DNA from: Clostridiales bacterium | GTDB taxonomy: Bacteria; Bacillota; Clostridia; Christensenellales; DUVY01 | Direction of reading: 5' to 3' | NCBI GenBank assembly: GCA_012840805.1 | Contig: DUVY01000015.1 | Coordinates: 1 to 43,789, forward strand | DNA: 43,789 nucleotides | Part shown: piece after piece, positions 1 to 43,789 of the stretch | How the letters are laid out: the number at the start of each line of letters is the position of its first letter | Position numbering within the stretch: position 1 is the first letter of the stretch | Made by a program: the position numbers and the translations under genes | The notes under the pieces: model-generated | Database searches by the model: none | What the model was told of the DNA's origin: nothing | What the model saw: only the letters and a program-made list of their open reading frames with translations

Positions 1-207
1 ATAGGTTTGTTTTTGGGATATCCGTTTGACGATGTATTGGACTTTATAAAAAAGGACAAGAGATGTTATTTTTGCGGTTATTGGAAAGTTTTTAATAATC
101 CCCAAGAAGCGCTTAAGATTATGGACGCTTATGACCTTGCCAAAACGGAAATTATCAATGAATGCTTAAAAGGCAAAGAATATTTTGAAATCACATATAA
201 TTATTAG
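1..207 (+). CDS. DUF3793-like protein, C-terminal end (5' part outside window)
   Basis: The frame is open from the first base, so this is the 3' end of a gene that begins upstream. The visible part has the pattern FLGYPFDDV, then a short spacer, then CGYWKVF, followed by a helical end. That combination (LGYP..DV and CGYWKVY) is what I know from the C-terminus of DUF3793 proteins of Clostridia, whose function is unknown. It lies 11 bases upstream of a flavodoxin gene, and the two very likely form one operon; flavodoxin neighbours are common for this family as I recall it. An internal TTG at base 7 could be taken for a start but has no ribosome binding site. The family call is from memory of the motif. 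Confidence 0.6.
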   Translation: MGLFLGYPFDDVLDFIKKDKRCYFCGYWKVFNNPQEALKIMDAYDLAKTEIINECLKGKEYFEITYNY

Positions 208-218
208 GAGGTTTTTTT

Positions 219-644
219 ATGTCAAAAGTATTAATAATATATTGGTCGGGAACGGGCAATACCGAAAAAATGGCGCAGTTGATATCCCAAGGCGCAAAGA
301 GCGCGGGAGCGGAGGTTGAACTGTTAAATGTAGCGCTTGCCGAGCCCGATATGGTGGATGATTACGATGTTATTGCTTTGGGCTCGCCATCTATGGGCGT
401 TGAGGTCATAGAGGAAGAAGAGATGGAGCCATTTGTGGAAGACATAAAAGACAAAGTTTCGGGCAAAAAAATTGCTTTGTTTGGCTCGTATGATTGGGGC
501 GATGGCGAATGGATGAGAGATTGGCAAGAGCGGATGAGCAAGTATGGCGCGCAAGTGATAGACGCTGTAATAACCCGCGAGGCGCCCGAAGGCGAGAGCG
601 AACAAGAATGCGTCAATCTAGGCGTCAAATTGGCTACGCTTTAA
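219..644 (+). CDS. Flavodoxin (short-chain)
   Basis: This encodes a 141-residue cytoplasmic electron carrier that would bind FMN. The FMN phosphate loop is visible at residues 8-15 (YWSGTGNT). A second flavin-facing loop with aromatic residues is GSYDWGDGEW around residues 90-99, and a GSPSMG loop lies near residues 57-62. The length is typical of small flavodoxins of anaerobes. A strong AGGAGG ribosome binding site sits 7-8 bases before the ATG. The gene follows a DUF3793-like gene with an 11-base gap and is closed by a hairpin terminator, so it is the last gene of that operon. Its redox partner cannot be deduced from this window. Confidence 0.93.
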   Translation: MSKVLIIYWSGTGNTEKMAQLISQGAKSAGAEVELLNVALAEPDMVDDYDVIALGSPSMGVEVIEEEEMEPFVEDIKDKVSGKKIALFGSYDWGDGEWMRDWQERMSKYGAQVIDAVITREAPEGESEQECVNLGVKLATL

Positions 645-687
645 AATATAATTTAGGCGTCAACTTAGCATTACCCCAAAAAAAGAT

Positions 688-715
688 AAGCCGTTTTTAA
701 AAACGGCTTTTTAAA
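688..715 (+). terminator. Rho-independent terminator after flavodoxin
   Basis: An 11-base stem (AAGCCGTTTTT with AAAAACGGCTT) with a minimal loop is followed by Ts, 44 bases after the flavodoxin stop codon. It separates the flavodoxin operon from the lipoprotein gene. Confidence 0.85.
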
Positions 716-853
716 TACGAGATTGGAATTAATTTAATATAGATTTATATAATAAAGACAGTATTTATACTCATATTGTTACATAATAATTACTAAAATT
801 ACAAATTCTATAAAAGACAAAATTAGAAAAGAAAAAATGTGTAAGACTATCAC

Positions 854-882
854 TTTACAAGCTCTTAAATATATGGTAAAAT
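854..882 (+). promoter_or_regulatory. Probable sigma-A promoter of the lipoprotein gene
   Basis: TTTACA at 854-859 and TAAAAT at 877-882 are separated by 17 bases. They lie in the 313-base gap between flavodoxin and the lipoprotein gene. The rest of this gap is AT-rich with no gene seen. Confidence 0.5.
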
Positions 883-957
883 TTTTTATAGTGAATATAT
901 TATCAATCTTATTGAAAACAAACAAGAAAATTAATATTTAATTTTAAGGAGAATGAA

Positions 958-1746
958 ATGAAAAAGATTATTACTTCTATACTGGCTATAATGACATCTA
1001 TAATGTTGGTTTTTGGCATTACAGGATGCGATAAAAAACCTGCCACAAGCTCCGCGACCGCTTACGATGTTGTGCATGGGAGCTATCTAGGCGTAGTGGA
1101 TATTACTGTTAATAAGGACGGAAAAGTAACAGCTATTAAAGTTGACGAAATTTTCTTCCCTGAGAGCTGGGCAAAAAGAGCGTCCGATGGCGAAAACGCC
1201 TCATTTACTAATGAATGGACTGATAGCGAGGAGAAAGTTGTTTACGCCAAATATATAAGAATCGGCGACAAATACTTTGAAGCCAAGGGCGAAGTTTCCA
1301 CAACTAGAAGCGTTAAGCCTGTTTGGGAAGAGATTGACGGCGATATTACGGACTTAGAAAAAGAGCTCAAGGATAGCGCGGATGTTAGGGATTGGTATTA
1401 CAAGGCTGTCAAGGATGGAGAGGTTGCTATTGTAAAAGCTGTTGAAGACGGCTTTGAAGACGAAAAAAACCCCGCTGATAACGATTATGGCAGCATGTTC
1501 AAATCGGAAAGCTCTTATTGGCCCGGAGGAGAAGAAGTAAAAGGCTGGAAAGGAAATATTAAGGCTATAGAAGATTATGTGAAAGAACACGGCGCGGGCT
1601 TTGAAATAGGTGATCTTGATAAAGACGATGAAACCGGAACATGGTGGATTGGCGATGTTGATACGGGCGCTTCTTTGACGGACTTTGTAGATTATATGGA
1701 AGTTGTTAAAGACGCTTACCAAAAAGCGATGAAAGTTTATCAATAA
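958..1746 (+). CDS. Secreted lipoprotein, possibly FMN-binding-like
   Basis: The 262-residue product starts with a classic lipoprotein signal: MKK, a hydrophobic stretch, then a lipobox GITGC, so Cys 24 should be lipidated and the protein anchored outside the membrane. Residues about 37-60 (GSYLGVVDITVNKDGKVTAIKV) resemble the beta-hairpin that opens FMN-binding lipoproteins (GxYxG..V.V.DGKIT.V), but I see no clear flavinylation motif, so this is only a weak resemblance. The rest is rich in Asp, Glu and Trp (for example EWTDSEEKVVYAKY, WIGDVDTG). An AAGGAG site precedes the ATG by 6 bases. It is a single-gene unit, with its own promoter and a terminator just downstream. Function not known. 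Confidence 0.75.
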   Translation: MKKIITSILAIMTSIMLVFGITGCDKKPATSSATAYDVVHGSYLGVVDITVNKDGKVTAIKVDEIFFPESWAKRASDGENASFTNEWTDSEEKVVYAKYIRIGDKYFEAKGEVSTTRSVKPVWEEIDGDITDLEKELKDSADVRDWYYKAVKDGEVAIVKAVEDGFEDEKNPADNDYGSMFKSESSYWPGGEEVKGWKGNIKAIEDYVKEHGAGFEIGDLDKDDETGTWWIGDVDTGASLTDFVDYMEVVKDAYQKAMKVYQ

Positions 1747-1770
1747 AAAACCCAAAGGAATAAAATAAAA

Positions 1771-1803
1771 AAGCATTAACCAAAAAGGTTAATGCTTTTT
1801 TAT
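1771..1803 (+). terminator. Rho-independent terminator after lipoprotein gene
   Basis: A perfect 11-base stem, AAGCATTAACC with GGTTAATGCTT, carries a five-A loop and is followed by a T run. It begins 25 bases after the lipoprotein stop codon. Confidence 0.9.
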
Positions 1804-1934
1804 TTGTTTATAATAAGATTTATATCAATAAAAATTAATAAAAAGTTAAACCAAGATTACATAAAAATAGGTTATAATAGTAACAAGGGAGTGAAATAAA
1901 TGACTGTATTATAATCAAACAAAAGGCGTATATA

Positions 1935-2039
1935 ATGTTCTTTTTGGGGTTTATATTAGCGATTTTGGGGGTGTTAATTGCTTTTGGGATTACCCAAATG
2001 AAAACCAAAAAATACAGCCAACAGCGAAAAGAACAATAA
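1935..2039 (+). CDS. Possible 34-residue single-pass membrane peptide
   Basis: A short frame from ATG 1935 to TAA 2039 would give a peptide with a hydrophobic helix (residues 2-20) and a basic, glutamine-rich tail (KTKKYSQQRKEQ). That is the look of small membrane proteins. The ATG lacks a good ribosome binding site. A better one (AAGGGAG) stands before another ATG at 1900, which opens only a 4-codon frame in a different phase. A one-base frameshift would join the two, so the gene may be broken or the start uncertain. A bidirectional terminator follows at 2061. No known family is recognised. Confidence 0.35.
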   Translation: MFFLGFILAILGVLIAFGITQMKTKKYSQQRKEQ

Positions 2040-2060
2040 ATTAAATTATTAAAAACTAAA

Positions 2061-2092
2061 AAAAGCAATGTCTTTAAAAACATTGCTTTTTT
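2061..2092. terminator. Bidirectional terminator between small ORF and cysS
   Basis: The stem AAAAGCAATGT pairs with ACATTGCTTTT around a loop of about 8 bases. A T run lies on the plus side and an A run on the other, so it can end transcripts from both sides, including the converging cysE-cysS operon. Confidence 0.8.
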
Positions 2093-2096
2093 ATTA

Positions 2097-3491
2097 TTAT
2101 TGCTTCTTTGTGATTTGGTACCCTTGCGGGGTATCTATTATTATATAACCTTTTGAGTTAATCTGATTTCTAAGCTCGTCCGCTAAAGTGTAATCTTTGG
2201 CTTGTTTTACTTGCAGTCTTAGCTTAGCAAGTTCTTGAATTTCTTGCGGGATATCTTGCGGGGCGTCTTGCTGAGTTTGGCTTACAGACTGCTCCAACTT
2301 TAATCCTAGCACCCTATCGGCGTATAAGGCAAAGTCATACACGGCTTTAGATTTGGGTTCTTTTAGCGCGATCCACAAAACGCCCAAAGCAAGCGGGATG
2401 TTTAAGTCGTCATTGACAGCTTCGTCAAACTTTTTTTGATAGTCTTTTAAAGCGTCTTTATTAGCGTCTTGCGCGTTTTTATGCGCTTGCAACTGCTCGA
2501 TTAATCTTTTGCGCGCCGTTTTGGCGGCTTCTATTCCCTCAAAAGTAAAGTTCAGCTTTTTTCGATAATGCGTATTAAGGCAAAAATACCTAAAGTCCAT
2601 AGGGTCATAGCCGCGTTTTTCCAAATCGCTTATGGTGTAAGTGTTGCCTAAGGATTTGGACATCTTGCCGTTATCCACCATCATAAATTCGCCGTGCATC
2701 CAATATCTAACAGCGGGCTTGCCCGTAAGCGCTTCGCTTTGGGCAATCTCGTTTTCGTGGTGAATGGGTATATGGTCCACGCCGCCGCTGTGTATATCAA
2801 ATTGGTCGCCCAAAAGCTCTTTGCCTAAAGCCGAGCATTCTATATGCCAGCCCGGATAACCCATACCCCAAGGGCTTTGCCATTGCATTATATGTTCTTT
2901 GGACGCTTTTTTCCACAGCGCGAAGTCATAAGGATTGCGCTTTTCGGGATTGATTTCCACTCGCGCGCCCGCTATTTGCTCGTACAGGTTAATTCCGCTT
3001 AGCTTGCCATAATCATCAAATTTTGAGATATCAAAATAAATCCCGTCCGATATCTCATAACCGTAGCCTCTTTCAACAAGGTGTTGGACAAAGTCAATCA
3101 TTTGATTGATATAATCGGTGGCTTTGGGCGTGTATTCGGGGCGCTCAATATTGAGTTTTTCCAAGTCCTCAAAAAAGACTTTAGTATAATATTCGGCTAT
3201 CTCATAAGGCGAGCGGTTTTGCCTTTTGGCTTCGCTTTGGATTTTGTCCTCGCCCGTGTCGCTGTCCGATTCAAGATGGCCCACATCGGTAATGTTCATA
3301 ACGCCTTTTAGCCGATAGCCGTTGTGTTTTAACACCCGTCTTAATATATCCATAAAGATATAAGTCCGCATATTGCCTATATGAGCGTAATTATAAACGG
3401 TCGGGCCGCACGAATACATACTGACTTCGCCTTCTTTTAAAGGTTTAAATATTTCTTTTTTTCGGGTCAATGTGTTATAAAGTTTGAGCAT
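2097..3491 (-). CDS. cysS: Cysteinyl-tRNA synthetase
   Basis: Class I aminoacyl-tRNA synthetase that charges tRNA-Cys with cysteine in the cytoplasm. The 464-residue length is normal for the family. The HIGH-type motif is at residues 37-40 (HIGN), in the context CGPTVYNYAHIGN, with zinc ligand Cys 28. The second zinc ligand region reads HIECSALG. The KMSKS loop is at residues 276-280 and is perfect. The C-terminal DALR-like helical part ends with a short basic tail. It begins one base after the cysE stop, with the AAAGG ribosome binding site inside the end of cysE, so the two are translationally close. The cysE-cysS order is the known arrangement in Bacillota. Confidence 0.98.
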   Translation of the reverse strand: MLKLYNTLTRKKEIFKPLKEGEVSMYSCGPTVYNYAHIGNMRTYIFMDILRRVLKHNGYRLKGVMNITDVGHLESDSDTGEDKIQSEAKRQNRSPYEIAEYYTKVFFEDLEKLNIERPEYTPKATDYINQMIDFVQHLVERGYGYEISDGIYFDISKFDDYGKLSGINLYEQIAGARVEINPEKRNPYDFALWKKASKEHIMQWQSPWGMGYPGWHIECSALGKELLGDQFDIHSGGVDHIPIHHENEIAQSEALTGKPAVRYWMHGEFMMVDNGKMSKSLGNTYTISDLEKRGYDPMDFRYFCLNTHYRKKLNFTFEGIEAAKTARKRLIEQLQAHKNAQDANKDALKDYQKKFDEAVNDDLNIPLALGVLWIALKEPKSKAVYDFALYADRVLGLKLEQSVSQTQQDAPQDIPQEIQELAKLRLQVKQAKDYTLADELRNQINSKGYIIIDTPQGYQITKKQ

Positions 3492-3492
3492 A

Positions 3493-4128
3493 TTATTTAC
3501 CTTTTTCCAACATTTCTATACGATTATTAAGTTTTTCAATTTCGCTATTAAGCCGCGCGAACTCTTTCATCAAAGGGTCGGGGAAGGTCTGGTCAAGGTC
3601 GTCCGTTCTTTTGCCGTATCTTCGCACAACCCTGCCCGGAATACCCACCACTGTGCTATCGGACGGCACATCTTTTAGCACCACGCTGCCCGAGCCGATT
3701 TTGCTTCTAGTGCCAATTGTGATAGGTCCTAAAACTTTGGCGCCCGCGCTTACCATTACATTATCTTCCAAGGTGGGATGGCGCTTGCCTGTATCCTTGC
3801 CCGTGCCGCCTAAGGTTACGCCTTGATAAAGCGTGCAGTTTTTGCCTATGATTGTGGTCTCGCCTATGACAACGCCCGCGCCGTGGTCTATAAACAATCC
3901 GCCGTCTATTTCGGCGGCGGGATGAATCTCAATGCCCGTAAAAAAGCGGACAATTTGACTAATAATTCTCGCCAAAAGCTTTAGCTTTAATTTTTTATAT
4001 ACAAAATGCGCGAGCCTATATCCCAAGACGGCGTGAAATCCCGAATAAGTTAAGATAACCTCAAGTTTGCTTTTCGCGGCGGGGTCGTTTCTTAACGCCG
4101 CGTTTAGATCCATTTTTATCTTTCCCAT
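3493..4128 (-). CDS. cysE: Serine O-acetyltransferase
   Basis: Transfers acetyl from acetyl-CoA to L-serine, the first step of cysteine synthesis; cytoplasmic. The N-terminal helical part (DPAAKSKLEVILTYSGFHAVLGYRLAH) is followed by the left-handed beta-helix made of hexapeptide repeats (IHPAAEIDGGLFIDHG, then VVIGETTIIG) and by the GGTGKDTGKRHP loop typical of CysE. A short C-terminal coiled part follows. I chose ATG 4128, giving 211 residues; a TTG at 4140 would add four residues but has no ribosome binding site. For the ATG only a weak GAGAAA lies upstream. It is cotranscribed with cysS. I looked for a T-box leader, common on such operons, and found none. Confidence 0.95.
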   Translation of the reverse strand: MGKIKMDLNAALRNDPAAKSKLEVILTYSGFHAVLGYRLAHFVYKKLKLKLLARIISQIVRFFTGIEIHPAAEIDGGLFIDHGAGVVIGETTIIGKNCTLYQGVTLGGTGKDTGKRHPTLEDNVMVSAGAKVLGPITIGTRSKIGSGSVVLKDVPSDSTVVGIPGRVVRRYGKRTDDLDQTFPDPLMKEFARLNSEIEKLNNRIEMLEKGK

Positions 4129-4608
4129 ATTATTTCTCAATAATTATTTTTTATAATAAATTATATGCCCAGAGGACGCGTTAAGGATAATTTTGATAGC
4201 TTATAAATTCTATTTAAGCGTTTTGGTATAACTATTTAGTTATCGTATTGGGATTTCGTGTTTCAATTTTTTGTCCTTTGGGGTTATTTATATCGCCGCG
4301 CCTATCTTAATATGAATATGGCTTGCGGCTATGAGTTCGGCAACATTTGGTTATAAGAAAATAATAAAATTTGGTTCTTTAACCAACAAAACCTTATTGC
4401 AAGTTCCAAATTTTTCCTATTTTTAAATAGCATTACCATTATATATTAGCAATATTATAAAGTCAACGAACGGACAAAACAACCAAATACAGCCCAAAAT
4501 AAGTCAATATAAAAATAATGTAGAAACTTAACCGTCAAATCATTTACATTTGTTTTTATTGTGTTATTATATCTATAATCATTTTCTAAATTTTGGGAGT
4601 TATCGGCT
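4129..4608. other. Divergent intergenic region of cysE and the ABC exporter
   Basis: No gene is seen in these 480 bases. On the cysE side there is a nested inverted repeat: AAAATTTGG at 4366-4374 with CCAAATTTT at 4406-4414, and inside it TTGGTT-CTTT-AACCAA at 4371-4386. The two hairpins share bases and would exclude each other if transcribed towards cysE. The T-box signature (AGGGTGGNACCGCG on the minus strand) is absent. Confidence 0.4.
4543..4570 (+). promoter_or_regulatory. Probable promoter of the ABC exporter operon
   Basis: TTTACA at 4543-4548 and TATTAT at 4565-4570 with 16 bases between them lie 38 bases before the first exporter gene. A GGGAG ribosome binding site follows at about 4594-4598. 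Confidence 0.5.
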
Positions 4609-6417
4609 ATGAGCGCGTTTTGGCAGGCGTGGGGTTATTTCAAAAAGCATTGGTTTGTTTTTGTATTTTGTTTTTTCTTGGGCTATTTTTTTATTTTTAT
4701 CGCGCAAGTCATTCCACAAGTGCTTCAGCTAATATTAGATAAAGTAATAATGCCTGCGCTAGGCAAAACCAATATAAAAGAATCATCTAGCATTTTTTTG
4801 CCTCTTTTAAACAAAATTGTAGGCGATAGCGCAGATTTAACAAAAAGTTTGATAACGCTTGTAGTTCTTTTGCTCCTTTTGGCGTTTACGCGGCATATCA
4901 CGCATTATATCCGCTGGAATTTGGCGCATACCAGGGCGGTTGATTGCGAAAGGGATTTGCGAAACGCGGCGTTTAGGAAGATTATTACCCAAAACTCAAT
5001 GACGCTTAACCGTTACACGAGCGGCGAGCTTTTGAGCATAGCCCAATCCGATGTGATAATGATAAAGGATATGTTTATCCATTATATCCCGCTTACCTTA
5101 GAAAGTTTTATGCATGTATTTTTGGCGGTGTTTTTTATTACGCGCATTAATTGGTATTTGGCTATTTTACCGCTTTGCGTTGGCGTCGCTATGGCAATTA
5201 CTTCCCGCGTTAATATGAAAAAAATGCGCCAAATCTATAATGAAATCAGAAACCGATCTATAGATTTGAACTCGTGCGTGCAAGAAAATATCAACGGCAT
5301 ACGCATTGTAAAGGCATATGCCGCCGAAGGACAAGAAATCAAAAAGTTTGACCAAAGAAACGAAAATTATAAAAACGCGTATTTCAAACATACCCAAGTA
5401 TGGAGCAAGTTTAACGCGCTGTTCGCGTCTTTTGCCCAAATCGCTTATCTAGGCTCAATAATTATCGCTATATTTTTGGGCTTAGATGGCAAAGTGACGA
5501 TAGGCGAGTTTGGCTCGTTTGTATATTACATAGGCAGCATTACCAATCCGCTTATAAATATGTCCTATCATGTGAGCCAATTGCAGCAGTCTTTGGTTTG
5601 CGCTGATAGATTGTTTACTTTTATAAATACAAACAATATGATAGCGGACGCCGAAGACGCGATTAGCATAAAAGAAAAGCCCAATTTGGCAATTGAAAGC
5701 GCCAGCCTTACCATAGACAATAAACCTATCTTGACAGATATTAATCTAGAGTTGCCTTACGGCAAAAAGCTGGGCATAATGGGCAAAACGGGCTCGGGCA
5801 AATCCTCGCTTTTGAAGCTTATGACAAGGTTTTATGATGTAACCAAGGGCGCGGTTTTGATTAACGGCGCGGACATTAGAAAAATCAAGCTAGAAGATGT
5901 AAGGTTGCAATTTGGATATGTGATGCAGGATGTGTTTTTGTTTTCCAACACAATAGACGCCAATATCGCTTTTTTCAACCCTGATATCTCTCACGAAGAG
6001 GTTATAAAAGCCGCCAAAGCCGCCCAAGCTCACGATTTTATAATGGATATGCCGCAAGGATACGATACCATAGTGGGCGAAAGGGGCGTAGGATTGTCGG
6101 GCGGACAAAAACAAAGGGTCTCGATCGCAAGAGCCTTGTTAAAAGACGCGCCCATATTATTGTTAGACGATGCCACAAGCGCGCTTGATTTGCAGACCGA
6201 GAGATTAATTTTGCGATCATTAAGCGAAGAATACGCGGACAAGACGCTTGTAATAACGGCGCACAGGGCGGCGTCAGTGCGATTTTGCGATGAGATAATT
6301 TATCTGGAAGACGGCAAGATTGTAGAGCGCGGCACTCATGAGGAGTTAATGCACCTAAACGGTAGGTATGCCGATATATACAAAAAACAGCAGGCGACCT
6401 TAAGGGAGATTGCGTAA
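4609..6417 (+). CDS. ABC exporter half-transporter, degenerate-site subunit (BmrC/YheI type)
   Basis: This 602-residue protein has an N-terminal six-helix membrane domain (about residues 10-330) and a C-terminal ATPase. Walker A is G392-KTGSGK-S399, the signature is LSGGQ at 496-500, and the H-loop His is 552. After the Walker B Asp 520 the residue that should be the catalytic Glu is Asp 521. In known heterodimeric exporters (BmrCD, LmrCD, TM287/288) this substitution marks the subunit whose own ATP site is non-hydrolytic. It is followed after one base by the partner gene, and the two would form one exporter of lipids or drugs in the cell membrane. The substrate cannot be deduced. Confidence 0.93.
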   Translation: MSAFWQAWGYFKKHWFVFVFCFFLGYFFIFIAQVIPQVLQLILDKVIMPALGKTNIKESSSIFLPLLNKIVGDSADLTKSLITLVVLLLLLAFTRHITHYIRWNLAHTRAVDCERDLRNAAFRKIITQNSMTLNRYTSGELLSIAQSDVIMIKDMFIHYIPLTLESFMHVFLAVFFITRINWYLAILPLCVGVAMAITSRVNMKKMRQIYNEIRNRSIDLNSCVQENINGIRIVKAYAAEGQEIKKFDQRNENYKNAYFKHTQVWSKFNALFASFAQIAYLGSIIIAIFLGLDGKVTIGEFGSFVYYIGSITNPLINMSYHVSQLQQSLVCADRLFTFINTNNMIADAEDAISIKEKPNLAIESASLTIDNKPILTDINLELPYGKKLGIMGKTGSGKSSLLKLMTRFYDVTKGAVLINGADIRKIKLEDVRLQFGYVMQDVFLFSNTIDANIAFFNPDISHEEVIKAAKAAQAHDFIMDMPQGYDTIVGERGVGLSGGQKQRVSIARALLKDAPILLLDDATSALDLQTERLILRSLSEEYADKTLVITAHRAASVRFCDEIIYLEDGKIVERGTHEELMHLNGRYADIYKKQQATLREIA

Positions 6418-6418
6418 A

Positions 6419-8206
6419 ATGGCGCGGAACAGATATTTTGAAGACGAGGCGCTGGAAGCGAAGTTTAACGGCAAAATGATTTTGCGCGTTTTGTCGTATA
6501 TCAAGCCCTATAAAAAGACTTTTATAACCGTAACTGTCTTTATGATAATTTTGGGCGCAATCGCGCTTTTGCCGTCGTATTTTAACCGCATTATCATAGA
6601 CAAGATTTTGGATGTCAAAGGCAGAGTTCCACATTATGTTACGCTTGCCATAGTTATTTTAATAGCTTGGGCGCTGGTAGCGGTAAGCGATATATTGTTT
6701 AACTTGGTCAAAACCCGCGCATTGACCAAAAATTCTTATAAAATCGTAAGGGATTTGCGCGGCGAACTCTTTAGACATCTTCAAAAACTATCTTTTGATT
6801 ATTTTGACTCAAGACCAGCGGGCAAAATTTTGGTCAGAGTCACTAACTATATTGACGAACTTGCCAATATTTTGTCGGGCACGGTCATAGGCTTTGTGAC
6901 GGATAGCATTAAGACTATTTTGATATTGGGCTTTTTGTATGTCTTGGATTATAGATTCGCGCTTATAGTGACCGCGGCTATGGTCCCGCTTAGTTTTTCA
7001 TTGGTATTTTTGCGCTCAAAGATTCACCTAAGATGGCGGCATATGCGAAATAAATCAAGTAACCGCACCGCTTATATAGCCGAAAACATTAACGGCATAG
7101 CCGTAACAAAGGCGTTTAACCGTATTGACGCCAATTGCCAGACCTATGACGAACTAAACGCGATATGCAACAAAAGCTGGGCAAATGTGATTAGGCTCAA
7201 TGAGTTGTTTTTTCCTGTTATGGACGCCTTTTGGAATATTGGTCAAATGGGTATTTATGTCGCGGCGTATTTGATTGCCATAAATTTTGGGACTCAGAGT
7301 ATTTCGCCTGGACTGTTGATAAGCTTTGCGGGATATTTGGGCTTATTTTTTCAGCCGCTTAATAACATCTCTAATTATGTGCAGCAGCTTTCGGTAGCAA
7401 GCTCTAACCTAGAAAGAATTTTTGAGACAATGGACACTCCCCCGTCCATTACGGACCGCGAAGACGCCTATGATTTACCGCAGATACAAGGGCATGTCAA
7501 GTTTGAAAATGTTGATTTCGCCTATGAAAAAGGCAATAATATTTTGGAAAACTTTAATCTAGAAGTGCCTTTGGGCAAAAGCGTGGCTTTGGTAGGGCCT
7601 ACGGGCGCGGGCAAGACGACCATTGTCAATCTTTTGAGCAGGTTTTACGAGCCGACTAGCGGCAGAGTTTTGATAGACGGTCACGATATTAATAATGTGA
7701 AACTTTATTCGCTAAGAAGCCAAGTGGGCGTGATGATGCAAGATTCGTTTATATTCAGCGGTACGATTATGGATAATATAAGATATGCCCGCCCCGACGC
7801 AACAGACGAAGAATGTATCAATGCCGCCAAAGCGGCTTCGCTTCACGAATACATAATGCGCTACCCCGACGGGTATAATCACGTATTAGGCGAAAAAGGC
7901 GCGGGGCTTTCGGGTGGCGAGATACAATTGCTGTCTTTTGCGCGCACTATTCTTTGCGACCCTAAGATATTGATTTTGGACGAGGCTACAAGCTCGGTGG
8001 ACACCGAAACCGAAATCAAAATTCAACAAGTTTTGGAAAAGATATTAAAAAACCGCACCAGCTTTATAATAGCTCATAGATTATCTACTATTCGCAAAGC
8101 CGATTGCATATTATATATAAGCAATAAAGGAATCTTAGAAGCGGGCTCGCATCAAGAGCTTATGGCGAAAAAGGGCGCGTATTACCGTTTACAGACAAAA
8201 AATTAA
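6419..8206 (+). CDS. ABC exporter half-transporter, catalytic-site subunit (BmrD/YheH type)
   Basis: This is the partner of the gene before it. I start it at ATG 6419 (595 residues), because AAGGGAG at 6402-6408 is correctly spaced for this ATG; an in-frame TTG at 6410 is too close to that site. The membrane domain covers about residues 30-330. Walker A is G393-PTGAGK-T400, Walker B ends D521-E522 with the catalytic Glu present, and the H-loop His is 553. The signature reads LSGGE at 497-501 instead of LSGGQ, which fits the degenerate site made with the first subunit. So the pair shows the complementary defects expected of a heterodimer with one active ATP site. Confidence 0.94.
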   Translation: MARNRYFEDEALEAKFNGKMILRVLSYIKPYKKTFITVTVFMIILGAIALLPSYFNRIIIDKILDVKGRVPHYVTLAIVILIAWALVAVSDILFNLVKTRALTKNSYKIVRDLRGELFRHLQKLSFDYFDSRPAGKILVRVTNYIDELANILSGTVIGFVTDSIKTILILGFLYVLDYRFALIVTAAMVPLSFSLVFLRSKIHLRWRHMRNKSSNRTAYIAENINGIAVTKAFNRIDANCQTYDELNAICNKSWANVIRLNELFFPVMDAFWNIGQMGIYVAAYLIAINFGTQSISPGLLISFAGYLGLFFQPLNNISNYVQQLSVASSNLERIFETMDTPPSITDREDAYDLPQIQGHVKFENVDFAYEKGNNILENFNLEVPLGKSVALVGPTGAGKTTIVNLLSRFYEPTSGRVLIDGHDINNVKLYSLRSQVGVMMQDSFIFSGTIMDNIRYARPDATDEECINAAKAASLHEYIMRYPDGYNHVLGEKGAGLSGGEIQLLSFARTILCDPKILILDEATSSVDTETEIKIQQVLEKILKNRTSFIIAHRLSTIRKADCILYISNKGILEAGSHQELMAKKGAYYRLQTKN

Positions 8207-8253
8207 TATCGTGATATAATCTTGATAATAAGTATTTTTAGAGGTTTTTTGCT

Positions 8254-8880
8254 ATGACTCAAAAACAAATAAAAGAATTTGATTGTTTGAGCATTGAATA
8301 CCAAAATAAACCCAGCTTACTAGTCCGAACATATAATAATCCCAGATGCGCCGTGATTGTAATGGATATGGTTGCGGGCTTTTGCGAAAAGGGCGCGCTA
8401 TACAGTCCAAGACTAAAAAATCTAGTGGATAGGGTGGCGAGCGCTTTGGATTATTTGCCCGAGGCGGTCAAGTTCTTTCTAAACGACACTCACACGCCCG
8501 ATTCTTTGGAGTTTTCTAGTTACCCTAAGCATTGCCATACGCCTGAAGAAAGACAAATAGCGGGCGTCTTGTCAAGAGTAAAGGGCATAGTCATAGAAAA
8601 AGACAGCACCAACGGCATTTTTAGTTTTTTGAAATACGCCGATGTCAATCTATACGACAATTTTCTTATTATGGGCAATTGCACGGATATTTGTGTTTTG
8701 CAGTTTGCCCTGTCCCTAAGAGCCTACTTTAACGAAATCAAAAAAACCGCTAATGTGCTGGTCTTTACGGATTATGTGGACACTTTTGACTCGCCTTTGC
8801 ATAACGCCGAGTTAATGCAAGTGTTTGCTTTGAAGAATATGGAACAGTCAGGCGTAAAAATATTCAAAAATTTGGTCTAA
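8254..8880 (+). CDS. Isochorismatase-family cysteine hydrolase, nicotinamidase-like
   Basis: This 208-residue cytoplasmic hydrolase carries the full catalytic triad of the family: Asp 38 (MDMVAGF), Lys 116 (IEKDSTNG) and the nucleophile Cys 147 (GNCTDICV). The metal ligands known from nicotinamidases are also in place: Asp 78 and His 80 (NDTHTPDS) and His 93 (YPKHC). That favours nicotinamide to nicotinate hydrolysis in NAD salvage over plain isochorismatase activity, although sequence alone cannot settle the substrate. The N-terminal 30 residues are an extension before the first strand. A GAGG ribosome binding site precedes the ATG. It lies 47 bases after the exporter and ends at a bidirectional terminator. 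Confidence 0.85.
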   Translation: MTQKQIKEFDCLSIEYQNKPSLLVRTYNNPRCAVIVMDMVAGFCEKGALYSPRLKNLVDRVASALDYLPEAVKFFLNDTHTPDSLEFSSYPKHCHTPEERQIAGVLSRVKGIVIEKDSTNGIFSFLKYADVNLYDNFLIMGNCTDICVLQFALSLRAYFNEIKKTANVLVFTDYVDTFDSPLHNAELMQVFALKNMEQSGVKIFKNLV

Positions 8881-8884
8881 AAAA

Positions 8885-8910
8885 AGCGGCTAAAAAAGCC
8901 GCTGTTTTTT
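8885..8910. terminator. Bidirectional terminator between hydrolase and pyk
   Basis: AGCGGCT pairs with AGCCGCT around a five-A loop. A T run on the plus side and an A run on the other let it serve both converging genes. Confidence 0.85.
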
Positions 8911-10327
8911 ATTTTACATTTTCTATTTTCAAAATATTGGTATTTCCCGAGATTCCCACGGGCACGCCCGCGGTTATTACCACGATATCGCCTTTTTTGA
9001 CTATGCCGGTCTTTTTGGCGCAGTCTATGGCGTGCGCAAATAACAAGTCGGTGTTTTTTTGCGTTACGCCCAAAACAGGCGTAACGCCCCAGCTTAGCGA
9101 TAGTTTGTGATAGACTTTTTGGTTAGTGGTTACGGCAATTATGGGCGGCGCGGGTCTGAAACTGCTTATCATCCTAGCTGTCGAGCCGCTTTGGGTAACC
9201 ACTAAGATTGCCGTCGCGTTTAAGTCCATAGCCGCGGCGCAGGTGGCGTGCGATACCGCGTCCGCGATATTGTTTATATTGACTTCCAAAGCGTTAAAAT
9301 GTTTCTTAAATTCAATAGTGCTTTCGGCGTAGCTCGCGATAGAAGCCATTGTCTTGACGGTATGAAGCGGATAATCGCCGATAGCTGTCTCGCCGCTTAG
9401 CATTATAGCGCTTGTGCCGTCAAAGACCGCGTTGGCTATATCCGAGATTTCCGCGCGGGTGGGCTTGGGCGCGTGGATCATAGATTCTAGCATCTGGGTC
9501 GCGGTAATAACTTTTTTTGCCGCGCGATAACATTTTTTGATAATATTTTTTTGGATAGAGGGAAGTTGCTCAAACGGGATTTCCACGCCCATATCGCCTC
9601 GGGCTATCATAATCCCATCCGAATAACGCAAAATTTCGTCTATATTATTGACGCCCTCGCGATTTTCTATCTTGGCGATAATTTCTATATCTTCCCCGCC
9701 GTTGCGGTTTAAAAGATTGCGAACTTCCTTTACATCGTCAGCTGAACGCACAAACGACATAGCGATATAATCCACATCCTGCTTTACACCAAAAATCAAA
9801 TCCTCTTCGTCTTGTTTGGACAGATAAGGCATATTAATATGGCAATTGGGGATATTAAGGCTTTTATTATTGGTCAAAATTCCGCCTTCTATTACCGAGC
9901 AGACGATATTATTATTTTCTATTGTTTCAACTTCCAACTCAATAAGCCCGTCGTTTAGCAAAATCATCGCGCCGGGCTGTATGCAAAGGGGAAGCTTTTT
10001 GTATGTAATGCTTACTCTTTGATTATCGCCTTGTATATCTTCGGTAGTTAAGACAAATTTTTGGCCTTTTTCCAAAAAGACTTTGGAATTTTCAAAAGTC
10101 TTGATTCTGATTTCGGGGCCTTTGGTGTCCAGCATAATAGCTATGGGCAGGTTAAGCTGGTCTCTTAGTTTTTTGACCATTTTGATTCTTCTTTCGTGCG
10201 CGTCGTAGGACTCGTGCGAAAAATTAAGGCGGGCTATGTTAATGCCTGCCAGCATCAGCTTTTTTAATGTATTCTCGTCGTCGGTCTTGGGACCCAAAGT
10301 GCATATAATTTTGGTTTTTCTAACCAT
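8909..10327 (-). CDS. pyk: Pyruvate kinase
   Basis: Converts phosphoenolpyruvate and ADP to pyruvate and ATP, the last step of glycolysis. The 472-residue protein has the N-terminal barrel start (TKIICTLGPKT), the substrate loop LDTKGPEIR, the active-site strand IIAKIENREG and the metal-binding MIARGDMGVEI, followed by ATQMLESM and the C-terminal allosteric domain. It lacks the extra PEP-utiliser-like C-terminal domain that makes the Bacillus enzyme about 585 residues long. An AGGAG site stands 5-6 bases before the ATG. It is a single gene with its own promoter and the shared terminator. Confidence 0.98.
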   Translation of the reverse strand: MVRKTKIICTLGPKTDDENTLKKLMLAGINIARLNFSHESYDAHERRIKMVKKLRDQLNLPIAIMLDTKGPEIRIKTFENSKVFLEKGQKFVLTTEDIQGDNQRVSITYKKLPLCIQPGAMILLNDGLIELEVETIENNNIVCSVIEGGILTNNKSLNIPNCHINMPYLSKQDEEDLIFGVKQDVDYIAMSFVRSADDVKEVRNLLNRNGGEDIEIIAKIENREGVNNIDEILRYSDGIMIARGDMGVEIPFEQLPSIQKNIIKKCYRAAKKVITATQMLESMIHAPKPTRAEISDIANAVFDGTSAIMLSGETAIGDYPLHTVKTMASIASYAESTIEFKKHFNALEVNINNIADAVSHATCAAAMDLNATAILVVTQSGSTARMISSFRPAPPIIAVTTNQKVYHKLSLSWGVTPVLGVTQKNTDLLFAHAIDCAKKTGIVKKGDIVVITAGVPVGISGNTNILKIENVK

Positions 10328-10367
10328 AAAAACTCCTAAGATTTTTTTACTGTGATTATCCGTTTAA

Positions 10368-10376
10368 ATTATAGCA
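10368..10376 (-). promoter_or_regulatory. Extended -10 promoter of pyk
   Basis: Read on the minus strand this is TGCTATAAT, an extended -10 element, 41 bases before the pyk ATG. The -35 region is poor, as is usual for extended -10 promoters. Confidence 0.5.
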
Positions 10377-10503
10377 TACCTTAACGCCAAAAACCAAACG
10401 GCAATCTTATGCTTTTGTTTTATTTATATGATAAAATTTCCAACGATTTTGGGTTGATAATTGTAATAATAGTGAAAGGATAAAATCACAGGAGAGATAA
10501 GAT

Positions 10504-11535
10504 ATGAAAAAGATTTTGCAAAAAACGCTAGCGCTGATTTTCGCGATAAGCATATTGGGCGGCGTTTTTTACGGATGCGACAGTTGGGCAAATACGGACT
10601 TGAGCTATGTGAGCATAAGAATTAATCCCGAGTTAGAGCTTGTAGTCAATGGCAAGAATAGCATTACAGCTGTCAATACGCTTAACGAAGACGCCGAAAC
10701 TTTGCTCGCGGATGTTTCAATCACGGATATGCCGCTAGAGGACGGCGCGGAATTAATAGTCAAATTGGCGACAGAAGCAGGATTTATTGATGTCGACTCT
10801 GATAACGAAGTGTTTATTGATGTGGTGACCGACGAGGACGACGAAAACCCAAACCAAGAAAGATTAACCAAAAGAGAGCAAATCAGAAAAAAACTGCAAG
10901 AGCGTATTAATAGGTTCTTTGACAACAACGGCATTTTTGGAAGAGTTAGCCAAGAGACTTTAACACAATATCTTGAAGACGCTCAAAATTTAGGCGTTTC
11001 GCCCGGCAAATTAAAATTGATTATGAGAGCGCTTGATCTTAATCCGGATTTGACGCTGGACGATATCAAGGACAAAGAAGTTAAGGAAATTGTCCAATTA
11101 ATCAGGGACAACATAAAAGACGAAGATTTTGGCTATACCGTTAGGCAAGAATATAAGGCAGCAAGGCAACAACTAAAAAATAAATACGCCCATATGTTTG
11201 AGCTACAAAACCAAATAAAAGAATTAAGAGCGCGACTTAATGACTTTGACGGGACGGATTTAGAAAAAGAGCTTTTGGAGCAAGAATTAAATACCAAAGT
11301 TGAAGAACATAAAACGCTCAAAAAGCAATACGAACAAGAAAAGAGCCAATTAAAAGAGCGGTTTAAAGCTCAAGCCAAAGAAGTCAAAGAGACCAAAAAA
11401 AGAGAACTGGAACAGAGAAAGGAGCAATTTAAAAACAAGTTAGAACAGCGCAAACAGGAATTTGAGAAAAACAAAGAACAAATCAAAGAACAAATCAATA
11501 ATTGGAGAAAAAGGCAAAACAAACAAAACAGATAA
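10504..11535 (+). CDS. Lipoprotein with RsgI-like extracytoplasmic domain and long coiled coil
   Basis: This 343-residue product starts with a signal peptide ending in YGC, so Cys 25 is probably lipidated. Residues about 37-105 (YVSIRINPELELVVNG, then VNTLNEDAETLLADV) match the middle, extracytoplasmic domain of RsgI anti-sigma factors, which has the pattern V.(L/I).(I/V)NPS.E..(V/I)N...V..(V/L)...N.(D/E)...(L/I)L. A helical segment with GVSPGKLKLIMRAL (about 165-178) follows. The last 130 residues are a highly charged K/E/Q coiled coil (from about residue 210 to the end). The RsgI N-terminal sigma-binding domain and the membrane helix are missing, so this is not itself a normal anti-sigma factor. 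AGGAGAG precedes the ATG. It sits directly before a broken rsgI locus. Confidence 0.75.
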   Translation: MKKILQKTLALIFAISILGGVFYGCDSWANTDLSYVSIRINPELELVVNGKNSITAVNTLNEDAETLLADVSITDMPLEDGAELIVKLATEAGFIDVDSDNEVFIDVVTDEDDENPNQERLTKREQIRKKLQERINRFFDNNGIFGRVSQETLTQYLEDAQNLGVSPGKLKLIMRALDLNPDLTLDDIKDKEVKEIVQLIRDNIKDEDFGYTVRQEYKAARQQLKNKYAHMFELQNQIKELRARLNDFDGTDLEKELLEQELNTKVEEHKTLKKQYEQEKSQLKERFKAQAKEVKETKKRELEQRKEQFKNKLEQRKQEFEKNKEQIKEQINNWRKRQNKQNR

Positions 11536-11540
11536 AGGTC

Positions 11541-11570
11541 TTGAAGTCAAGAATGGTTTAGGGATATAAT
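11541..11570 (+). promoter_or_regulatory. Strong sigma-A-like promoter before the broken rsgI locus
   Basis: TTGAAG at 11541-11546 and a perfect TATAAT at 11565-11570 are 18 bases apart. An AAGG site and an ATG at 11603 follow. The promoter now leads into a scrambled gene. Confidence 0.45.
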
Positions 11571-11602
11571 TAGCGTATAATAATCTATCCATAAGGTATT
11601 AA

Positions 11603-11743
11603 ATGATTAACAAACATCTGACAAGGTTAAGGCAGGGCGACAACTCTGCCTTGACGGATATGATACAGCACCGCGTCGTCTTCCAACCTGTCCGTTTTAT
11701 CCAAATACTTCTCCAAAAACTTATTGATTACCTGTTCTATTAG
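11603..11743 (+). pseudogene. Possible 5' remnant of a sigma factor or rsgI gene
   Basis: A 46-codon frame follows a good promoter and an AAGG site. Its first 20 residues (NKHLTRLRQGDNSALTDMI) look like the first helix of an ECF-type sigma factor (..L.RLRQGD..AL..). From about residue 22 the frame runs antisense through an RsgI-coding stretch on the other strand and has no meaning there, so at most the first 60 bases or so are original. An ECF-like start directly before an RsgI gene would fit a sigma/anti-sigma operon. The match is short and could be chance. Confidence 0.3.
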
Positions 11744-11956
11744 TTTGCCTTTGGCGCGGTAATCTTCAAAAATCGCTCTAGCGTCTTGATTGATATATTC
11801 TATTGACTTGACTTTTTCAAAATGATTGACCGTTATGGCTATTGACGAATTGATGTCAATAAAAACAGTCATATAATCGGAATTCATATACCCGAAAAAC
11901 GAAACAACGCCGACCGACAAAAATATCAAAACAGCGAAAGCGCTAGCGCAAAACGC
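11627..11956 (-). pseudogene. Central part of an RsgI-like anti-sigma protein, inverted
   Basis: Read on the minus strand, this frame encodes a membrane helix (AFCASAFAVLIFLSVGVV) and then an RsgI middle domain: YMTVFIDINSSIAITVN, a strand KVKSIEYINQDAR and a helix KGKLIEQVINKFLEKYL. It has no start: upstream of the helix the frame meets a stop at 11957-11959, and the cytoplasmic sigma-binding domain is absent. A TTG at 11929 would cut the membrane helix. What looks like the C-terminal part of the same protein lies on the opposite strand from 11957 on, so this block appears to have been inverted relative to its ends. I call it a broken gene. Confidence 0.6.
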
Positions 11957-12115
11957 CTAGACCAACCAAAAGATTGTCTTGTCTGGGTTACCGAGGATCA
12001 ATTGCAAAATATGAGCATTGGAGAATTGAGAAGATTATTAAAAGATTTGAACGACAATAGAGCGGGCGGCGGCAATCAATCAGAAAACGGCGGCAAAGGA
12101 CAGGGCAGGCGTTAA
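11957..12115 (+). pseudogene. C-terminal tail of an RsgI-like protein, plus strand
   Basis: A plus-strand frame ending at TAA 12113-12115 encodes TEDQLQNMSIGELRRLLKDLND followed by a Gly/Asn-rich basic tail. The segment NMSIGELRRLLKDLN aligns by eye with NLGVSPGKLKLIMRALDLN of the RsgI-like lipoprotein just upstream, so it is likely the last helical part of an RsgI-type domain. There is no start with a ribosome binding site; ATG 12011 would give only 34 residues. Together with the inverted block before it, it forms one disrupted gene. Confidence 0.5.
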
Positions 12116-12208
12116 TAAATTTGACAGTCAAATATAGAACAATTAGAATATAAGATAAATTCGCTGTTATAATTTTACGACAATAATACAAAAGAAAAAG
12201 GAAAGGAT

Positions 12209-13132
12209 ATGAGCAAGATTTTTGTTATAGGAAGCGTCAATATGGATTTGGTAATTTGCGTCGACCGCATGCCCAAAAGCGGCGAGACCCTAAGCGGCTA
12301 TGGCTTTATGACCAATCCCGGTGGCAAGGGCGCCAATCAAGCTGTGGCGGCGGCTAAAATGAACGCCGCTACCTATATGGTAGGATGCGTAGGCAATGAC
12401 GCTTTCGGCGACGAGTTACAAAAGGCGCTGGATGATTATGGCGTGAACACCCGATATCTTACTCGCGCCGACTCAAACAGCGGTATCGCCGTGATAATAG
12501 TGGAAAAAGGCGATAACCGCATAATTTTGGACGCGGGCGCCAACGACAAGATAATTAAAGAAAAGGTAGAGCAAGCATTAAGCCAAGCGTCCGAACAAGA
12601 CTTTTGTATCTGCCAGCTTGAGATACCTTTGGATATTGTGGAACACGCATTTTGTTTGGCTAAGCAAAAGGGTTTGACAACAATCCTAAATCCCGCCCCC
12701 GCGGTAAAATTGGGCGAAAACATTTTGCGAAATGTTGATATTATAGTATTAAACGAAACCGAGTGCGAGATTTTGGCGGACGTTATTCCGCAAAGCCAAG
12801 AAGATTATAAAAAGGTCTTTGAGTTTTTTTCGGGTTACAATATTAAATCCGTAATTATAACATTGGGCAGCAAAGGCTCTGTTTTGATAGAAAAAGATAA
12901 TATACAATACACGCCCGCTTTCAAGGTCCAAGCAATAGACACTACTTCAGCGGGCGACACATATCTAGGCGCTATTGCTTCCGAGCTTGCCAAAGGCAAA
13001 AATTTAACAGACGCTATGAAAACCGCAAGCGCCGCGAGCGCTTTGACTGTTACCAAAAAAGGCGCGATGCAATCAATTCCTTATTATGACGAAGTAATAA
13101 AGTTTTTGGAACGACAAAAAACAAGCGGCTAA
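12209..13132 (+). CDS. rbsK: Ribokinase
   Basis: PfkB-family sugar kinase of 307 residues that would phosphorylate D-ribose at O5 with ATP in the cytoplasm. The N-terminus has the family start (IFVIGSVNMDLV) and the substrate motif NPGGKGANQAVAAAK. The C-terminal signature is DTTSAGDTYLGA with catalytic Asp 250. The length and the SVNMD and GGKGANQA motifs are those of ribokinase proper rather than of fructo- or ketodeoxygluconokinases. A GGAAAGGA site precedes the ATG. The stop codon lies inside a terminator stem. No ribose transporter or deoxyribose genes are adjacent; the downstream neighbour is a converging LacI regulator. Confidence 0.92.
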   Translation: MSKIFVIGSVNMDLVICVDRMPKSGETLSGYGFMTNPGGKGANQAVAAAKMNAATYMVGCVGNDAFGDELQKALDDYGVNTRYLTRADSNSGIAVIIVEKGDNRIILDAGANDKIIKEKVEQALSQASEQDFCICQLEIPLDIVEHAFCLAKQKGLTTILNPAPAVKLGENILRNVDIIVLNETECEILADVIPQSQEDYKKVFEFFSGYNIKSVIITLGSKGSVLIEKDNIQYTPAFKVQAIDTTSAGDTYLGAIASELAKGKNLTDAMKTASAASALTVTKKGAMQSIPYYDEVIKFLERQKTSG

Positions 13133-13149
13133 AACTCTAGCCGCTTTTT
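13124..13149. terminator. Terminator after ribokinase
   Basis: AGCGGCTA pairs with TAGCCGCT around a six-base loop and is followed by a T run. The ribokinase stop codon is inside the stem. The inverted side has an A run upstream, so it may also stop the converging lacI transcript. Confidence 0.85.
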
Positions 13150-13185
13150 ATCTAATAAGACAAATTCAAAATACAAGACAAAAAA

Positions 13186-14178
13186 TCACCTAAAAGTATC
13201 CCTTATAACCAACTCAAAATCAATTTGGTGTTTTTTTATCGCGTTTTCGCCGCTAAAATATCGGTTTATGTTTTGCGCGGTAAAAATTGAGAGTTTTTCC
13301 ACATTATTTTCCAAACTTGTGAGCGCAGGGTAAAAGCATCTAGAAAGCAACGAATTGTTATACCCTATTATAGATAGTTTTTGGGGCACGGGGATATTGT
13401 TTTTTCGCGCGGCGGACAACGCGCCCGCCGCCAAGACATCGTTAGAACAAACCACGGCGTCTATGGTTAAAGACTTGTAAGATCTCCAAAAAGCGTCCAT
13501 TGCGTCTTCTATATCGGGCGAGCATTTGATAATATATCGCTCGTCCAGATTAAGCGCGCATTCTTTTATGCCCTCGTGATAGCCTTGCAGTTTTTTTTGG
13601 CTGCCGTAAGTGTCCACATCATACATAAACAAGATGTTTTTGCGACCTTTGGTATAGGCTTGAATAACGCAATGTTTAATAGCCTTAAGCTCGTCGCAAA
13701 AAGCGCAGTATATATTTTTATGTTTGATATAGGCGTTAATCAAAAACACAGGCAATTTTTTTGAGGCGCTCAAAATAACATCTTCGGTTTTTCCCGCGAA
13801 AACTGAGCCTATAAAGATTATAGCGTCCACATTTTTGGAGATTAGCATATCGACCGAGTTTTGCCTTACCTCCAAACTCTCGCCCGTGCAGCTTAACAAA
13901 ATATCATAGCCGTATTTTCTAAGTTCGCGTTCCAAAACAGCCACGGCTTTGGCGTAATACATATCCTCTATGTTGTAGCAAACAATGCCGATAAGCTTAA
14001 AAGTAGAGCCCGCCGACAGAGCTTGCGCGGTCTTGTTGGGCGTATAATTGCATTTTTCAATGGCGTCCAAAACGCGCTTTTTGGTGTCCGCGCTTACATA
14101 ACCCGAGTTGTTAATAACTCTGGACACAGTGGTAATTGACACGCCCGCCATTTTGGCGATATCGTATATAGTTGTCAT
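13186..14178 (-). CDS. LacI-family transcriptional regulator
   Basis: This 330-residue DNA-binding regulator has an N-terminal helix-turn-helix of the LacI type (TIYDIAKMAGVSITTVSRVINN) and hinge (YTPNKTAQALS), then a periplasmic-binding-protein-like sugar sensor domain. I start it at ATG 14178, because GGGGGA lies 7 bases upstream; an in-frame start at 14208 would add ten residues outside the domain. It is divergent from kdgA-kdgK with 175 bases between them, and a perfect LacI/CcpA-type palindrome lies in that gap. It most likely controls the ketodeoxygluconate genes, perhaps as a KdgR-type regulator, but the effector is unknown. Confidence 0.92.
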   Translation of the reverse strand: MTTIYDIAKMAGVSITTVSRVINNSGYVSADTKKRVLDAIEKCNYTPNKTAQALSAGSTFKLIGIVCYNIEDMYYAKAVAVLERELRKYGYDILLSCTGESLEVRQNSVDMLISKNVDAIIFIGSVFAGKTEDVILSASKKLPVFLINAYIKHKNIYCAFCDELKAIKHCVIQAYTKGRKNILFMYDVDTYGSQKKLQGYHEGIKECALNLDERYIIKCSPDIEDAMDAFWRSYKSLTIDAVVCSNDVLAAGALSAARKNNIPVPQKLSIIGYNNSLLSRCFYPALTSLENNVEKLSIFTAQNINRYFSGENAIKKHQIDFELVIRDTFR

Positions 14179-14210
14179 TAAAAAATCCCCCAAAGGATTA
14201 AAAAACATTA

Positions 14211-14239
14211 TTGACTAATGTTTTTCGTTGTGTTATCAT
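14211..14239 (+). promoter_or_regulatory. Promoter of kdgA-kdgK
   Basis: TTGACT at 14211-14216 and TATCAT at 14234-14239 have 17 bases between them. The operator palindrome begins 14 bases downstream of the -10 box, at the expected start of transcription. Confidence 0.6.
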
Positions 14240-14253
14240 ATATATAGTATAAG

Positions 14254-14269
14254 ATGAAAGCGCTTTCAT
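14254..14269. promoter_or_regulatory. Perfect LacI-type operator / cre-like palindrome
   Basis: ATGAAAGCGCTTTCAT is a 16-base perfect palindrome. Its core TGAAAGCGCTTTCA is the ideal form of the Bacillota cre site bound by CcpA and of many LacI-family operators (central CG). It sits just downstream of the -10 box of kdgA, where binding would block transcription. The neighbouring divergent LacI regulator is the obvious candidate, with CcpA as the alternative. A weaker half-like site (TGAAAGCATTTTGC) follows about 10 bases later. Confidence 0.75.
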
Positions 14270-14353
14270 GTCAAACTGTGAAAGCATTTTGCTTTTTTCT
14301 TATCTTTGATAAAGAAACGTTTTTTTGAAAATACTTTACTTTAGGAGAATTTA

Positions 14354-14974
14354 ATGAACAAGTCTGTAATCGCTCAAATAGGTCAAGAAAAGCTTTTGCC
14401 TGTGGCTGTTATCCAAAAGCTAGAAGACACGAGCAAGTTGCTAGATGCGATAACCGCTGGCGGGCTTAATGTTATTGAGATTACTTTTAGAACGCAATGC
14501 GCGCCCGAGGCTATAAAGTTTTCGGCTAAAAACTATCCCCAAGTTTTGACGGGCGCGGGCACGGTCGTTAACGCCGACCAAGCCCAAGAAGCTATTGATT
14601 GCGGCGCGAAGTTTATCGTAGGACCGGGCTTTTCGCCCGAAGTCGCCAAAATTTGCCTCCAAAATTCCACGCCGTATTTTCCCGGATGCGTAACGCCTAC
14701 CGAGATAATGGCGGCTTTGGAGTATGGCATAGACATTGTTAAGTTTTTCCCCGCGCAAGAGTTTGGCGGGCTAAAAGCCATAAAAGCCTTAAGCTCGGCG
14801 CTAAAGGATGTAAAATTTATTCCGACAAGCGGGATAAACAATGATAACCTTATTGATTATATACAATACGAAAAAATATTCGCTTGCGGCGGAAGCTGGC
14901 TGTTAAAAGGCTCTTACGAGCAAATTACACAAAACATAAAATCGGCGATAAAAATTGTTAATGGAGGAAAATAA
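14354..14974 (+). CDS. kdgA: KDPG / 2-keto-4-hydroxyglutarate aldolase
   Basis: Cleaves 2-keto-3-deoxy-6-phosphogluconate into pyruvate and glyceraldehyde 3-phosphate, the last step of hexuronate and pectin breakdown. The 206-residue protein is a class I aldolase barrel. The Schiff-base lysine is Lys 130 in the motif IVKFFPAQ, and the catalytic glutamate lies in IEITFRT. Further family motifs are GAGTV, FIVGPGF and FPGCVTPTEI. GGAG stands 8 bases before the ATG. It is the first gene of an operon with kdgK, three bases downstream, and is preceded by a promoter and a cre-like operator. Confidence 0.95.
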   Translation: MNKSVIAQIGQEKLLPVAVIQKLEDTSKLLDAITAGGLNVIEITFRTQCAPEAIKFSAKNYPQVLTGAGTVVNADQAQEAIDCGAKFIVGPGFSPEVAKICLQNSTPYFPGCVTPTEIMAALEYGIDIVKFFPAQEFGGLKAIKALSSALKDVKFIPTSGINNDNLIDYIQYEKIFACGGSWLLKGSYEQITQNIKSAIKIVNGGK

Positions 14975-14977
14975 TAG

Positions 14978-16000
14978 ATGGCAAAAGTTGTGACATTTGG
15001 CGAGATAATGTTAAGATTGGCGCCCGAGGGCTATACCCGTTTTGTTCAGGCGACATCGTTTAACGCGACATACGGCGGCGGCGAGGCAAATGTCGCCGTG
15101 AGCCTTAGCAATTATGGGATAGATACCCAGTTTGTGACCAAATTGCCCCTTAACGAAATAGGACAGGCGGCGGTCAATAATTTGAGGCAATTTGGAGTAG
15201 GAACTGATTTTATAGCGCGCGGCGGCAAAAGAATAGGCATTTATTTTTTGGAAAAAGGCGCGAGCCAGCGTCCTTCTAAGGTTATATACGACAGAGCCGA
15301 TTCGGCGATCGCGCAGGCGACAAGCGCGGACTTTAATTGGGACAAAATTTTTGACGGAGCGGACTGGTTTCATTTTACCGGCATAACCCCGGCGCTCGGT
15401 CCTAATGTCGCCGAGTTGTGTCTAGAAGCTTTAAAAGCGGCCAACAAAAAAGGCATAACGGTATCTTGCGACCTTAACTATCGCAAAAACCTTTGGACAA
15501 GGGAACAAGCCCAAGAGACAATGACCAAATTAATGCCTTATGTCAATGTCTGTATAGCCAACGAAGAAGACGCGGGCGATGTGTTTGGCATCAAGGCGGA
15601 TAAGACAGATATAACCAGCGGAAAATTAGACCAAGAAGGCTATAAGAGCGTTGCCCGTCAGCTTATGGACAAATTCGGGTTTAAGTATGTGGCTATTACC
15701 TTGCGCGGCAGCATATCCGCTAGCGAAAACAACTGGGCTGCTATGCTTTATGACGGAAAAGATTATTATTTTTCTAGAAACTATTTGATAAAGATTGTGG
15801 ATAGAGTGGGCGGCGGCGATAGTTTTGGCGCGGGGCTTATTTATTCGTTGCTTAATAATTACAGTCCTAAAGAAGCAGTGGAGTTTGCCGTTGCAGCAAG
15901 CTGCCTAAAACACACGATTGAGGGCGATCTTAATATGGTTACAGTGGACGAAGTCAAAAGACTAGCTGGCGGCGACGCGAGCGGCAGAGTTCAAAGATAA
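14978..16000 (+). CDS. kdgK: 2-keto-3-deoxygluconate kinase
   Basis: PfkB-family kinase of 340 residues that phosphorylates 2-keto-3-deoxygluconate to the substrate of the aldolase encoded just upstream. The start (VVTFGEIMLRL) and the motif TYGGGEANVAVSL are typical of KdgK. The C-terminal PfkB signature is RVGGGDSFGAG with catalytic Asp 281, and SCDLNYRKNLW is a family landmark. The ribosome binding site GGAGG is formed within the last codons of kdgA. A terminator follows 36 bases after the stop. The pairing with kdgA, a LacI regulator, uronate-gene fragments and a pectate lyase makes the pathway assignment firm. Confidence 0.94.
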   Translation: MAKVVTFGEIMLRLAPEGYTRFVQATSFNATYGGGEANVAVSLSNYGIDTQFVTKLPLNEIGQAAVNNLRQFGVGTDFIARGGKRIGIYFLEKGASQRPSKVIYDRADSAIAQATSADFNWDKIFDGADWFHFTGITPALGPNVAELCLEALKAANKKGITVSCDLNYRKNLWTREQAQETMTKLMPYVNVCIANEEDAGDVFGIKADKTDITSGKLDQEGYKSVARQLMDKFGFKYVAITLRGSISASENNWAAMLYDGKDYYFSRNYLIKIVDRVGGGDSFGAGLIYSLLNNYSPKEAVEFAVAASCLKHTIEGDLNMVTVDEVKRLAGGDASGRVQR

Positions 16001-16035
16001 TTTTTGAAAAAGCAATAAAAATATATAATATATAG

Positions 16036-16069
16036 AAAGGCTGTTTTTTAAGAATAAACAGCCTTTTTT
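16036..16069 (+). terminator. Terminator of the kdgA-kdgK operon
   Basis: AAAGGCTGTTT pairs with AAACAGCCTTT around a 9-base loop, followed by Ts. Confidence 0.88.
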
Positions 16070-16119
16070 AGTTATTCTATGTTGTTAAAAATTATTTATA
16101 TAATTTTAATTTTTTCGCT

Positions 16120-17109
16120 TTACTTAATATCAATCTCAAGATAATTTTTTACATTATGATAGCTAATATTTTTTATAAGGGTTTTGAGATTTTCGGGGTT
16201 ATTAGGGTATTCGACCGCTAAGACGATTTTCGCGATAAAGTTGCATAAAATACGCCTGAAATAATCATGCCTTACATACGAGGTAAAGCTTCTAGAATCC
16301 GTGAGCATGCCTATAAAATTACCCAACACGCTGTATTCGGATATCGAGGTCAAGTGGTCGTAAATACCGTCTTTAGTGTCGTTAAACCACCACGCGCTGC
16401 CGCTTTGGAGCTTGCCTTTAATTCCATCGCCCTGATAACAATTGATTATGGAATTGAGCAGCCTGTTGTCGTTGGGGTCCAAAGAATAAATAATCGTTTT
16501 GGGAAGATTATCCGAGGATTGAAGCTTATCCAAAAACTTTGCAAGACGGTAAGGCTCTTTAGAGCTGTTGATACTGTCATAGCCGGTATCGGGACCAAGT
16601 TTTTTGAACATTGGACTGTTGTTGTCGCGAAGGCTGTTATAATGCAATTGCATCGCTATATTATATTTTTTATAAAGCTTACCCAAATACAGCATCAAAA
16701 AGGTTTTGTATCTTTGGGTTTGGATATCGTCGATTTTTTTACCCTTTAGCGCTTTTTTAAATATTAGAGCCGTTTCCTCAGCCTCGCACTCTTCATAAAT
16801 ATATTCGGGCAAAGCGTGGTCCGAAATCTTGCAGCCGTTTTGGACAAAGTATTCAAGGCGAACTTTGAGCGCCTCCATCAAGTCATTCAACGATTTAATA
16901 TCAATCTCAGCGGCGTTGCCCAAAGTTTGAATATATTCCAAAAACTTTGGCGCATCAATATTAAGAACCTTGTCGGGTCTGAAAGAGGGCAATACCCTAA
17001 AACCCAAGTTTTGTTCATTCGCCAATTGTTTATGCGCCCGCAAATCGTCCGCGGGGTCGTCCGTAGTGCATATTAATTGGACATTGGATTTTCTTATAAT
17101 ATTACGAGC
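16120..17109 (-). pseudogene. uxaC: Glucuronate isomerase, 3' fragment (5' third missing)
   Basis: Read on the minus strand, about 329 residues of UxaC are present, from ARNIIRKSNVQLICTTDDP to the normal C-terminus. UxaC isomerises glucuronate and galacturonate to fructuronate and tagaturonate; the full protein is about 465 residues. Family landmarks kept are CTTDDP, FRPDKV, MQLHYNSLRDNN and GKLQSGSAWWFNDTKDG. The first 135 or so residues, including the N-terminal metal-binding HCH region, are absent. The open frame continues to 17268 only because it runs antisense through kduD, and those extra 53 residues are meaningless. The fragment abuts a kduD fragment on the other strand. It is not expected to be active. 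Confidence 0.88.
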
Positions 17110-17593
17110 CGGAATAATCAGGCGCGAGGACTCTTTGGATTTTTCCGAAAAGAACTGGGACGATGTCATAAACATCAATCTAAAAGCCGTATTCTTTTTG
17201 GCGCAAGCGGTAGCCAAGCAGTTTGTAAAACAAAAAAGCGGCGGAAAAATCATTAATATCGCGAGCATGTTAAGCTTCCAAGGCGGGATAAGGGTGCCCA
17301 GCTATACGGCGGCAAAAAGCGGCGTCAGGGGCATAACTATGACGCTTGCTAACGAATGGGCAAAATATGGCATTAATGTAAACGCGATAGCGCCCGGGTA
17401 TATGGCAACCAATAACACAAAAGCGCTAAGAGCGGACAAAAAACGCAACCAAGAGATTTTGGACAGGATTCCCGCGGGACGATGGGGCATACTGGACGAT
17501 TTGGTAGGCGCGGCAATATTTTTGGCAAGCCGAGCGAGCGATTATGTAAACGGCTATACGCTGGCGGTGGACGGCGGGTGGCTGGCAAGATAA
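17108..17593 (+). pseudogene. kduD: 2-dehydro-3-deoxy-D-gluconate 5-dehydrogenase, 3' fragment
   Basis: From AGIIRRED on, about 161 residues match the second part of KduD, a short-chain dehydrogenase that links pectin-derived keto sugars to 2-keto-3-deoxygluconate. Visible landmarks are the end of NNAG (only AG left), NIASMLSFQGGIRVPSYTAAKSG with the catalytic Tyr and Lys, NVNAIAPGYMATNNT, RIPAGRWG and the family C-terminus DYVNGYTLAVDGGWLAR. The N-terminal Rossmann half with the NAD-binding glycines is missing, so the product cannot work. The frame reads open further upstream to 16970 only because it runs antisense through uxaC. No promoter or ribosome binding site belongs to it. Confidence 0.9.
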
Positions 17594-17880
17594 AGATTAA
17601 TAAAAAATCAACATATCGGCAACCACATTCCCAATCGTTTTTTAGGGCAATTATGGGATTAGACGAATCACACCTTGCGATACTTTTTTTCAAAACAAGC
17701 CAAAAACACTATACTTTTACACAAAAAATAATCACTTAGACGGATTTTGTCCAAAAACTTTGCTAAATAGTGTATGGATTATTTAAGATGATTACTTATC
17801 ATAAAAAATGGGTAATTATTAAAATTTTTTATAGAAACCTAAAACTAATCAATAAAAAATAATAAGGGAGGGATAATTGG

Positions 17881-20800
17881 ATGAGAAGAAAGCTAATTTC
17901 TTTATCTAGAAGGGTAATGGCGTTGTTGGCCGTGATTGCCCTTGGACTAGGTTGTTTTGGCGGAAGCATAATCGCTTTAAAGTCTGTGTATGCCGATACG
18001 ACCGAATTTATTTTTAATGCCAACGATTTAGCAGCAGGGTCTTACACCGAGCCTTTTACAACTGGAACAAACAATTACTTTACTGTATTGGCGACATCGG
18101 ATAAAAAAGTGGACGTTGATGCCAATGCCAAAAGCCATCCCGATTTCCCGGGCGGGTCTTTTACTCAACGGCTTAAATTAGGCGGCACAGGCAATAAAAA
18201 CGAGAGAGCTGTAAAATTTACCACGACATCGGAAGGCAGCATTGAGGTTTATGCGCAATCAGGAAGCAGTAGCGCAGATAGACCTCTAGTTTTAGACTCA
18301 GACGCAGGCGGAGTTTTAGGTGAAGAAATAGCGCTAGGAGGAGCATTGACTAAATTATCATATGTTCTTCCTGAAGCGGATACTTACTATTTATATAGCA
18401 AATCCAGCGGCATTAATATTTATGGTATTGTCGTAAGAGAGGGCGAATATCAGCCGCCCGAGCGTCCCGATTGGAGCGAAGTCGCCGACCCTGTTTTAGG
18501 AACGCCTTTGGTTGAAGGGGACAAAATAACGGTACCTTTTACAATGGTATTGGGACAGGAAGGCGCCGATAGCGTCACCATAGAAATGTTCGCCGACTCG
18601 GAAGGTCAACAAAAGGTTGACGAAAAATCCACTATAAGCGCCTCTAGCGTTACTTTTACGCCTGTGGCATCGGGAGAATATTGGTTTAAGATATCCGCGA
18701 TGCGCGAGGGCGAAGAAGAAATCAAAGAAAGCGATATTGAAGGGTCTGTGGAATTTAACTTGCCTCTTAAAAGCCCTACCGTAGCCGCGCGCGCGATAAT
18801 AGACGCCCAAGACAGCAAGTTTGAGATAAAATTTGGTCATGTTCTCGAGGCAGAGGTCTATAGCGTATTTTACGCGAAAGTAGGCGAAGACTATCCCGAA
18901 GACGCTTTCGTGGATTATGAACCCGAACAAGTCCAGAGCGATTATAGCGTTATAACCGACGCTTTAGAGGCCGATACCGAATATAAGATTAAGGTAGTTG
19001 TCAGCGCGGATAATGTTTTTGGCGAAGGCGCGCGGACTAATGAAACCGAAATAGTAAAATTAGCGCGCGACTTTGAGGAATACTTCTGGCAGCATGTTTA
19101 TTTTGGAAGCTCCACAACCGTCAATGACGCAAACAACAAAATTACGGGCGATCCATATAGCGACGAAGGCGTCAATATTTTAAGCTGGAACGGCAAGGGC
19201 AAACTTCAAAGCGGCGGCGCCGACGGATTGGCGTTTTTGTACACGCCCGTGCCCAAAGACAAAAACTTTGTCTTGAGCGCCAACATCCATGTCAACAAAT
19301 GGAGAAAATCCAACGCCCAAGAAGGCTTTATAGTAATGGCGCGCGACGCCGAACCTGAAAACGGCACTCATAACCAATATAGCAACAGCTATGGCTTTAT
19401 TGTCAGCAAGGTTGAGTTCTATTACGACACCGAGGACGAAAAAGTGTCCGATGTAGGCGACGCCAAGATTACCATGAGATTGGGAATAGGCACTCGCGCG
19501 GTTTACGGAATTGAAGAGACAACGGGCATTGACCCTAGCAAACTTGTCGAGACAATAAAACCTCTTGAAAGTTCCCATGGCGTTTACGGACCAGGCGAAT
19601 ACAATGTAATCGGCAATTGGGACACCTCGGATCCAGGTTCTTTACCTGTTGATATGGGCGGACCTTATTATACGGACTTTGATGTGACATTAAAACGCGA
19701 TAATGACGGATTCCATGTTATCTATAAAGACGAAGAAGGCGAGATTATAGCGCAAGACACTATGTGGAATTGGGAAGACTTATTTGTATTGGATGAAGAC
19801 TATGTCTATGTGGGATTTGCGGCTGCTAGATGGATGGATATACAAGTTACCAATATTGAATTTGAGCATCGCGACCCCGCGGATGATCCGCCCGCACAAG
19901 GCAGACCTATAGAAAAAGTTACTCCGATATATAACATTACTAGTTCCAGTCAAACAAACACCCGCGATTATAAGCTGAGATTTAACGCTAACGCGGACGG
20001 AACGCTTGTTGTAAAAGACGGCGAAACGGTATTAAAAGAAAATGTCGCCATAAAAGCTTTGGACGAAGCTGTTGTGCCTATTGAGATGACCAGAGACAAT
20101 ATGCTTCTTACCGTTATTTTCACGCCGGACAAAAACTATAAGCCTGATGAATATAGCGAAATGGCAAATTATAATGTCGCGACTTTCAGTCATCCTGTTA
20201 CCTATCGCAGATACGGAACGCCCAGCCAGTATATTTATGTAACGCCCAACGGCGCCGCTGATGGCAATGGCTCAAAAGAAAAGCCTTTGGATGTTCAATC
20301 GGCGTTTAACTACGCCCAACCCGGTCAGACCATTGTATTGGCAGGCGGAAAGTATAGCTTTACGGGACAGCTTAAGATTGCCCGCGACCATGACGGCGCG
20401 GAGGATAAGCCCATAGCCGTAATGCCCGATCCCAACGCGACTCAAAGACCGGTATTTGACTTTGGCAAGGTGGGAAGCGGTCTAGTGCATTGGGGTAATT
20501 ATTGGGTATTTAGAGGCTTTGACGTAACCAATACCGCAAGCCCGCAAAAAGGCATTCAAATTGCCGGAAGCTATAATAAGATTATAGAAGTCAATACCTA
20601 TAACAACGGCAATACCGGCATACAAATAAGCGGCGTGTCCACCGAAACCATTGACAAATGGCCCGCTTATAATCAGGTGATTAATTGCACCTCTTACAAT
20701 AACGCCGACAACGGCTATGAAGACGCCGACGGATTCGCGGCGAAACTTACTTGCGGTCCTGGCAATGTGTTTGACGGCTGTATCGCTTATAACAACGCGG

Positions 20801-21930
20801 ACGACGGCTGGGATTTGTACGCTAAGATACAAACAGGCCCTATCGGCGTTGTAACAATCAAAAACTGTATCGCTTACAGCAACGGATATTTGAGCGACGG
20901 CACTAACGCCGGCAACGGCAACGGCTTTAAGCTCGGCGGAACAAGTCTCATACCTTGCACGGATTGGGAATATGATGAAGACAATAATCGTGTATATACA
21001 AATGGTCAGCATGAGCTTATCAATTCCATAGCCTATAACAACAAGGCAAAGGGCATAGACAGCAACTCATGTCCTGCCATAAAAGTTGTCAACTGCACAT
21101 CCTATAACAACGGCTCTTATAACGTGGCGTTTTATACGCACGCGGGCAATACCAACTTTGAGGCGACGGGAATCATTTCGTTTAAGCAACTAGAAGAAGA
21201 TTGGAACGGCGTTGACGATGGCTTTGACGCGGCCAAAGTCGCGATAGGCGAGCAGCTCAAGCCCAGCAATCAAGACAACACCAAGTTCCAAAATGAGACC
21301 AACTTCTATTGGGACGGAACACAGTCCTCCAACGGAACTGACCAAATTACGGAGGATGATTTTGTGTCGCTTGATACTTCAATCGCGCCTATCAGAAAGG
21401 CGGACGGCACGATTGATGTGCAGGGTCTGTTGCAGCTTAAGCCCGAAAAGATTGATGATTTTGATGATGAAGTTCCTGGCGCTGACTTTACGACGGGCTT
21501 GACCGCTACGCCCCAAGCTCCCGCTCTAGGCAACGCGATTGAGGGCATTGAGCCTACGCTTGAATTTAGCGTAGAAGTATTGCCAAAAGGCGTTGTTAAC
21601 AAGAAATATATTATACCTATAGTTGCCGAAGACAACGCGACCCCGAAAGAAGATCTGGTCTTTGTGATAAAAGTTCAAGACATTTATGGAAGGGAATATG
21701 AAGTTGATTATGAAGACTTGAGCTTTATCCCGACAGAAGCGGGCGCCTATACCATAAGGATAACTGTTATTGACCTAGACGGCAATGAAGCGTTCCTTAT
21801 GACTGATATAGAGGTTGAGGCAGCTGTCGCTGAAGAAAAAGGATGCAAAGGCTGCTCAAAGGAAAACGGCGCTTCCATAATTATAGTTATGGTCGCATTG
21901 CTAGGCTCTCTTGTTATAAAGAAAAAATAA
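17881..21930 (+). CDS. Secreted multidomain pectate lyase, family PL9
   Basis: This 1349-residue protein has a signal peptide (to about residue 38, VYA-DT) and a beta-rich N-terminal module (40-185). Two fibronectin-III-like modules (about 200-395) and a lectin/laminin-G-like module (about 395-665) follow. A right-handed beta-helix spans about 780-1180, then an Ig-like module (1235-1320) and a hydrophobic end with KKK. The beta-helix matches Pel9A-type lyases: DGFAAKL with Asp 950, DDGWD with Asp 974, 975 and 978 as calcium ligands, and NGFKLGG with Lys 1017 as catalytic base. The spacing 950-974-978 equals 209-233-237 of Pel9A as I remember it. It would cut polygalacturonate by beta-elimination at the cell surface. 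AGGGAGGG precedes the ATG. Confidence 0.9.
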   Translation: MRRKLISLSRRVMALLAVIALGLGCFGGSIIALKSVYADTTEFIFNANDLAAGSYTEPFTTGTNNYFTVLATSDKKVDVDANAKSHPDFPGGSFTQRLKLGGTGNKNERAVKFTTTSEGSIEVYAQSGSSSADRPLVLDSDAGGVLGEEIALGGALTKLSYVLPEADTYYLYSKSSGINIYGIVVREGEYQPPERPDWSEVADPVLGTPLVEGDKITVPFTMVLGQEGADSVTIEMFADSEGQQKVDEKSTISASSVTFTPVASGEYWFKISAMREGEEEIKESDIEGSVEFNLPLKSPTVAARAIIDAQDSKFEIKFGHVLEAEVYSVFYAKVGEDYPEDAFVDYEPEQVQSDYSVITDALEADTEYKIKVVVSADNVFGEGARTNETEIVKLARDFEEYFWQHVYFGSSTTVNDANNKITGDPYSDEGVNILSWNGKGKLQSGGADGLAFLYTPVPKDKNFVLSANIHVNKWRKSNAQEGFIVMARDAEPENGTHNQYSNSYGFIVSKVEFYYDTEDEKVSDVGDAKITMRLGIGTRAVYGIEETTGIDPSKLVETIKPLESSHGVYGPGEYNVIGNWDTSDPGSLPVDMGGPYYTDFDVTLKRDNDGFHVIYKDEEGEIIAQDTMWNWEDLFVLDEDYVYVGFAAARWMDIQVTNIEFEHRDPADDPPAQGRPIEKVTPIYNITSSSQTNTRDYKLRFNANADGTLVVKDGETVLKENVAIKALDEAVVPIEMTRDNMLLTVIFTPDKNYKPDEYSEMANYNVATFSHPVTYRRYGTPSQYIYVTPNGAADGNGSKEKPLDVQSAFNYAQPGQTIVLAGGKYSFTGQLKIARDHDGAEDKPIAVMPDPNATQRPVFDFGKVGSGLVHWGNYWVFRGFDVTNTASPQKGIQIAGSYNKIIEVNTYNNGNTGIQISGVSTETIDKWPAYNQVINCTSYNNADNGYEDADGFAAKLTCGPGNVFDGCIAYNNADDGWDLYAKIQTGPIGVVTIKNCIAYSNGYLSDGTNAGNGNGFKLGGTSLIPCTDWEYDEDNNRVYTNGQHELINSIAYNNKAKGIDSNSCPAIKVVNCTSYNNGSYNVAFYTHAGNTNFEATGIISFKQLEEDWNGVDDGFDAAKVAIGEQLKPSNQDNTKFQNETNFYWDGTQSSNGTDQITEDDFVSLDTSIAPIRKADGTIDVQGLLQLKPEKIDDFDDEVPGADFTTGLTATPQAPALGNAIEGIEPTLEFSVEVLPKGVVNKKYIIPIVAEDNATPKEDLVFVIKVQDIYGREYEVDYEDLSFIPTEAGAYTIRITVIDLDGNEAFLMTDIEVEAAVAEEKGCKGCSKENGASIIIVMVALLGSLVIKKK

Positions 21931-21953
21931 GCCTAAAATATAACTAATTATCC

Positions 21954-21988
21954 AAAAGGGGAACGATTATAACTCGTTCTCCTTTTTA
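21954..21988 (+). terminator. Terminator after the pectate lyase
   Basis: AAAAGGGGAACGA pairs with TCGTTCTCCTTTT (one G-T pair) around a short loop and is followed by Ts. Confidence 0.85.
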
Positions 21989-22182
21989 TGTTTTTGGTCT
22001 GTAAATTATTATATGACGGCGTCTTTTTGTGTGTTTTGATATTAGTAAAATATAGTAAGTTGTTTTTTTGATATTAGGTTAAATTTAAAAGGTTTTTGGT
22101 GTGAAATTTGACAGCATTAGAGGCGTCTTTTTGACAGCAGTTTTTTTAAGTAACTTTGAAGCGTTGACTTTTTGAAAAATAA

Positions 22183-22223
22183 AACCCGTGAAAGTGGCTA
22201 TTTTAGTAGCTTTTCACGGGTTT
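22183..22223 (-). terminator. Terminator of tRNA-Thr
   Basis: AACCCGTGAAA pairs with TTTCACGGGTT, with an inner short stem (GGCTA/TAGC). It lies directly after the tRNA CCA end on the minus strand and is flanked by A/T runs on both sides. Confidence 0.8.
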
Positions 22224-22227
22224 TTTA

Positions 22228-22303
22228 TGGAGCTGATGACGGGACTCGAACCCGTGACCTCCTCCTTACCAAGGAGGTGCTCTACCTGCTGAGCTACATC
22301 AGC
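22228..22303 (-). tRNA. tRNA-Thr (anticodon GGU)
   Basis: Read on the minus strand, the acceptor arm GCTGATG pairs with CATCAGC. The D arm holds AGCTCAGCAGGTAGAGC, the anticodon stem CCTCC/GGAGG encloses a loop with anticodon GGT, and the T arm is ACGGG-TTCGAGT-CCCGT. The discriminator T is followed by an encoded CCA. All arms fold. Confidence 0.97.
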
Positions 22304-22360
22304 GCATATTAATATTTATGATATGTTTTAAAAGTTCTATCAACCATGCTTATTATTTAT

Positions 22361-22460
22361 AATATATCGCACTATAATTTTATCGCGCCTAAAAATTATA
22401 TTTCGCCATAAATTATAACATCGCGCCTATAAATTATAATATATCGTTATGCCTGTTGGC
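22361..22460. repeat. Degenerate AT-rich tandem repeat with ATCGCGCC cores
   Basis: About five loosely repeated units of 18-22 bases combine TATCGC(GCC) with a TAAATTATAA block. They include two exact copies of ATCGCGCCTA at 22382-22391 and 22420-22429. They lie between the end of dnaI and tRNA-Thr, upstream of the tRNA on its strand. No coding potential. Confidence 0.55.
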
Positions 22461-22503
22461 AAGTATAAAACGACGTAATTATGGCTGAAAAATATGGATA
22501 ATA

Positions 22504-23412
22504 TTAGCTGCCTAGTCTTATATCCTTGCCGTCAAATGTCAAGAACAACGAATCAGCCTTATTATTTAGCCTTGAAAAAATTCTCTCGCCATAGCGGTTT
22601 AAAATATCGTCCAAACTCAAATTAGTGGAGATAAGCGTATGCTTTTTGGTTATTTTGCGCTCGTTAATAATAGTATATAAATATTCGCCGCTTACATTGC
22701 GGTATAAAGGCTCTGTCCCTAGGTCGTCTATTATCAGCAAGTCGCAATTAATAAGCGGCTCAAGATATTGGGATTTGTCTTCTATATCGGCGGTATGGCT
22801 TTTTAGCAAAATATTATTAAGCCCAAAAGCCGTCGCAAAAAACACATCAAAACCTAAATAGGACAATTCGCTCGCTATACAGCTTATAAGGTATGTCTTG
22901 CCCGTGCCTGTCGCCCCGCTAAAGACTATGGAATTAAAATTAGTGTCGGGGAATTTGTCGCAATATTGTTTCATTTTTTCATAAGTTTGAGTCATTAACT
23001 TCCTGTGCTTCGGGTCTTTAAAAACATCCAAATTACAGCTTTCAAAACTGCATTTGATATTGTTAGGAATTCCGCAAATATCGGCGATTCGTTGCGCGAC
23101 TTCTTTTTTTACGCACGCGCAGAGCTTCCCGTCCTTATAACCGCTGTCTTGACAATTTTGGCAAGCGTATTGGGGCGTTATTTTTAGCCCAAGCCTGTCC
23201 AAATAATCTTGCCGCTCGGCTTTAATTTTTTCTAGTTCTTCCAAATTTTTGGGCTCGCGCTTTTGACCGCACAAAAAATTATATTCCCTATATTTTTTCT
23301 CAATTTGATAAAACCGCTCGTCTTCTAGCGCTTGTTTATAGTTGTATTCAGCCAAGGTTTGCGCGCGGCTTTGGCGGTCTTTTATTTTTTCCAAAACTTC
23401 TTTCAAAATCAT
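22504..23412 (-). CDS. dnaI: Helicase loader, DnaC/DnaI-type ATPase
   Basis: This 302-residue AAA+ protein would load the replicative helicase onto DNA at replication start or restart. The N-terminal helical part is followed by a zinc-binding-type cluster (CQNCQDSGY and CAC from about residue 84) found in Gram-positive loaders. Walker A is G166-ATGTGK-T173, Walker B is LLIIDDLGTE, and the sensor region contains ISTNLSLDDI with an arginine in YGERIFSRL. AAGGTGG stands before the ATG. It directly follows the DnaD-domain gene with a three-base gap, the normal Bacillota pairing. The chromosomal pair here is intact and not phage-like. Confidence 0.9.
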   Translation of the reverse strand: MILKEVLEKIKDRQSRAQTLAEYNYKQALEDERFYQIEKKYREYNFLCGQKREPKNLEELEKIKAERQDYLDRLGLKITPQYACQNCQDSGYKDGKLCACVKKEVAQRIADICGIPNNIKCSFESCNLDVFKDPKHRKLMTQTYEKMKQYCDKFPDTNFNSIVFSGATGTGKTYLISCIASELSYLGFDVFFATAFGLNNILLKSHTADIEDKSQYLEPLINCDLLIIDDLGTEPLYRNVSGEYLYTIINERKITKKHTLISTNLSLDDILNRYGERIFSRLNNKADSLFLTFDGKDIRLGS

Positions 23413-23415
23413 TAA

Positions 23416-24843
23416 TTAAAATTCCACCTTGGTAATATCGTCAATAAGCGCGTTAAGCTCTTGCTGGGTGTAAGTCCGCTGGGTGGAGGCTTTTGGGATT
23501 TTTGAAGCGTCGGTCTTTTGCGCTGCTAATTGTTTGGCTTGTTCAATAGTGGCGATTTTTTGGTCATACCAAGACGACAAAACCTTGTTCATATACGCGA
23601 TGGGCGATGCCGCGCCTTTGGCAAGTTCCGCGCAATACAAAATCAATTCGTCGCTCAAGCCCCAAGAGTATGTCCAGGTCCTATAGCTGTCTCTGTCCCA
23701 GCTTGTGATATTTTTTTCTATATTCAAAACCTCAAAGATACGCTTAATCTTTTTGTCGGTTTCGCTCAATCTTTCCAGATGCGAGATAATGCTGCTCGCG
23801 CTGACTAAGCCTTGTTTATAAAATTTATTCACAAGCCCGTTCATGCCCTCAAGCGTGCGTATATGCCTTCTAAAACACGCGTCTGCTATCATAACAAGCG
23901 CGTCTTCCTCAAAGCCCTTGCTCAGCCAATCGCTGATATATGTCTCAATGATATAATCCAATTGCTCGTAATACACGCCGATAGTGCGGTTTATCTTTCT
24001 AGCCAAGGCATACAGCTTGTCGCGGTTGCTCTCAAAGGCCTCAATCTCTTGAATAGTCATCATCTTGTTTTCATAATACCTAGTCAAAGCGCCGTCAAGT
24101 TTTACAAAACCGCCTTTTTTTATTCTTTTGGCGACCGCTACTATGGTGTCATGGTCAAACAAAAACTCTTCTTTCCATTTTAGATACATCGCCCGCTCGT
24201 CAATATCCGCTCTTTTGCGGCTGCCCAAAGCTTTCATTACCTGTATAAGCTCTTCGGAAATTTTGTCATACTCTAAGATTTTTTGCTCCACGCGCTCGCA
24301 GGTGGTAACGCCGGCGCCAGCCCAATTCCTTGCCACAGCCGAGATATATTTGTAATTAATCCGAGGGCCTTTCAAATCTATACAATACCTAACAATTAAC
24401 AAAAACGCCTCAGGCTCAAAATGATAGGTTTCAATCAAACTATAATATTCGTTAAACTCATTGGGCAAGATCTCGCGGTCAAACATCGCCTCAATTTTCA
24501 TATTAAATTCGGCGTATTTGGCAGCGCTGTATTTCTTGACGGTCAAAGCGTTTTTGGGCGGCAAGTATTTTACCGAAAAAGGATTATGGCTGACAATGGA
24601 CACAAGCCCAAGCTCCGCCCAATATGTATAGGCGTCTATTATCTCGGACGGCTGCATAGCCAATGCCCTCGCCATCTTTTCCAGATCGTTGTCGGGAGAG
24701 TGGGAATGCGCGCACAAGAACAAGCCATAAATATAGACCTTTACGCACATATCGGGCGCTTGCGGAAGGTATTCGGAAACAAACAGGTTGTCAACGCCCG
24801 TAAAACCATCCAACAAATATTCGCCCGAAAAACTAACTAACAT
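23416..24843 (-). CDS. DnaD-domain replication protein (DnaB/DnaD-like)
   Basis: This 475-residue protein has an N-terminal winged-helix part (to about 110) and helical DnaD-type domains. One is around residues 120-200 (EFNEYYSLIETYHFEPEAFLLIVRYC). A second is around 330-420, with the pattern W...(Y..W)..SDELILYCAELA, a relative of the YxxxIxxxW motif. The tail (TQRTYTQQELNALIDDITKVEF) is a typical C-terminus. Such proteins remodel DNA and deliver the helicase loader and helicase at oriC and restart sites, which fits the adjacent helicase-loader gene. AGGG stands 9 bases before the ATG. It is the first gene of the pair and diverges from sbcD. Confidence 0.85.
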   Translation of the reverse strand: MLVSFSGEYLLDGFTGVDNLFVSEYLPQAPDMCVKVYIYGLFLCAHSHSPDNDLEKMARALAMQPSEIIDAYTYWAELGLVSIVSHNPFSVKYLPPKNALTVKKYSAAKYAEFNMKIEAMFDREILPNEFNEYYSLIETYHFEPEAFLLIVRYCIDLKGPRINYKYISAVARNWAGAGVTTCERVEQKILEYDKISEELIQVMKALGSRKRADIDERAMYLKWKEEFLFDHDTIVAVAKRIKKGGFVKLDGALTRYYENKMMTIQEIEAFESNRDKLYALARKINRTIGVYYEQLDYIIETYISDWLSKGFEEDALVMIADACFRRHIRTLEGMNGLVNKFYKQGLVSASSIISHLERLSETDKKIKRIFEVLNIEKNITSWDRDSYRTWTYSWGLSDELILYCAELAKGAASPIAYMNKVLSSWYDQKIATIEQAKQLAAQKTDASKIPKASTQRTYTQQELNALIDDITKVEF

Positions 24844-24971
24844 CGTTTATACCCTAAACCTATAAATATATGGGACTAAATGATAGCATTTTTTAGGGTA
24901 AACTTCAAGTTTATGCAAAAACTGAACAAGCCTTTAAAACTATGTTTTCAAATCATTAAAATTAAATAATA

Positions 24972-25000
24972 TTGTTCAAAAACAGGTTATATGTTAATAT
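24972..25000 (+). promoter_or_regulatory. Probable promoter of sbcDC
   Basis: TTGTTC at 24972-24977 and TAATAT at 24995-25000 with 17 bases between them lie 19 bases before the sbcD ATG. The sequence AAAAACAGGT occurs twice around it, and the second copy provides a weak ribosome binding site. Confidence 0.45.
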
Positions 25001-25018
25001 AAAAACAGGTAAAAAAAT

Positions 25019-26152
25019 ATGAAAATACTACACACGGCAGATTTGCATCTGGGTAAAAAATTATTTAATACGGACAGAGTAGACGAGCAAGAAGCGGTTA
25101 TGCTAGAGATTATTGATATCGCGCGTGCCAATAAGGTTGATATGGCGCTTATAGCGGGCGATATCTTTGATACCGCTTTGCCGTCCGCCGCCGCCGAGAC
25201 TCTCTTTTTTGAGAGTATGGTAAATTTGGGTCAAATCTGCACGGTTATTGTAATAGCGGGCAATCATGACGACCCTGTGCGTCTTGCCGCCGCTAAAGAG
25301 ATGGCGCTAAGCTGCAATATAGTTTTGGCGGGCGAGAGCGATATTACATATTCGGCGAGAAAGTTTGAGGCGGGCAAGGGCTATATCAAGACCCGTATAA
25401 ACGACCAAAAAGTCTGCGTCAATATCGTGCCTTATCCGTCGGATTCCAGAATGGGCGAGGTCATAAAAGAAAACACTGCTTACCCCGAGCGAGTAAAGAG
25501 ACGGCTGTTTGAGGGCGCTAAGGGTTTTGAAAAAGACAGTATTAACATAAATATAAGCCATTTGTTTTGCGTAGGCGGCGTTAAAGAAGGCGACGAGCGC
25601 GAGATAGAGCTGGGCGGGGCGCGACTTATTCCCACTGAGGCTTTTCCCGAGGCGCATTATACGGCGCTTGGGCATATCCACAAGCCGCAGACCATATCAA
25701 AAACAAAAAACATACATTACAGCGGCTCAATAATGCCTTACGCTTTTGACGAAACTTCCCAAAAATCAGTTATTATCGCGGATATTAATGCGCAAGGGAT
25801 AAACGACTTTGTAAGAGCGCCCTTGACCAAGTATAAGCCCGTAGCCAAGCTGCAAGCCGGCAGCGTTATGCAAGCTTTGGATTTATTAGAAAAAAACCTA
25901 GACAAATGGGTTTGGCTTGAGCTAAAACTAGACGACAGCATCACAGACAGCGCCGCCAAAAGCCTAAAAAGCTTTTCCAATATGCTAAGATTTTCTTTGA
26001 TTTTACCAGAAAGAGAGAAGGTTATCATAAAAGACAAGCGCCTAAAATCCGACCGTGAAATTTTTGTTGAGTTTTACAAAAGCCAATACGGCGGCAAAGA
26101 ACCTAAGCCCGAGCTTGTGAATATGTTTTTGGAGATTATGAATGAGTTATGA
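25019..26152 (+). CDS. sbcD: SbcD exonuclease subunit
   Basis: This is the nuclease subunit of the SbcCD (Mre11-Rad50 type) complex, which opens hairpins and trims DNA ends during repair and replication. The 377-residue protein has the calcineurin-like metal motifs in order: D8-x-H10 (TADLHLG), GDIFD near residue 48, GNHDD near residue 81, then ISHLF and GHIHKPQ. The C-terminal part provides the SbcC contact. It overlaps sbcC by four bases (ATGA), indicating translational coupling. Confidence 0.97.
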   Translation: MKILHTADLHLGKKLFNTDRVDEQEAVMLEIIDIARANKVDMALIAGDIFDTALPSAAAETLFFESMVNLGQICTVIVIAGNHDDPVRLAAAKEMALSCNIVLAGESDITYSARKFEAGKGYIKTRINDQKVCVNIVPYPSDSRMGEVIKENTAYPERVKRRLFEGAKGFEKDSININISHLFCVGGVKEGDEREIELGGARLIPTEAFPEAHYTALGHIHKPQTISKTKNIHYSGSIMPYAFDETSQKSVIIADINAQGINDFVRAPLTKYKPVAKLQAGSVMQALDLLEKNLDKWVWLELKLDDSITDSAAKSLKSFSNMLRFSLILPEREKVIIKDKRLKSDREIFVEFYKSQYGGKEPKPELVNMFLEIMNEL

Positions 26153-28851
26153 AACCCATTAGTTTAAAGATAAAAGGCATCAAAAATTATCAAATAGAGC
26201 AATTTATTGATTTTGAAAGTTTAGCAAGCGAAGGCGTGTTTGGGATTTGCGGCAAGACGGGTAGCGGCAAGTCCGCTATCATGGAGAGCATTATTATCGC
26301 GCTGTTTGGCGATTTGCCAAGCGGCAGAGGGTATAATTATGAGATTGTCAATCTAACCGACAAGCAAGCGGATATAGAATTTGTTTTTAGTCTAAACAAA
26401 GACGGGCAACAAAAAAAATATCTGATTGAACGTCAATTAAAGACCCAAACAGAAAACCGAATGAGCGCCCAGATTTTTGATATTACCAACCAAAAGATAA
26501 GTTTGGCGTCGGGACTTAGGGATGTCAAAAATTATGTGATTGACTTATTAAAACTCAACGAAAAAGACTTTACCCAATGCGTTATCCTAGAACAAGGGCA
26601 ATATGATAAGTTTGTGACCGCGGACGCTTCCGAGCGAAAAAAAATGATAGGTAATATATTTTCGCTCAACAAATACGGCGATGAGCTTAATAATAAAGTT
26701 TTGGATTACAGGCGGGAATATCAAGGCAAAGCCGACGGGCTTAAGAGTTTTTTGCAAAGCTTTGGCGAGATTGACAAGGCTATGATTGATGAAAAAAGAA
26801 AGATATATCAAGATTATGAGATGCGTTTTGAGGAGATCTTAAAGCAAATAGAACAAGCCGACCAACAACTAAAAGAATTGGAAAAATTATATCAAGAATA
26901 TCAAGATTATCAAAATTTACAATCCCAAATAAAAAGAGCTCAAGACAATAAGAAAGTTTTAGAAAAAAAGATAAATGAGCTAAAACAAGATTATACCCAA
27001 AAAGCCGCCCAAGCCCAACAGACCAAAAATTTGAGCCAAAAAAAAGAACAACTGAAGTCTTATATAGACACACTTAACGATAACCATCAAAACCAAAAAA
27101 AGATAAAGTCATTAATCGAACAAAAAGCCCAAAAAGCCCAAGAATACATAAAAATAAAATCCGATATAAGCCATATCAATAAAAATTTGCAAAAAGCGCG
27201 ATACGACCAAGAACAATATACCAAGCGTATTAACGCCGATTTGGAGACATTACATAATCTTGTTAAGATAAGATTGACATTAGACGAAAAGCTGGCTGTT
27301 AATTTGGTTAATAAGTTTAGCGAATACTCCCAAGACGTTCAAAAATATGTGGATTTAAATAAAGAACTAAAAGAGTTAACGCAATCTATTAAGGACGACT
27401 CTGAAAAGCTGGACGGGTTTTATAAGCTTCAAGCTGATATTATAAAAAACCAAAATGAATACAAAAAAACACTAGAACAGCTTGAGAAAGAATACGCGCG
27501 TTTTATCGAGCATAACGCCAAGGCGCTTATAAGTTACCAAGTCAAGATAGGCGATAAGTGCCCTATTTGCGATAATGTTATCACGCGGTTACCCGAAGAT
27601 TTTGAAATCGTCGGTCTAGAAGACATAACCGCCCAAATTGATAATTGGAAAAAAGCTTATTACGATATAACCCAAACCCAAGCGTCCCAAGCCCAAGATA
27701 TAAACAATACCCAAAAAGCCATTAAGGAAAAACAAGAAAAAGCTAAAAAATTGCAAGACGAGATAAAAAAATTAAAGCTTAACGATAGCTGTATCCAAAC
27801 CAAAAAGCAATTTGAAACTGTAAAAAATAATTGCTTAGATTTGCTTGAAAAAATAACCAAAGCCCAAAACGATATCCGAGAACAAAAGGCGCTTCTTGAA
27901 AAAAACGAGTTGTTATTGGAAAAGATCGAACAAGAGGGCAAAAAGCTGGCTCAAGAGATTGAAGAGCTACAAGACAATCTAAAAAAGATTTTGGGCTCTT
28001 ACGCTGATTTTGATCAAGCTTTGAAGAACAGCAATGAACAATACAAAAAACTAGAAGCCCAAATAGAAGAGCTTACAAAAGCCGAGCGCGCGGCTGACAA
28101 AGCGCTTAACGAGGCGCGAACGGATTTGGTAAAAATTCAAACCGAGTTAAAAGGCTTTCAAGACCGCATTGCCTTGTTAAGTCCGCGCCCTATTACGCAA
28201 GAACAAATACAAAACGCACGCCAGCGAAAAACCGAATTGGACGAGGCGCAAAAAAAACTGTCCCAAAATCTAGGCGAATTAAAAGGCGAGATAGCCCGAC
28301 TTGAGCAAGACTTGATTAAATATAATGAAGCCAAAAAAGAAATAGCCAAAGTCCAAAAAAAGCTGGACATAATCAACCAGCTTCACAAACTGACCACGTC
28401 CAACAAATTGATGGAATTTATGGCGGAAGAATACATAGAAGAGTTTACATATACTGCAAGCGAATATCTTAACCTTTTGACTATGGGTCAGTTTGAGTTA
28501 GTCTATGACAACAGCTTTTTGATAAAGGACCATTTTTGCGGCGGACAGCTCCGCAAGGTCAATACGGTCTCGGGCGGCGAGATGTTTTTGGTTTCGCTGT
28601 CTTTGGCTATCTCAATTTCGCGCGCGCTCTCTTTACGAAGCGGCGCGGCGGCGGTTGAGTTTTTGTTTATAGACGAGGGATTCGGGACTTTGGATTCGGA
28701 CTTGATAGACACCGTTATGGACGCTTTGGAAAAATTAAAGGATAGTTTTATCATAGGGCTGATCTCTCACAGGGCGGAATTGCAACAACGCCTACCCAAA
28801 AAACTCTATGTCGAAAGAACATCCAAAGGCAGCATAATAAGCTATCAATAA
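26149..28851 (+). CDS. sbcC: SbcC ATPase subunit
   Basis: This is the SMC-like ATPase partner of SbcD. The 900-residue protein has Walker A at G35-KTGSGK-S42, two long coiled-coil arms (about 200-460 and 490-740), and the zinc hook C471-PI-C474 between them. The ABC signature is VSGGE at 807-811 and Walker B ends D842-E843 (FLFIDEGFGTLD). The size is slightly below the E. coli protein but usual for Clostridia. The coiled coil is rich in Gln and Lys. It is coupled to sbcD by a four-base overlap. Confidence 0.97.
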   Translation: MKPISLKIKGIKNYQIEQFIDFESLASEGVFGICGKTGSGKSAIMESIIIALFGDLPSGRGYNYEIVNLTDKQADIEFVFSLNKDGQQKKYLIERQLKTQTENRMSAQIFDITNQKISLASGLRDVKNYVIDLLKLNEKDFTQCVILEQGQYDKFVTADASERKKMIGNIFSLNKYGDELNNKVLDYRREYQGKADGLKSFLQSFGEIDKAMIDEKRKIYQDYEMRFEEILKQIEQADQQLKELEKLYQEYQDYQNLQSQIKRAQDNKKVLEKKINELKQDYTQKAAQAQQTKNLSQKKEQLKSYIDTLNDNHQNQKKIKSLIEQKAQKAQEYIKIKSDISHINKNLQKARYDQEQYTKRINADLETLHNLVKIRLTLDEKLAVNLVNKFSEYSQDVQKYVDLNKELKELTQSIKDDSEKLDGFYKLQADIIKNQNEYKKTLEQLEKEYARFIEHNAKALISYQVKIGDKCPICDNVITRLPEDFEIVGLEDITAQIDNWKKAYYDITQTQASQAQDINNTQKAIKEKQEKAKKLQDEIKKLKLNDSCIQTKKQFETVKNNCLDLLEKITKAQNDIREQKALLEKNELLLEKIEQEGKKLAQEIEELQDNLKKILGSYADFDQALKNSNEQYKKLEAQIEELTKAERAADKALNEARTDLVKIQTELKGFQDRIALLSPRPITQEQIQNARQRKTELDEAQKKLSQNLGELKGEIARLEQDLIKYNEAKKEIAKVQKKLDIINQLHKLTTSNKLMEFMAEEYIEEFTYTASEYLNLLTMGQFELVYDNSFLIKDHFCGGQLRKVNTVSGGEMFLVSLSLAISISRALSLRSGAAAVEFLFIDEGFGTLDSDLIDTVMDALEKLKDSFIIGLISHRAELQQRLPKKLYVERTSKGSIISYQ

Positions 28852-29233
28852 TGTATTAGATTGTGTAATTTTTTGGCGATAAAAAATGTCTTTATAAATT
28901 CAAAGAAAAAACATTAAACCATAATATAATTATTAAATTTATATTTTTTCCACAAAAATTGGACTTAAAGTCCAAACATATTTTCTCTTGTATAAAAAAT
29001 CGCTAGCAAAACTATGCTTTTAAAGGTCATTAAAGGTATTATTTTTAATCTATTATGATATTTGCGGTCAAAATTGAGCGCTATTCTTTGCGAAATTTTT
29101 TTATTTATCCGCTATAATCTATTATTTTTTGAAAAACGATATATATTTTAAAATTTACGGCTTTATATTTTCCGAAACAATTTATTATGCTGACCTGCGC
29201 TTTTCTTGCTAACTCGGTCAAAATCTTTTTTAT
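28852..29233. other. Intergenic region between sbcC and murA
   Basis: No gene is seen. It contains the odd palindrome TTGGACTT-A-AAGTCCAA (28959-28975), and degenerate copies of the end of murA (see the repeat entry). No clear terminator with a T run follows sbcC. Confidence 0.5.
29046..29128. repeat. Degenerate copies of the murA 3' end
   Basis: TTTTTATTTATCC followed by AATCTATTAT occurs at 29097-29124 and again at 29227-29253, where it spans the murA stop and last codons. A shorter AATCTATTATG copy lies at 29047-29057. The preceding GCGGTCAAAATTG / CTCGGTCAAAATC also corresponds, so roughly 130 bases look duplicated and decayed. Confidence 0.5.
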
Positions 29234-30487
29234 TTATCCATAATAATCTATTATGGCGCGGACGCTTGAGAGTTTGCCTACAATATCTTGATAGCCGCGG
29301 CTAATATAATTATCGCCGCTGATTATAGAAACGCCTTTGGCTTTGAGCGCCGCGCCCACAAGCGCCGCCCCGCCCCTTAGGTCGCTTGCCGCGAGCTTAG
29401 ATGGATTAAGCTTTTCAACGCCTTCTATAACAGCGGTATTGCCTTGTATATTGATTTTAGCGCCCATATGGTTTAACTCTTGCGCTTGTTGAAATCTGTT
29501 TTCAAACACGGTTTCGGTAATTGTGCTTACGCCGTCGCATACCGCCATTAGACTTAACATAAGCTGCTGCAAGTCCGTAGGGAACTCGGGATGCGGGCCT
29601 GTCGTGATATGCGCGGCTTTGAGCCTGCCTTGACACGAAATCTTAATTGTGTTATTTTCGCAAATAATTTTGGCGCCCATTTCCCTTAGCGTCGCGATAA
29701 CTTTTTCCAAATCTTTGAGTCGGGTGTTTTTGAGCGTCAGCTCGCCGCCCGCTATACAGCAATATATCAAAAATGTCCCCGCTTCTATATGGTCGGGCGA
29801 TATCGTATAAGGGCTTGTCTGGACTAATTTTTTGACGCCATTGATTTCCACAATTGGAGTGCCAATGCCTTTTATATCCGCGCCTACCGAAACCAAAAAA
29901 TTTGCCGCATCAACTACATTGGGTTCGGCTGCGGCATTTTTTATTACGGTCTTTCCTTTGGCAAGCGCGGCGGCAATCATAAGGTTGACCGTCGCGCCCA
30001 CCGACGGATAGGGCAAGGTGATATCGCCGCCTATAAGGTCGCCATAGGCGTTTAGAAAAATTTTGTCTTCTACTATGCGGCTTTTTACGCCCAAAGCCTC
30101 AAAACCGTCCAAATGATAGTTTATGGGTCTTGAGCCGATTTTGCACCCGCCGGGCATACTGACGCATCCTATCCTAAACCTGCCTACAAGCGCGCCCATA
30201 AAATAACTTGCCGCCCTTATGCTTTTCATCTTAGGATGCACCGCAAAGCAACTATTAAGAGTGTCGGGTTCTATGACCATTACCCCGTGCGCGTCTATAT
30301 GAGTTTTGCAGCCCATAGAGAACAAAATTTCGCGCATATCAAAAATATCTTCTATTAAGGGCACATTGTGCAAAACAACAGGGCTGTCGCAAAGACACGC
30401 CGCCGCGATTATAGCTAGGGTGGCGTTTTTGCTGCCGCTTATGATAACTTCGCCTTTCAGTCTTTGTCCGCCATTTATCATTATCAT
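29234..30487 (-). CDS. murA: UDP-N-acetylglucosamine 1-carboxyvinyltransferase
   Basis: First committed enzyme of peptidoglycan synthesis: it adds enolpyruvate from PEP to UDP-GlcNAc in the cytoplasm. The 417 residues match the family. Lys 22-type SGSKNA is near the N-terminus, and the fosfomycin-target Cys is residue 115 in MPGGCKIGSRP. FPTDLQQ and the C-terminal ADLRGGAALVGAAL (here SDLRGGAALVGAAL) are present. Two ATGs lie two codons apart and no strong ribosome binding site decides between them; I keep the first. Bacillota often have two MurA paralogues; which one this is cannot be told. It diverges from the degenerate ABC gene. Confidence 0.96.
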   Translation of the reverse strand: MIMINGGQRLKGEVIISGSKNATLAIIAAACLCDSPVVLHNVPLIEDIFDMREILFSMGCKTHIDAHGVMVIEPDTLNSCFAVHPKMKSIRAASYFMGALVGRFRIGCVSMPGGCKIGSRPINYHLDGFEALGVKSRIVEDKIFLNAYGDLIGGDITLPYPSVGATVNLMIAAALAKGKTVIKNAAAEPNVVDAANFLVSVGADIKGIGTPIVEINGVKKLVQTSPYTISPDHIEAGTFLIYCCIAGGELTLKNTRLKDLEKVIATLREMGAKIICENNTIKISCQGRLKAAHITTGPHPEFPTDLQQLMLSLMAVCDGVSTITETVFENRFQQAQELNHMGAKINIQGNTAVIEGVEKLNPSKLAASDLRGGAALVGAALKAKGVSIISGDNYISRGYQDIVGKLSSVRAIIDYYG

Positions 30488-30674
30488 GTCTTTAGTATAA
30501 ATAGAGCTTTTGATAATTATTCTTTTTTTGTAAACTCATTTGGTCAAATCAAAATGTCCCTTGTCTGTTAATATATTTTTTGTGCCATAGATATTTTTGA
30601 ATAGATAGTTTAACAAAAGGGCATAATCCATATATTAAAAGCGTTTGGGGTTTTTATAAAAATAGGAGAATATT

Positions 30675-31460
30675 ATGATAGAAGAGTTGACCGATAGTAT
30701 CACCTTAAAAAAAGGCGACGAGGTGTTTTTGGACAATGTGTCTTTGAGGCTTAACAGGGGCGAGGCTATGGCGCTTTTGGGCGATAATGTATCCTTAAAG
30801 CGCCTGTTTTTGAAGATAATCGCGTCCCAAAAAAAAGATTTGGTTTTGCTTATAGAAGACGATACCATATTGTCCGATATAATTATGAGCAACTCAGACA
30901 GATACATCTTGCGCACGAGCATACTGTTTGGGACTTTTGATGTTACCGAATATCTTGAGTATAAGTTTTCGCATCTTGAGATACCGCGCGCCCAAAGGCT
31001 TAATGTCATTAAAGACTGCCTGACAAGATTTGGGCTGGAAGACCACAGCCGCTCCAAGCTAAAAAACCTCTCTTCTGGCGAGGCGGCATTATTAAATATC
31101 GCGGCTCAATCCACTACCCAAAAAAGAGTGATAATAATTGACGCGGACAGCTTTTTGGATATTTCTATTAAGCCCGTTTTGGAAAGGGCAATCGCCGCGC
31201 TAAAAAGTTTGGGTTATAGCATTGTATTGAGCGTGTGCGTAAAAGAACTAAGCGAGTGCGCTGGAGTGGACAAAATCGGCATAATTGAAAACGGCAAGAT
31301 CAGAGAGCTTGCCCCGCCCTTTAAAAAAGCCGACAAAAAATTACTAAGAAAAGGATTTATATCAAGGCTAAAACAGCTTATCTTTGGGCTAAGAAGACAC
31401 GCAAAGAAACCCAAAAAAGAGCTAGGCGTAAAGCTCATTGCTGAAGAAAAAGATTTTTAA
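30675..31460 (+). CDS. ABC-ATPase-like protein with lost catalytic residues
   Basis: The 261-residue protein keeps the ABC ATPase outline: an A-loop-like start (DEVFLDNVSLRLNRGEAMALLGD), a Q-loop-type middle, a signature NLSSGE, a Walker B strand VIIID, and a C-terminal IGIIENGKIRE strand. The catalytic parts are gone. Walker A reads G36-DNVSLK-R43 instead of GxxGxGKS/T, the catalytic Glu after Asp 156 is Ala 157, and the H-loop reads LSVCVKE without His. It is about the right length with a basic tail, so it looks maintained rather than decayed. A GGAG site precedes the ATG. The next gene, 89 bases on, is a membrane protein and may be its partner. Function unknown. Confidence 0.75.
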   Translation: MIEELTDSITLKKGDEVFLDNVSLRLNRGEAMALLGDNVSLKRLFLKIIASQKKDLVLLIEDDTILSDIIMSNSDRYILRTSILFGTFDVTEYLEYKFSHLEIPRAQRLNVIKDCLTRFGLEDHSRSKLKNLSSGEAALLNIAAQSTTQKRVIIIDADSFLDISIKPVLERAIAALKSLGYSIVLSVCVKELSECAGVDKIGIIENGKIRELAPPFKKADKKLLRKGFISRLKQLIFGLRRHAKKPKKELGVKLIAEEKDF

Positions 31461-31549
31461 TGCAATTTTAATCTTTTTTTAATATGATGTTAATGCTTTT
31501 TTTTGCATATTATAGTATATTTATAATGTAATTAAAGGCAGGTAACATC

Positions 31550-32230
31550 ATGATATTCATAAAATGGTTATTAAGAGTAATATTAGGATTGGCGGCATTT
31601 TTGGGCGTCGCGGCCGCGATAAGCGTCCCTCTTGTTCCTATGACAATATATGTAGTCAGATGGGCAGGCTGGACATTCGCTATATTAAGCAATTTGCCTT
31701 GGTGGACGCCTTACGCTTTGGCTTTGTTGGGCGGGCTCGCTATTACCGCTTTTGTTAAGTCCTTGCCCGTTGTGCGCAATCTAAGAAAATTTATCACAGA
31801 GTTTGTGATATTTGGCGTTATATTTGGCGGCTTGTTCTATGTGTCTCAAACATACTTTTACTATTACCCAATCGTGCCGCAAGATATTATTACTAAGGCA
31901 TACAACTTAACCAAATTCGGCTTTATACCCACCGTGTTTTCTAACAATGTCTATACTATGCTTGTTGGCGCGGGCTTAGCGCTTGTATTCTTGTTGGTTT
32001 TTTTTCTCGCGAGAGCGTTAAGAAACAAGAAAAAACTCCAAGCCCAGCTTGAAGCCAGCGCGATCAAAAAGGCGCGCACCACGGTTCCTACCAATATAGT
32101 CAGCTCAGCTGACGGTAGCAAGATTGCCGACTATAAAGCCAAAAAATATGTAAGGGATATTTGGGGCAATTATATAGAAGAAGAAGACTACAACGCGCGC
32201 ATTAACGAAGTCAAAAACCGCAAACTATAA
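31550..32230 (+). CDS. Membrane protein with four helices and a cytoplasmic tail
   Basis: This 226-residue protein has hydrophobic helices at about 5-35, 55-72, 85-105 and 140-160. A charged tail follows (KKLQAQLEASAIKKAR to the end), ending in a tyrosine-rich, acidic segment (YVRDIWGNYIEEEDY). I do not recognise a family. AGGT stands before the ATG, and TATAAT at 31522-31527 could serve as a -10 box, although no good -35 is present. It follows the degenerate ABC gene, and a terminator follows. It could be a membrane partner of that protein, but this is only positional. Confidence 0.7.
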   Translation: MIFIKWLLRVILGLAAFLGVAAAISVPLVPMTIYVVRWAGWTFAILSNLPWWTPYALALLGGLAITAFVKSLPVVRNLRKFITEFVIFGVIFGGLFYVSQTYFYYYPIVPQDIITKAYNLTKFGFIPTVFSNNVYTMLVGAGLALVFLLVFFLARALRNKKKLQAQLEASAIKKARTTVPTNIVSSADGSKIADYKAKKYVRDIWGNYIEEEDYNARINEVKNRKL

Positions 32231-32263
32231 CCCATTAAAAAAAATCTATGGACCATATTTTAA

Positions 32264-32301
32264 AAAATCCCGTTTTGGTATCAAGCGGGATTTTAGTCTT
32301 T
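32264..32301 (+). terminator. Terminator after the four-helix membrane protein
   Basis: AAAATCCCG pairs with CGGGATTTT around a 13-base loop, followed by a T-rich stretch. Confidence 0.75.
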
Positions 32302-32320
32302 TTAAGGGCGCATTATAATA

Positions 32321-32349
32321 TTGACAAACATACTAGATTAATCTATTAT
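32321..32349 (+). promoter_or_regulatory. Promoter of metA
   Basis: A perfect TTGACA at 32321-32326 and TATTAT at 32344-32349 are 17 bases apart, 35 bases before the metA ATG. No SAM riboswitch or T-box is seen in the short leader. Confidence 0.75.
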
Positions 32350-32383
32350 ATATGAAACAAAATTATAAAAAAAGAGGTTATCT

Positions 32384-33319
32384 ATGCCGGTCAACATAAC
32401 AGGAAAATTACCCGCCGTAAAAGCGCTAGAAAAAGAGAATATATTTGTTATGACCCAAGAGCGCGCGATATCTCAGGATATCCGTCCGCTCAAAGTGGTT
32501 ATTCTTAATTTGATGCCGGTAAAAGAAATTACGGAAAACCAATTGTTAAGATTGATATCCAATACGCCTCTTCAAGTGGATGTGGTGTTGTTGCGCACTG
32601 AAAGCTACGAGGGCAAACATACTCCAAAAGCGCACCTTAAGCAGTTTTACAAAACATTCAGCCAAATCAAAGACCAAAGATTTGACGGATTGGTTATTAC
32701 AGGCGCGCCCGTGGAAACTATGGACTTTTCCAATGTGCTGTATTGGGACGAGTTGACCGAGATAATTAAATGGGCGGACACCAATGTATTTTCTACGCTG
32801 TATATATGCTGGGCGGCTCAAGCGGGGCTATATTACCATTACGGCATACCCAAACACAGCTTGCCCCATAAAATAAGCGGAATTTTTGAGCATACGCTTT
32901 GTTCCAAACTCAACCCGATAGTAAGAGGCTTTGATGATCAATTTTTGGCGCCGCATTCAAGGTTTACCGAAGTTAGACGCGAGGATATCCAAAAACATCC
33001 TTCACTTGAGATATTGTCCGAGTCCGAAGAGGCGGGCGTTTATATAATAGCCACCAAAAACTTAAGGCATATATATGTAACCGGTCATAGCGAATATGAC
33101 GCGGACACTTTGCATAAGGAATATATACGGGACAAAGAAAAAGGCTTAAATATTGATATCCCTAAGCATTATTACATCAACGACGAAGTGGGCAAAATCC
33201 CGCCTATGACTTGGCGAAGCCATTCTATGCTGTTGTTTAATAATTGGCTCAACTACGCGGTATATCAAGAAACGCCTTACGACTTGTCTCAATTGCCCCA
33301 ATCCGAACATAAGAAGTAA
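32384..33319 (+). CDS. metA: Homoserine O-acetyltransferase (MetA fold)
   Basis: Activates homoserine for methionine synthesis. The 311-residue protein has the MetA family landmarks: ILNLMPVK, the nucleophile Cys 142 (YICWAAQAG) and the catalytic His-x-Glu in TGHSEYD. Residue 111, in GAPVE, is Glu. In the MetA family Glu at this place is known to select acetyl-CoA (as in the Bacillus cereus enzyme), while Gly gives succinyl-CoA specificity (E. coli). I therefore call it an acetyltransferase in spite of the common succinyltransferase label. GAGG precedes the ATG. It is a single-gene unit with its own promoter and terminator. Confidence 0.95.
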   Translation: MPVNITGKLPAVKALEKENIFVMTQERAISQDIRPLKVVILNLMPVKEITENQLLRLISNTPLQVDVVLLRTESYEGKHTPKAHLKQFYKTFSQIKDQRFDGLVITGAPVETMDFSNVLYWDELTEIIKWADTNVFSTLYICWAAQAGLYYHYGIPKHSLPHKISGIFEHTLCSKLNPIVRGFDDQFLAPHSRFTEVRREDIQKHPSLEILSESEEAGVYIIATKNLRHIYVTGHSEYDADTLHKEYIRDKEKGLNIDIPKHYYINDEVGKIPPMTWRSHSMLLFNNWLNYAVYQETPYDLSQLPQSEHKK

Positions 33320-33325
33320 AAATAA

Positions 33326-33363
33326 AAAAACGGTATCTCCAAAAAAGAAGATACCGTTTTTTT
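33326..33363. terminator. Bidirectional terminator after metA
   Basis: AAAAACGGTATCT pairs with AGATACCGTTTTT around a 10-base loop. T runs occur on both strands, so it also serves the converging Fic-like gene. Confidence 0.88.
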
Positions 33364-33375
33364 ATTAGGCAAAGT

Positions 33376-34011
33376 TTATTGGGTTATAAGACAATTTTCA
33401 ATCAAAAACTCTTTTAACGGCTCTTTTTTATCGGTGTTGAAATAATATAAAGATTTTAAATTAAAATCTACTAAGTCTTTGTCCTGTATTATCAAAAGCC
33501 CCGCGCCGCCTCTTATAAGTATAATATTCGCCGCTATCAAAAACGCGCGCTTATTGCCCAGCCAAAACAGCCTGTTTTTGCACCCGCCATACAAAAAGCA
33601 CTCAAGCGCTTGCTCTAACGGGTCTTCAATCTCGGATATCTTTTTTAGATCCTCTATTGTCTTTTTGGGGTCGGGCGGCGGCATATTCTTGTGGTTGACC
33701 TTTGTCCGCAAAGCGCCCCCTTGCGCGTCTTCGAATCCATCCAAAATAATGGCGTTGATTTTAGATATCCAATCCAAATTAATTTCGCTGTCTATATTAT
33801 CCAAGGCGAATTGCCAGGCTTTTTGTAGGTTTTTTATTATTCTTTTGTGTTCGTCTGATATTCGGGAAACATCAATATCATCCAAGAGTGCTTGCGTTTC
33901 GGTCGGCGTGATGTTTATGTTCGCCATTTTGGCGCAAGAGTGAATGCTTTTGGTCAGGTAATTTTGGGCAAGCTTTAGATTGTCTTCTTTGCTTAGACAA
34001 TTTGTTTTCAT
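33376..34011 (-). CDS. Fic-fold-like protein lacking the catalytic histidine
   Basis: This 211-residue, mostly helical protein has a C-terminal segment that matches the end of the Fic core: F149-WLGNKR155 followed by AFLIAANIILIRGGAGLL. In Fic enzymes the motif is HxF..GN(G/K)R, with His starting transfer of AMP or another group. Here the His position is Arg 147. The earlier GALRTK (99-104) and PPPDPKKTIEDL (111-122) also fit the Fic flap and following region (G.(y/l)R...v.(I)...(h)..P....i...m..l). So the fold is probably Fic but the chemistry is doubtful. Single gene, with an AGGAGG-like site before the ATG. Its neighbour is a membrane protein on the same strand, 43 bases upstream. Confidence 0.7.
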   Translation of the reverse strand: MKTNCLSKEDNLKLAQNYLTKSIHSCAKMANINITPTETQALLDDIDVSRISDEHKRIIKNLQKAWQFALDNIDSEINLDWISKINAIILDGFEDAQGGALRTKVNHKNMPPPDPKKTIEDLKKISEIEDPLEQALECFLYGGCKNRLFWLGNKRAFLIAANIILIRGGAGLLIIQDKDLVDFNLKSLYYFNTDKKEPLKEFLIENCLITQ

Positions 34012-34054
34012 AAAACACCTCCTATTAAAATCTATGTCTTAGGCGGTAGTTTCT

Positions 34055-34735
34055 TTAATTATTTTGTAGCCTCAACGAATTTTCCTCTACACTGACCAAA
34101 ATCATTCCGTTGGAAGTTTTGCGATAGAATTCAAGGCGGTCGGGATACTCGGCGATAAACAATGACGGATCTTTGCGCGTGCGGTATAGTTTGGCGGGCT
34201 CTTCTATAGGAACGTCATAGTTGTTGCTGTAAGACTTAAGGTCGGGGATGTTGGGAGAGTGTTTTAACTCGGGCACGACCTCGTAGCTTACATTAAACCA
34301 TTCGGCGTTTCGTCTTTTAAAAGACTTCTTTATATCGTCAGGACCTACATATTCCTCGCGATAAGATTGCGGCTGTGAAAATTGGGGTTGCGCAAACTGC
34401 GGCTTAGGCGCAAATTGCTGCCCCTCAAATTGTTGCGCTTGCTCTTTTGGCGGGGCTTCATCAGCTTGCGCGCCAGGCGCTTTTTTTATCTTAAGCCCAA
34501 AAAGCTTTCTCACAAGCAAAAGCAAGCTCAATATCGTTCCGCCCGCCACAAGCACGATAAAATGGGACAAATATTTGGCAAAAGAAAATGGAACAAGCGC
34601 CGAACACAGCGCGAAGATAACGGCAAAGCTTATGGGAATCCATAAATATAGCTTCACTATCAAAAGCCCTAAGAATTTTGATATCTGCTTTAACAAAAAT
34701 TTTGTAAATTTCCATAAAAGCTTTAGTATTATCAT
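34055..34735 (-). CDS. Membrane protein with Pro/Gln-rich linker
   Basis: This 226-residue protein has two hydrophobic helices (about 15-50 and 56-78), a basic segment (RKLFGLKIKK), and a low-complexity Ala/Pro/Gln/Phe linker with FAPKPQFAQPQFSQPQ near 107-122. A C-terminal soluble domain follows (about 130-226), with beta-strands such as LFIAEYPDRLEFYRKTSNGMILVSVEE. I do not recognise a family. It is upstream of the Fic-like gene on the same strand with a 43-base gap, so the two may be cotranscribed. No ribosome binding site stronger than AAAG is seen before its ATG. Confidence 0.65.
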   Translation of the reverse strand: MIILKLLWKFTKFLLKQISKFLGLLIVKLYLWIPISFAVIFALCSALVPFSFAKYLSHFIVLVAGGTILSLLLLVRKLFGLKIKKAPGAQADEAPPKEQAQQFEGQQFAPKPQFAQPQFSQPQSYREEYVGPDDIKKSFKRRNAEWFNVSYEVVPELKHSPNIPDLKSYSNNYDVPIEEPAKLYRTRKDPSLFIAEYPDRLEFYRKTSNGMILVSVEENSLRLQNN

Positions 34736-34817
34736 ACTTTAATTATATCACGCGCCCAAGCCCAATTCAATAGCTGTTTTTGTGATTTATATATTAAATC
34801 GCGTAATTTTATTAATA

Positions 34818-34853
34818 AAAAAAGCTTTTAGCAAAACAGCCAAAAGCTTTTTT
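34818..34853. terminator. Terminator after melA
   Basis: AAAAAAGCTTTT pairs with AAAAGCTTTTTT around a 12-base loop, between the end of melA and the start of the membrane gene on the same strand. Confidence 0.8.
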
Positions 34854-34877
34854 AGTATATTTTTGAGGTATATATAA

Positions 34878-36185
34878 TTATTTATACTCAGGCAGCCAAT
34901 CTTTGTGCGCTTCAAACAAGTCGTCGCACATACTCTTTATGTCGTCTAAGCTAAGCTCCGCCGCGGTATGAGGGTCAAGATAAGCCGCCATATAGACCAG
35001 GTCTTTTTTGCGCTCTTTTGCCGCTTGAATGGTCATATTTTGGACATTGATATTGGTGCGGTTGAGCGCGGCAAGCTGTTCGGGCAAATCGCCCACATAG
35101 CAAGGATGTATGCCCGCGTTATCCACAAGGCAAGGCACTTCCACGCACGCGTTGTAGGGCAGATTGGTAATAAGTCCTGTGTTTAGCACATTGCCGTGTA
35201 ATTGATAGGGCGTGTTAAGCGTCATTGACTTTACAATTTTAGCCGCGTATTCGTGGCTTGGGATATGCTCTATATCCGAGTCCATAAGTTTTTCGCGCAT
35301 TTCTTTCCAGCCCTCTATTTGTAACACGCATCTACGAGGATATTCGTCCAAAGGTATGTTAAACCGCTCTATCAGTTCGGGGTATTTGGATTTTATATAA
35401 TAAGGACTGTATTCGGCGGTATGTTCGCTGGATTCGGTGTTGTAATATCCAAATCTATGCATAATATCGTGGCGCACAAGATCCCATTGCATTTTGTCCA
35501 AATATTTGCCCGAAAGAGAACGGCGCTTGATTTCGGGATATAAGTCGTTGCCGTATTGGTCCTTGATTTCTAGCAACCACGCCTGATGGTTAATCCCGGC
35601 GATTTTTGAAATTGATTTTTCTATATATTCTTCCATACCCAAAGAACCAAGCAAGCCCTCCACGCATACCTGAACGCTATGGCAAAGCCCTACGGCGTTT
35701 ATGTCCAAATATCTTAACATATAACCCGTCAGTATAGCCATAGGGTTGGTATAGTTAATAAACAGCGCGTCGGGGCAAGCCTTATGCATGTCGTGGGCGA
35801 ACTCTTCCAAAACTGGAATTGTTCTTAGCGCCCTAAAGATTCCGCCAATGCCTATGGTATCGGCGATAGTCTGTTTTAAGCCGTATTTTTTGGGGATTTC
35901 AAAGTCAATGACGGTGCAAGGCTCGTAACCGCCTACCTGAACGGCGTTTATCACAAAATTAGCGCCCATAAGCGATTCTAGGCGGTCTTTGTAAGCTACT
36001 ATTTTGGCTTTGCCGTTGTATTTTTTGTTGATATTTTCCAGCATAAGCCTTGAGTCTTTCAAGCGCTCAAGGTCAATATCAAACAAAGCTATCTCAAATT
36101 CGCCAATCTCGGGCGTTAGGATACAATCGCCCAAAACATTTTTGGCAAAAATCGTGCTACCCGCGCCTAAAAATGTAATTTTCAA
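34878..36185 (-). CDS. melA: Alpha-galactosidase, family GH4
   Basis: NAD- and metal-dependent glycosidase of 435 residues, cytoplasmic, which would hydrolyse alpha-galactosides such as melibiose or raffinose pieces. The N-terminal NAD-binding strand is ITFLGAGSTIFAKNVLGD. Landmarks of the MelA subgroup are NAVQVGGY, QTIADTIGIGGIFRALRT, INYTNPMA and the metal site GLC168-H-SVQ with GINHQAW further on. An alternative is alpha-galacturonidase, also in GH4, but the motifs look like MelA. The start is TTG at 36185, supported by an AGGAG site 8-9 bases upstream; no ATG fits. No transporter is adjacent. Confidence 0.9.
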   Translation of the reverse strand: MKITFLGAGSTIFAKNVLGDCILTPEIGEFEIALFDIDLERLKDSRLMLENINKKYNGKAKIVAYKDRLESLMGANFVINAVQVGGYEPCTVIDFEIPKKYGLKQTIADTIGIGGIFRALRTIPVLEEFAHDMHKACPDALFINYTNPMAILTGYMLRYLDINAVGLCHSVQVCVEGLLGSLGMEEYIEKSISKIAGINHQAWLLEIKDQYGNDLYPEIKRRSLSGKYLDKMQWDLVRHDIMHRFGYYNTESSEHTAEYSPYYIKSKYPELIERFNIPLDEYPRRCVLQIEGWKEMREKLMDSDIEHIPSHEYAAKIVKSMTLNTPYQLHGNVLNTGLITNLPYNACVEVPCLVDNAGIHPCYVGDLPEQLAALNRTNINVQNMTIQAAKERKKDLVYMAAYLDPHTAAELSLDDIKSMCDDLFEAHKDWLPEYK

Positions 36186-36532
36186 AACAAAATCTCCTCT
36201 TTAGTGATTTTTAAACAACATAATATTAAAATATAAAAAACTTTAAGTCAATAAATAATTACTCAAAATAAAGAAAAAAGAATTATAGGAAAAAATGATT
36301 ACTCTTAACTCAATACAAAAAATTTATATATGGGATAGTTTTATATGCTTTTAATATTTATATTTGAAATATTGATTTTTCGGGCAAGAACACGAAAAAA
36401 CTTTACTATATATTGTTGTAATGATATAGTTTATATGTCTTATATGTTTTAAAACACTATTTTAAGGCATACGAGGTAAAGAATAAAATATTTGGATAAA
36501 TAATTAATAATATTGAAAAAGGAATTTAAGGT
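36186..36532. other. AT-rich divergent intergenic region
   Basis: These 347 bases between melA and the small membrane gene are very AT-rich. I see no gene, no cre-like site and no convincing promoter beyond scattered TATAAT-like words such as TATATT and TATAGT. Only the melA ribosome binding site at the left edge and AAAGGA at the right edge are clear. Confidence 0.4.
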
Positions 36533-36925
36533 ATGATAAAAAATCTCAAAATTATTTTGTTTTTTGCTTTGTCAATCTTATTCTTTGTATATGGAATATT
36601 AGATTATTTTCTCATCTCAAAAGAATTATCGTTTTATGCTATTTCTATTGTAGCGCTTGGATTAATTATGGCGATATTACAGCTGGTGTTTTGGGATAAG
36701 AAAAAATACGCCTTGATAACAATCTTTGGTGCCATAAAATATTTAGGTAGTTTTGGCCTTTCTTTGCTGCCTTTGACGGCGCTAATTTCTGGTTTATATC
36801 AAATAGCTTCCAGACAGCTTATTATTAATGGCATAATTGTTATCAGCATTTTACTCGCGGCGATAATCGTTTTGGCGGTATTGGAATATATAGTGATAAG
36901 AAAAACAGCCAAGCAAAAACAATAA
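36533..36925 (+). CDS. Small four-helix membrane protein
   Basis: This 130-residue product is almost entirely hydrophobic, with four helices at about 5-28, 33-53, 60-88 and 96-120, a short WDKKKY loop in the middle, and a basic end (RKTAKQKQ). I do not recognise the family. An AAAGGA site precedes the ATG. A damaged look-alike of its last helix follows directly downstream. It is the last chromosomal gene before the tRNA scar and inserted element. Confidence 0.6.
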   Translation: MIKNLKIILFFALSILFFVYGILDYFLISKELSFYAISIVALGLIMAILQLVFWDKKKYALITIFGAIKYLGSFGLSLLPLTALISGLYQIASRQLIINGIIVISILLAAIIVLAVLEYIVIRKTAKQKQ

Positions 36926-37037
36926 CTGCTGTTTTGCGATTATTTTTGGCATTATGCTAGCGGTAATAATCATATTAGCGGTATCAGAGTGTAAAAGAAC
37001 ACAAGCAACAGTCAATTTTAAAGAATGGCTTTTTTAA
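36926..37037 (+). pseudogene. Vestigial copy of the last helix of the small membrane protein
   Basis: A plus-strand frame in another phase reads FAIIFGIMLAVIIILAVSECKR and ends at TAA 37035-37037. It resembles LLAAIIVLAVLEYIVIRK at the end of the preceding gene, also at DNA level (GCGGTAATAATCATATTAGCGGTAT against GCGGCGATAATCGTTTTGGCGGTAT in shorter blocks). It has no start of its own and is probably a decayed tandem copy. Confidence 0.4.
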
Positions 37038-37116
37038 AAACATATCTTTAATATATTTTTGCATCTTTTTTGTTTTATGATTTTAAAACTTTTCTAAAAA
37101 TCAAAAACTTTAAATA

Positions 37117-37149
37117 GAAAAAGCCGTCATACTTTAGACGGCTGTTTTT
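37117..37149 (-). terminator. Terminator of the former tRNA-Thr gene
   Basis: AGCCGTC pairs with GACGGCT around an 8-base loop. On the minus strand it lies directly after the tRNA CCA end and is followed by a T run, so it is the original tRNA terminator, left on the chromosomal side. Confidence 0.75.
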
Positions 37150-37194
37150 TGGAGCTGATGGGGGGATTTGAACCCCCGACCTATTGATTACGAA
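37150..37194 (-). other. 3' half of tRNA-Thr (CGU): attachment site of an integrated element
   Basis: Read on the minus strand, the sequence starts in the anticodon loop (TTCGTAA, anticodon CGT). It continues with the 3' strand of the anticodon stem (TCAAT), the variable loop AGGTC, a perfect T arm (GGGGG-TTCAAAT-CCCCC), the acceptor strand CATCAGC, discriminator T and CCA. The 5' half is missing: upstream bases do not pair with the anticodon stem and no D arm or GCTGATG follows. The break in the anticodon loop is where tyrosine recombinases often cross over. The intact gene should be rebuilt at the other end of the element, beyond the window. Confidence 0.85.
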
Positions 37195-37303
37195 TTTCTT
37201 TTTATATTTTGGTGTTTTCATTTTTAGGTCTTGACTTTTTCTTTGTATAGTTATATTATATAAACAAATGTTTAAACATAAGATAAGTAATTTTGAGCGA
37301 TTA

Positions 37304-37333
37304 ATAAAAAAATATCGGGATTATTCCGATATT
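37304..37333 (-). terminator. Terminator of the XRE repressor gene
   Basis: On the minus strand AATATCGG pairs with CCGATATT around a 7-base loop and is followed by seven Ts, 7 bases after the repressor stop. Confidence 0.85.
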
Positions 37334-37339
37334 GAAGAG

Positions 37340-37678
37340 TTAGTTTTTTTTGTCTTTGTCTGCTATGAGGTTATCAATAAGAGTAATTAAGGCATCATAT
37401 TGCTTGTCTGATAGGTTGTTGATTTTATCTTTTAGTCCTGCTTGTATTAGCTTTCTTTCAAGTTCGCTTTGCTGTATTGTTTCTGTTCCTAAGAGGTAAT
37501 TTACATCTGTATTTAAAACTTCTGCTATTTTTTCTATTGTTTTTGAAATTGGTCTATTATTTCCGCTTTCCCATTGCGCTACAGCAGAACGGGTTGTTCC
37601 TATTGCGTCGGCTAATTCTTGTTGAGTTAATCCATTATCTATTCTTAAATTTTTTAGTCTTTTTGCAAAAATATCCAT
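37340..37678 (-). CDS. XRE-family repressor of the element
   Basis: This 112-residue protein has an N-terminal XRE helix-turn-helix (residues about 5-60: RLKNLRIDNGLTQQELADAIG, then AVAQWESGNNRP) and a short C-terminal helical part (SELERKLIQAGLKDKINNL...) likely used for dimerisation. There is no LexA-type peptidase domain, so it is not a self-cleaving repressor. It is transcribed away from the rest of the element, with 103 bases of operator region before the divergent SprT-like gene. By position it is the lysogeny-type switch protein. No strong ribosome binding site precedes the ATG, only an A-rich leader, which may mean weak expression. Confidence 0.88.
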   Translation of the reverse strand: MDIFAKRLKNLRIDNGLTQQELADAIGTTRSAVAQWESGNNRPISKTIEKIAEVLNTDVNYLLGTETIQQSELERKLIQAGLKDKINNLSDKQYDALITLIDNLIADKDKKN

Positions 37679-37698
37679 ATAAAAAAAAATATCATAAT

Positions 37699-37766
37699 AT
37701 CTAACAAAAATCTATTGACTTGTTAGATTATTTGTCTTATAATATAACTAAGTTAGATAATCTAAC
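37699..37766. promoter_or_regulatory. Divergent promoter region with repeated TGTTAGAT operators
   Basis: A near-ideal rightward promoter (TTGACT 37715-37720, 17 bases, TATAAT 37738-37743) is surrounded by half-sites of one motif. These are ATCTAACA at 37699-37706, TGTTAGAT at 37721-37728 inside the promoter spacer, and the perfect palindrome GTTAGAT-A-ATCTAAC at 37752-37766 downstream of the -10 box. The arrangement is that of a phage-type operator set, presumably bound by the XRE repressor. Confidence 0.75.
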
Positions 37767-37781
37767 AAGGAGGTAATTAAA

Positions 37782-38384
37782 ATGTGTTGTAACGAAAAAT
37801 ATTTAAACGAATTAAAGGCATTTAATGACTTATTCGATTGCTTAAATAAAATATTTTTTGAAAGTGCACTTTCAAAACCTGTAATTACGATACAGGCTAA
37901 TAAGAAGCCTAATACTTTAGGTTGGTGCACTGGTTACAATGCTTGGCAAAGCGGCGAAGAAAAAAGCCCAGAAATTAATTTATCGGCTGATTATCTTGAC
38001 CGTGAGCCTATTGATAAAGTAGGAACATTATTGCACGAAATGTGCCATTTATATGCCTTTCAAAATAATATTAAAGACACATCAAGGGCAGGGAATTATC
38101 ACAATAAGCAATATAAAGAGATAGCCGAAAAACACGGCTTAAAAGTAGAAAAATCATCGAAAGGCGGTTTTGATATTACGACTTTAACGGAAAATGCAAA
38201 ACAGCTTGTTAAACCTTATGTCAATAACTTGCAAGCTTTAAAGCGTATTAGTCCTGTGAAGATTGTTGCTAGCAGAAGCAGCACACGAAAATATATTTGT
38301 CGTTCTTGCGGTTTGTCAGTCAGAGCCACGAAAGAAGTAAATATCATTTGTGGCGACTGTAATCAAAAAATGGAATTAGAATGA
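37782..38384 (+). CDS. SprT-like zinc metallopeptidase
   Basis: This 200-residue protein has the zinc peptidase motif H85-EMC-H89 in the context LLHEMCHLYAFQN, preceded by an LGWCTG..AW strand region typical of SprT-like domains. The C-terminal zinc ribbon has the pattern YICRSCGLSVRAT...IICGDCNQKM (four Cys). SprT-like proteins of phages and plasmids are usually of unknown role; the eukaryotic relative SPRTN cuts proteins crosslinked to DNA. It is the first gene of the rightward operon, with an AAGGAGG site overlapping the operator palindrome end. It overlaps the next gene by four bases. Confidence 0.85.
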   Translation: MCCNEKYLNELKAFNDLFDCLNKIFFESALSKPVITIQANKKPNTLGWCTGYNAWQSGEEKSPEINLSADYLDREPIDKVGTLLHEMCHLYAFQNNIKDTSRAGNYHNKQYKEIAEKHGLKVEKSSKGGFDITTLTENAKQLVKPYVNNLQALKRISPVKIVASRSSTRKYICRSCGLSVRATKEVNIICGDCNQKMELE

Positions 38385-38572
38385 GTGAACAAGAATATAA
38401 CGAAATTTTAATTAAGATAGATAAATTAATTTCTATATCTGACAAACTATTAAAATCTACTAAAGCTGATATAGAGAAAATAAAAAGAATTTTAGCGGTT
38501 TTACCAGCCGCAAAAATAGAAGCCGTAAGTCTTGACCGTAAAAAGATGGCAAGCAGGCAAAAAGGAGTGTAA
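38381..38572 (+). CDS. Small helical protein of the element
   Basis: This 63-residue protein has an N-terminal amphipathic helix (EQEYNEILIKIDKLISISDKLLKSTKADIEKIKRI) and a basic end. I recognise no family. Its ATG overlaps the stop of the SprT-like gene (ATGA), so it is translationally coupled. The next gene begins 5 bases later, with its ribosome binding site AAAGGAG inside the last codons of this one. The coiled-coil look suggests oligomerisation, but no function can be assigned. Confidence 0.7.
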   Translation: MSEQEYNEILIKIDKLISISDKLLKSTKADIEKIKRILAVLPAAKIEAVSLDRKKMASRQKGV

Positions 38573-38576
38573 AAAA

Positions 38577-38939
38577 ATGGTAATCGAAACAGTAATGAGA
38601 TTTTTAAGTTGTCGTTTCTATGACAAGAAAGACAAAAAGTCAGGCGAAAAGACGGGCGAAAAAGGAATGATTTTGCAACTAGCAGAAATTAACGACGACA
38701 ATGATGTAATTGTTAACACTTATTTTCCTACAGAGGAACAAATCAAAACAAAAGGTGGGATTAATTTGGTAAAGTTATTTGACAAAGTAAAAGTAACTTT
38801 TGAATTAATCAGCGCATCCGCAAAGCCTCGTTTTGTTGCATTAGGCGATGTAGTTGAAGTTGCTCATATAGTATATTCCCCGACAGAAGAAGATATCAAG
38901 AAACAAGTTGAACAAGAAAGGGCAAAAAAGGCAAGCTAA
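38577..38939 (+). CDS. Possible single-stranded DNA-binding protein of the element
   Basis: This 120-residue protein starts at ATG 38577 after AAAGGAG; a frame opening at 38532 has no ribosome binding site. The sequence alternates short beta-strands (METVMRFLSCRFY-type start, MILQLAEINDDNDVIVNTYF, VKLFDKVKVTFELISA, PRFVALGDVVEVAHIVY) and ends in a charged helix (EEDIKKQVEQERAKKAS). The size, strand pattern, aromatic and basic residues and its place before the replication-like hairpins fit a gene-V-type or OB-fold ssDNA-binding protein. I see no signature motif, so this is inference from size and position. Confidence 0.45.
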   Translation: MVIETVMRFLSCRFYDKKDKKSGEKTGEKGMILQLAEINDDNDVIVNTYFPTEEQIKTKGGINLVKLFDKVKVTFELISASAKPRFVALGDVVEVAHIVYSPTEEDIKKQVEQERAKKAS

Positions 38940-38963
38940 TTTCTTTCATATTTCATTCTCCGC

Positions 38964-39043
38964 AGCCGACTGCAAACGGCTTAAGAAAAAAGTATTTTAA
39001 ATACTGTTTGCAGAGCTTTGGCGGGTTGAGCTAATCAATCCGC
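38964..39043 (+). other. Cluster of strong, mutually exclusive hairpins (origin or packaging candidate)
   Basis: Hairpin A is AGCCG/CGGCT (38964-38968, 38977-38981). Hairpin B is CTGCAAAC/GTTTGCAG (38970-38977, 39006-39013) enclosing a second stem AGTATT/AATACT (38991-38996, 39000-39005). A and B share bases and cannot form together. Hairpin C is GCGGGTTGA/TCAATCCGC (39021-39029, 39035-39043) with one G-T pair. None is followed by a T run, so they are not plain terminators. Confidence 0.6.
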
Positions 39044-39079
39044 TACCATTAAAATTTAGGTGAGGTTTTTAAAAAAAAG

Positions 39080-39199
39080 ATGGATTTAAAATTTGTTTTT
39101 TATAAAGAGTTTTGCAAAACATTTCATTTAACAGAGAGCAATTTAAAAAATTTGATTTTGTTTTATAAGTTATTTTTTAATAAAGAGGTTAAAAAATAG
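39080..39199 (+). CDS. Small 39-residue protein of the element
   Basis: ATG 39080 to TAG 39199 encodes a peptide rich in Phe, Leu and Lys (for example KFVFYKEFCKTFHL). AGGTGAGG lies 14 bases upstream, slightly far, and the next gene begins one base after the stop. The tight packing and the base composition fit its neighbours. No family is recognised. It has no clean membrane helix, so it is a poor candidate for the coat protein. Confidence 0.4.
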   Translation: MDLKFVFYKEFCKTFHLTESNLKNLILFYKLFFNKEVKK

Positions 39200-39200
39200 A

Positions 39201-39437
39201 ATGTATTATCATTTATATGAAGTTGCTATAGAAGATGTTATTTTGTTAGGAAAATTATTTAATTATTATTTGCTTAAGAAAAAGAAAACTGATAATGACA
39301 AGATTTATATACTTGCTGATAATTTTGATAAAGAACGAAAGGTTTATTTTTATGTTGGTAAGTTTTGGACATTACAAGAAATGCGTAAACATGCTTATTC
39401 TTTACATAAAGAATGGCTTTTGTATTTAGGTAGATAA
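39201..39437 (+). CDS. Small 78-residue protein of the element
   Basis: The product is rich in Tyr, Lys and Leu. It begins with a short helical part (YEVAIEDVILLGKLFNYYLL), then a lysine run and a strand-rich second half (KIYILADNFDKERKVYFYVGKFWTLQEM). GAGG stands before the ATG inside the end of the preceding small gene. I recognise no family. It lies between the hairpin cluster and the basic protein gene, in the tightly packed plus-strand operon. Confidence 0.55.
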   Translation: MYYHLYEVAIEDVILLGKLFNYYLLKKKKTDNDKIYILADNFDKERKVYFYVGKFWTLQEMRKHAYSLHKEWLLYLGR

Positions 39438-39466
39438 AAAAATAGAATAAATGGAGGTTTTTAAAA

Positions 39467-39712
39467 ATGGCAAAAGTAGCAAAGAGAAAATATCGTAAAA
39501 GATATCGCAATCCTGCAAAGCGGGCAGGGGAGTATGCGGATGATTTGCGATATAATTGCGACCCGATGGGGCGTGCGTTAACTAAAGGGCAAAGGGCTTA
39601 TCGTGCAGGTTATTTACAGGCTAGGCGAGATTCTGCAATTGCTTATAATCTTAAAACGGGAAGAAAGAAACCCGAAGATTATGGCATTAAACCTTATAGG
39701 AATAAAAGGTAA
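39467..39712 (+). CDS. Small, strongly basic protein of the element
   Basis: This 81-residue protein carries many Arg, Lys and Tyr residues (start KVAKRKYRKRYRNPAKRAGE, end KPYRNKR) and a central segment ALTKGQRAYRAGYLQARRDS. A GGAGG site precedes the ATG. The high positive charge suggests nucleic acid binding, for example in genome packaging, but no motif proves it. It directly precedes the secreted-protein module. It has no membrane helix, so it is not a normal filamentous-phage coat protein. Confidence 0.7.
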   Translation: MAKVAKRKYRKRYRNPAKRAGEYADDLRYNCDPMGRALTKGQRAYRAGYLQARRDSAIAYNLKTGRKKPEDYGIKPYRNKR

Positions 39713-39730
39713 TTTTTTTATTAAGCAATA

Positions 39731-39799
39731 AGCTGTGCTATTGGCTATATGGGCGTTTTTTAAAAAACTAAAAATTAGCTGTGCTATCGGCTTGACGGG
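39731..39799 (+). repeat. Imperfect 23-base direct repeat
   Basis: AGCTGTGCTATTGGCTATATGGG (39731-39753) and AGCTGTGCTATCGGCTTGACGGG (39777-39799) share 18 of 23 positions and are 46 bases apart. They lie in the 107-base gap before the large secreted protein gene, whose AGGAGG site follows at once. Confidence 0.65.
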
Positions 39800-39819
39800 C
39801 AGGAGGTTATTAAAGAGAA

Positions 39820-41661
39820 ATGCAAGAATATAAAAAGGATTATTTAAAAACTAATTATAACAAGATAATCGTATTTTGTTTAATTTTATTTTTTGGTATT
39901 GGTTTGTTATTTTCTTCTAATATTTTGAAAGAGGAAGTAAAAGCATTTTATCCATCTTCGCCAGATGAAGTTATATTAACTTTAAATGGTGATATGTTGA
40001 CGCCTAGCGGTCCTGCTGTAAGTAATCCTGGACATATAACTTGGTATTATTATCGTGTCCCTTATTTTGTAACCAATAATGATTTTTCGAATGAAGCTAT
40101 TGTTAGGTATCAAGAAAGAATTAAAAAGTTTGAAGAGAATGAGATAAAAGCAATAAATTTAAATGATTTTACTTGGGAAGCAAACACGGTTTATACTTTG
40201 TGGTTGTTTGGTAATATTTGGGACGATAATTCCGTATTTATTTCAAATCTTATTTATTATGTTCCTGGCAGGACGGTAAGTAATGAGCCAATTAATACGC
40301 CTGGATATTCTTATAAACTTTCTGATAAGCCTAAGGGTTCAAATGATGATCTTACTATAGATGGCAATATAGTTACTATAACGGGTAATTCAATAGCGGG
40401 CGATTTAAAGATTTCTTATTTTAGTGGTGTTGATAATACTTTCGGAACTTTGGCGGTTGGACATGTTGATGATGTTGACGTTAATGTATCTATTGATTTA
40501 AGTTATCTTCCTTTGGCTCAATATACGGCATATAAGGTATATTTTGAAGGTTTGGATTATTATAGTAACCCTGTTGTAATGCCAGAATGGATATATAGTA
40601 TATCTCCTATGTTGCCTTTACCGACAGCACCTCAAAAAGAAGGATATACTTTTGTTGGTTGGTATTATGATGAGGAATATACACAGCCTTATATTGACGG
40701 AACTCCGATTTTTGAAGATACGACTTTGTATGCTAAATACGAAATTAATACATATACTGTAACTTATATTTTAAATGGTGATACCTATAGAATTGATGCA
40801 GTTACGTATAATTCTTACGCACAGAATTTCGAAATATCTCAAACAGGTTATACTTTTAGCGGTTGGCATACTGATGCTGAATGTGAAAATCCATACGATT
40901 TTAATATCCCTGTAAAATCCCATTTAACCTTATACGGCAGAAATATTATAAATAAATATACTGTTACTTTTGACGCAAACGGCGGTATCGTAAAAAGTGG
41001 AAACGCTGTGCAAATTGTTGAATATGGCAAGCCTGCTGTTGCTCCCATTGTGGAAAGAGAAGGTTATACCTTTAAAGGTTGGGATAAAGTATTTAATAAT
41101 ATCACTAACGATTTAACCGTAATTGCTTTATGGGAAATCAATAAATATAAGGTTACTTTTGATGCTAATGGCGGAATTATAAAAAGCGGTGACGCTGTGC
41201 AAACCGTTGAATATGGCAATTCTGCTATTGCGCCTGTTGTCGAAAGGATTGGATATAATTTCAAAGGTTGGGATAAGTCGTTTAGTAGTATTACTGGCGA
41301 TTTAACCGTAACAGCACAATGGGAAATTATTACTTTTAAAGTTACTTTTATAGTTGATGGTGTTGAATACGATACAATAACTATTGAATACGGCACGATG
41401 TTTTATGAGAATAAAAGCGTTCAAGAGATTTTGGGAACTTTATCTGCTGTGTATTCTGATGCTCAAAAGACATCCTTGTTTATGCCTACAAGCGCTATAA
41501 ACGAAGATATAACGCTTTTTGCCGAAGTTGATGCATCATTGCGTGGTTGGCTTGATTTCGCTTTGTGGTTTCAAAAGTATTGGATGTGGCTTGCAATTGG
41601 TGCGGGTGTTTTGGCTTTGGTCATAACTGTCGTTGTAATCAAGGTTAAAGGGGGTAAATAA
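39820..41661 (+). CDS. Secreted, membrane-anchored protein with Listeria-Bacteroides repeats (adsorption-protein candidate)
   Basis: This 613-residue protein has a signal-type helix at about 15-38, a globular part (45-265), and a run of InlB-type B-repeats (about 266-530) with the GYTF.GW..D and VTFDANGG patterns. Two nearly identical 63-residue units are residues 378-440 and 441-503. A C-terminal membrane helix (about 585-608) follows, ending in KVKGGK. The layout (signal peptide, receptor-like modules, C-terminal anchor, placed before an anchored partner and a pI-type ATPase) is that of the pIII adsorption protein of filamentous phages. B-repeats in bacteria sit in adhesins, so binding a cell-surface target is plausible. 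AGGAGG stands before the ATG. Confidence 0.75.
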   Translation: MQEYKKDYLKTNYNKIIVFCLILFFGIGLLFSSNILKEEVKAFYPSSPDEVILTLNGDMLTPSGPAVSNPGHITWYYYRVPYFVTNNDFSNEAIVRYQERIKKFEENEIKAINLNDFTWEANTVYTLWLFGNIWDDNSVFISNLIYYVPGRTVSNEPINTPGYSYKLSDKPKGSNDDLTIDGNIVTITGNSIAGDLKISYFSGVDNTFGTLAVGHVDDVDVNVSIDLSYLPLAQYTAYKVYFEGLDYYSNPVVMPEWIYSISPMLPLPTAPQKEGYTFVGWYYDEEYTQPYIDGTPIFEDTTLYAKYEINTYTVTYILNGDTYRIDAVTYNSYAQNFEISQTGYTFSGWHTDAECENPYDFNIPVKSHLTLYGRNIINKYTVTFDANGGIVKSGNAVQIVEYGKPAVAPIVEREGYTFKGWDKVFNNITNDLTVIALWEINKYKVTFDANGGIIKSGDAVQTVEYGNSAIAPVVERIGYNFKGWDKSFSSITGDLTVTAQWEIITFKVTFIVDGVEYDTITIEYGTMFYENKSVQEILGTLSAVYSDAQKTSLFMPTSAINEDITLFAEVDASLRGWLDFALWFQKYWMWLAIGAGVLALVITVVVIKVKGGK

Positions 41662-42521
41662 TGCGTAGAGTTATATTATCTGTATTAATGCTTGTAATTT
41701 GTTTTAGTGCTTTTACTCCTGTTACATACTGTTTAGATAATGGAGCTAGAGCGGCAAATGTCGCTCTAGCTTTTGAATATGATGATGCAATAAATTTGAC
41801 CGTAAAAGAAGATATGATAACGCAATATTATATTAATTTGAAGCTAGAAAATAAGACGTTTTATATCAAAAATACAGGCAATTTAAGTTTTTCTAATATT
41901 AAAAAATTGTTTGAGAAAAATAATTTCTTAGCTACTTTTATTTTTACATATAATAACATGACTATAACTGAAAAGCCTGTTATAACTTCTTGGAATATGA
42001 ACTTTGCGGTAGGTGAGCAAATAAATACGGGTGGTTATGGTTCTTTGTTGCCTTTAACTTTTGCAAAAGATGCTGATATTAACGTGCGTTCTATTTATTA
42101 CGATTATTTCAGCAAGGCGGATTTGAATGATATTTCAATATCTATTTTTGTAGATGGTTATGGTTATCCGCTTGTTGGTTATGAGACAAAATATTTTATA
42201 CCGTCTTTAAAGTTGGGTCCTTATCCTGTTTTTCCAAATTATTTTGATTTGGGTGCTAAAGTTTATACTCGTTCTGTTCCGTCTGATTATGATTATCTTT
42301 TAGAAGAAGGGCAATTGCCAGATAATGGCGGAATAAATATAATTCCGCAAGATAAAGCATCCGAAGGTTTTAATTTTTTAGACTATATAATAGCAGCTTT
42401 TAAAGCGGTTTTTGCAGGGAATGCCAATGTTATGCAATATATAATTGTTTTTGTTATTTGTCTTGCTAGTTTGTTTTTGTTGGGATTAGTTATAAAGATT
42501 CTTACTTGGATTTTTAAGTGA
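41661..42521 (+). CDS. Secreted protein with C-terminal membrane anchor (virion or assembly protein candidate)
   Basis: This 286-residue protein has a signal peptide (1-24, cut near TYC-LDN), an Asn/Tyr/Phe-rich beta-type ectodomain, a short linker (QLPDNGGINIIPQDKA) and a C-terminal helix (about 258-284, MQYIIVFVICLASLFLLGLVI). I recognise no family. Its ATG overlaps the stop of the preceding gene by one base, and its stop overlaps the GTG of the ATPase gene, so all three are translationally coupled. Its place between the pIII-like protein and the pI-like ATPase suggests a minor coat or export protein. Confidence 0.65.
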   Translation: MRRVILSVLMLVICFSAFTPVTYCLDNGARAANVALAFEYDDAINLTVKEDMITQYYINLKLENKTFYIKNTGNLSFSNIKKLFEKNNFLATFIFTYNNMTITEKPVITSWNMNFAVGEQINTGGYGSLLPLTFAKDADINVRSIYYDYFSKADLNDISISIFVDGYGYPLVGYETKYFIPSLKLGPYPVFPNYFDLGAKVYTRSVPSDYDYLLEEGQLPDNGGINIIPQDKASEGFNFLDYIIAAFKAVFAGNANVMQYIIVFVICLASLFLLGLVIKILTWIFK

Positions 42522-43351
42522 TAACTTTAATTATGATTTGGGTATTAATTGGTTTTATATTTTTAGTTTTTATTGGCTTAGTTATTAAATTAATTTTAAT
42601 TGTTAGGTCTAAACTTATAAAGAAAAAAGAAAATAAATATTATAAAGAACAAAATCGATGGCTTGTTGAACAATTTCGGCGCTGCAATGTGGCGGTCTTC
42701 GGAAAAAAGGGAACAGGCAAAGACTTATTGTTTGCTCATGTAATATATTTAAGGAAAGAATGTCATTATGCAAATATCCCATATAATGAGTTAACGGAAG
42801 TTATACCACTAAATATTATTGGAGTAGGTAGCAATAATTACAAAAATGTTTTGGAAAATAATATCAAAAAAATAGAGCGGACTTTTAAGAATTGCACTGA
42901 TATTTATTTATCTGACGCAGGTATATTTTTCCCTAGCCAGTACAACGAAACATTAGATAAATTGTACGCAGGTATACCCATCTTTATGGCTTTAAGCCGC
43001 CAATTATATCAACTTAATGTACATTTTAACAGCCAAGAATTGAACAGGGTTTGGAATAAGATAAGAGAACAAGCTGATTGTTATATACGTGTATTGCAAA
43101 GCCGTTTTGTAGGTCCTTTTGTGTATATAGATACTATAAGCTATCAGCAATATAATTCAGCGGAAAAGGGCATATTACCGCCATTAAAACCAAGAAATAA
43201 AAAAGAGCGTAGAGAATTGGAAGAGTTTACCGCCCGCAATGGTGAAGTTGTTTATAGAACTTTTAGAATGCATAAGCGAGAAATAAAATTTGATACTTAT
43301 TATTTTTCAAAAGTCTTTTTTGATGATGAAGGAGTTATAAGCAATGATTAA
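42518..43351 (+). CDS. Zot/pI-like assembly ATPase with N-terminal membrane helix
   Basis: This 277-residue protein has an N-terminal membrane helix (about 4-30), a basic segment, then a P-loop domain. Walker A reads G62-KKGTGK-D69 in VAVFGKKGTGKDLLFAH; the last residue is Asp instead of Ser/Thr. A Walker B-like strand is TDIYLSDAGIFFPSQ, resembling the IDEA...F pattern of Zot proteins, and ALSRQLYQLNVHF suits the next strand. pI/Zot ATPases drive extrusion of filamentous phages through the membrane. The start is GTG 42518, overlapping the preceding stop (GTGA); an ATG at 42533 is possible but would shorten the helix. Alternatives are other membrane P-loop ATPases. Confidence 0.7.
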   Translation: MITLIMIWVLIGFIFLVFIGLVIKLILIVRSKLIKKKENKYYKEQNRWLVEQFRRCNVAVFGKKGTGKDLLFAHVIYLRKECHYANIPYNELTEVIPLNIIGVGSNNYKNVLENNIKKIERTFKNCTDIYLSDAGIFFPSQYNETLDKLYAGIPIFMALSRQLYQLNVHFNSQELNRVWNKIREQADCYIRVLQSRFVGPFVYIDTISYQQYNSAEKGILPPLKPRNKKERRELEEFTARNGEVVYRTFRMHKREIKFDTYYFSKVFFDDEGVISND

Positions 43352-43550
43352 AATATTTGCAATTAAAGAGCGTAAAACAATTAAACAAAGTTATAAGCTT
43401 TTAAAAGCTTTAAAATGCCAATATTGTAGTTTTGAACCTAATTCAAGGTCATGTAAGAAATATTGTTTAGAGTTATTAATGCAGATAAAAATGCGCGAGC
43501 GTTATATTGACGATATAGAGCGAGAAGATGCCGAAATGGCAGAGCAATAA
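43344..43550 (+). CDS. Small cysteine-containing protein of the element
   Basis: This 68-residue protein has a basic N-terminal half, four Cys in the pattern CQYC..(11)..C...C (residues about 25-41), which could bind zinc, and an acidic C-terminus (DDIEREDAEMAEQ). GGAG stands 10 bases before the ATG, which overlaps the end of the ATPase gene by 8 bases. No family is recognised. It is the last clear gene of the operon before the GC-rich stretch. Confidence 0.65.
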   Translation: MIKIFAIKERKTIKQSYKLLKALKCQYCSFEPNSRSCKKYCLELLMQIKMRERYIDDIEREDAEMAEQ

Positions 43551-43555
43551 ATATT

Positions 43556-43750
43556 ATGTTCGATATAAAAATGCAGAAAGCAAGCGCGCAAAACCAATTA
43601 AAAAAGTTGCGCCGATTATGCCGCGAAAGCCCCGGCGAGGGAGAGAGGCGCCCGTGTTAACCTGGTTCATGGTGAGGGCGGGCTTGCTGCCCTGAAAAAG
43701 CCCCGGCTGCGCCGCCAGAGAAACACGGCGCGCAGAGGCTCGCCTCGCGA
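43556..43750 (+). other. GC-rich structured stretch at the right end
   Basis: From about 43605 the sequence changes abruptly to very GC-rich, with hairpins such as AGGGC/GCCCT (43675-43679, 43689-43693), two copies of AAGCCCCGGC, and a near-inverted pair GGCGCCCGTGTT / AACACGGCGCG. A frame from ATG 43556 runs 17 sensible codons and then enters this stretch, stopping at 43660. It could be the 5' end of a group II intron or another structured mobile RNA, or a replication or packaging region. I cannot decide. Confidence 0.4.
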
Positions 43751-43789
43751 TTTTTGCTACCATATAAAAATTAATAATGGTTGCAAAAA
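43751..43789. repeat. 13-base inverted repeat at the window end
   Basis: TTTTTGCTACCAT (43751-43763) and ATGGTTGCAAAAA (43777-43789) are inverted copies with one mismatch around a 13-base AT-only loop. The sequence ends exactly at the outer base of the second arm. Confidence 0.7.

Follow-up and report, generated by a model that had tools for sequence, protein, structure and literature searches.

A probable deletion-inversion-deletion scar of an ECF sigma factor/RsgI-like anti-sigma operon in a Clostridiales genome

The closest described systems are the SigI/RsgI pairs of Bacillus subtilis and Clostridium thermocellum. In these, a sigma factor gene is followed by the gene of a membrane anti-sigma factor with the RsgI central domain (PF23750), an order shared with the operon described below. 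RsgI1 to RsgI6 of C. thermocellum are reported to consist of three parts, the C-terminal one being a carbohydrate-binding module (PMC4711584).

The locus studied here lies at positions 11603-12115 of a window of 43,789 nucleotides, the whole stretch of DNA that was analysed (contig DUVY01000015.1 of assembly GCA_012840805.1). Elsewhere, the window encodes a LacI regulator, a KDPG aldolase, a PfkB kinase and a glucuronate isomerase (13186-17593), which look like a uronate-degradation cluster, and an adjoining Pel9A-like beta-helix protein of 1349 aa (17881-21930). A 613-aa protein with four List_Bact_rpt (Flg_new) repeats is located at 39820-41661.

The intact operon of a relative

A DNA search was run on G000, the genome of the window, and on 40 relatives, 41 genomes in all. 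Matches to the locus were present in three: G000 itself, G002 and G007. The two matches in G007 were 36-38 bases long (E 8.5e-4) and covered only the ribokinase promoter side. G002 belongs to the same genus; its matches to the sigma part and to the core of the locus are on different strands when compared with the window. Contig C10 of G002 (CALAYY010000010.1) preserves the ancestral order: a pyruvate kinase gene is followed by lipoprotein, sigma factor and rsgI genes on one strand and then by ligD. The three products are an RsgI_M-domain lipoprotein of 419 aa, an ECF sigma factor of 174 aa and an RsgI-like anti-sigma factor of 327 aa. The sigma factor matched Sigma70_r2 and Sigma70_r4 and passes the ECF model TIGR02937. 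The intact sigma/RsgI pair that the preliminary description had proposed to look for was thus found, with both genes on one strand. The operon adjoins the same pyruvate kinase gene as the window locus.

The colinear order of sigma factor and RsgI_M protein is the norm, since a sigma-like open reading frame was located directly upstream and on the same strand in 12 of 21 RsgI_M loci of relatives, the G002 locus included. These loci (L016-L036, RsgI_M-type matches) were examined with flanks of 1.5 kb for stop-to-stop frames of at least 60 aa; within this stretch, the remaining nine had no sigma-like frame. One of the twelve, L022, is a weak case (E 5.8e-4).

The first gene of the operon is intact in the window. 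Positions 10504-11535 (plus strand) encode a protein of 343 aa with an RsgI_M domain (PF23750, 2e-23), a signal helix and a conserved cysteine, probably a lipoprotein. It shares 55% identical amino acids with its ortholog, the product of the first operon gene (G002:C10:2861-3853), and was absent from the preliminary description. The lipoprotein persists in the window genome without its sigma and anti-sigma partners. Such probable lipoproteins were seen in two placements, before the sigma/RsgI pair in G002 and after it in JAQVME010000096.1 (L010, 3911-4933).

Three pieces of one gene pair in the window

Downstream of the lipoprotein gene, a putative sigma-A-like promoter (11541-11570, plus strand; TTGAAG-18-TATAAT, hexamers assigned by eye) precedes the first leftover piece. 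Its -10 end falls within the stretch alignable with G002 (DNA alignment 11549-11667). The piece itself, 11603-11667 on the plus strand, is the 5' remnant of the ECF sigma factor gene, about 21 of 174 codons, identified by protein and DNA alignment. It encodes MINKHLTRLRQGDNSALTDM, which aligned with residues 1-20 of the G002 sigma factor at a score that none of 1000 shuffles reached; the ECF-sigma-like start proposed earlier is thereby borne out. The DNA alignment, extending from the promoter region to 11667, scored 112 against a shuffle maximum of 41.5. Here and below, DNA maxima were taken from 200 shuffles and protein comparisons from 1000.

The second piece is the inverted core of rsgI at 11668-11958 (minus strand), which comprises the transmembrane helix and the first part of RsgI_M, corresponding to G002 residues ~48-146. 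The minus-strand translation of 11630-11950 matched positions 1-59 of the Pfam RsgI_M profile, which has 133 (2.8e-13). The core is 41-42% identical to residues 50-136 of the G002 RsgI protein, and 0 of 1000 shuffles scored as high. Both results agree with the antisense helix and middle domain noticed previously. The DNA score on the minus strand was 143.5 (shuffle maximum 43.5); on the plus strand it was no better than chance, 30.5 against a maximum of 46. The idea that the lipoprotein gene upstream had been copied to give the core was rejected: the core scored 225 with the G002 RsgI protein and 66 with the lipoprotein.

The third piece, 11959-12115 on the plus strand, is the 3' remnant of rsgI and encodes the C-terminal tail. 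Homology at the protein level is recognisable at 11996-12076. The plus-strand tail had been part of the earlier reading and is retained as its weakest piece: the alignment with G002 RsgI residues 294-320 scored 57, the best of 1000 shuffles 53. DNA scores were 36.5 on the plus strand (shuffle maximum 39) and 34 on the minus strand (maximum 31). With the plus-strand DNA score below the shuffle maximum, the support for the tail comes from the protein level and not from the DNA level.

The left junction falls within about 11658-11696 and the right one within about 11958-11996; the breakpoints given before, 11.66 and 11.96 kb, are close to these. The plus-strand frame of the tail ends at 12115; an open frame on the minus strand covers 11627-11929. 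The three pieces come from one sigma-rsgI pair and do not overlap: they represent its start, its reversed middle and its end, in that order. From the sigma ATG to the rsgI stop, G002 has 1505 bp and the window 513 bp. By the lengths in G002, ~990 bp are missing, from both sides of the inverted block. The N-terminal domain of RsgI was indeed lost, as had been suggested, but the loss is not confined to it; most of the sigma factor gene and the middle of rsgI are gone as well. A functional SigI/RsgI-type pair requires a sigma factor with regions 2 and 4, of which ~21 codons are left, and an anti-sigma factor with N-domain, helix and full RsgI_M, of which the window keeps a frameshifted core ending at position 59 of the profile.

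The frameshift is due to a one-base deletion at approximately 11935-11936 (minus strand), between RRFALALS and AVLIFL. Upstream of GTTTTG, which served as anchor, a one-base shift is needed to align the core with G002, and 19 of 26 positions are then identical; in 12 other registers tested for the same stretch, at most 11 of 26 were identical. Therefore, one base was lost within the helix coding region. The palindrome GCGCTAGCGC at 11940-11949, to which attention had been drawn because it lies by the right breakpoint, is real, but it is coding sequence, the Ala-Leu codons of the FALALS stretch in the membrane helix. The window holds 64 perfect 10-nt palindromes including this one. Their number and the conserved helix codons led to its rejection as a recombination site.

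Origin of the scar

The locus is best explained as a dead unit of an ECF sigma factor and an RsgI-like anti-sigma factor, scarred by deletion-inversion-deletion, and we consider this reading probable. The intact counterpart in G002 stands beside the same pyruvate kinase gene, and the lesions (loss, inversion and one-base deletion) are inactivating. Of the three options offered in the preliminary description, the small inversion with loss gains support from the intact same-strand operon of this relative; the switchable segment is disfavoured and the chimera is less likely. The ancestral unit would have consisted of the ECF sigma gene and the gene of the RsgI-like membrane anti-sigma factor, downstream of the lipoprotein gene. 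The rearrangement would have taken out most of the sigma factor gene and the first ~47 codons of rsgI, inverted about 290 bp of rsgI and deleted ~145 further codons ahead of the C-terminal tail. The scar is presumably present in the living genome and now presumably without function.

Deletion, inversion and deletion would result in one step from a single template-switching replication event. The scar may have been formed in this way rather than in several steps; stepwise deletion and inversion is equally allowed as a route. The end of the sigma alignment (11667) overlaps the possible core end (11658-11696), which would leave room for microhomology.

A search for inverted repeats or for a recombinase that might have caused the inversion found neither. 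This bears on the earlier suggestion of a switchable segment, a 300-bp block flipped by a recombinase that would turn a gene on or off. With some breakpoints, flipping the block joins sigma start, core and tail in one open frame of 170 aa, and 106 of 598 tested flips brought sigma start and core into one frame. However, sigma start and tail share a frame by chance in about one of three cases, and the breakpoints are free to choose. No exact inverted repeat of at least 6 bp connects 11635-11694 with 11930-11989 (random pairs average 5.9), and the break regions are not linked by any of the inverted repeats listed, which were the 25 longest. A dedicated invertase is also missing: the 94%-complete genome has no serine recombinase above the Pfam cut-off, and its one tyrosine recombinase is encoded on another contig (C105). 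The inverted block is frameshifted, and the flipped product would have neither regions 2 and 4 of the sigma factor nor the N-domain of the anti-sigma factor. A switch is thus extremely improbable.

The antisense frame might instead encode a working membrane microprotein of 100 codons (11627-11929, minus strand). It is open for ~109 codons and holds the membrane helix and part of the RsgI_M domain. This, too, is very unlikely. Its first codon, a TTG, lies within the helix and has no ribosome-binding site evident by eye; the frame ends in antisense sigma sequence and includes 59 of 133 RsgI_M positions. G001, the other genome of the genus, and G002 are without such an antisense arrangement. Conserved separate reading frames, the mark of independent genes, were likewise not found in these relatives; G002 has the intact order and G001 lacks the locus.

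The three pieces could also have been brought together from an intact sigma-rsgI locus by an error of assembly or amplification, in which case the real genome has a working operon. Junctions that combine deletion and inversion are typical of chimeras from multiple-displacement amplification. The scar junctions rest on one assembly, and the window genome, 94% complete, is split over 231 contigs. A second head-to-head truncation junction is present ~5 kb away in the same contig, near 17,105 (17078-17118). There, uxaC (16120-17268, minus strand) faces a short-chain dehydrogenase gene (16970-17593, plus strand). Both are N-terminally truncated, with uxaC matching its profile from position 138 of 464 and the dehydrogenase from 70 of 236. 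This junction is either a second rearrangement or a misassembly, and it makes a fault of assembly or amplification in this contig more likely. On the other hand, the one-base deletion in the core points to decay and not to a join. The genes flanking the scar are neighbours in G001 also, and neither the core nor RsgI_M was found a second time in the assembly.

For a measure of how common such joins are in the window genome, frames from 17 stretches of its relatives G001 and G002 (209,638 bases) were mapped to a sample of 247,505 bases, made up of 14 stretches of that genome and the window. The stretches were chosen mainly around sigma factor and other already located genes, not at random. Among 259 frames of the relatives with at least 100 aa, 142 had a best match of at least 45%. 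Two of these were split on the same strand and none onto opposite strands; this test misses the rsgI locus itself and any join of two different genes. At a threshold of at least 40%, 146 frames were mapped and four were covered to less than 70%: RsgI to 26% and the others to 53%, 66% (at a stretch end) and 69%. rsgI was thus the only grossly truncated frame. As the split test cannot see the rsgI locus, the coverage test is the only fair comparison. It makes a genome-wide artefact unlikely; a local artefact is possible. Taken together, we regard a chimeric origin of the scar as quite unlikely.

Loss within the genus and comparison with known systems

Three genomes of the genus were compared: G002 has the operon, the window genome the scar and G001 nothing. 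In G001, the pyruvate kinase gene is located 264 bp from ribokinase, and ligD lies beyond ribokinase, as in G002. Searches of G001 for the lipoprotein, RsgI and the sigma factor gave no match to any of them. The locus content therefore represents one intact genome, one with a scar and one without the operon. The G001 spacer held no convincing remnants; the best candidate was 45 bp with 75.6% identity to the G002 stretch beside pyruvate kinase. The ribokinase match in G001 (L038, G001:C89:3181-4092) was reported with one internal TAA.

With the G002 sigma factor as query, no relative was detected in the window genome or in G001 at E <= 1, and three places were found in G002. Six Sigma70_r2 genes are left in the window genome. 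One is SigH-like, below NCBI's cut-off for that model, one is SigK, and the other four are open frames of 244-360 aa. In a profile search of this genome, RsgI_M scored above the cut-off only in the lipoprotein and the remnant.

The locus reads as an operon caught midway through loss. A more extended scenario has one template-switching event creating the scar, the orphaned lipoprotein gaining a sigma-independent role and the genus displaying the intact, half lost and fully lost states; as a whole it is tentative and rather unlikely. If real, the locus would provide a within-genus series of ECF sigma/anti-sigma loss (intact, scrambled, gone) and a small bacterial example of deletion-inversion-deletion. 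Whether the conserved RsgI_M lipoprotein, left without its partners, depends on them would thereby become testable. Views on how sigma/RsgI systems work are unchanged; this is an ordinary but readable case of a gene pair dying.

Compared with SigI/RsgI, the G002 sigma factor differs by being ECF-like (Sigma70_r2/r4, TIGR02937), and its anti-sigma factor is without a match to the RsgI N-terminal family or a carbohydrate-binding module. Recombinase-driven phase-variable inversions likewise involve a short stretch of internal DNA that is turned around. In contrast to them, the window locus lacks inverted repeats and a nearby recombinase, and its block is frameshifted. A literature search for deletion-inversion-deletion or template-switch inversions in bacteria found no relevant description. 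As in bacterial pseudogenes, one species shows truncation, a frameshift and loss where a relative has kept the gene. Unlike them, the remnant has an inverted internal piece between deletions, which is less usual than plain deletion.

Follow-up and report, generated by a model that had tools for sequence, protein, structure and literature searches.

A displaced half of a tRNA-Thr(CGU) gene borders a probable filamentous-phage prophage in an uncultured Clostridia lineage

Introduction

Half of a tRNA gene lies at positions 37150-37194 of the window, i.e. of the whole 43,789-nt stretch of DNA analysed here. How was it parted from its other half, and what occupies the DNA beyond it? Insertion into tRNA genes at the anticodon loop is textbook knowledge, and the original prediction read this half gene as an attachment scar. 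To our knowledge, few integrated filamentous phages have been described in an uncultured Clostridia lineage. The window belongs to a MAG of 1,709,419 bases (1.71 Mb) in 231 contigs, labelled G000, which we compared with two sister genomes of the same genus, G001 and G002.

Results

The half tRNA gene and its border

The half gene is on the minus strand. Read from 37194 to 37150, it is composed of a seven-base anticodon loop containing CGT (TTCGTAA), the 3' strand of the anticodon stem (TCAAT), the variable loop (AGGTC), the T arm (GGGGG, TTCAAAT and CCCCC), the 3' strand of the acceptor stem (CATCAGC), a T and the encoded CCA. Its 45 bases are identical to those of the sister tRNA-Thr(CGT) genes at 39 to 41 positions. 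With the G001 tRNA as query, the match to the scar reaches 88% over 57 nt (E=2.7e-13), and a 22-nt piece of the scar is expected 0.00 times in shuffles. An intrinsic terminator stem-loop of the original tRNA gene (AGCCGTCTAAAGTATGACGGCT+T, z=-4.3) follows at 37122-37143, also on the minus strand, with a counterpart behind the sister tRNAs. The bases preceding the loop are AAAGAAA and offer no anticodon stem. The 5' half of the tRNA is thus missing, and ARAGORN reports no complete tRNA at 37150-37194. The 3' half running from anticodon loop to CCA with its own terminator, and the loss of the 5' half, could therefore both be read directly, as originally described.

Neither the 45-base sequence nor an intact tRNA-Thr(CGU) was found elsewhere in the MAG. 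No second copy of the scar appears even when as many as 3 mismatches are allowed over 47 nt, and Thr(CGT) is absent among the 28 tRNAs of the MAG, which include Thr(GGT) (window 22228-22303) and Thr(TGT).

The half gene stands between two kinds of DNA. On its left, the chromosomal backbone at 22504-34735 (DnaC-like, SbcC-like, murA, metA, Fic and other genes) is collinear with contig C91 of G002 and with contig C136 of G001 (CALAYY010000136.1). Collinearity covers seven genes in G001 and ten in G002, where it extends from the scar back to 22.5 kb. A gene for a 130-aa membrane protein (36533-36925, plus strand) forms the chromosomal flank and has its homologue directly beyond the scar in G001. 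On the right lie phage genes. The left border of the foreign block is therefore at 37194/37195, fixed to a base or two, in agreement with the close boundary that had been expected. Base composition leaves this border unmarked because A+T-rich chromosome begins already at 36000.

The same site in sister genomes

In G001, a DUF2971 gene separates an intact tRNA-Thr(CGT) and its terminator from a second 3' half, behind which come a duplicate of the terminator and a host gene homologous to window 36533-36925. In G002, an intact tRNA-Thr(CGT) is found at C176:18272-18347 and a displaced 3' half with terminator at C91:201-245. These two copies are identical over 59 nt and show zero identity leftward of the loop. 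The 59-nt repeat begins at the same anticodon-loop base as the scar in the window. A repeat of about 45 bases had been predicted for the other end of the element; such a repeat is thus observed in G002.

Directly behind the intact tRNA of G002, an integrase-like frame bears the HTFRHTF motif of tyrosine recombinases. This frame is too short for a Pfam match and is apparently interrupted past the motif. The displaced half is preceded by what looks like the C-terminal part of a cytosine methyltransferase, just below the Pfam cut-off (20.5 vs 22 bits). In G005, tRNA-Thr(CGT) is intact and belongs to a cluster with tRNAs Gln and Glu.

Two genomes of the genus have an intact tRNA together with a displaced 3' half at the same place, and in one of them the repeat is exact; this supports the attachment-scar reading. 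Judged from sequence, 37150-37194 is a displaced attachment half-site, the one on the host side. By gene content, the site is held by a different element in each of the three species.

The half tRNA could instead have been kept as a functional piece, i.e. a tRNA-derived regulatory RNA or a terminator leader, and its T arm and terminator are indeed well preserved. We regard this as hardly credible: displaced halves are routine by-products of integration (PMC9897764), and the counterpart in G001 is visibly different, with 36 of 42 positions identical to the window scar.

What precedes the tRNA on its 5' side bears on another explanation. In G001 and G002 a gene with a VTT domain precedes the tRNA. 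In G000 this gene is on a separate contig, C129, which reaches 87 bp past the start codon and then ends in an IS-like repeat. The end of this repeat (CTTAAATTGCAACTACAAGTGCAAC...) lies at G000:C129:16906-17029, and the same repeat is seen at seven more contig ends of the MAG (C132, C49, C134, C103, C180, C144 and C107). The assembly breaks on the 5' side of the tRNA because a copy of this repeat, present at eight contig ends, lies there. The end of C129 is compatible with an interrupted tRNA site, short of proof. We had also considered that C129 ends in the tRNA promoter with an IS behind it, which would have meant loss of the tRNA 5' half. Alignment of the eight repeat copies assigned the "promoter" to the repeat itself, and the reading was dropped.

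A multicopy repeat at the end of the 5' flank contig does indicate rearrangement near the tRNA, and the MAG is fragmented. The half gene might then be a tRNA pseudogene left by a deletion, an IS event or an assembly chimera, with no site-specific integration. However, the break falls at the very loop base where the exact G002 repeat starts, an agreement that chimerism would not give. Moreover, the scar has collinear chromosome to its left and phage genes to its right, and the IS-like repeat lies on the opposite side of the gene. This origin is therefore very unlikely, and site-specific integration remains the preferred account of the displaced half.

Genes of the element

The element extends from 37195 to the contig end at 43789, where it is cut, and corresponds to an incomplete prophage. 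According to its gene content, the block is most likely a prophage of a filamentous phage (Tubulavirales, inovirus/plectrovirus-like), an identity that the original prediction did not give for it. The first gene encodes a CI/Cro-type repressor (HTH_3; 37340-37678, minus strand). This repressor is 64% identical to the product of an HTH gene of G001 (L046:3701-4012), which is located near the same site, beyond the scar toward the chromosome. A promoter-like sequence, TTGACT-17-TATAAT (37715-37743, plus strand), may drive the phage operon, and the palindrome that follows it, GTTAGATAATCTAAC (37752-37766), is a candidate repressor operator.

The genes beyond are on the plus strand. The SprT-like protein (37782-38384) is 43% identical to a protein of bajarodino virus 76 (E=5e-42), whose circular Inoviridae genome encodes Zot and Rep. 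Next comes a 120-aa protein having no family match (38577-38939), a candidate ssDNA-binding protein with a low-confidence model. It is followed by a conserved non-coding stretch with two hairpins (38946-39043, plus strand), a candidate origin or packaging signal. This stretch is about 93% identical to one of two phage contigs of G002, L044, more than the phage proteins are (ATPase, about 55-57%). The basic 81-aa protein (39467-39712) is 68-70% identical to its counterparts in both contigs. A 613-aa surface-type protein with Listeria-Bacteroides (InlB B) repeats and a C-terminal TM segment (39820-41661) could serve as adsorption protein. The secreted or membrane protein of 286 aa at 41661-42521, 40% identical to a protein of the other contig, L045, is a candidate minor coat protein.

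The Zot/pI-like morphogenesis ATPase (42518-43351) bears a Walker-A-like GKKGTGK motif. Its matches include plectrovirus MV-L51 (28% identity, E=6e-10) and an Inovirus (4e-3). AlphaFold models of this protein (pLDDT 41) and of the putative ssDNA-binding protein (58) were too poor to use. Close to the contig end, a G+C-rich intergenic block (43560-43760, plus strand) is a candidate replication origin by comparison with the G002 contigs, in which a similar block precedes Rep. As to a small major coat protein, the small genes of the visible 6.6 kb gave no family match, and the element contains no curated RNA family above the Rfam threshold.

Altogether, we consider, with a probability of about 0.78, that the scar is the 3' half of the host tRNA-Thr(CGU) gene displaced by site-specific integration and that the occupant is a filamentous-phage prophage. 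The element would integrate by site-specific recombination inside the anticodon loop of the tRNA. A separate copy of the 3' half, carried on its attP, would restore a complete tRNA at one of the element's ends. The original 3' half of the host, together with its terminator, would be carried to the other end, here the left border at 37194/37195.

Relatives of the phage and the origin of the scar

The two G002 phage contigs (L044, contig C141, and L045, contig C140; 7688 and 6750 bases) share the ATPase and the 81-aa protein with the window, and one of them has the membrane protein. Both have a Viral_Rep-type initiator at their ends. By this comparison, the window stops before Rep would begin. 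CRESS-type Reps (Viral_Rep) are present in L044, in L045 and in a contig of G004 (L077, G004:C103), there with a helicase domain. These Reps resemble initiator proteins from ssDNA viruses of eukaryotes. The MAG yielded no homologue of the G002 Rep. In IMG/VR we found no close relatives of Zot or of the SprT-like protein, in GTDB contigs no close relative of Zot, and in the plasmid collection no Zot relative.

We found neither a tRNA piece nor an obvious integrase in the G002 phage contigs. The phage thus need not be the scar-maker. An earlier, different element could have made the scar, and the filamentous phage could have come later, for instance by host XerCD or by nested insertion; the two would then be neighbours by history. 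Other elements do occupy the same site in the sisters (the DUF2971 gene of G001, the integrase-like frame and methyltransferase-like end of G002), and the visible 6.6 kb of the present element carries no integrase. However, the repressor is only 145 bases from the scar, it and the SprT-like gene start within 150-600 bases of it, and the best match of the SprT-like gene is in Inoviridae, which leaves little room for another element. This short distance favours the phage as the scar-maker. In addition, an integrase can sit at the other end of the element, by the regenerated tRNA, as in G002. A two-step history is thus rather unlikely, and integration of the phage itself remains the reading that we favour.

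The far end of the element

The contig stops within the element, and neither the second repeat nor an intact tRNA-Thr(CGT) was found in the MAG. The last 27 bases of the window revealed no overlapping contig in the same genome. The intact tRNA probably lies beyond the contig end. The only Phage_integrase match of the MAG is on contig C105, and the sister genomes contain nearly equal counterparts of it; it behaves as a chromosomal Xer gene would. The scar itself was probably made by a tyrosine recombinase, and the phage presumably carries, or once carried, an integrase of its own.

A different outcome is conceivable at this end. tRNA-Thr(CGU) would serve throughout the genus as a docking site for differing elements (the filamentous phage, the DUF2971-gene island and the integrase/methyltransferase island) and would not be regenerated here, ACG being read by tRNA-Thr(UGU) alone. 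As a whole, this scenario is quite improbable.

Discussion

The event described here is ordinary in kind. The virions of such a phage would be filamentous. What the analysis adds is the identification of the occupant and of a docking site common to three species. The border is fixed, and the block most likely represents a filamentous prophage in an uncultured Clostridia lineage. Across the three species sampled from the genus, unrelated elements dock at one and the same tRNA gene.

A displaced 3' half is the standard outcome of the action of tyrosine integrases at tRNA genes (PMC4383910, PMC8371274, PMC9897764). Islander counts 2083 islands with att sites centred on the anticodon and 3760 with 3' tDNA fragments, both being common (PMC4383910). 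As in the Islander "A" sites (PMC4383910, PMC8371274), we observe a displaced 3' tDNA fragment that begins at the 7-base anticodon loop, an intact tRNA in sister genomes and, in G002, a 59-nt direct repeat. Unlike them, the window has one of the two ends assembled and no integrase found.

In Pseudomonas, integrase-bearing filamentous phages are known to reside in tRNA genes (PMC7549136). As with these Pf phages, phage genes are bounded here by a junction in a tRNA gene. In contrast, the host belongs to another phylum, the tRNA is Thr-CGU and no integrase was found in the window. The search with the ATPase returned no Pf phage. Plectrovirus MV-L51 and bajarodino virus 76 resemble the element by the ATPase and the SprT-like gene, respectively, but no further protein of the element matches either of them. 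The comparison also included the gut inoviruses, among them the Enterocloster inoviruses (PMC10061712); a difference is the CRESS-type Rep of the G002 relatives.

For inovirus prophages, canonical att sites were counted as direct repeats, 10 bases or longer, that lie within a tRNA or outside an integrase gene (PMC6813254). We found no half tRNA as attP in IMG/VR. The 5.8-kb inovirus genome MT135298.1 carries a complete tRNA-Gln(TTG) (L160:3794-3868) between Rep and a long gene for a secreted protein.

On contig C91 of G002, 12 kb from the first, another tRNA site is occupied (L076:12648-12791 and 13098-14513). It is the tRNA-Thr(GGT), whose place corresponds to window 22228-22303. The order there is a tRNA 5' half, an intact tRNA and then a tyrosine integrase that has an HTH domain inside it.
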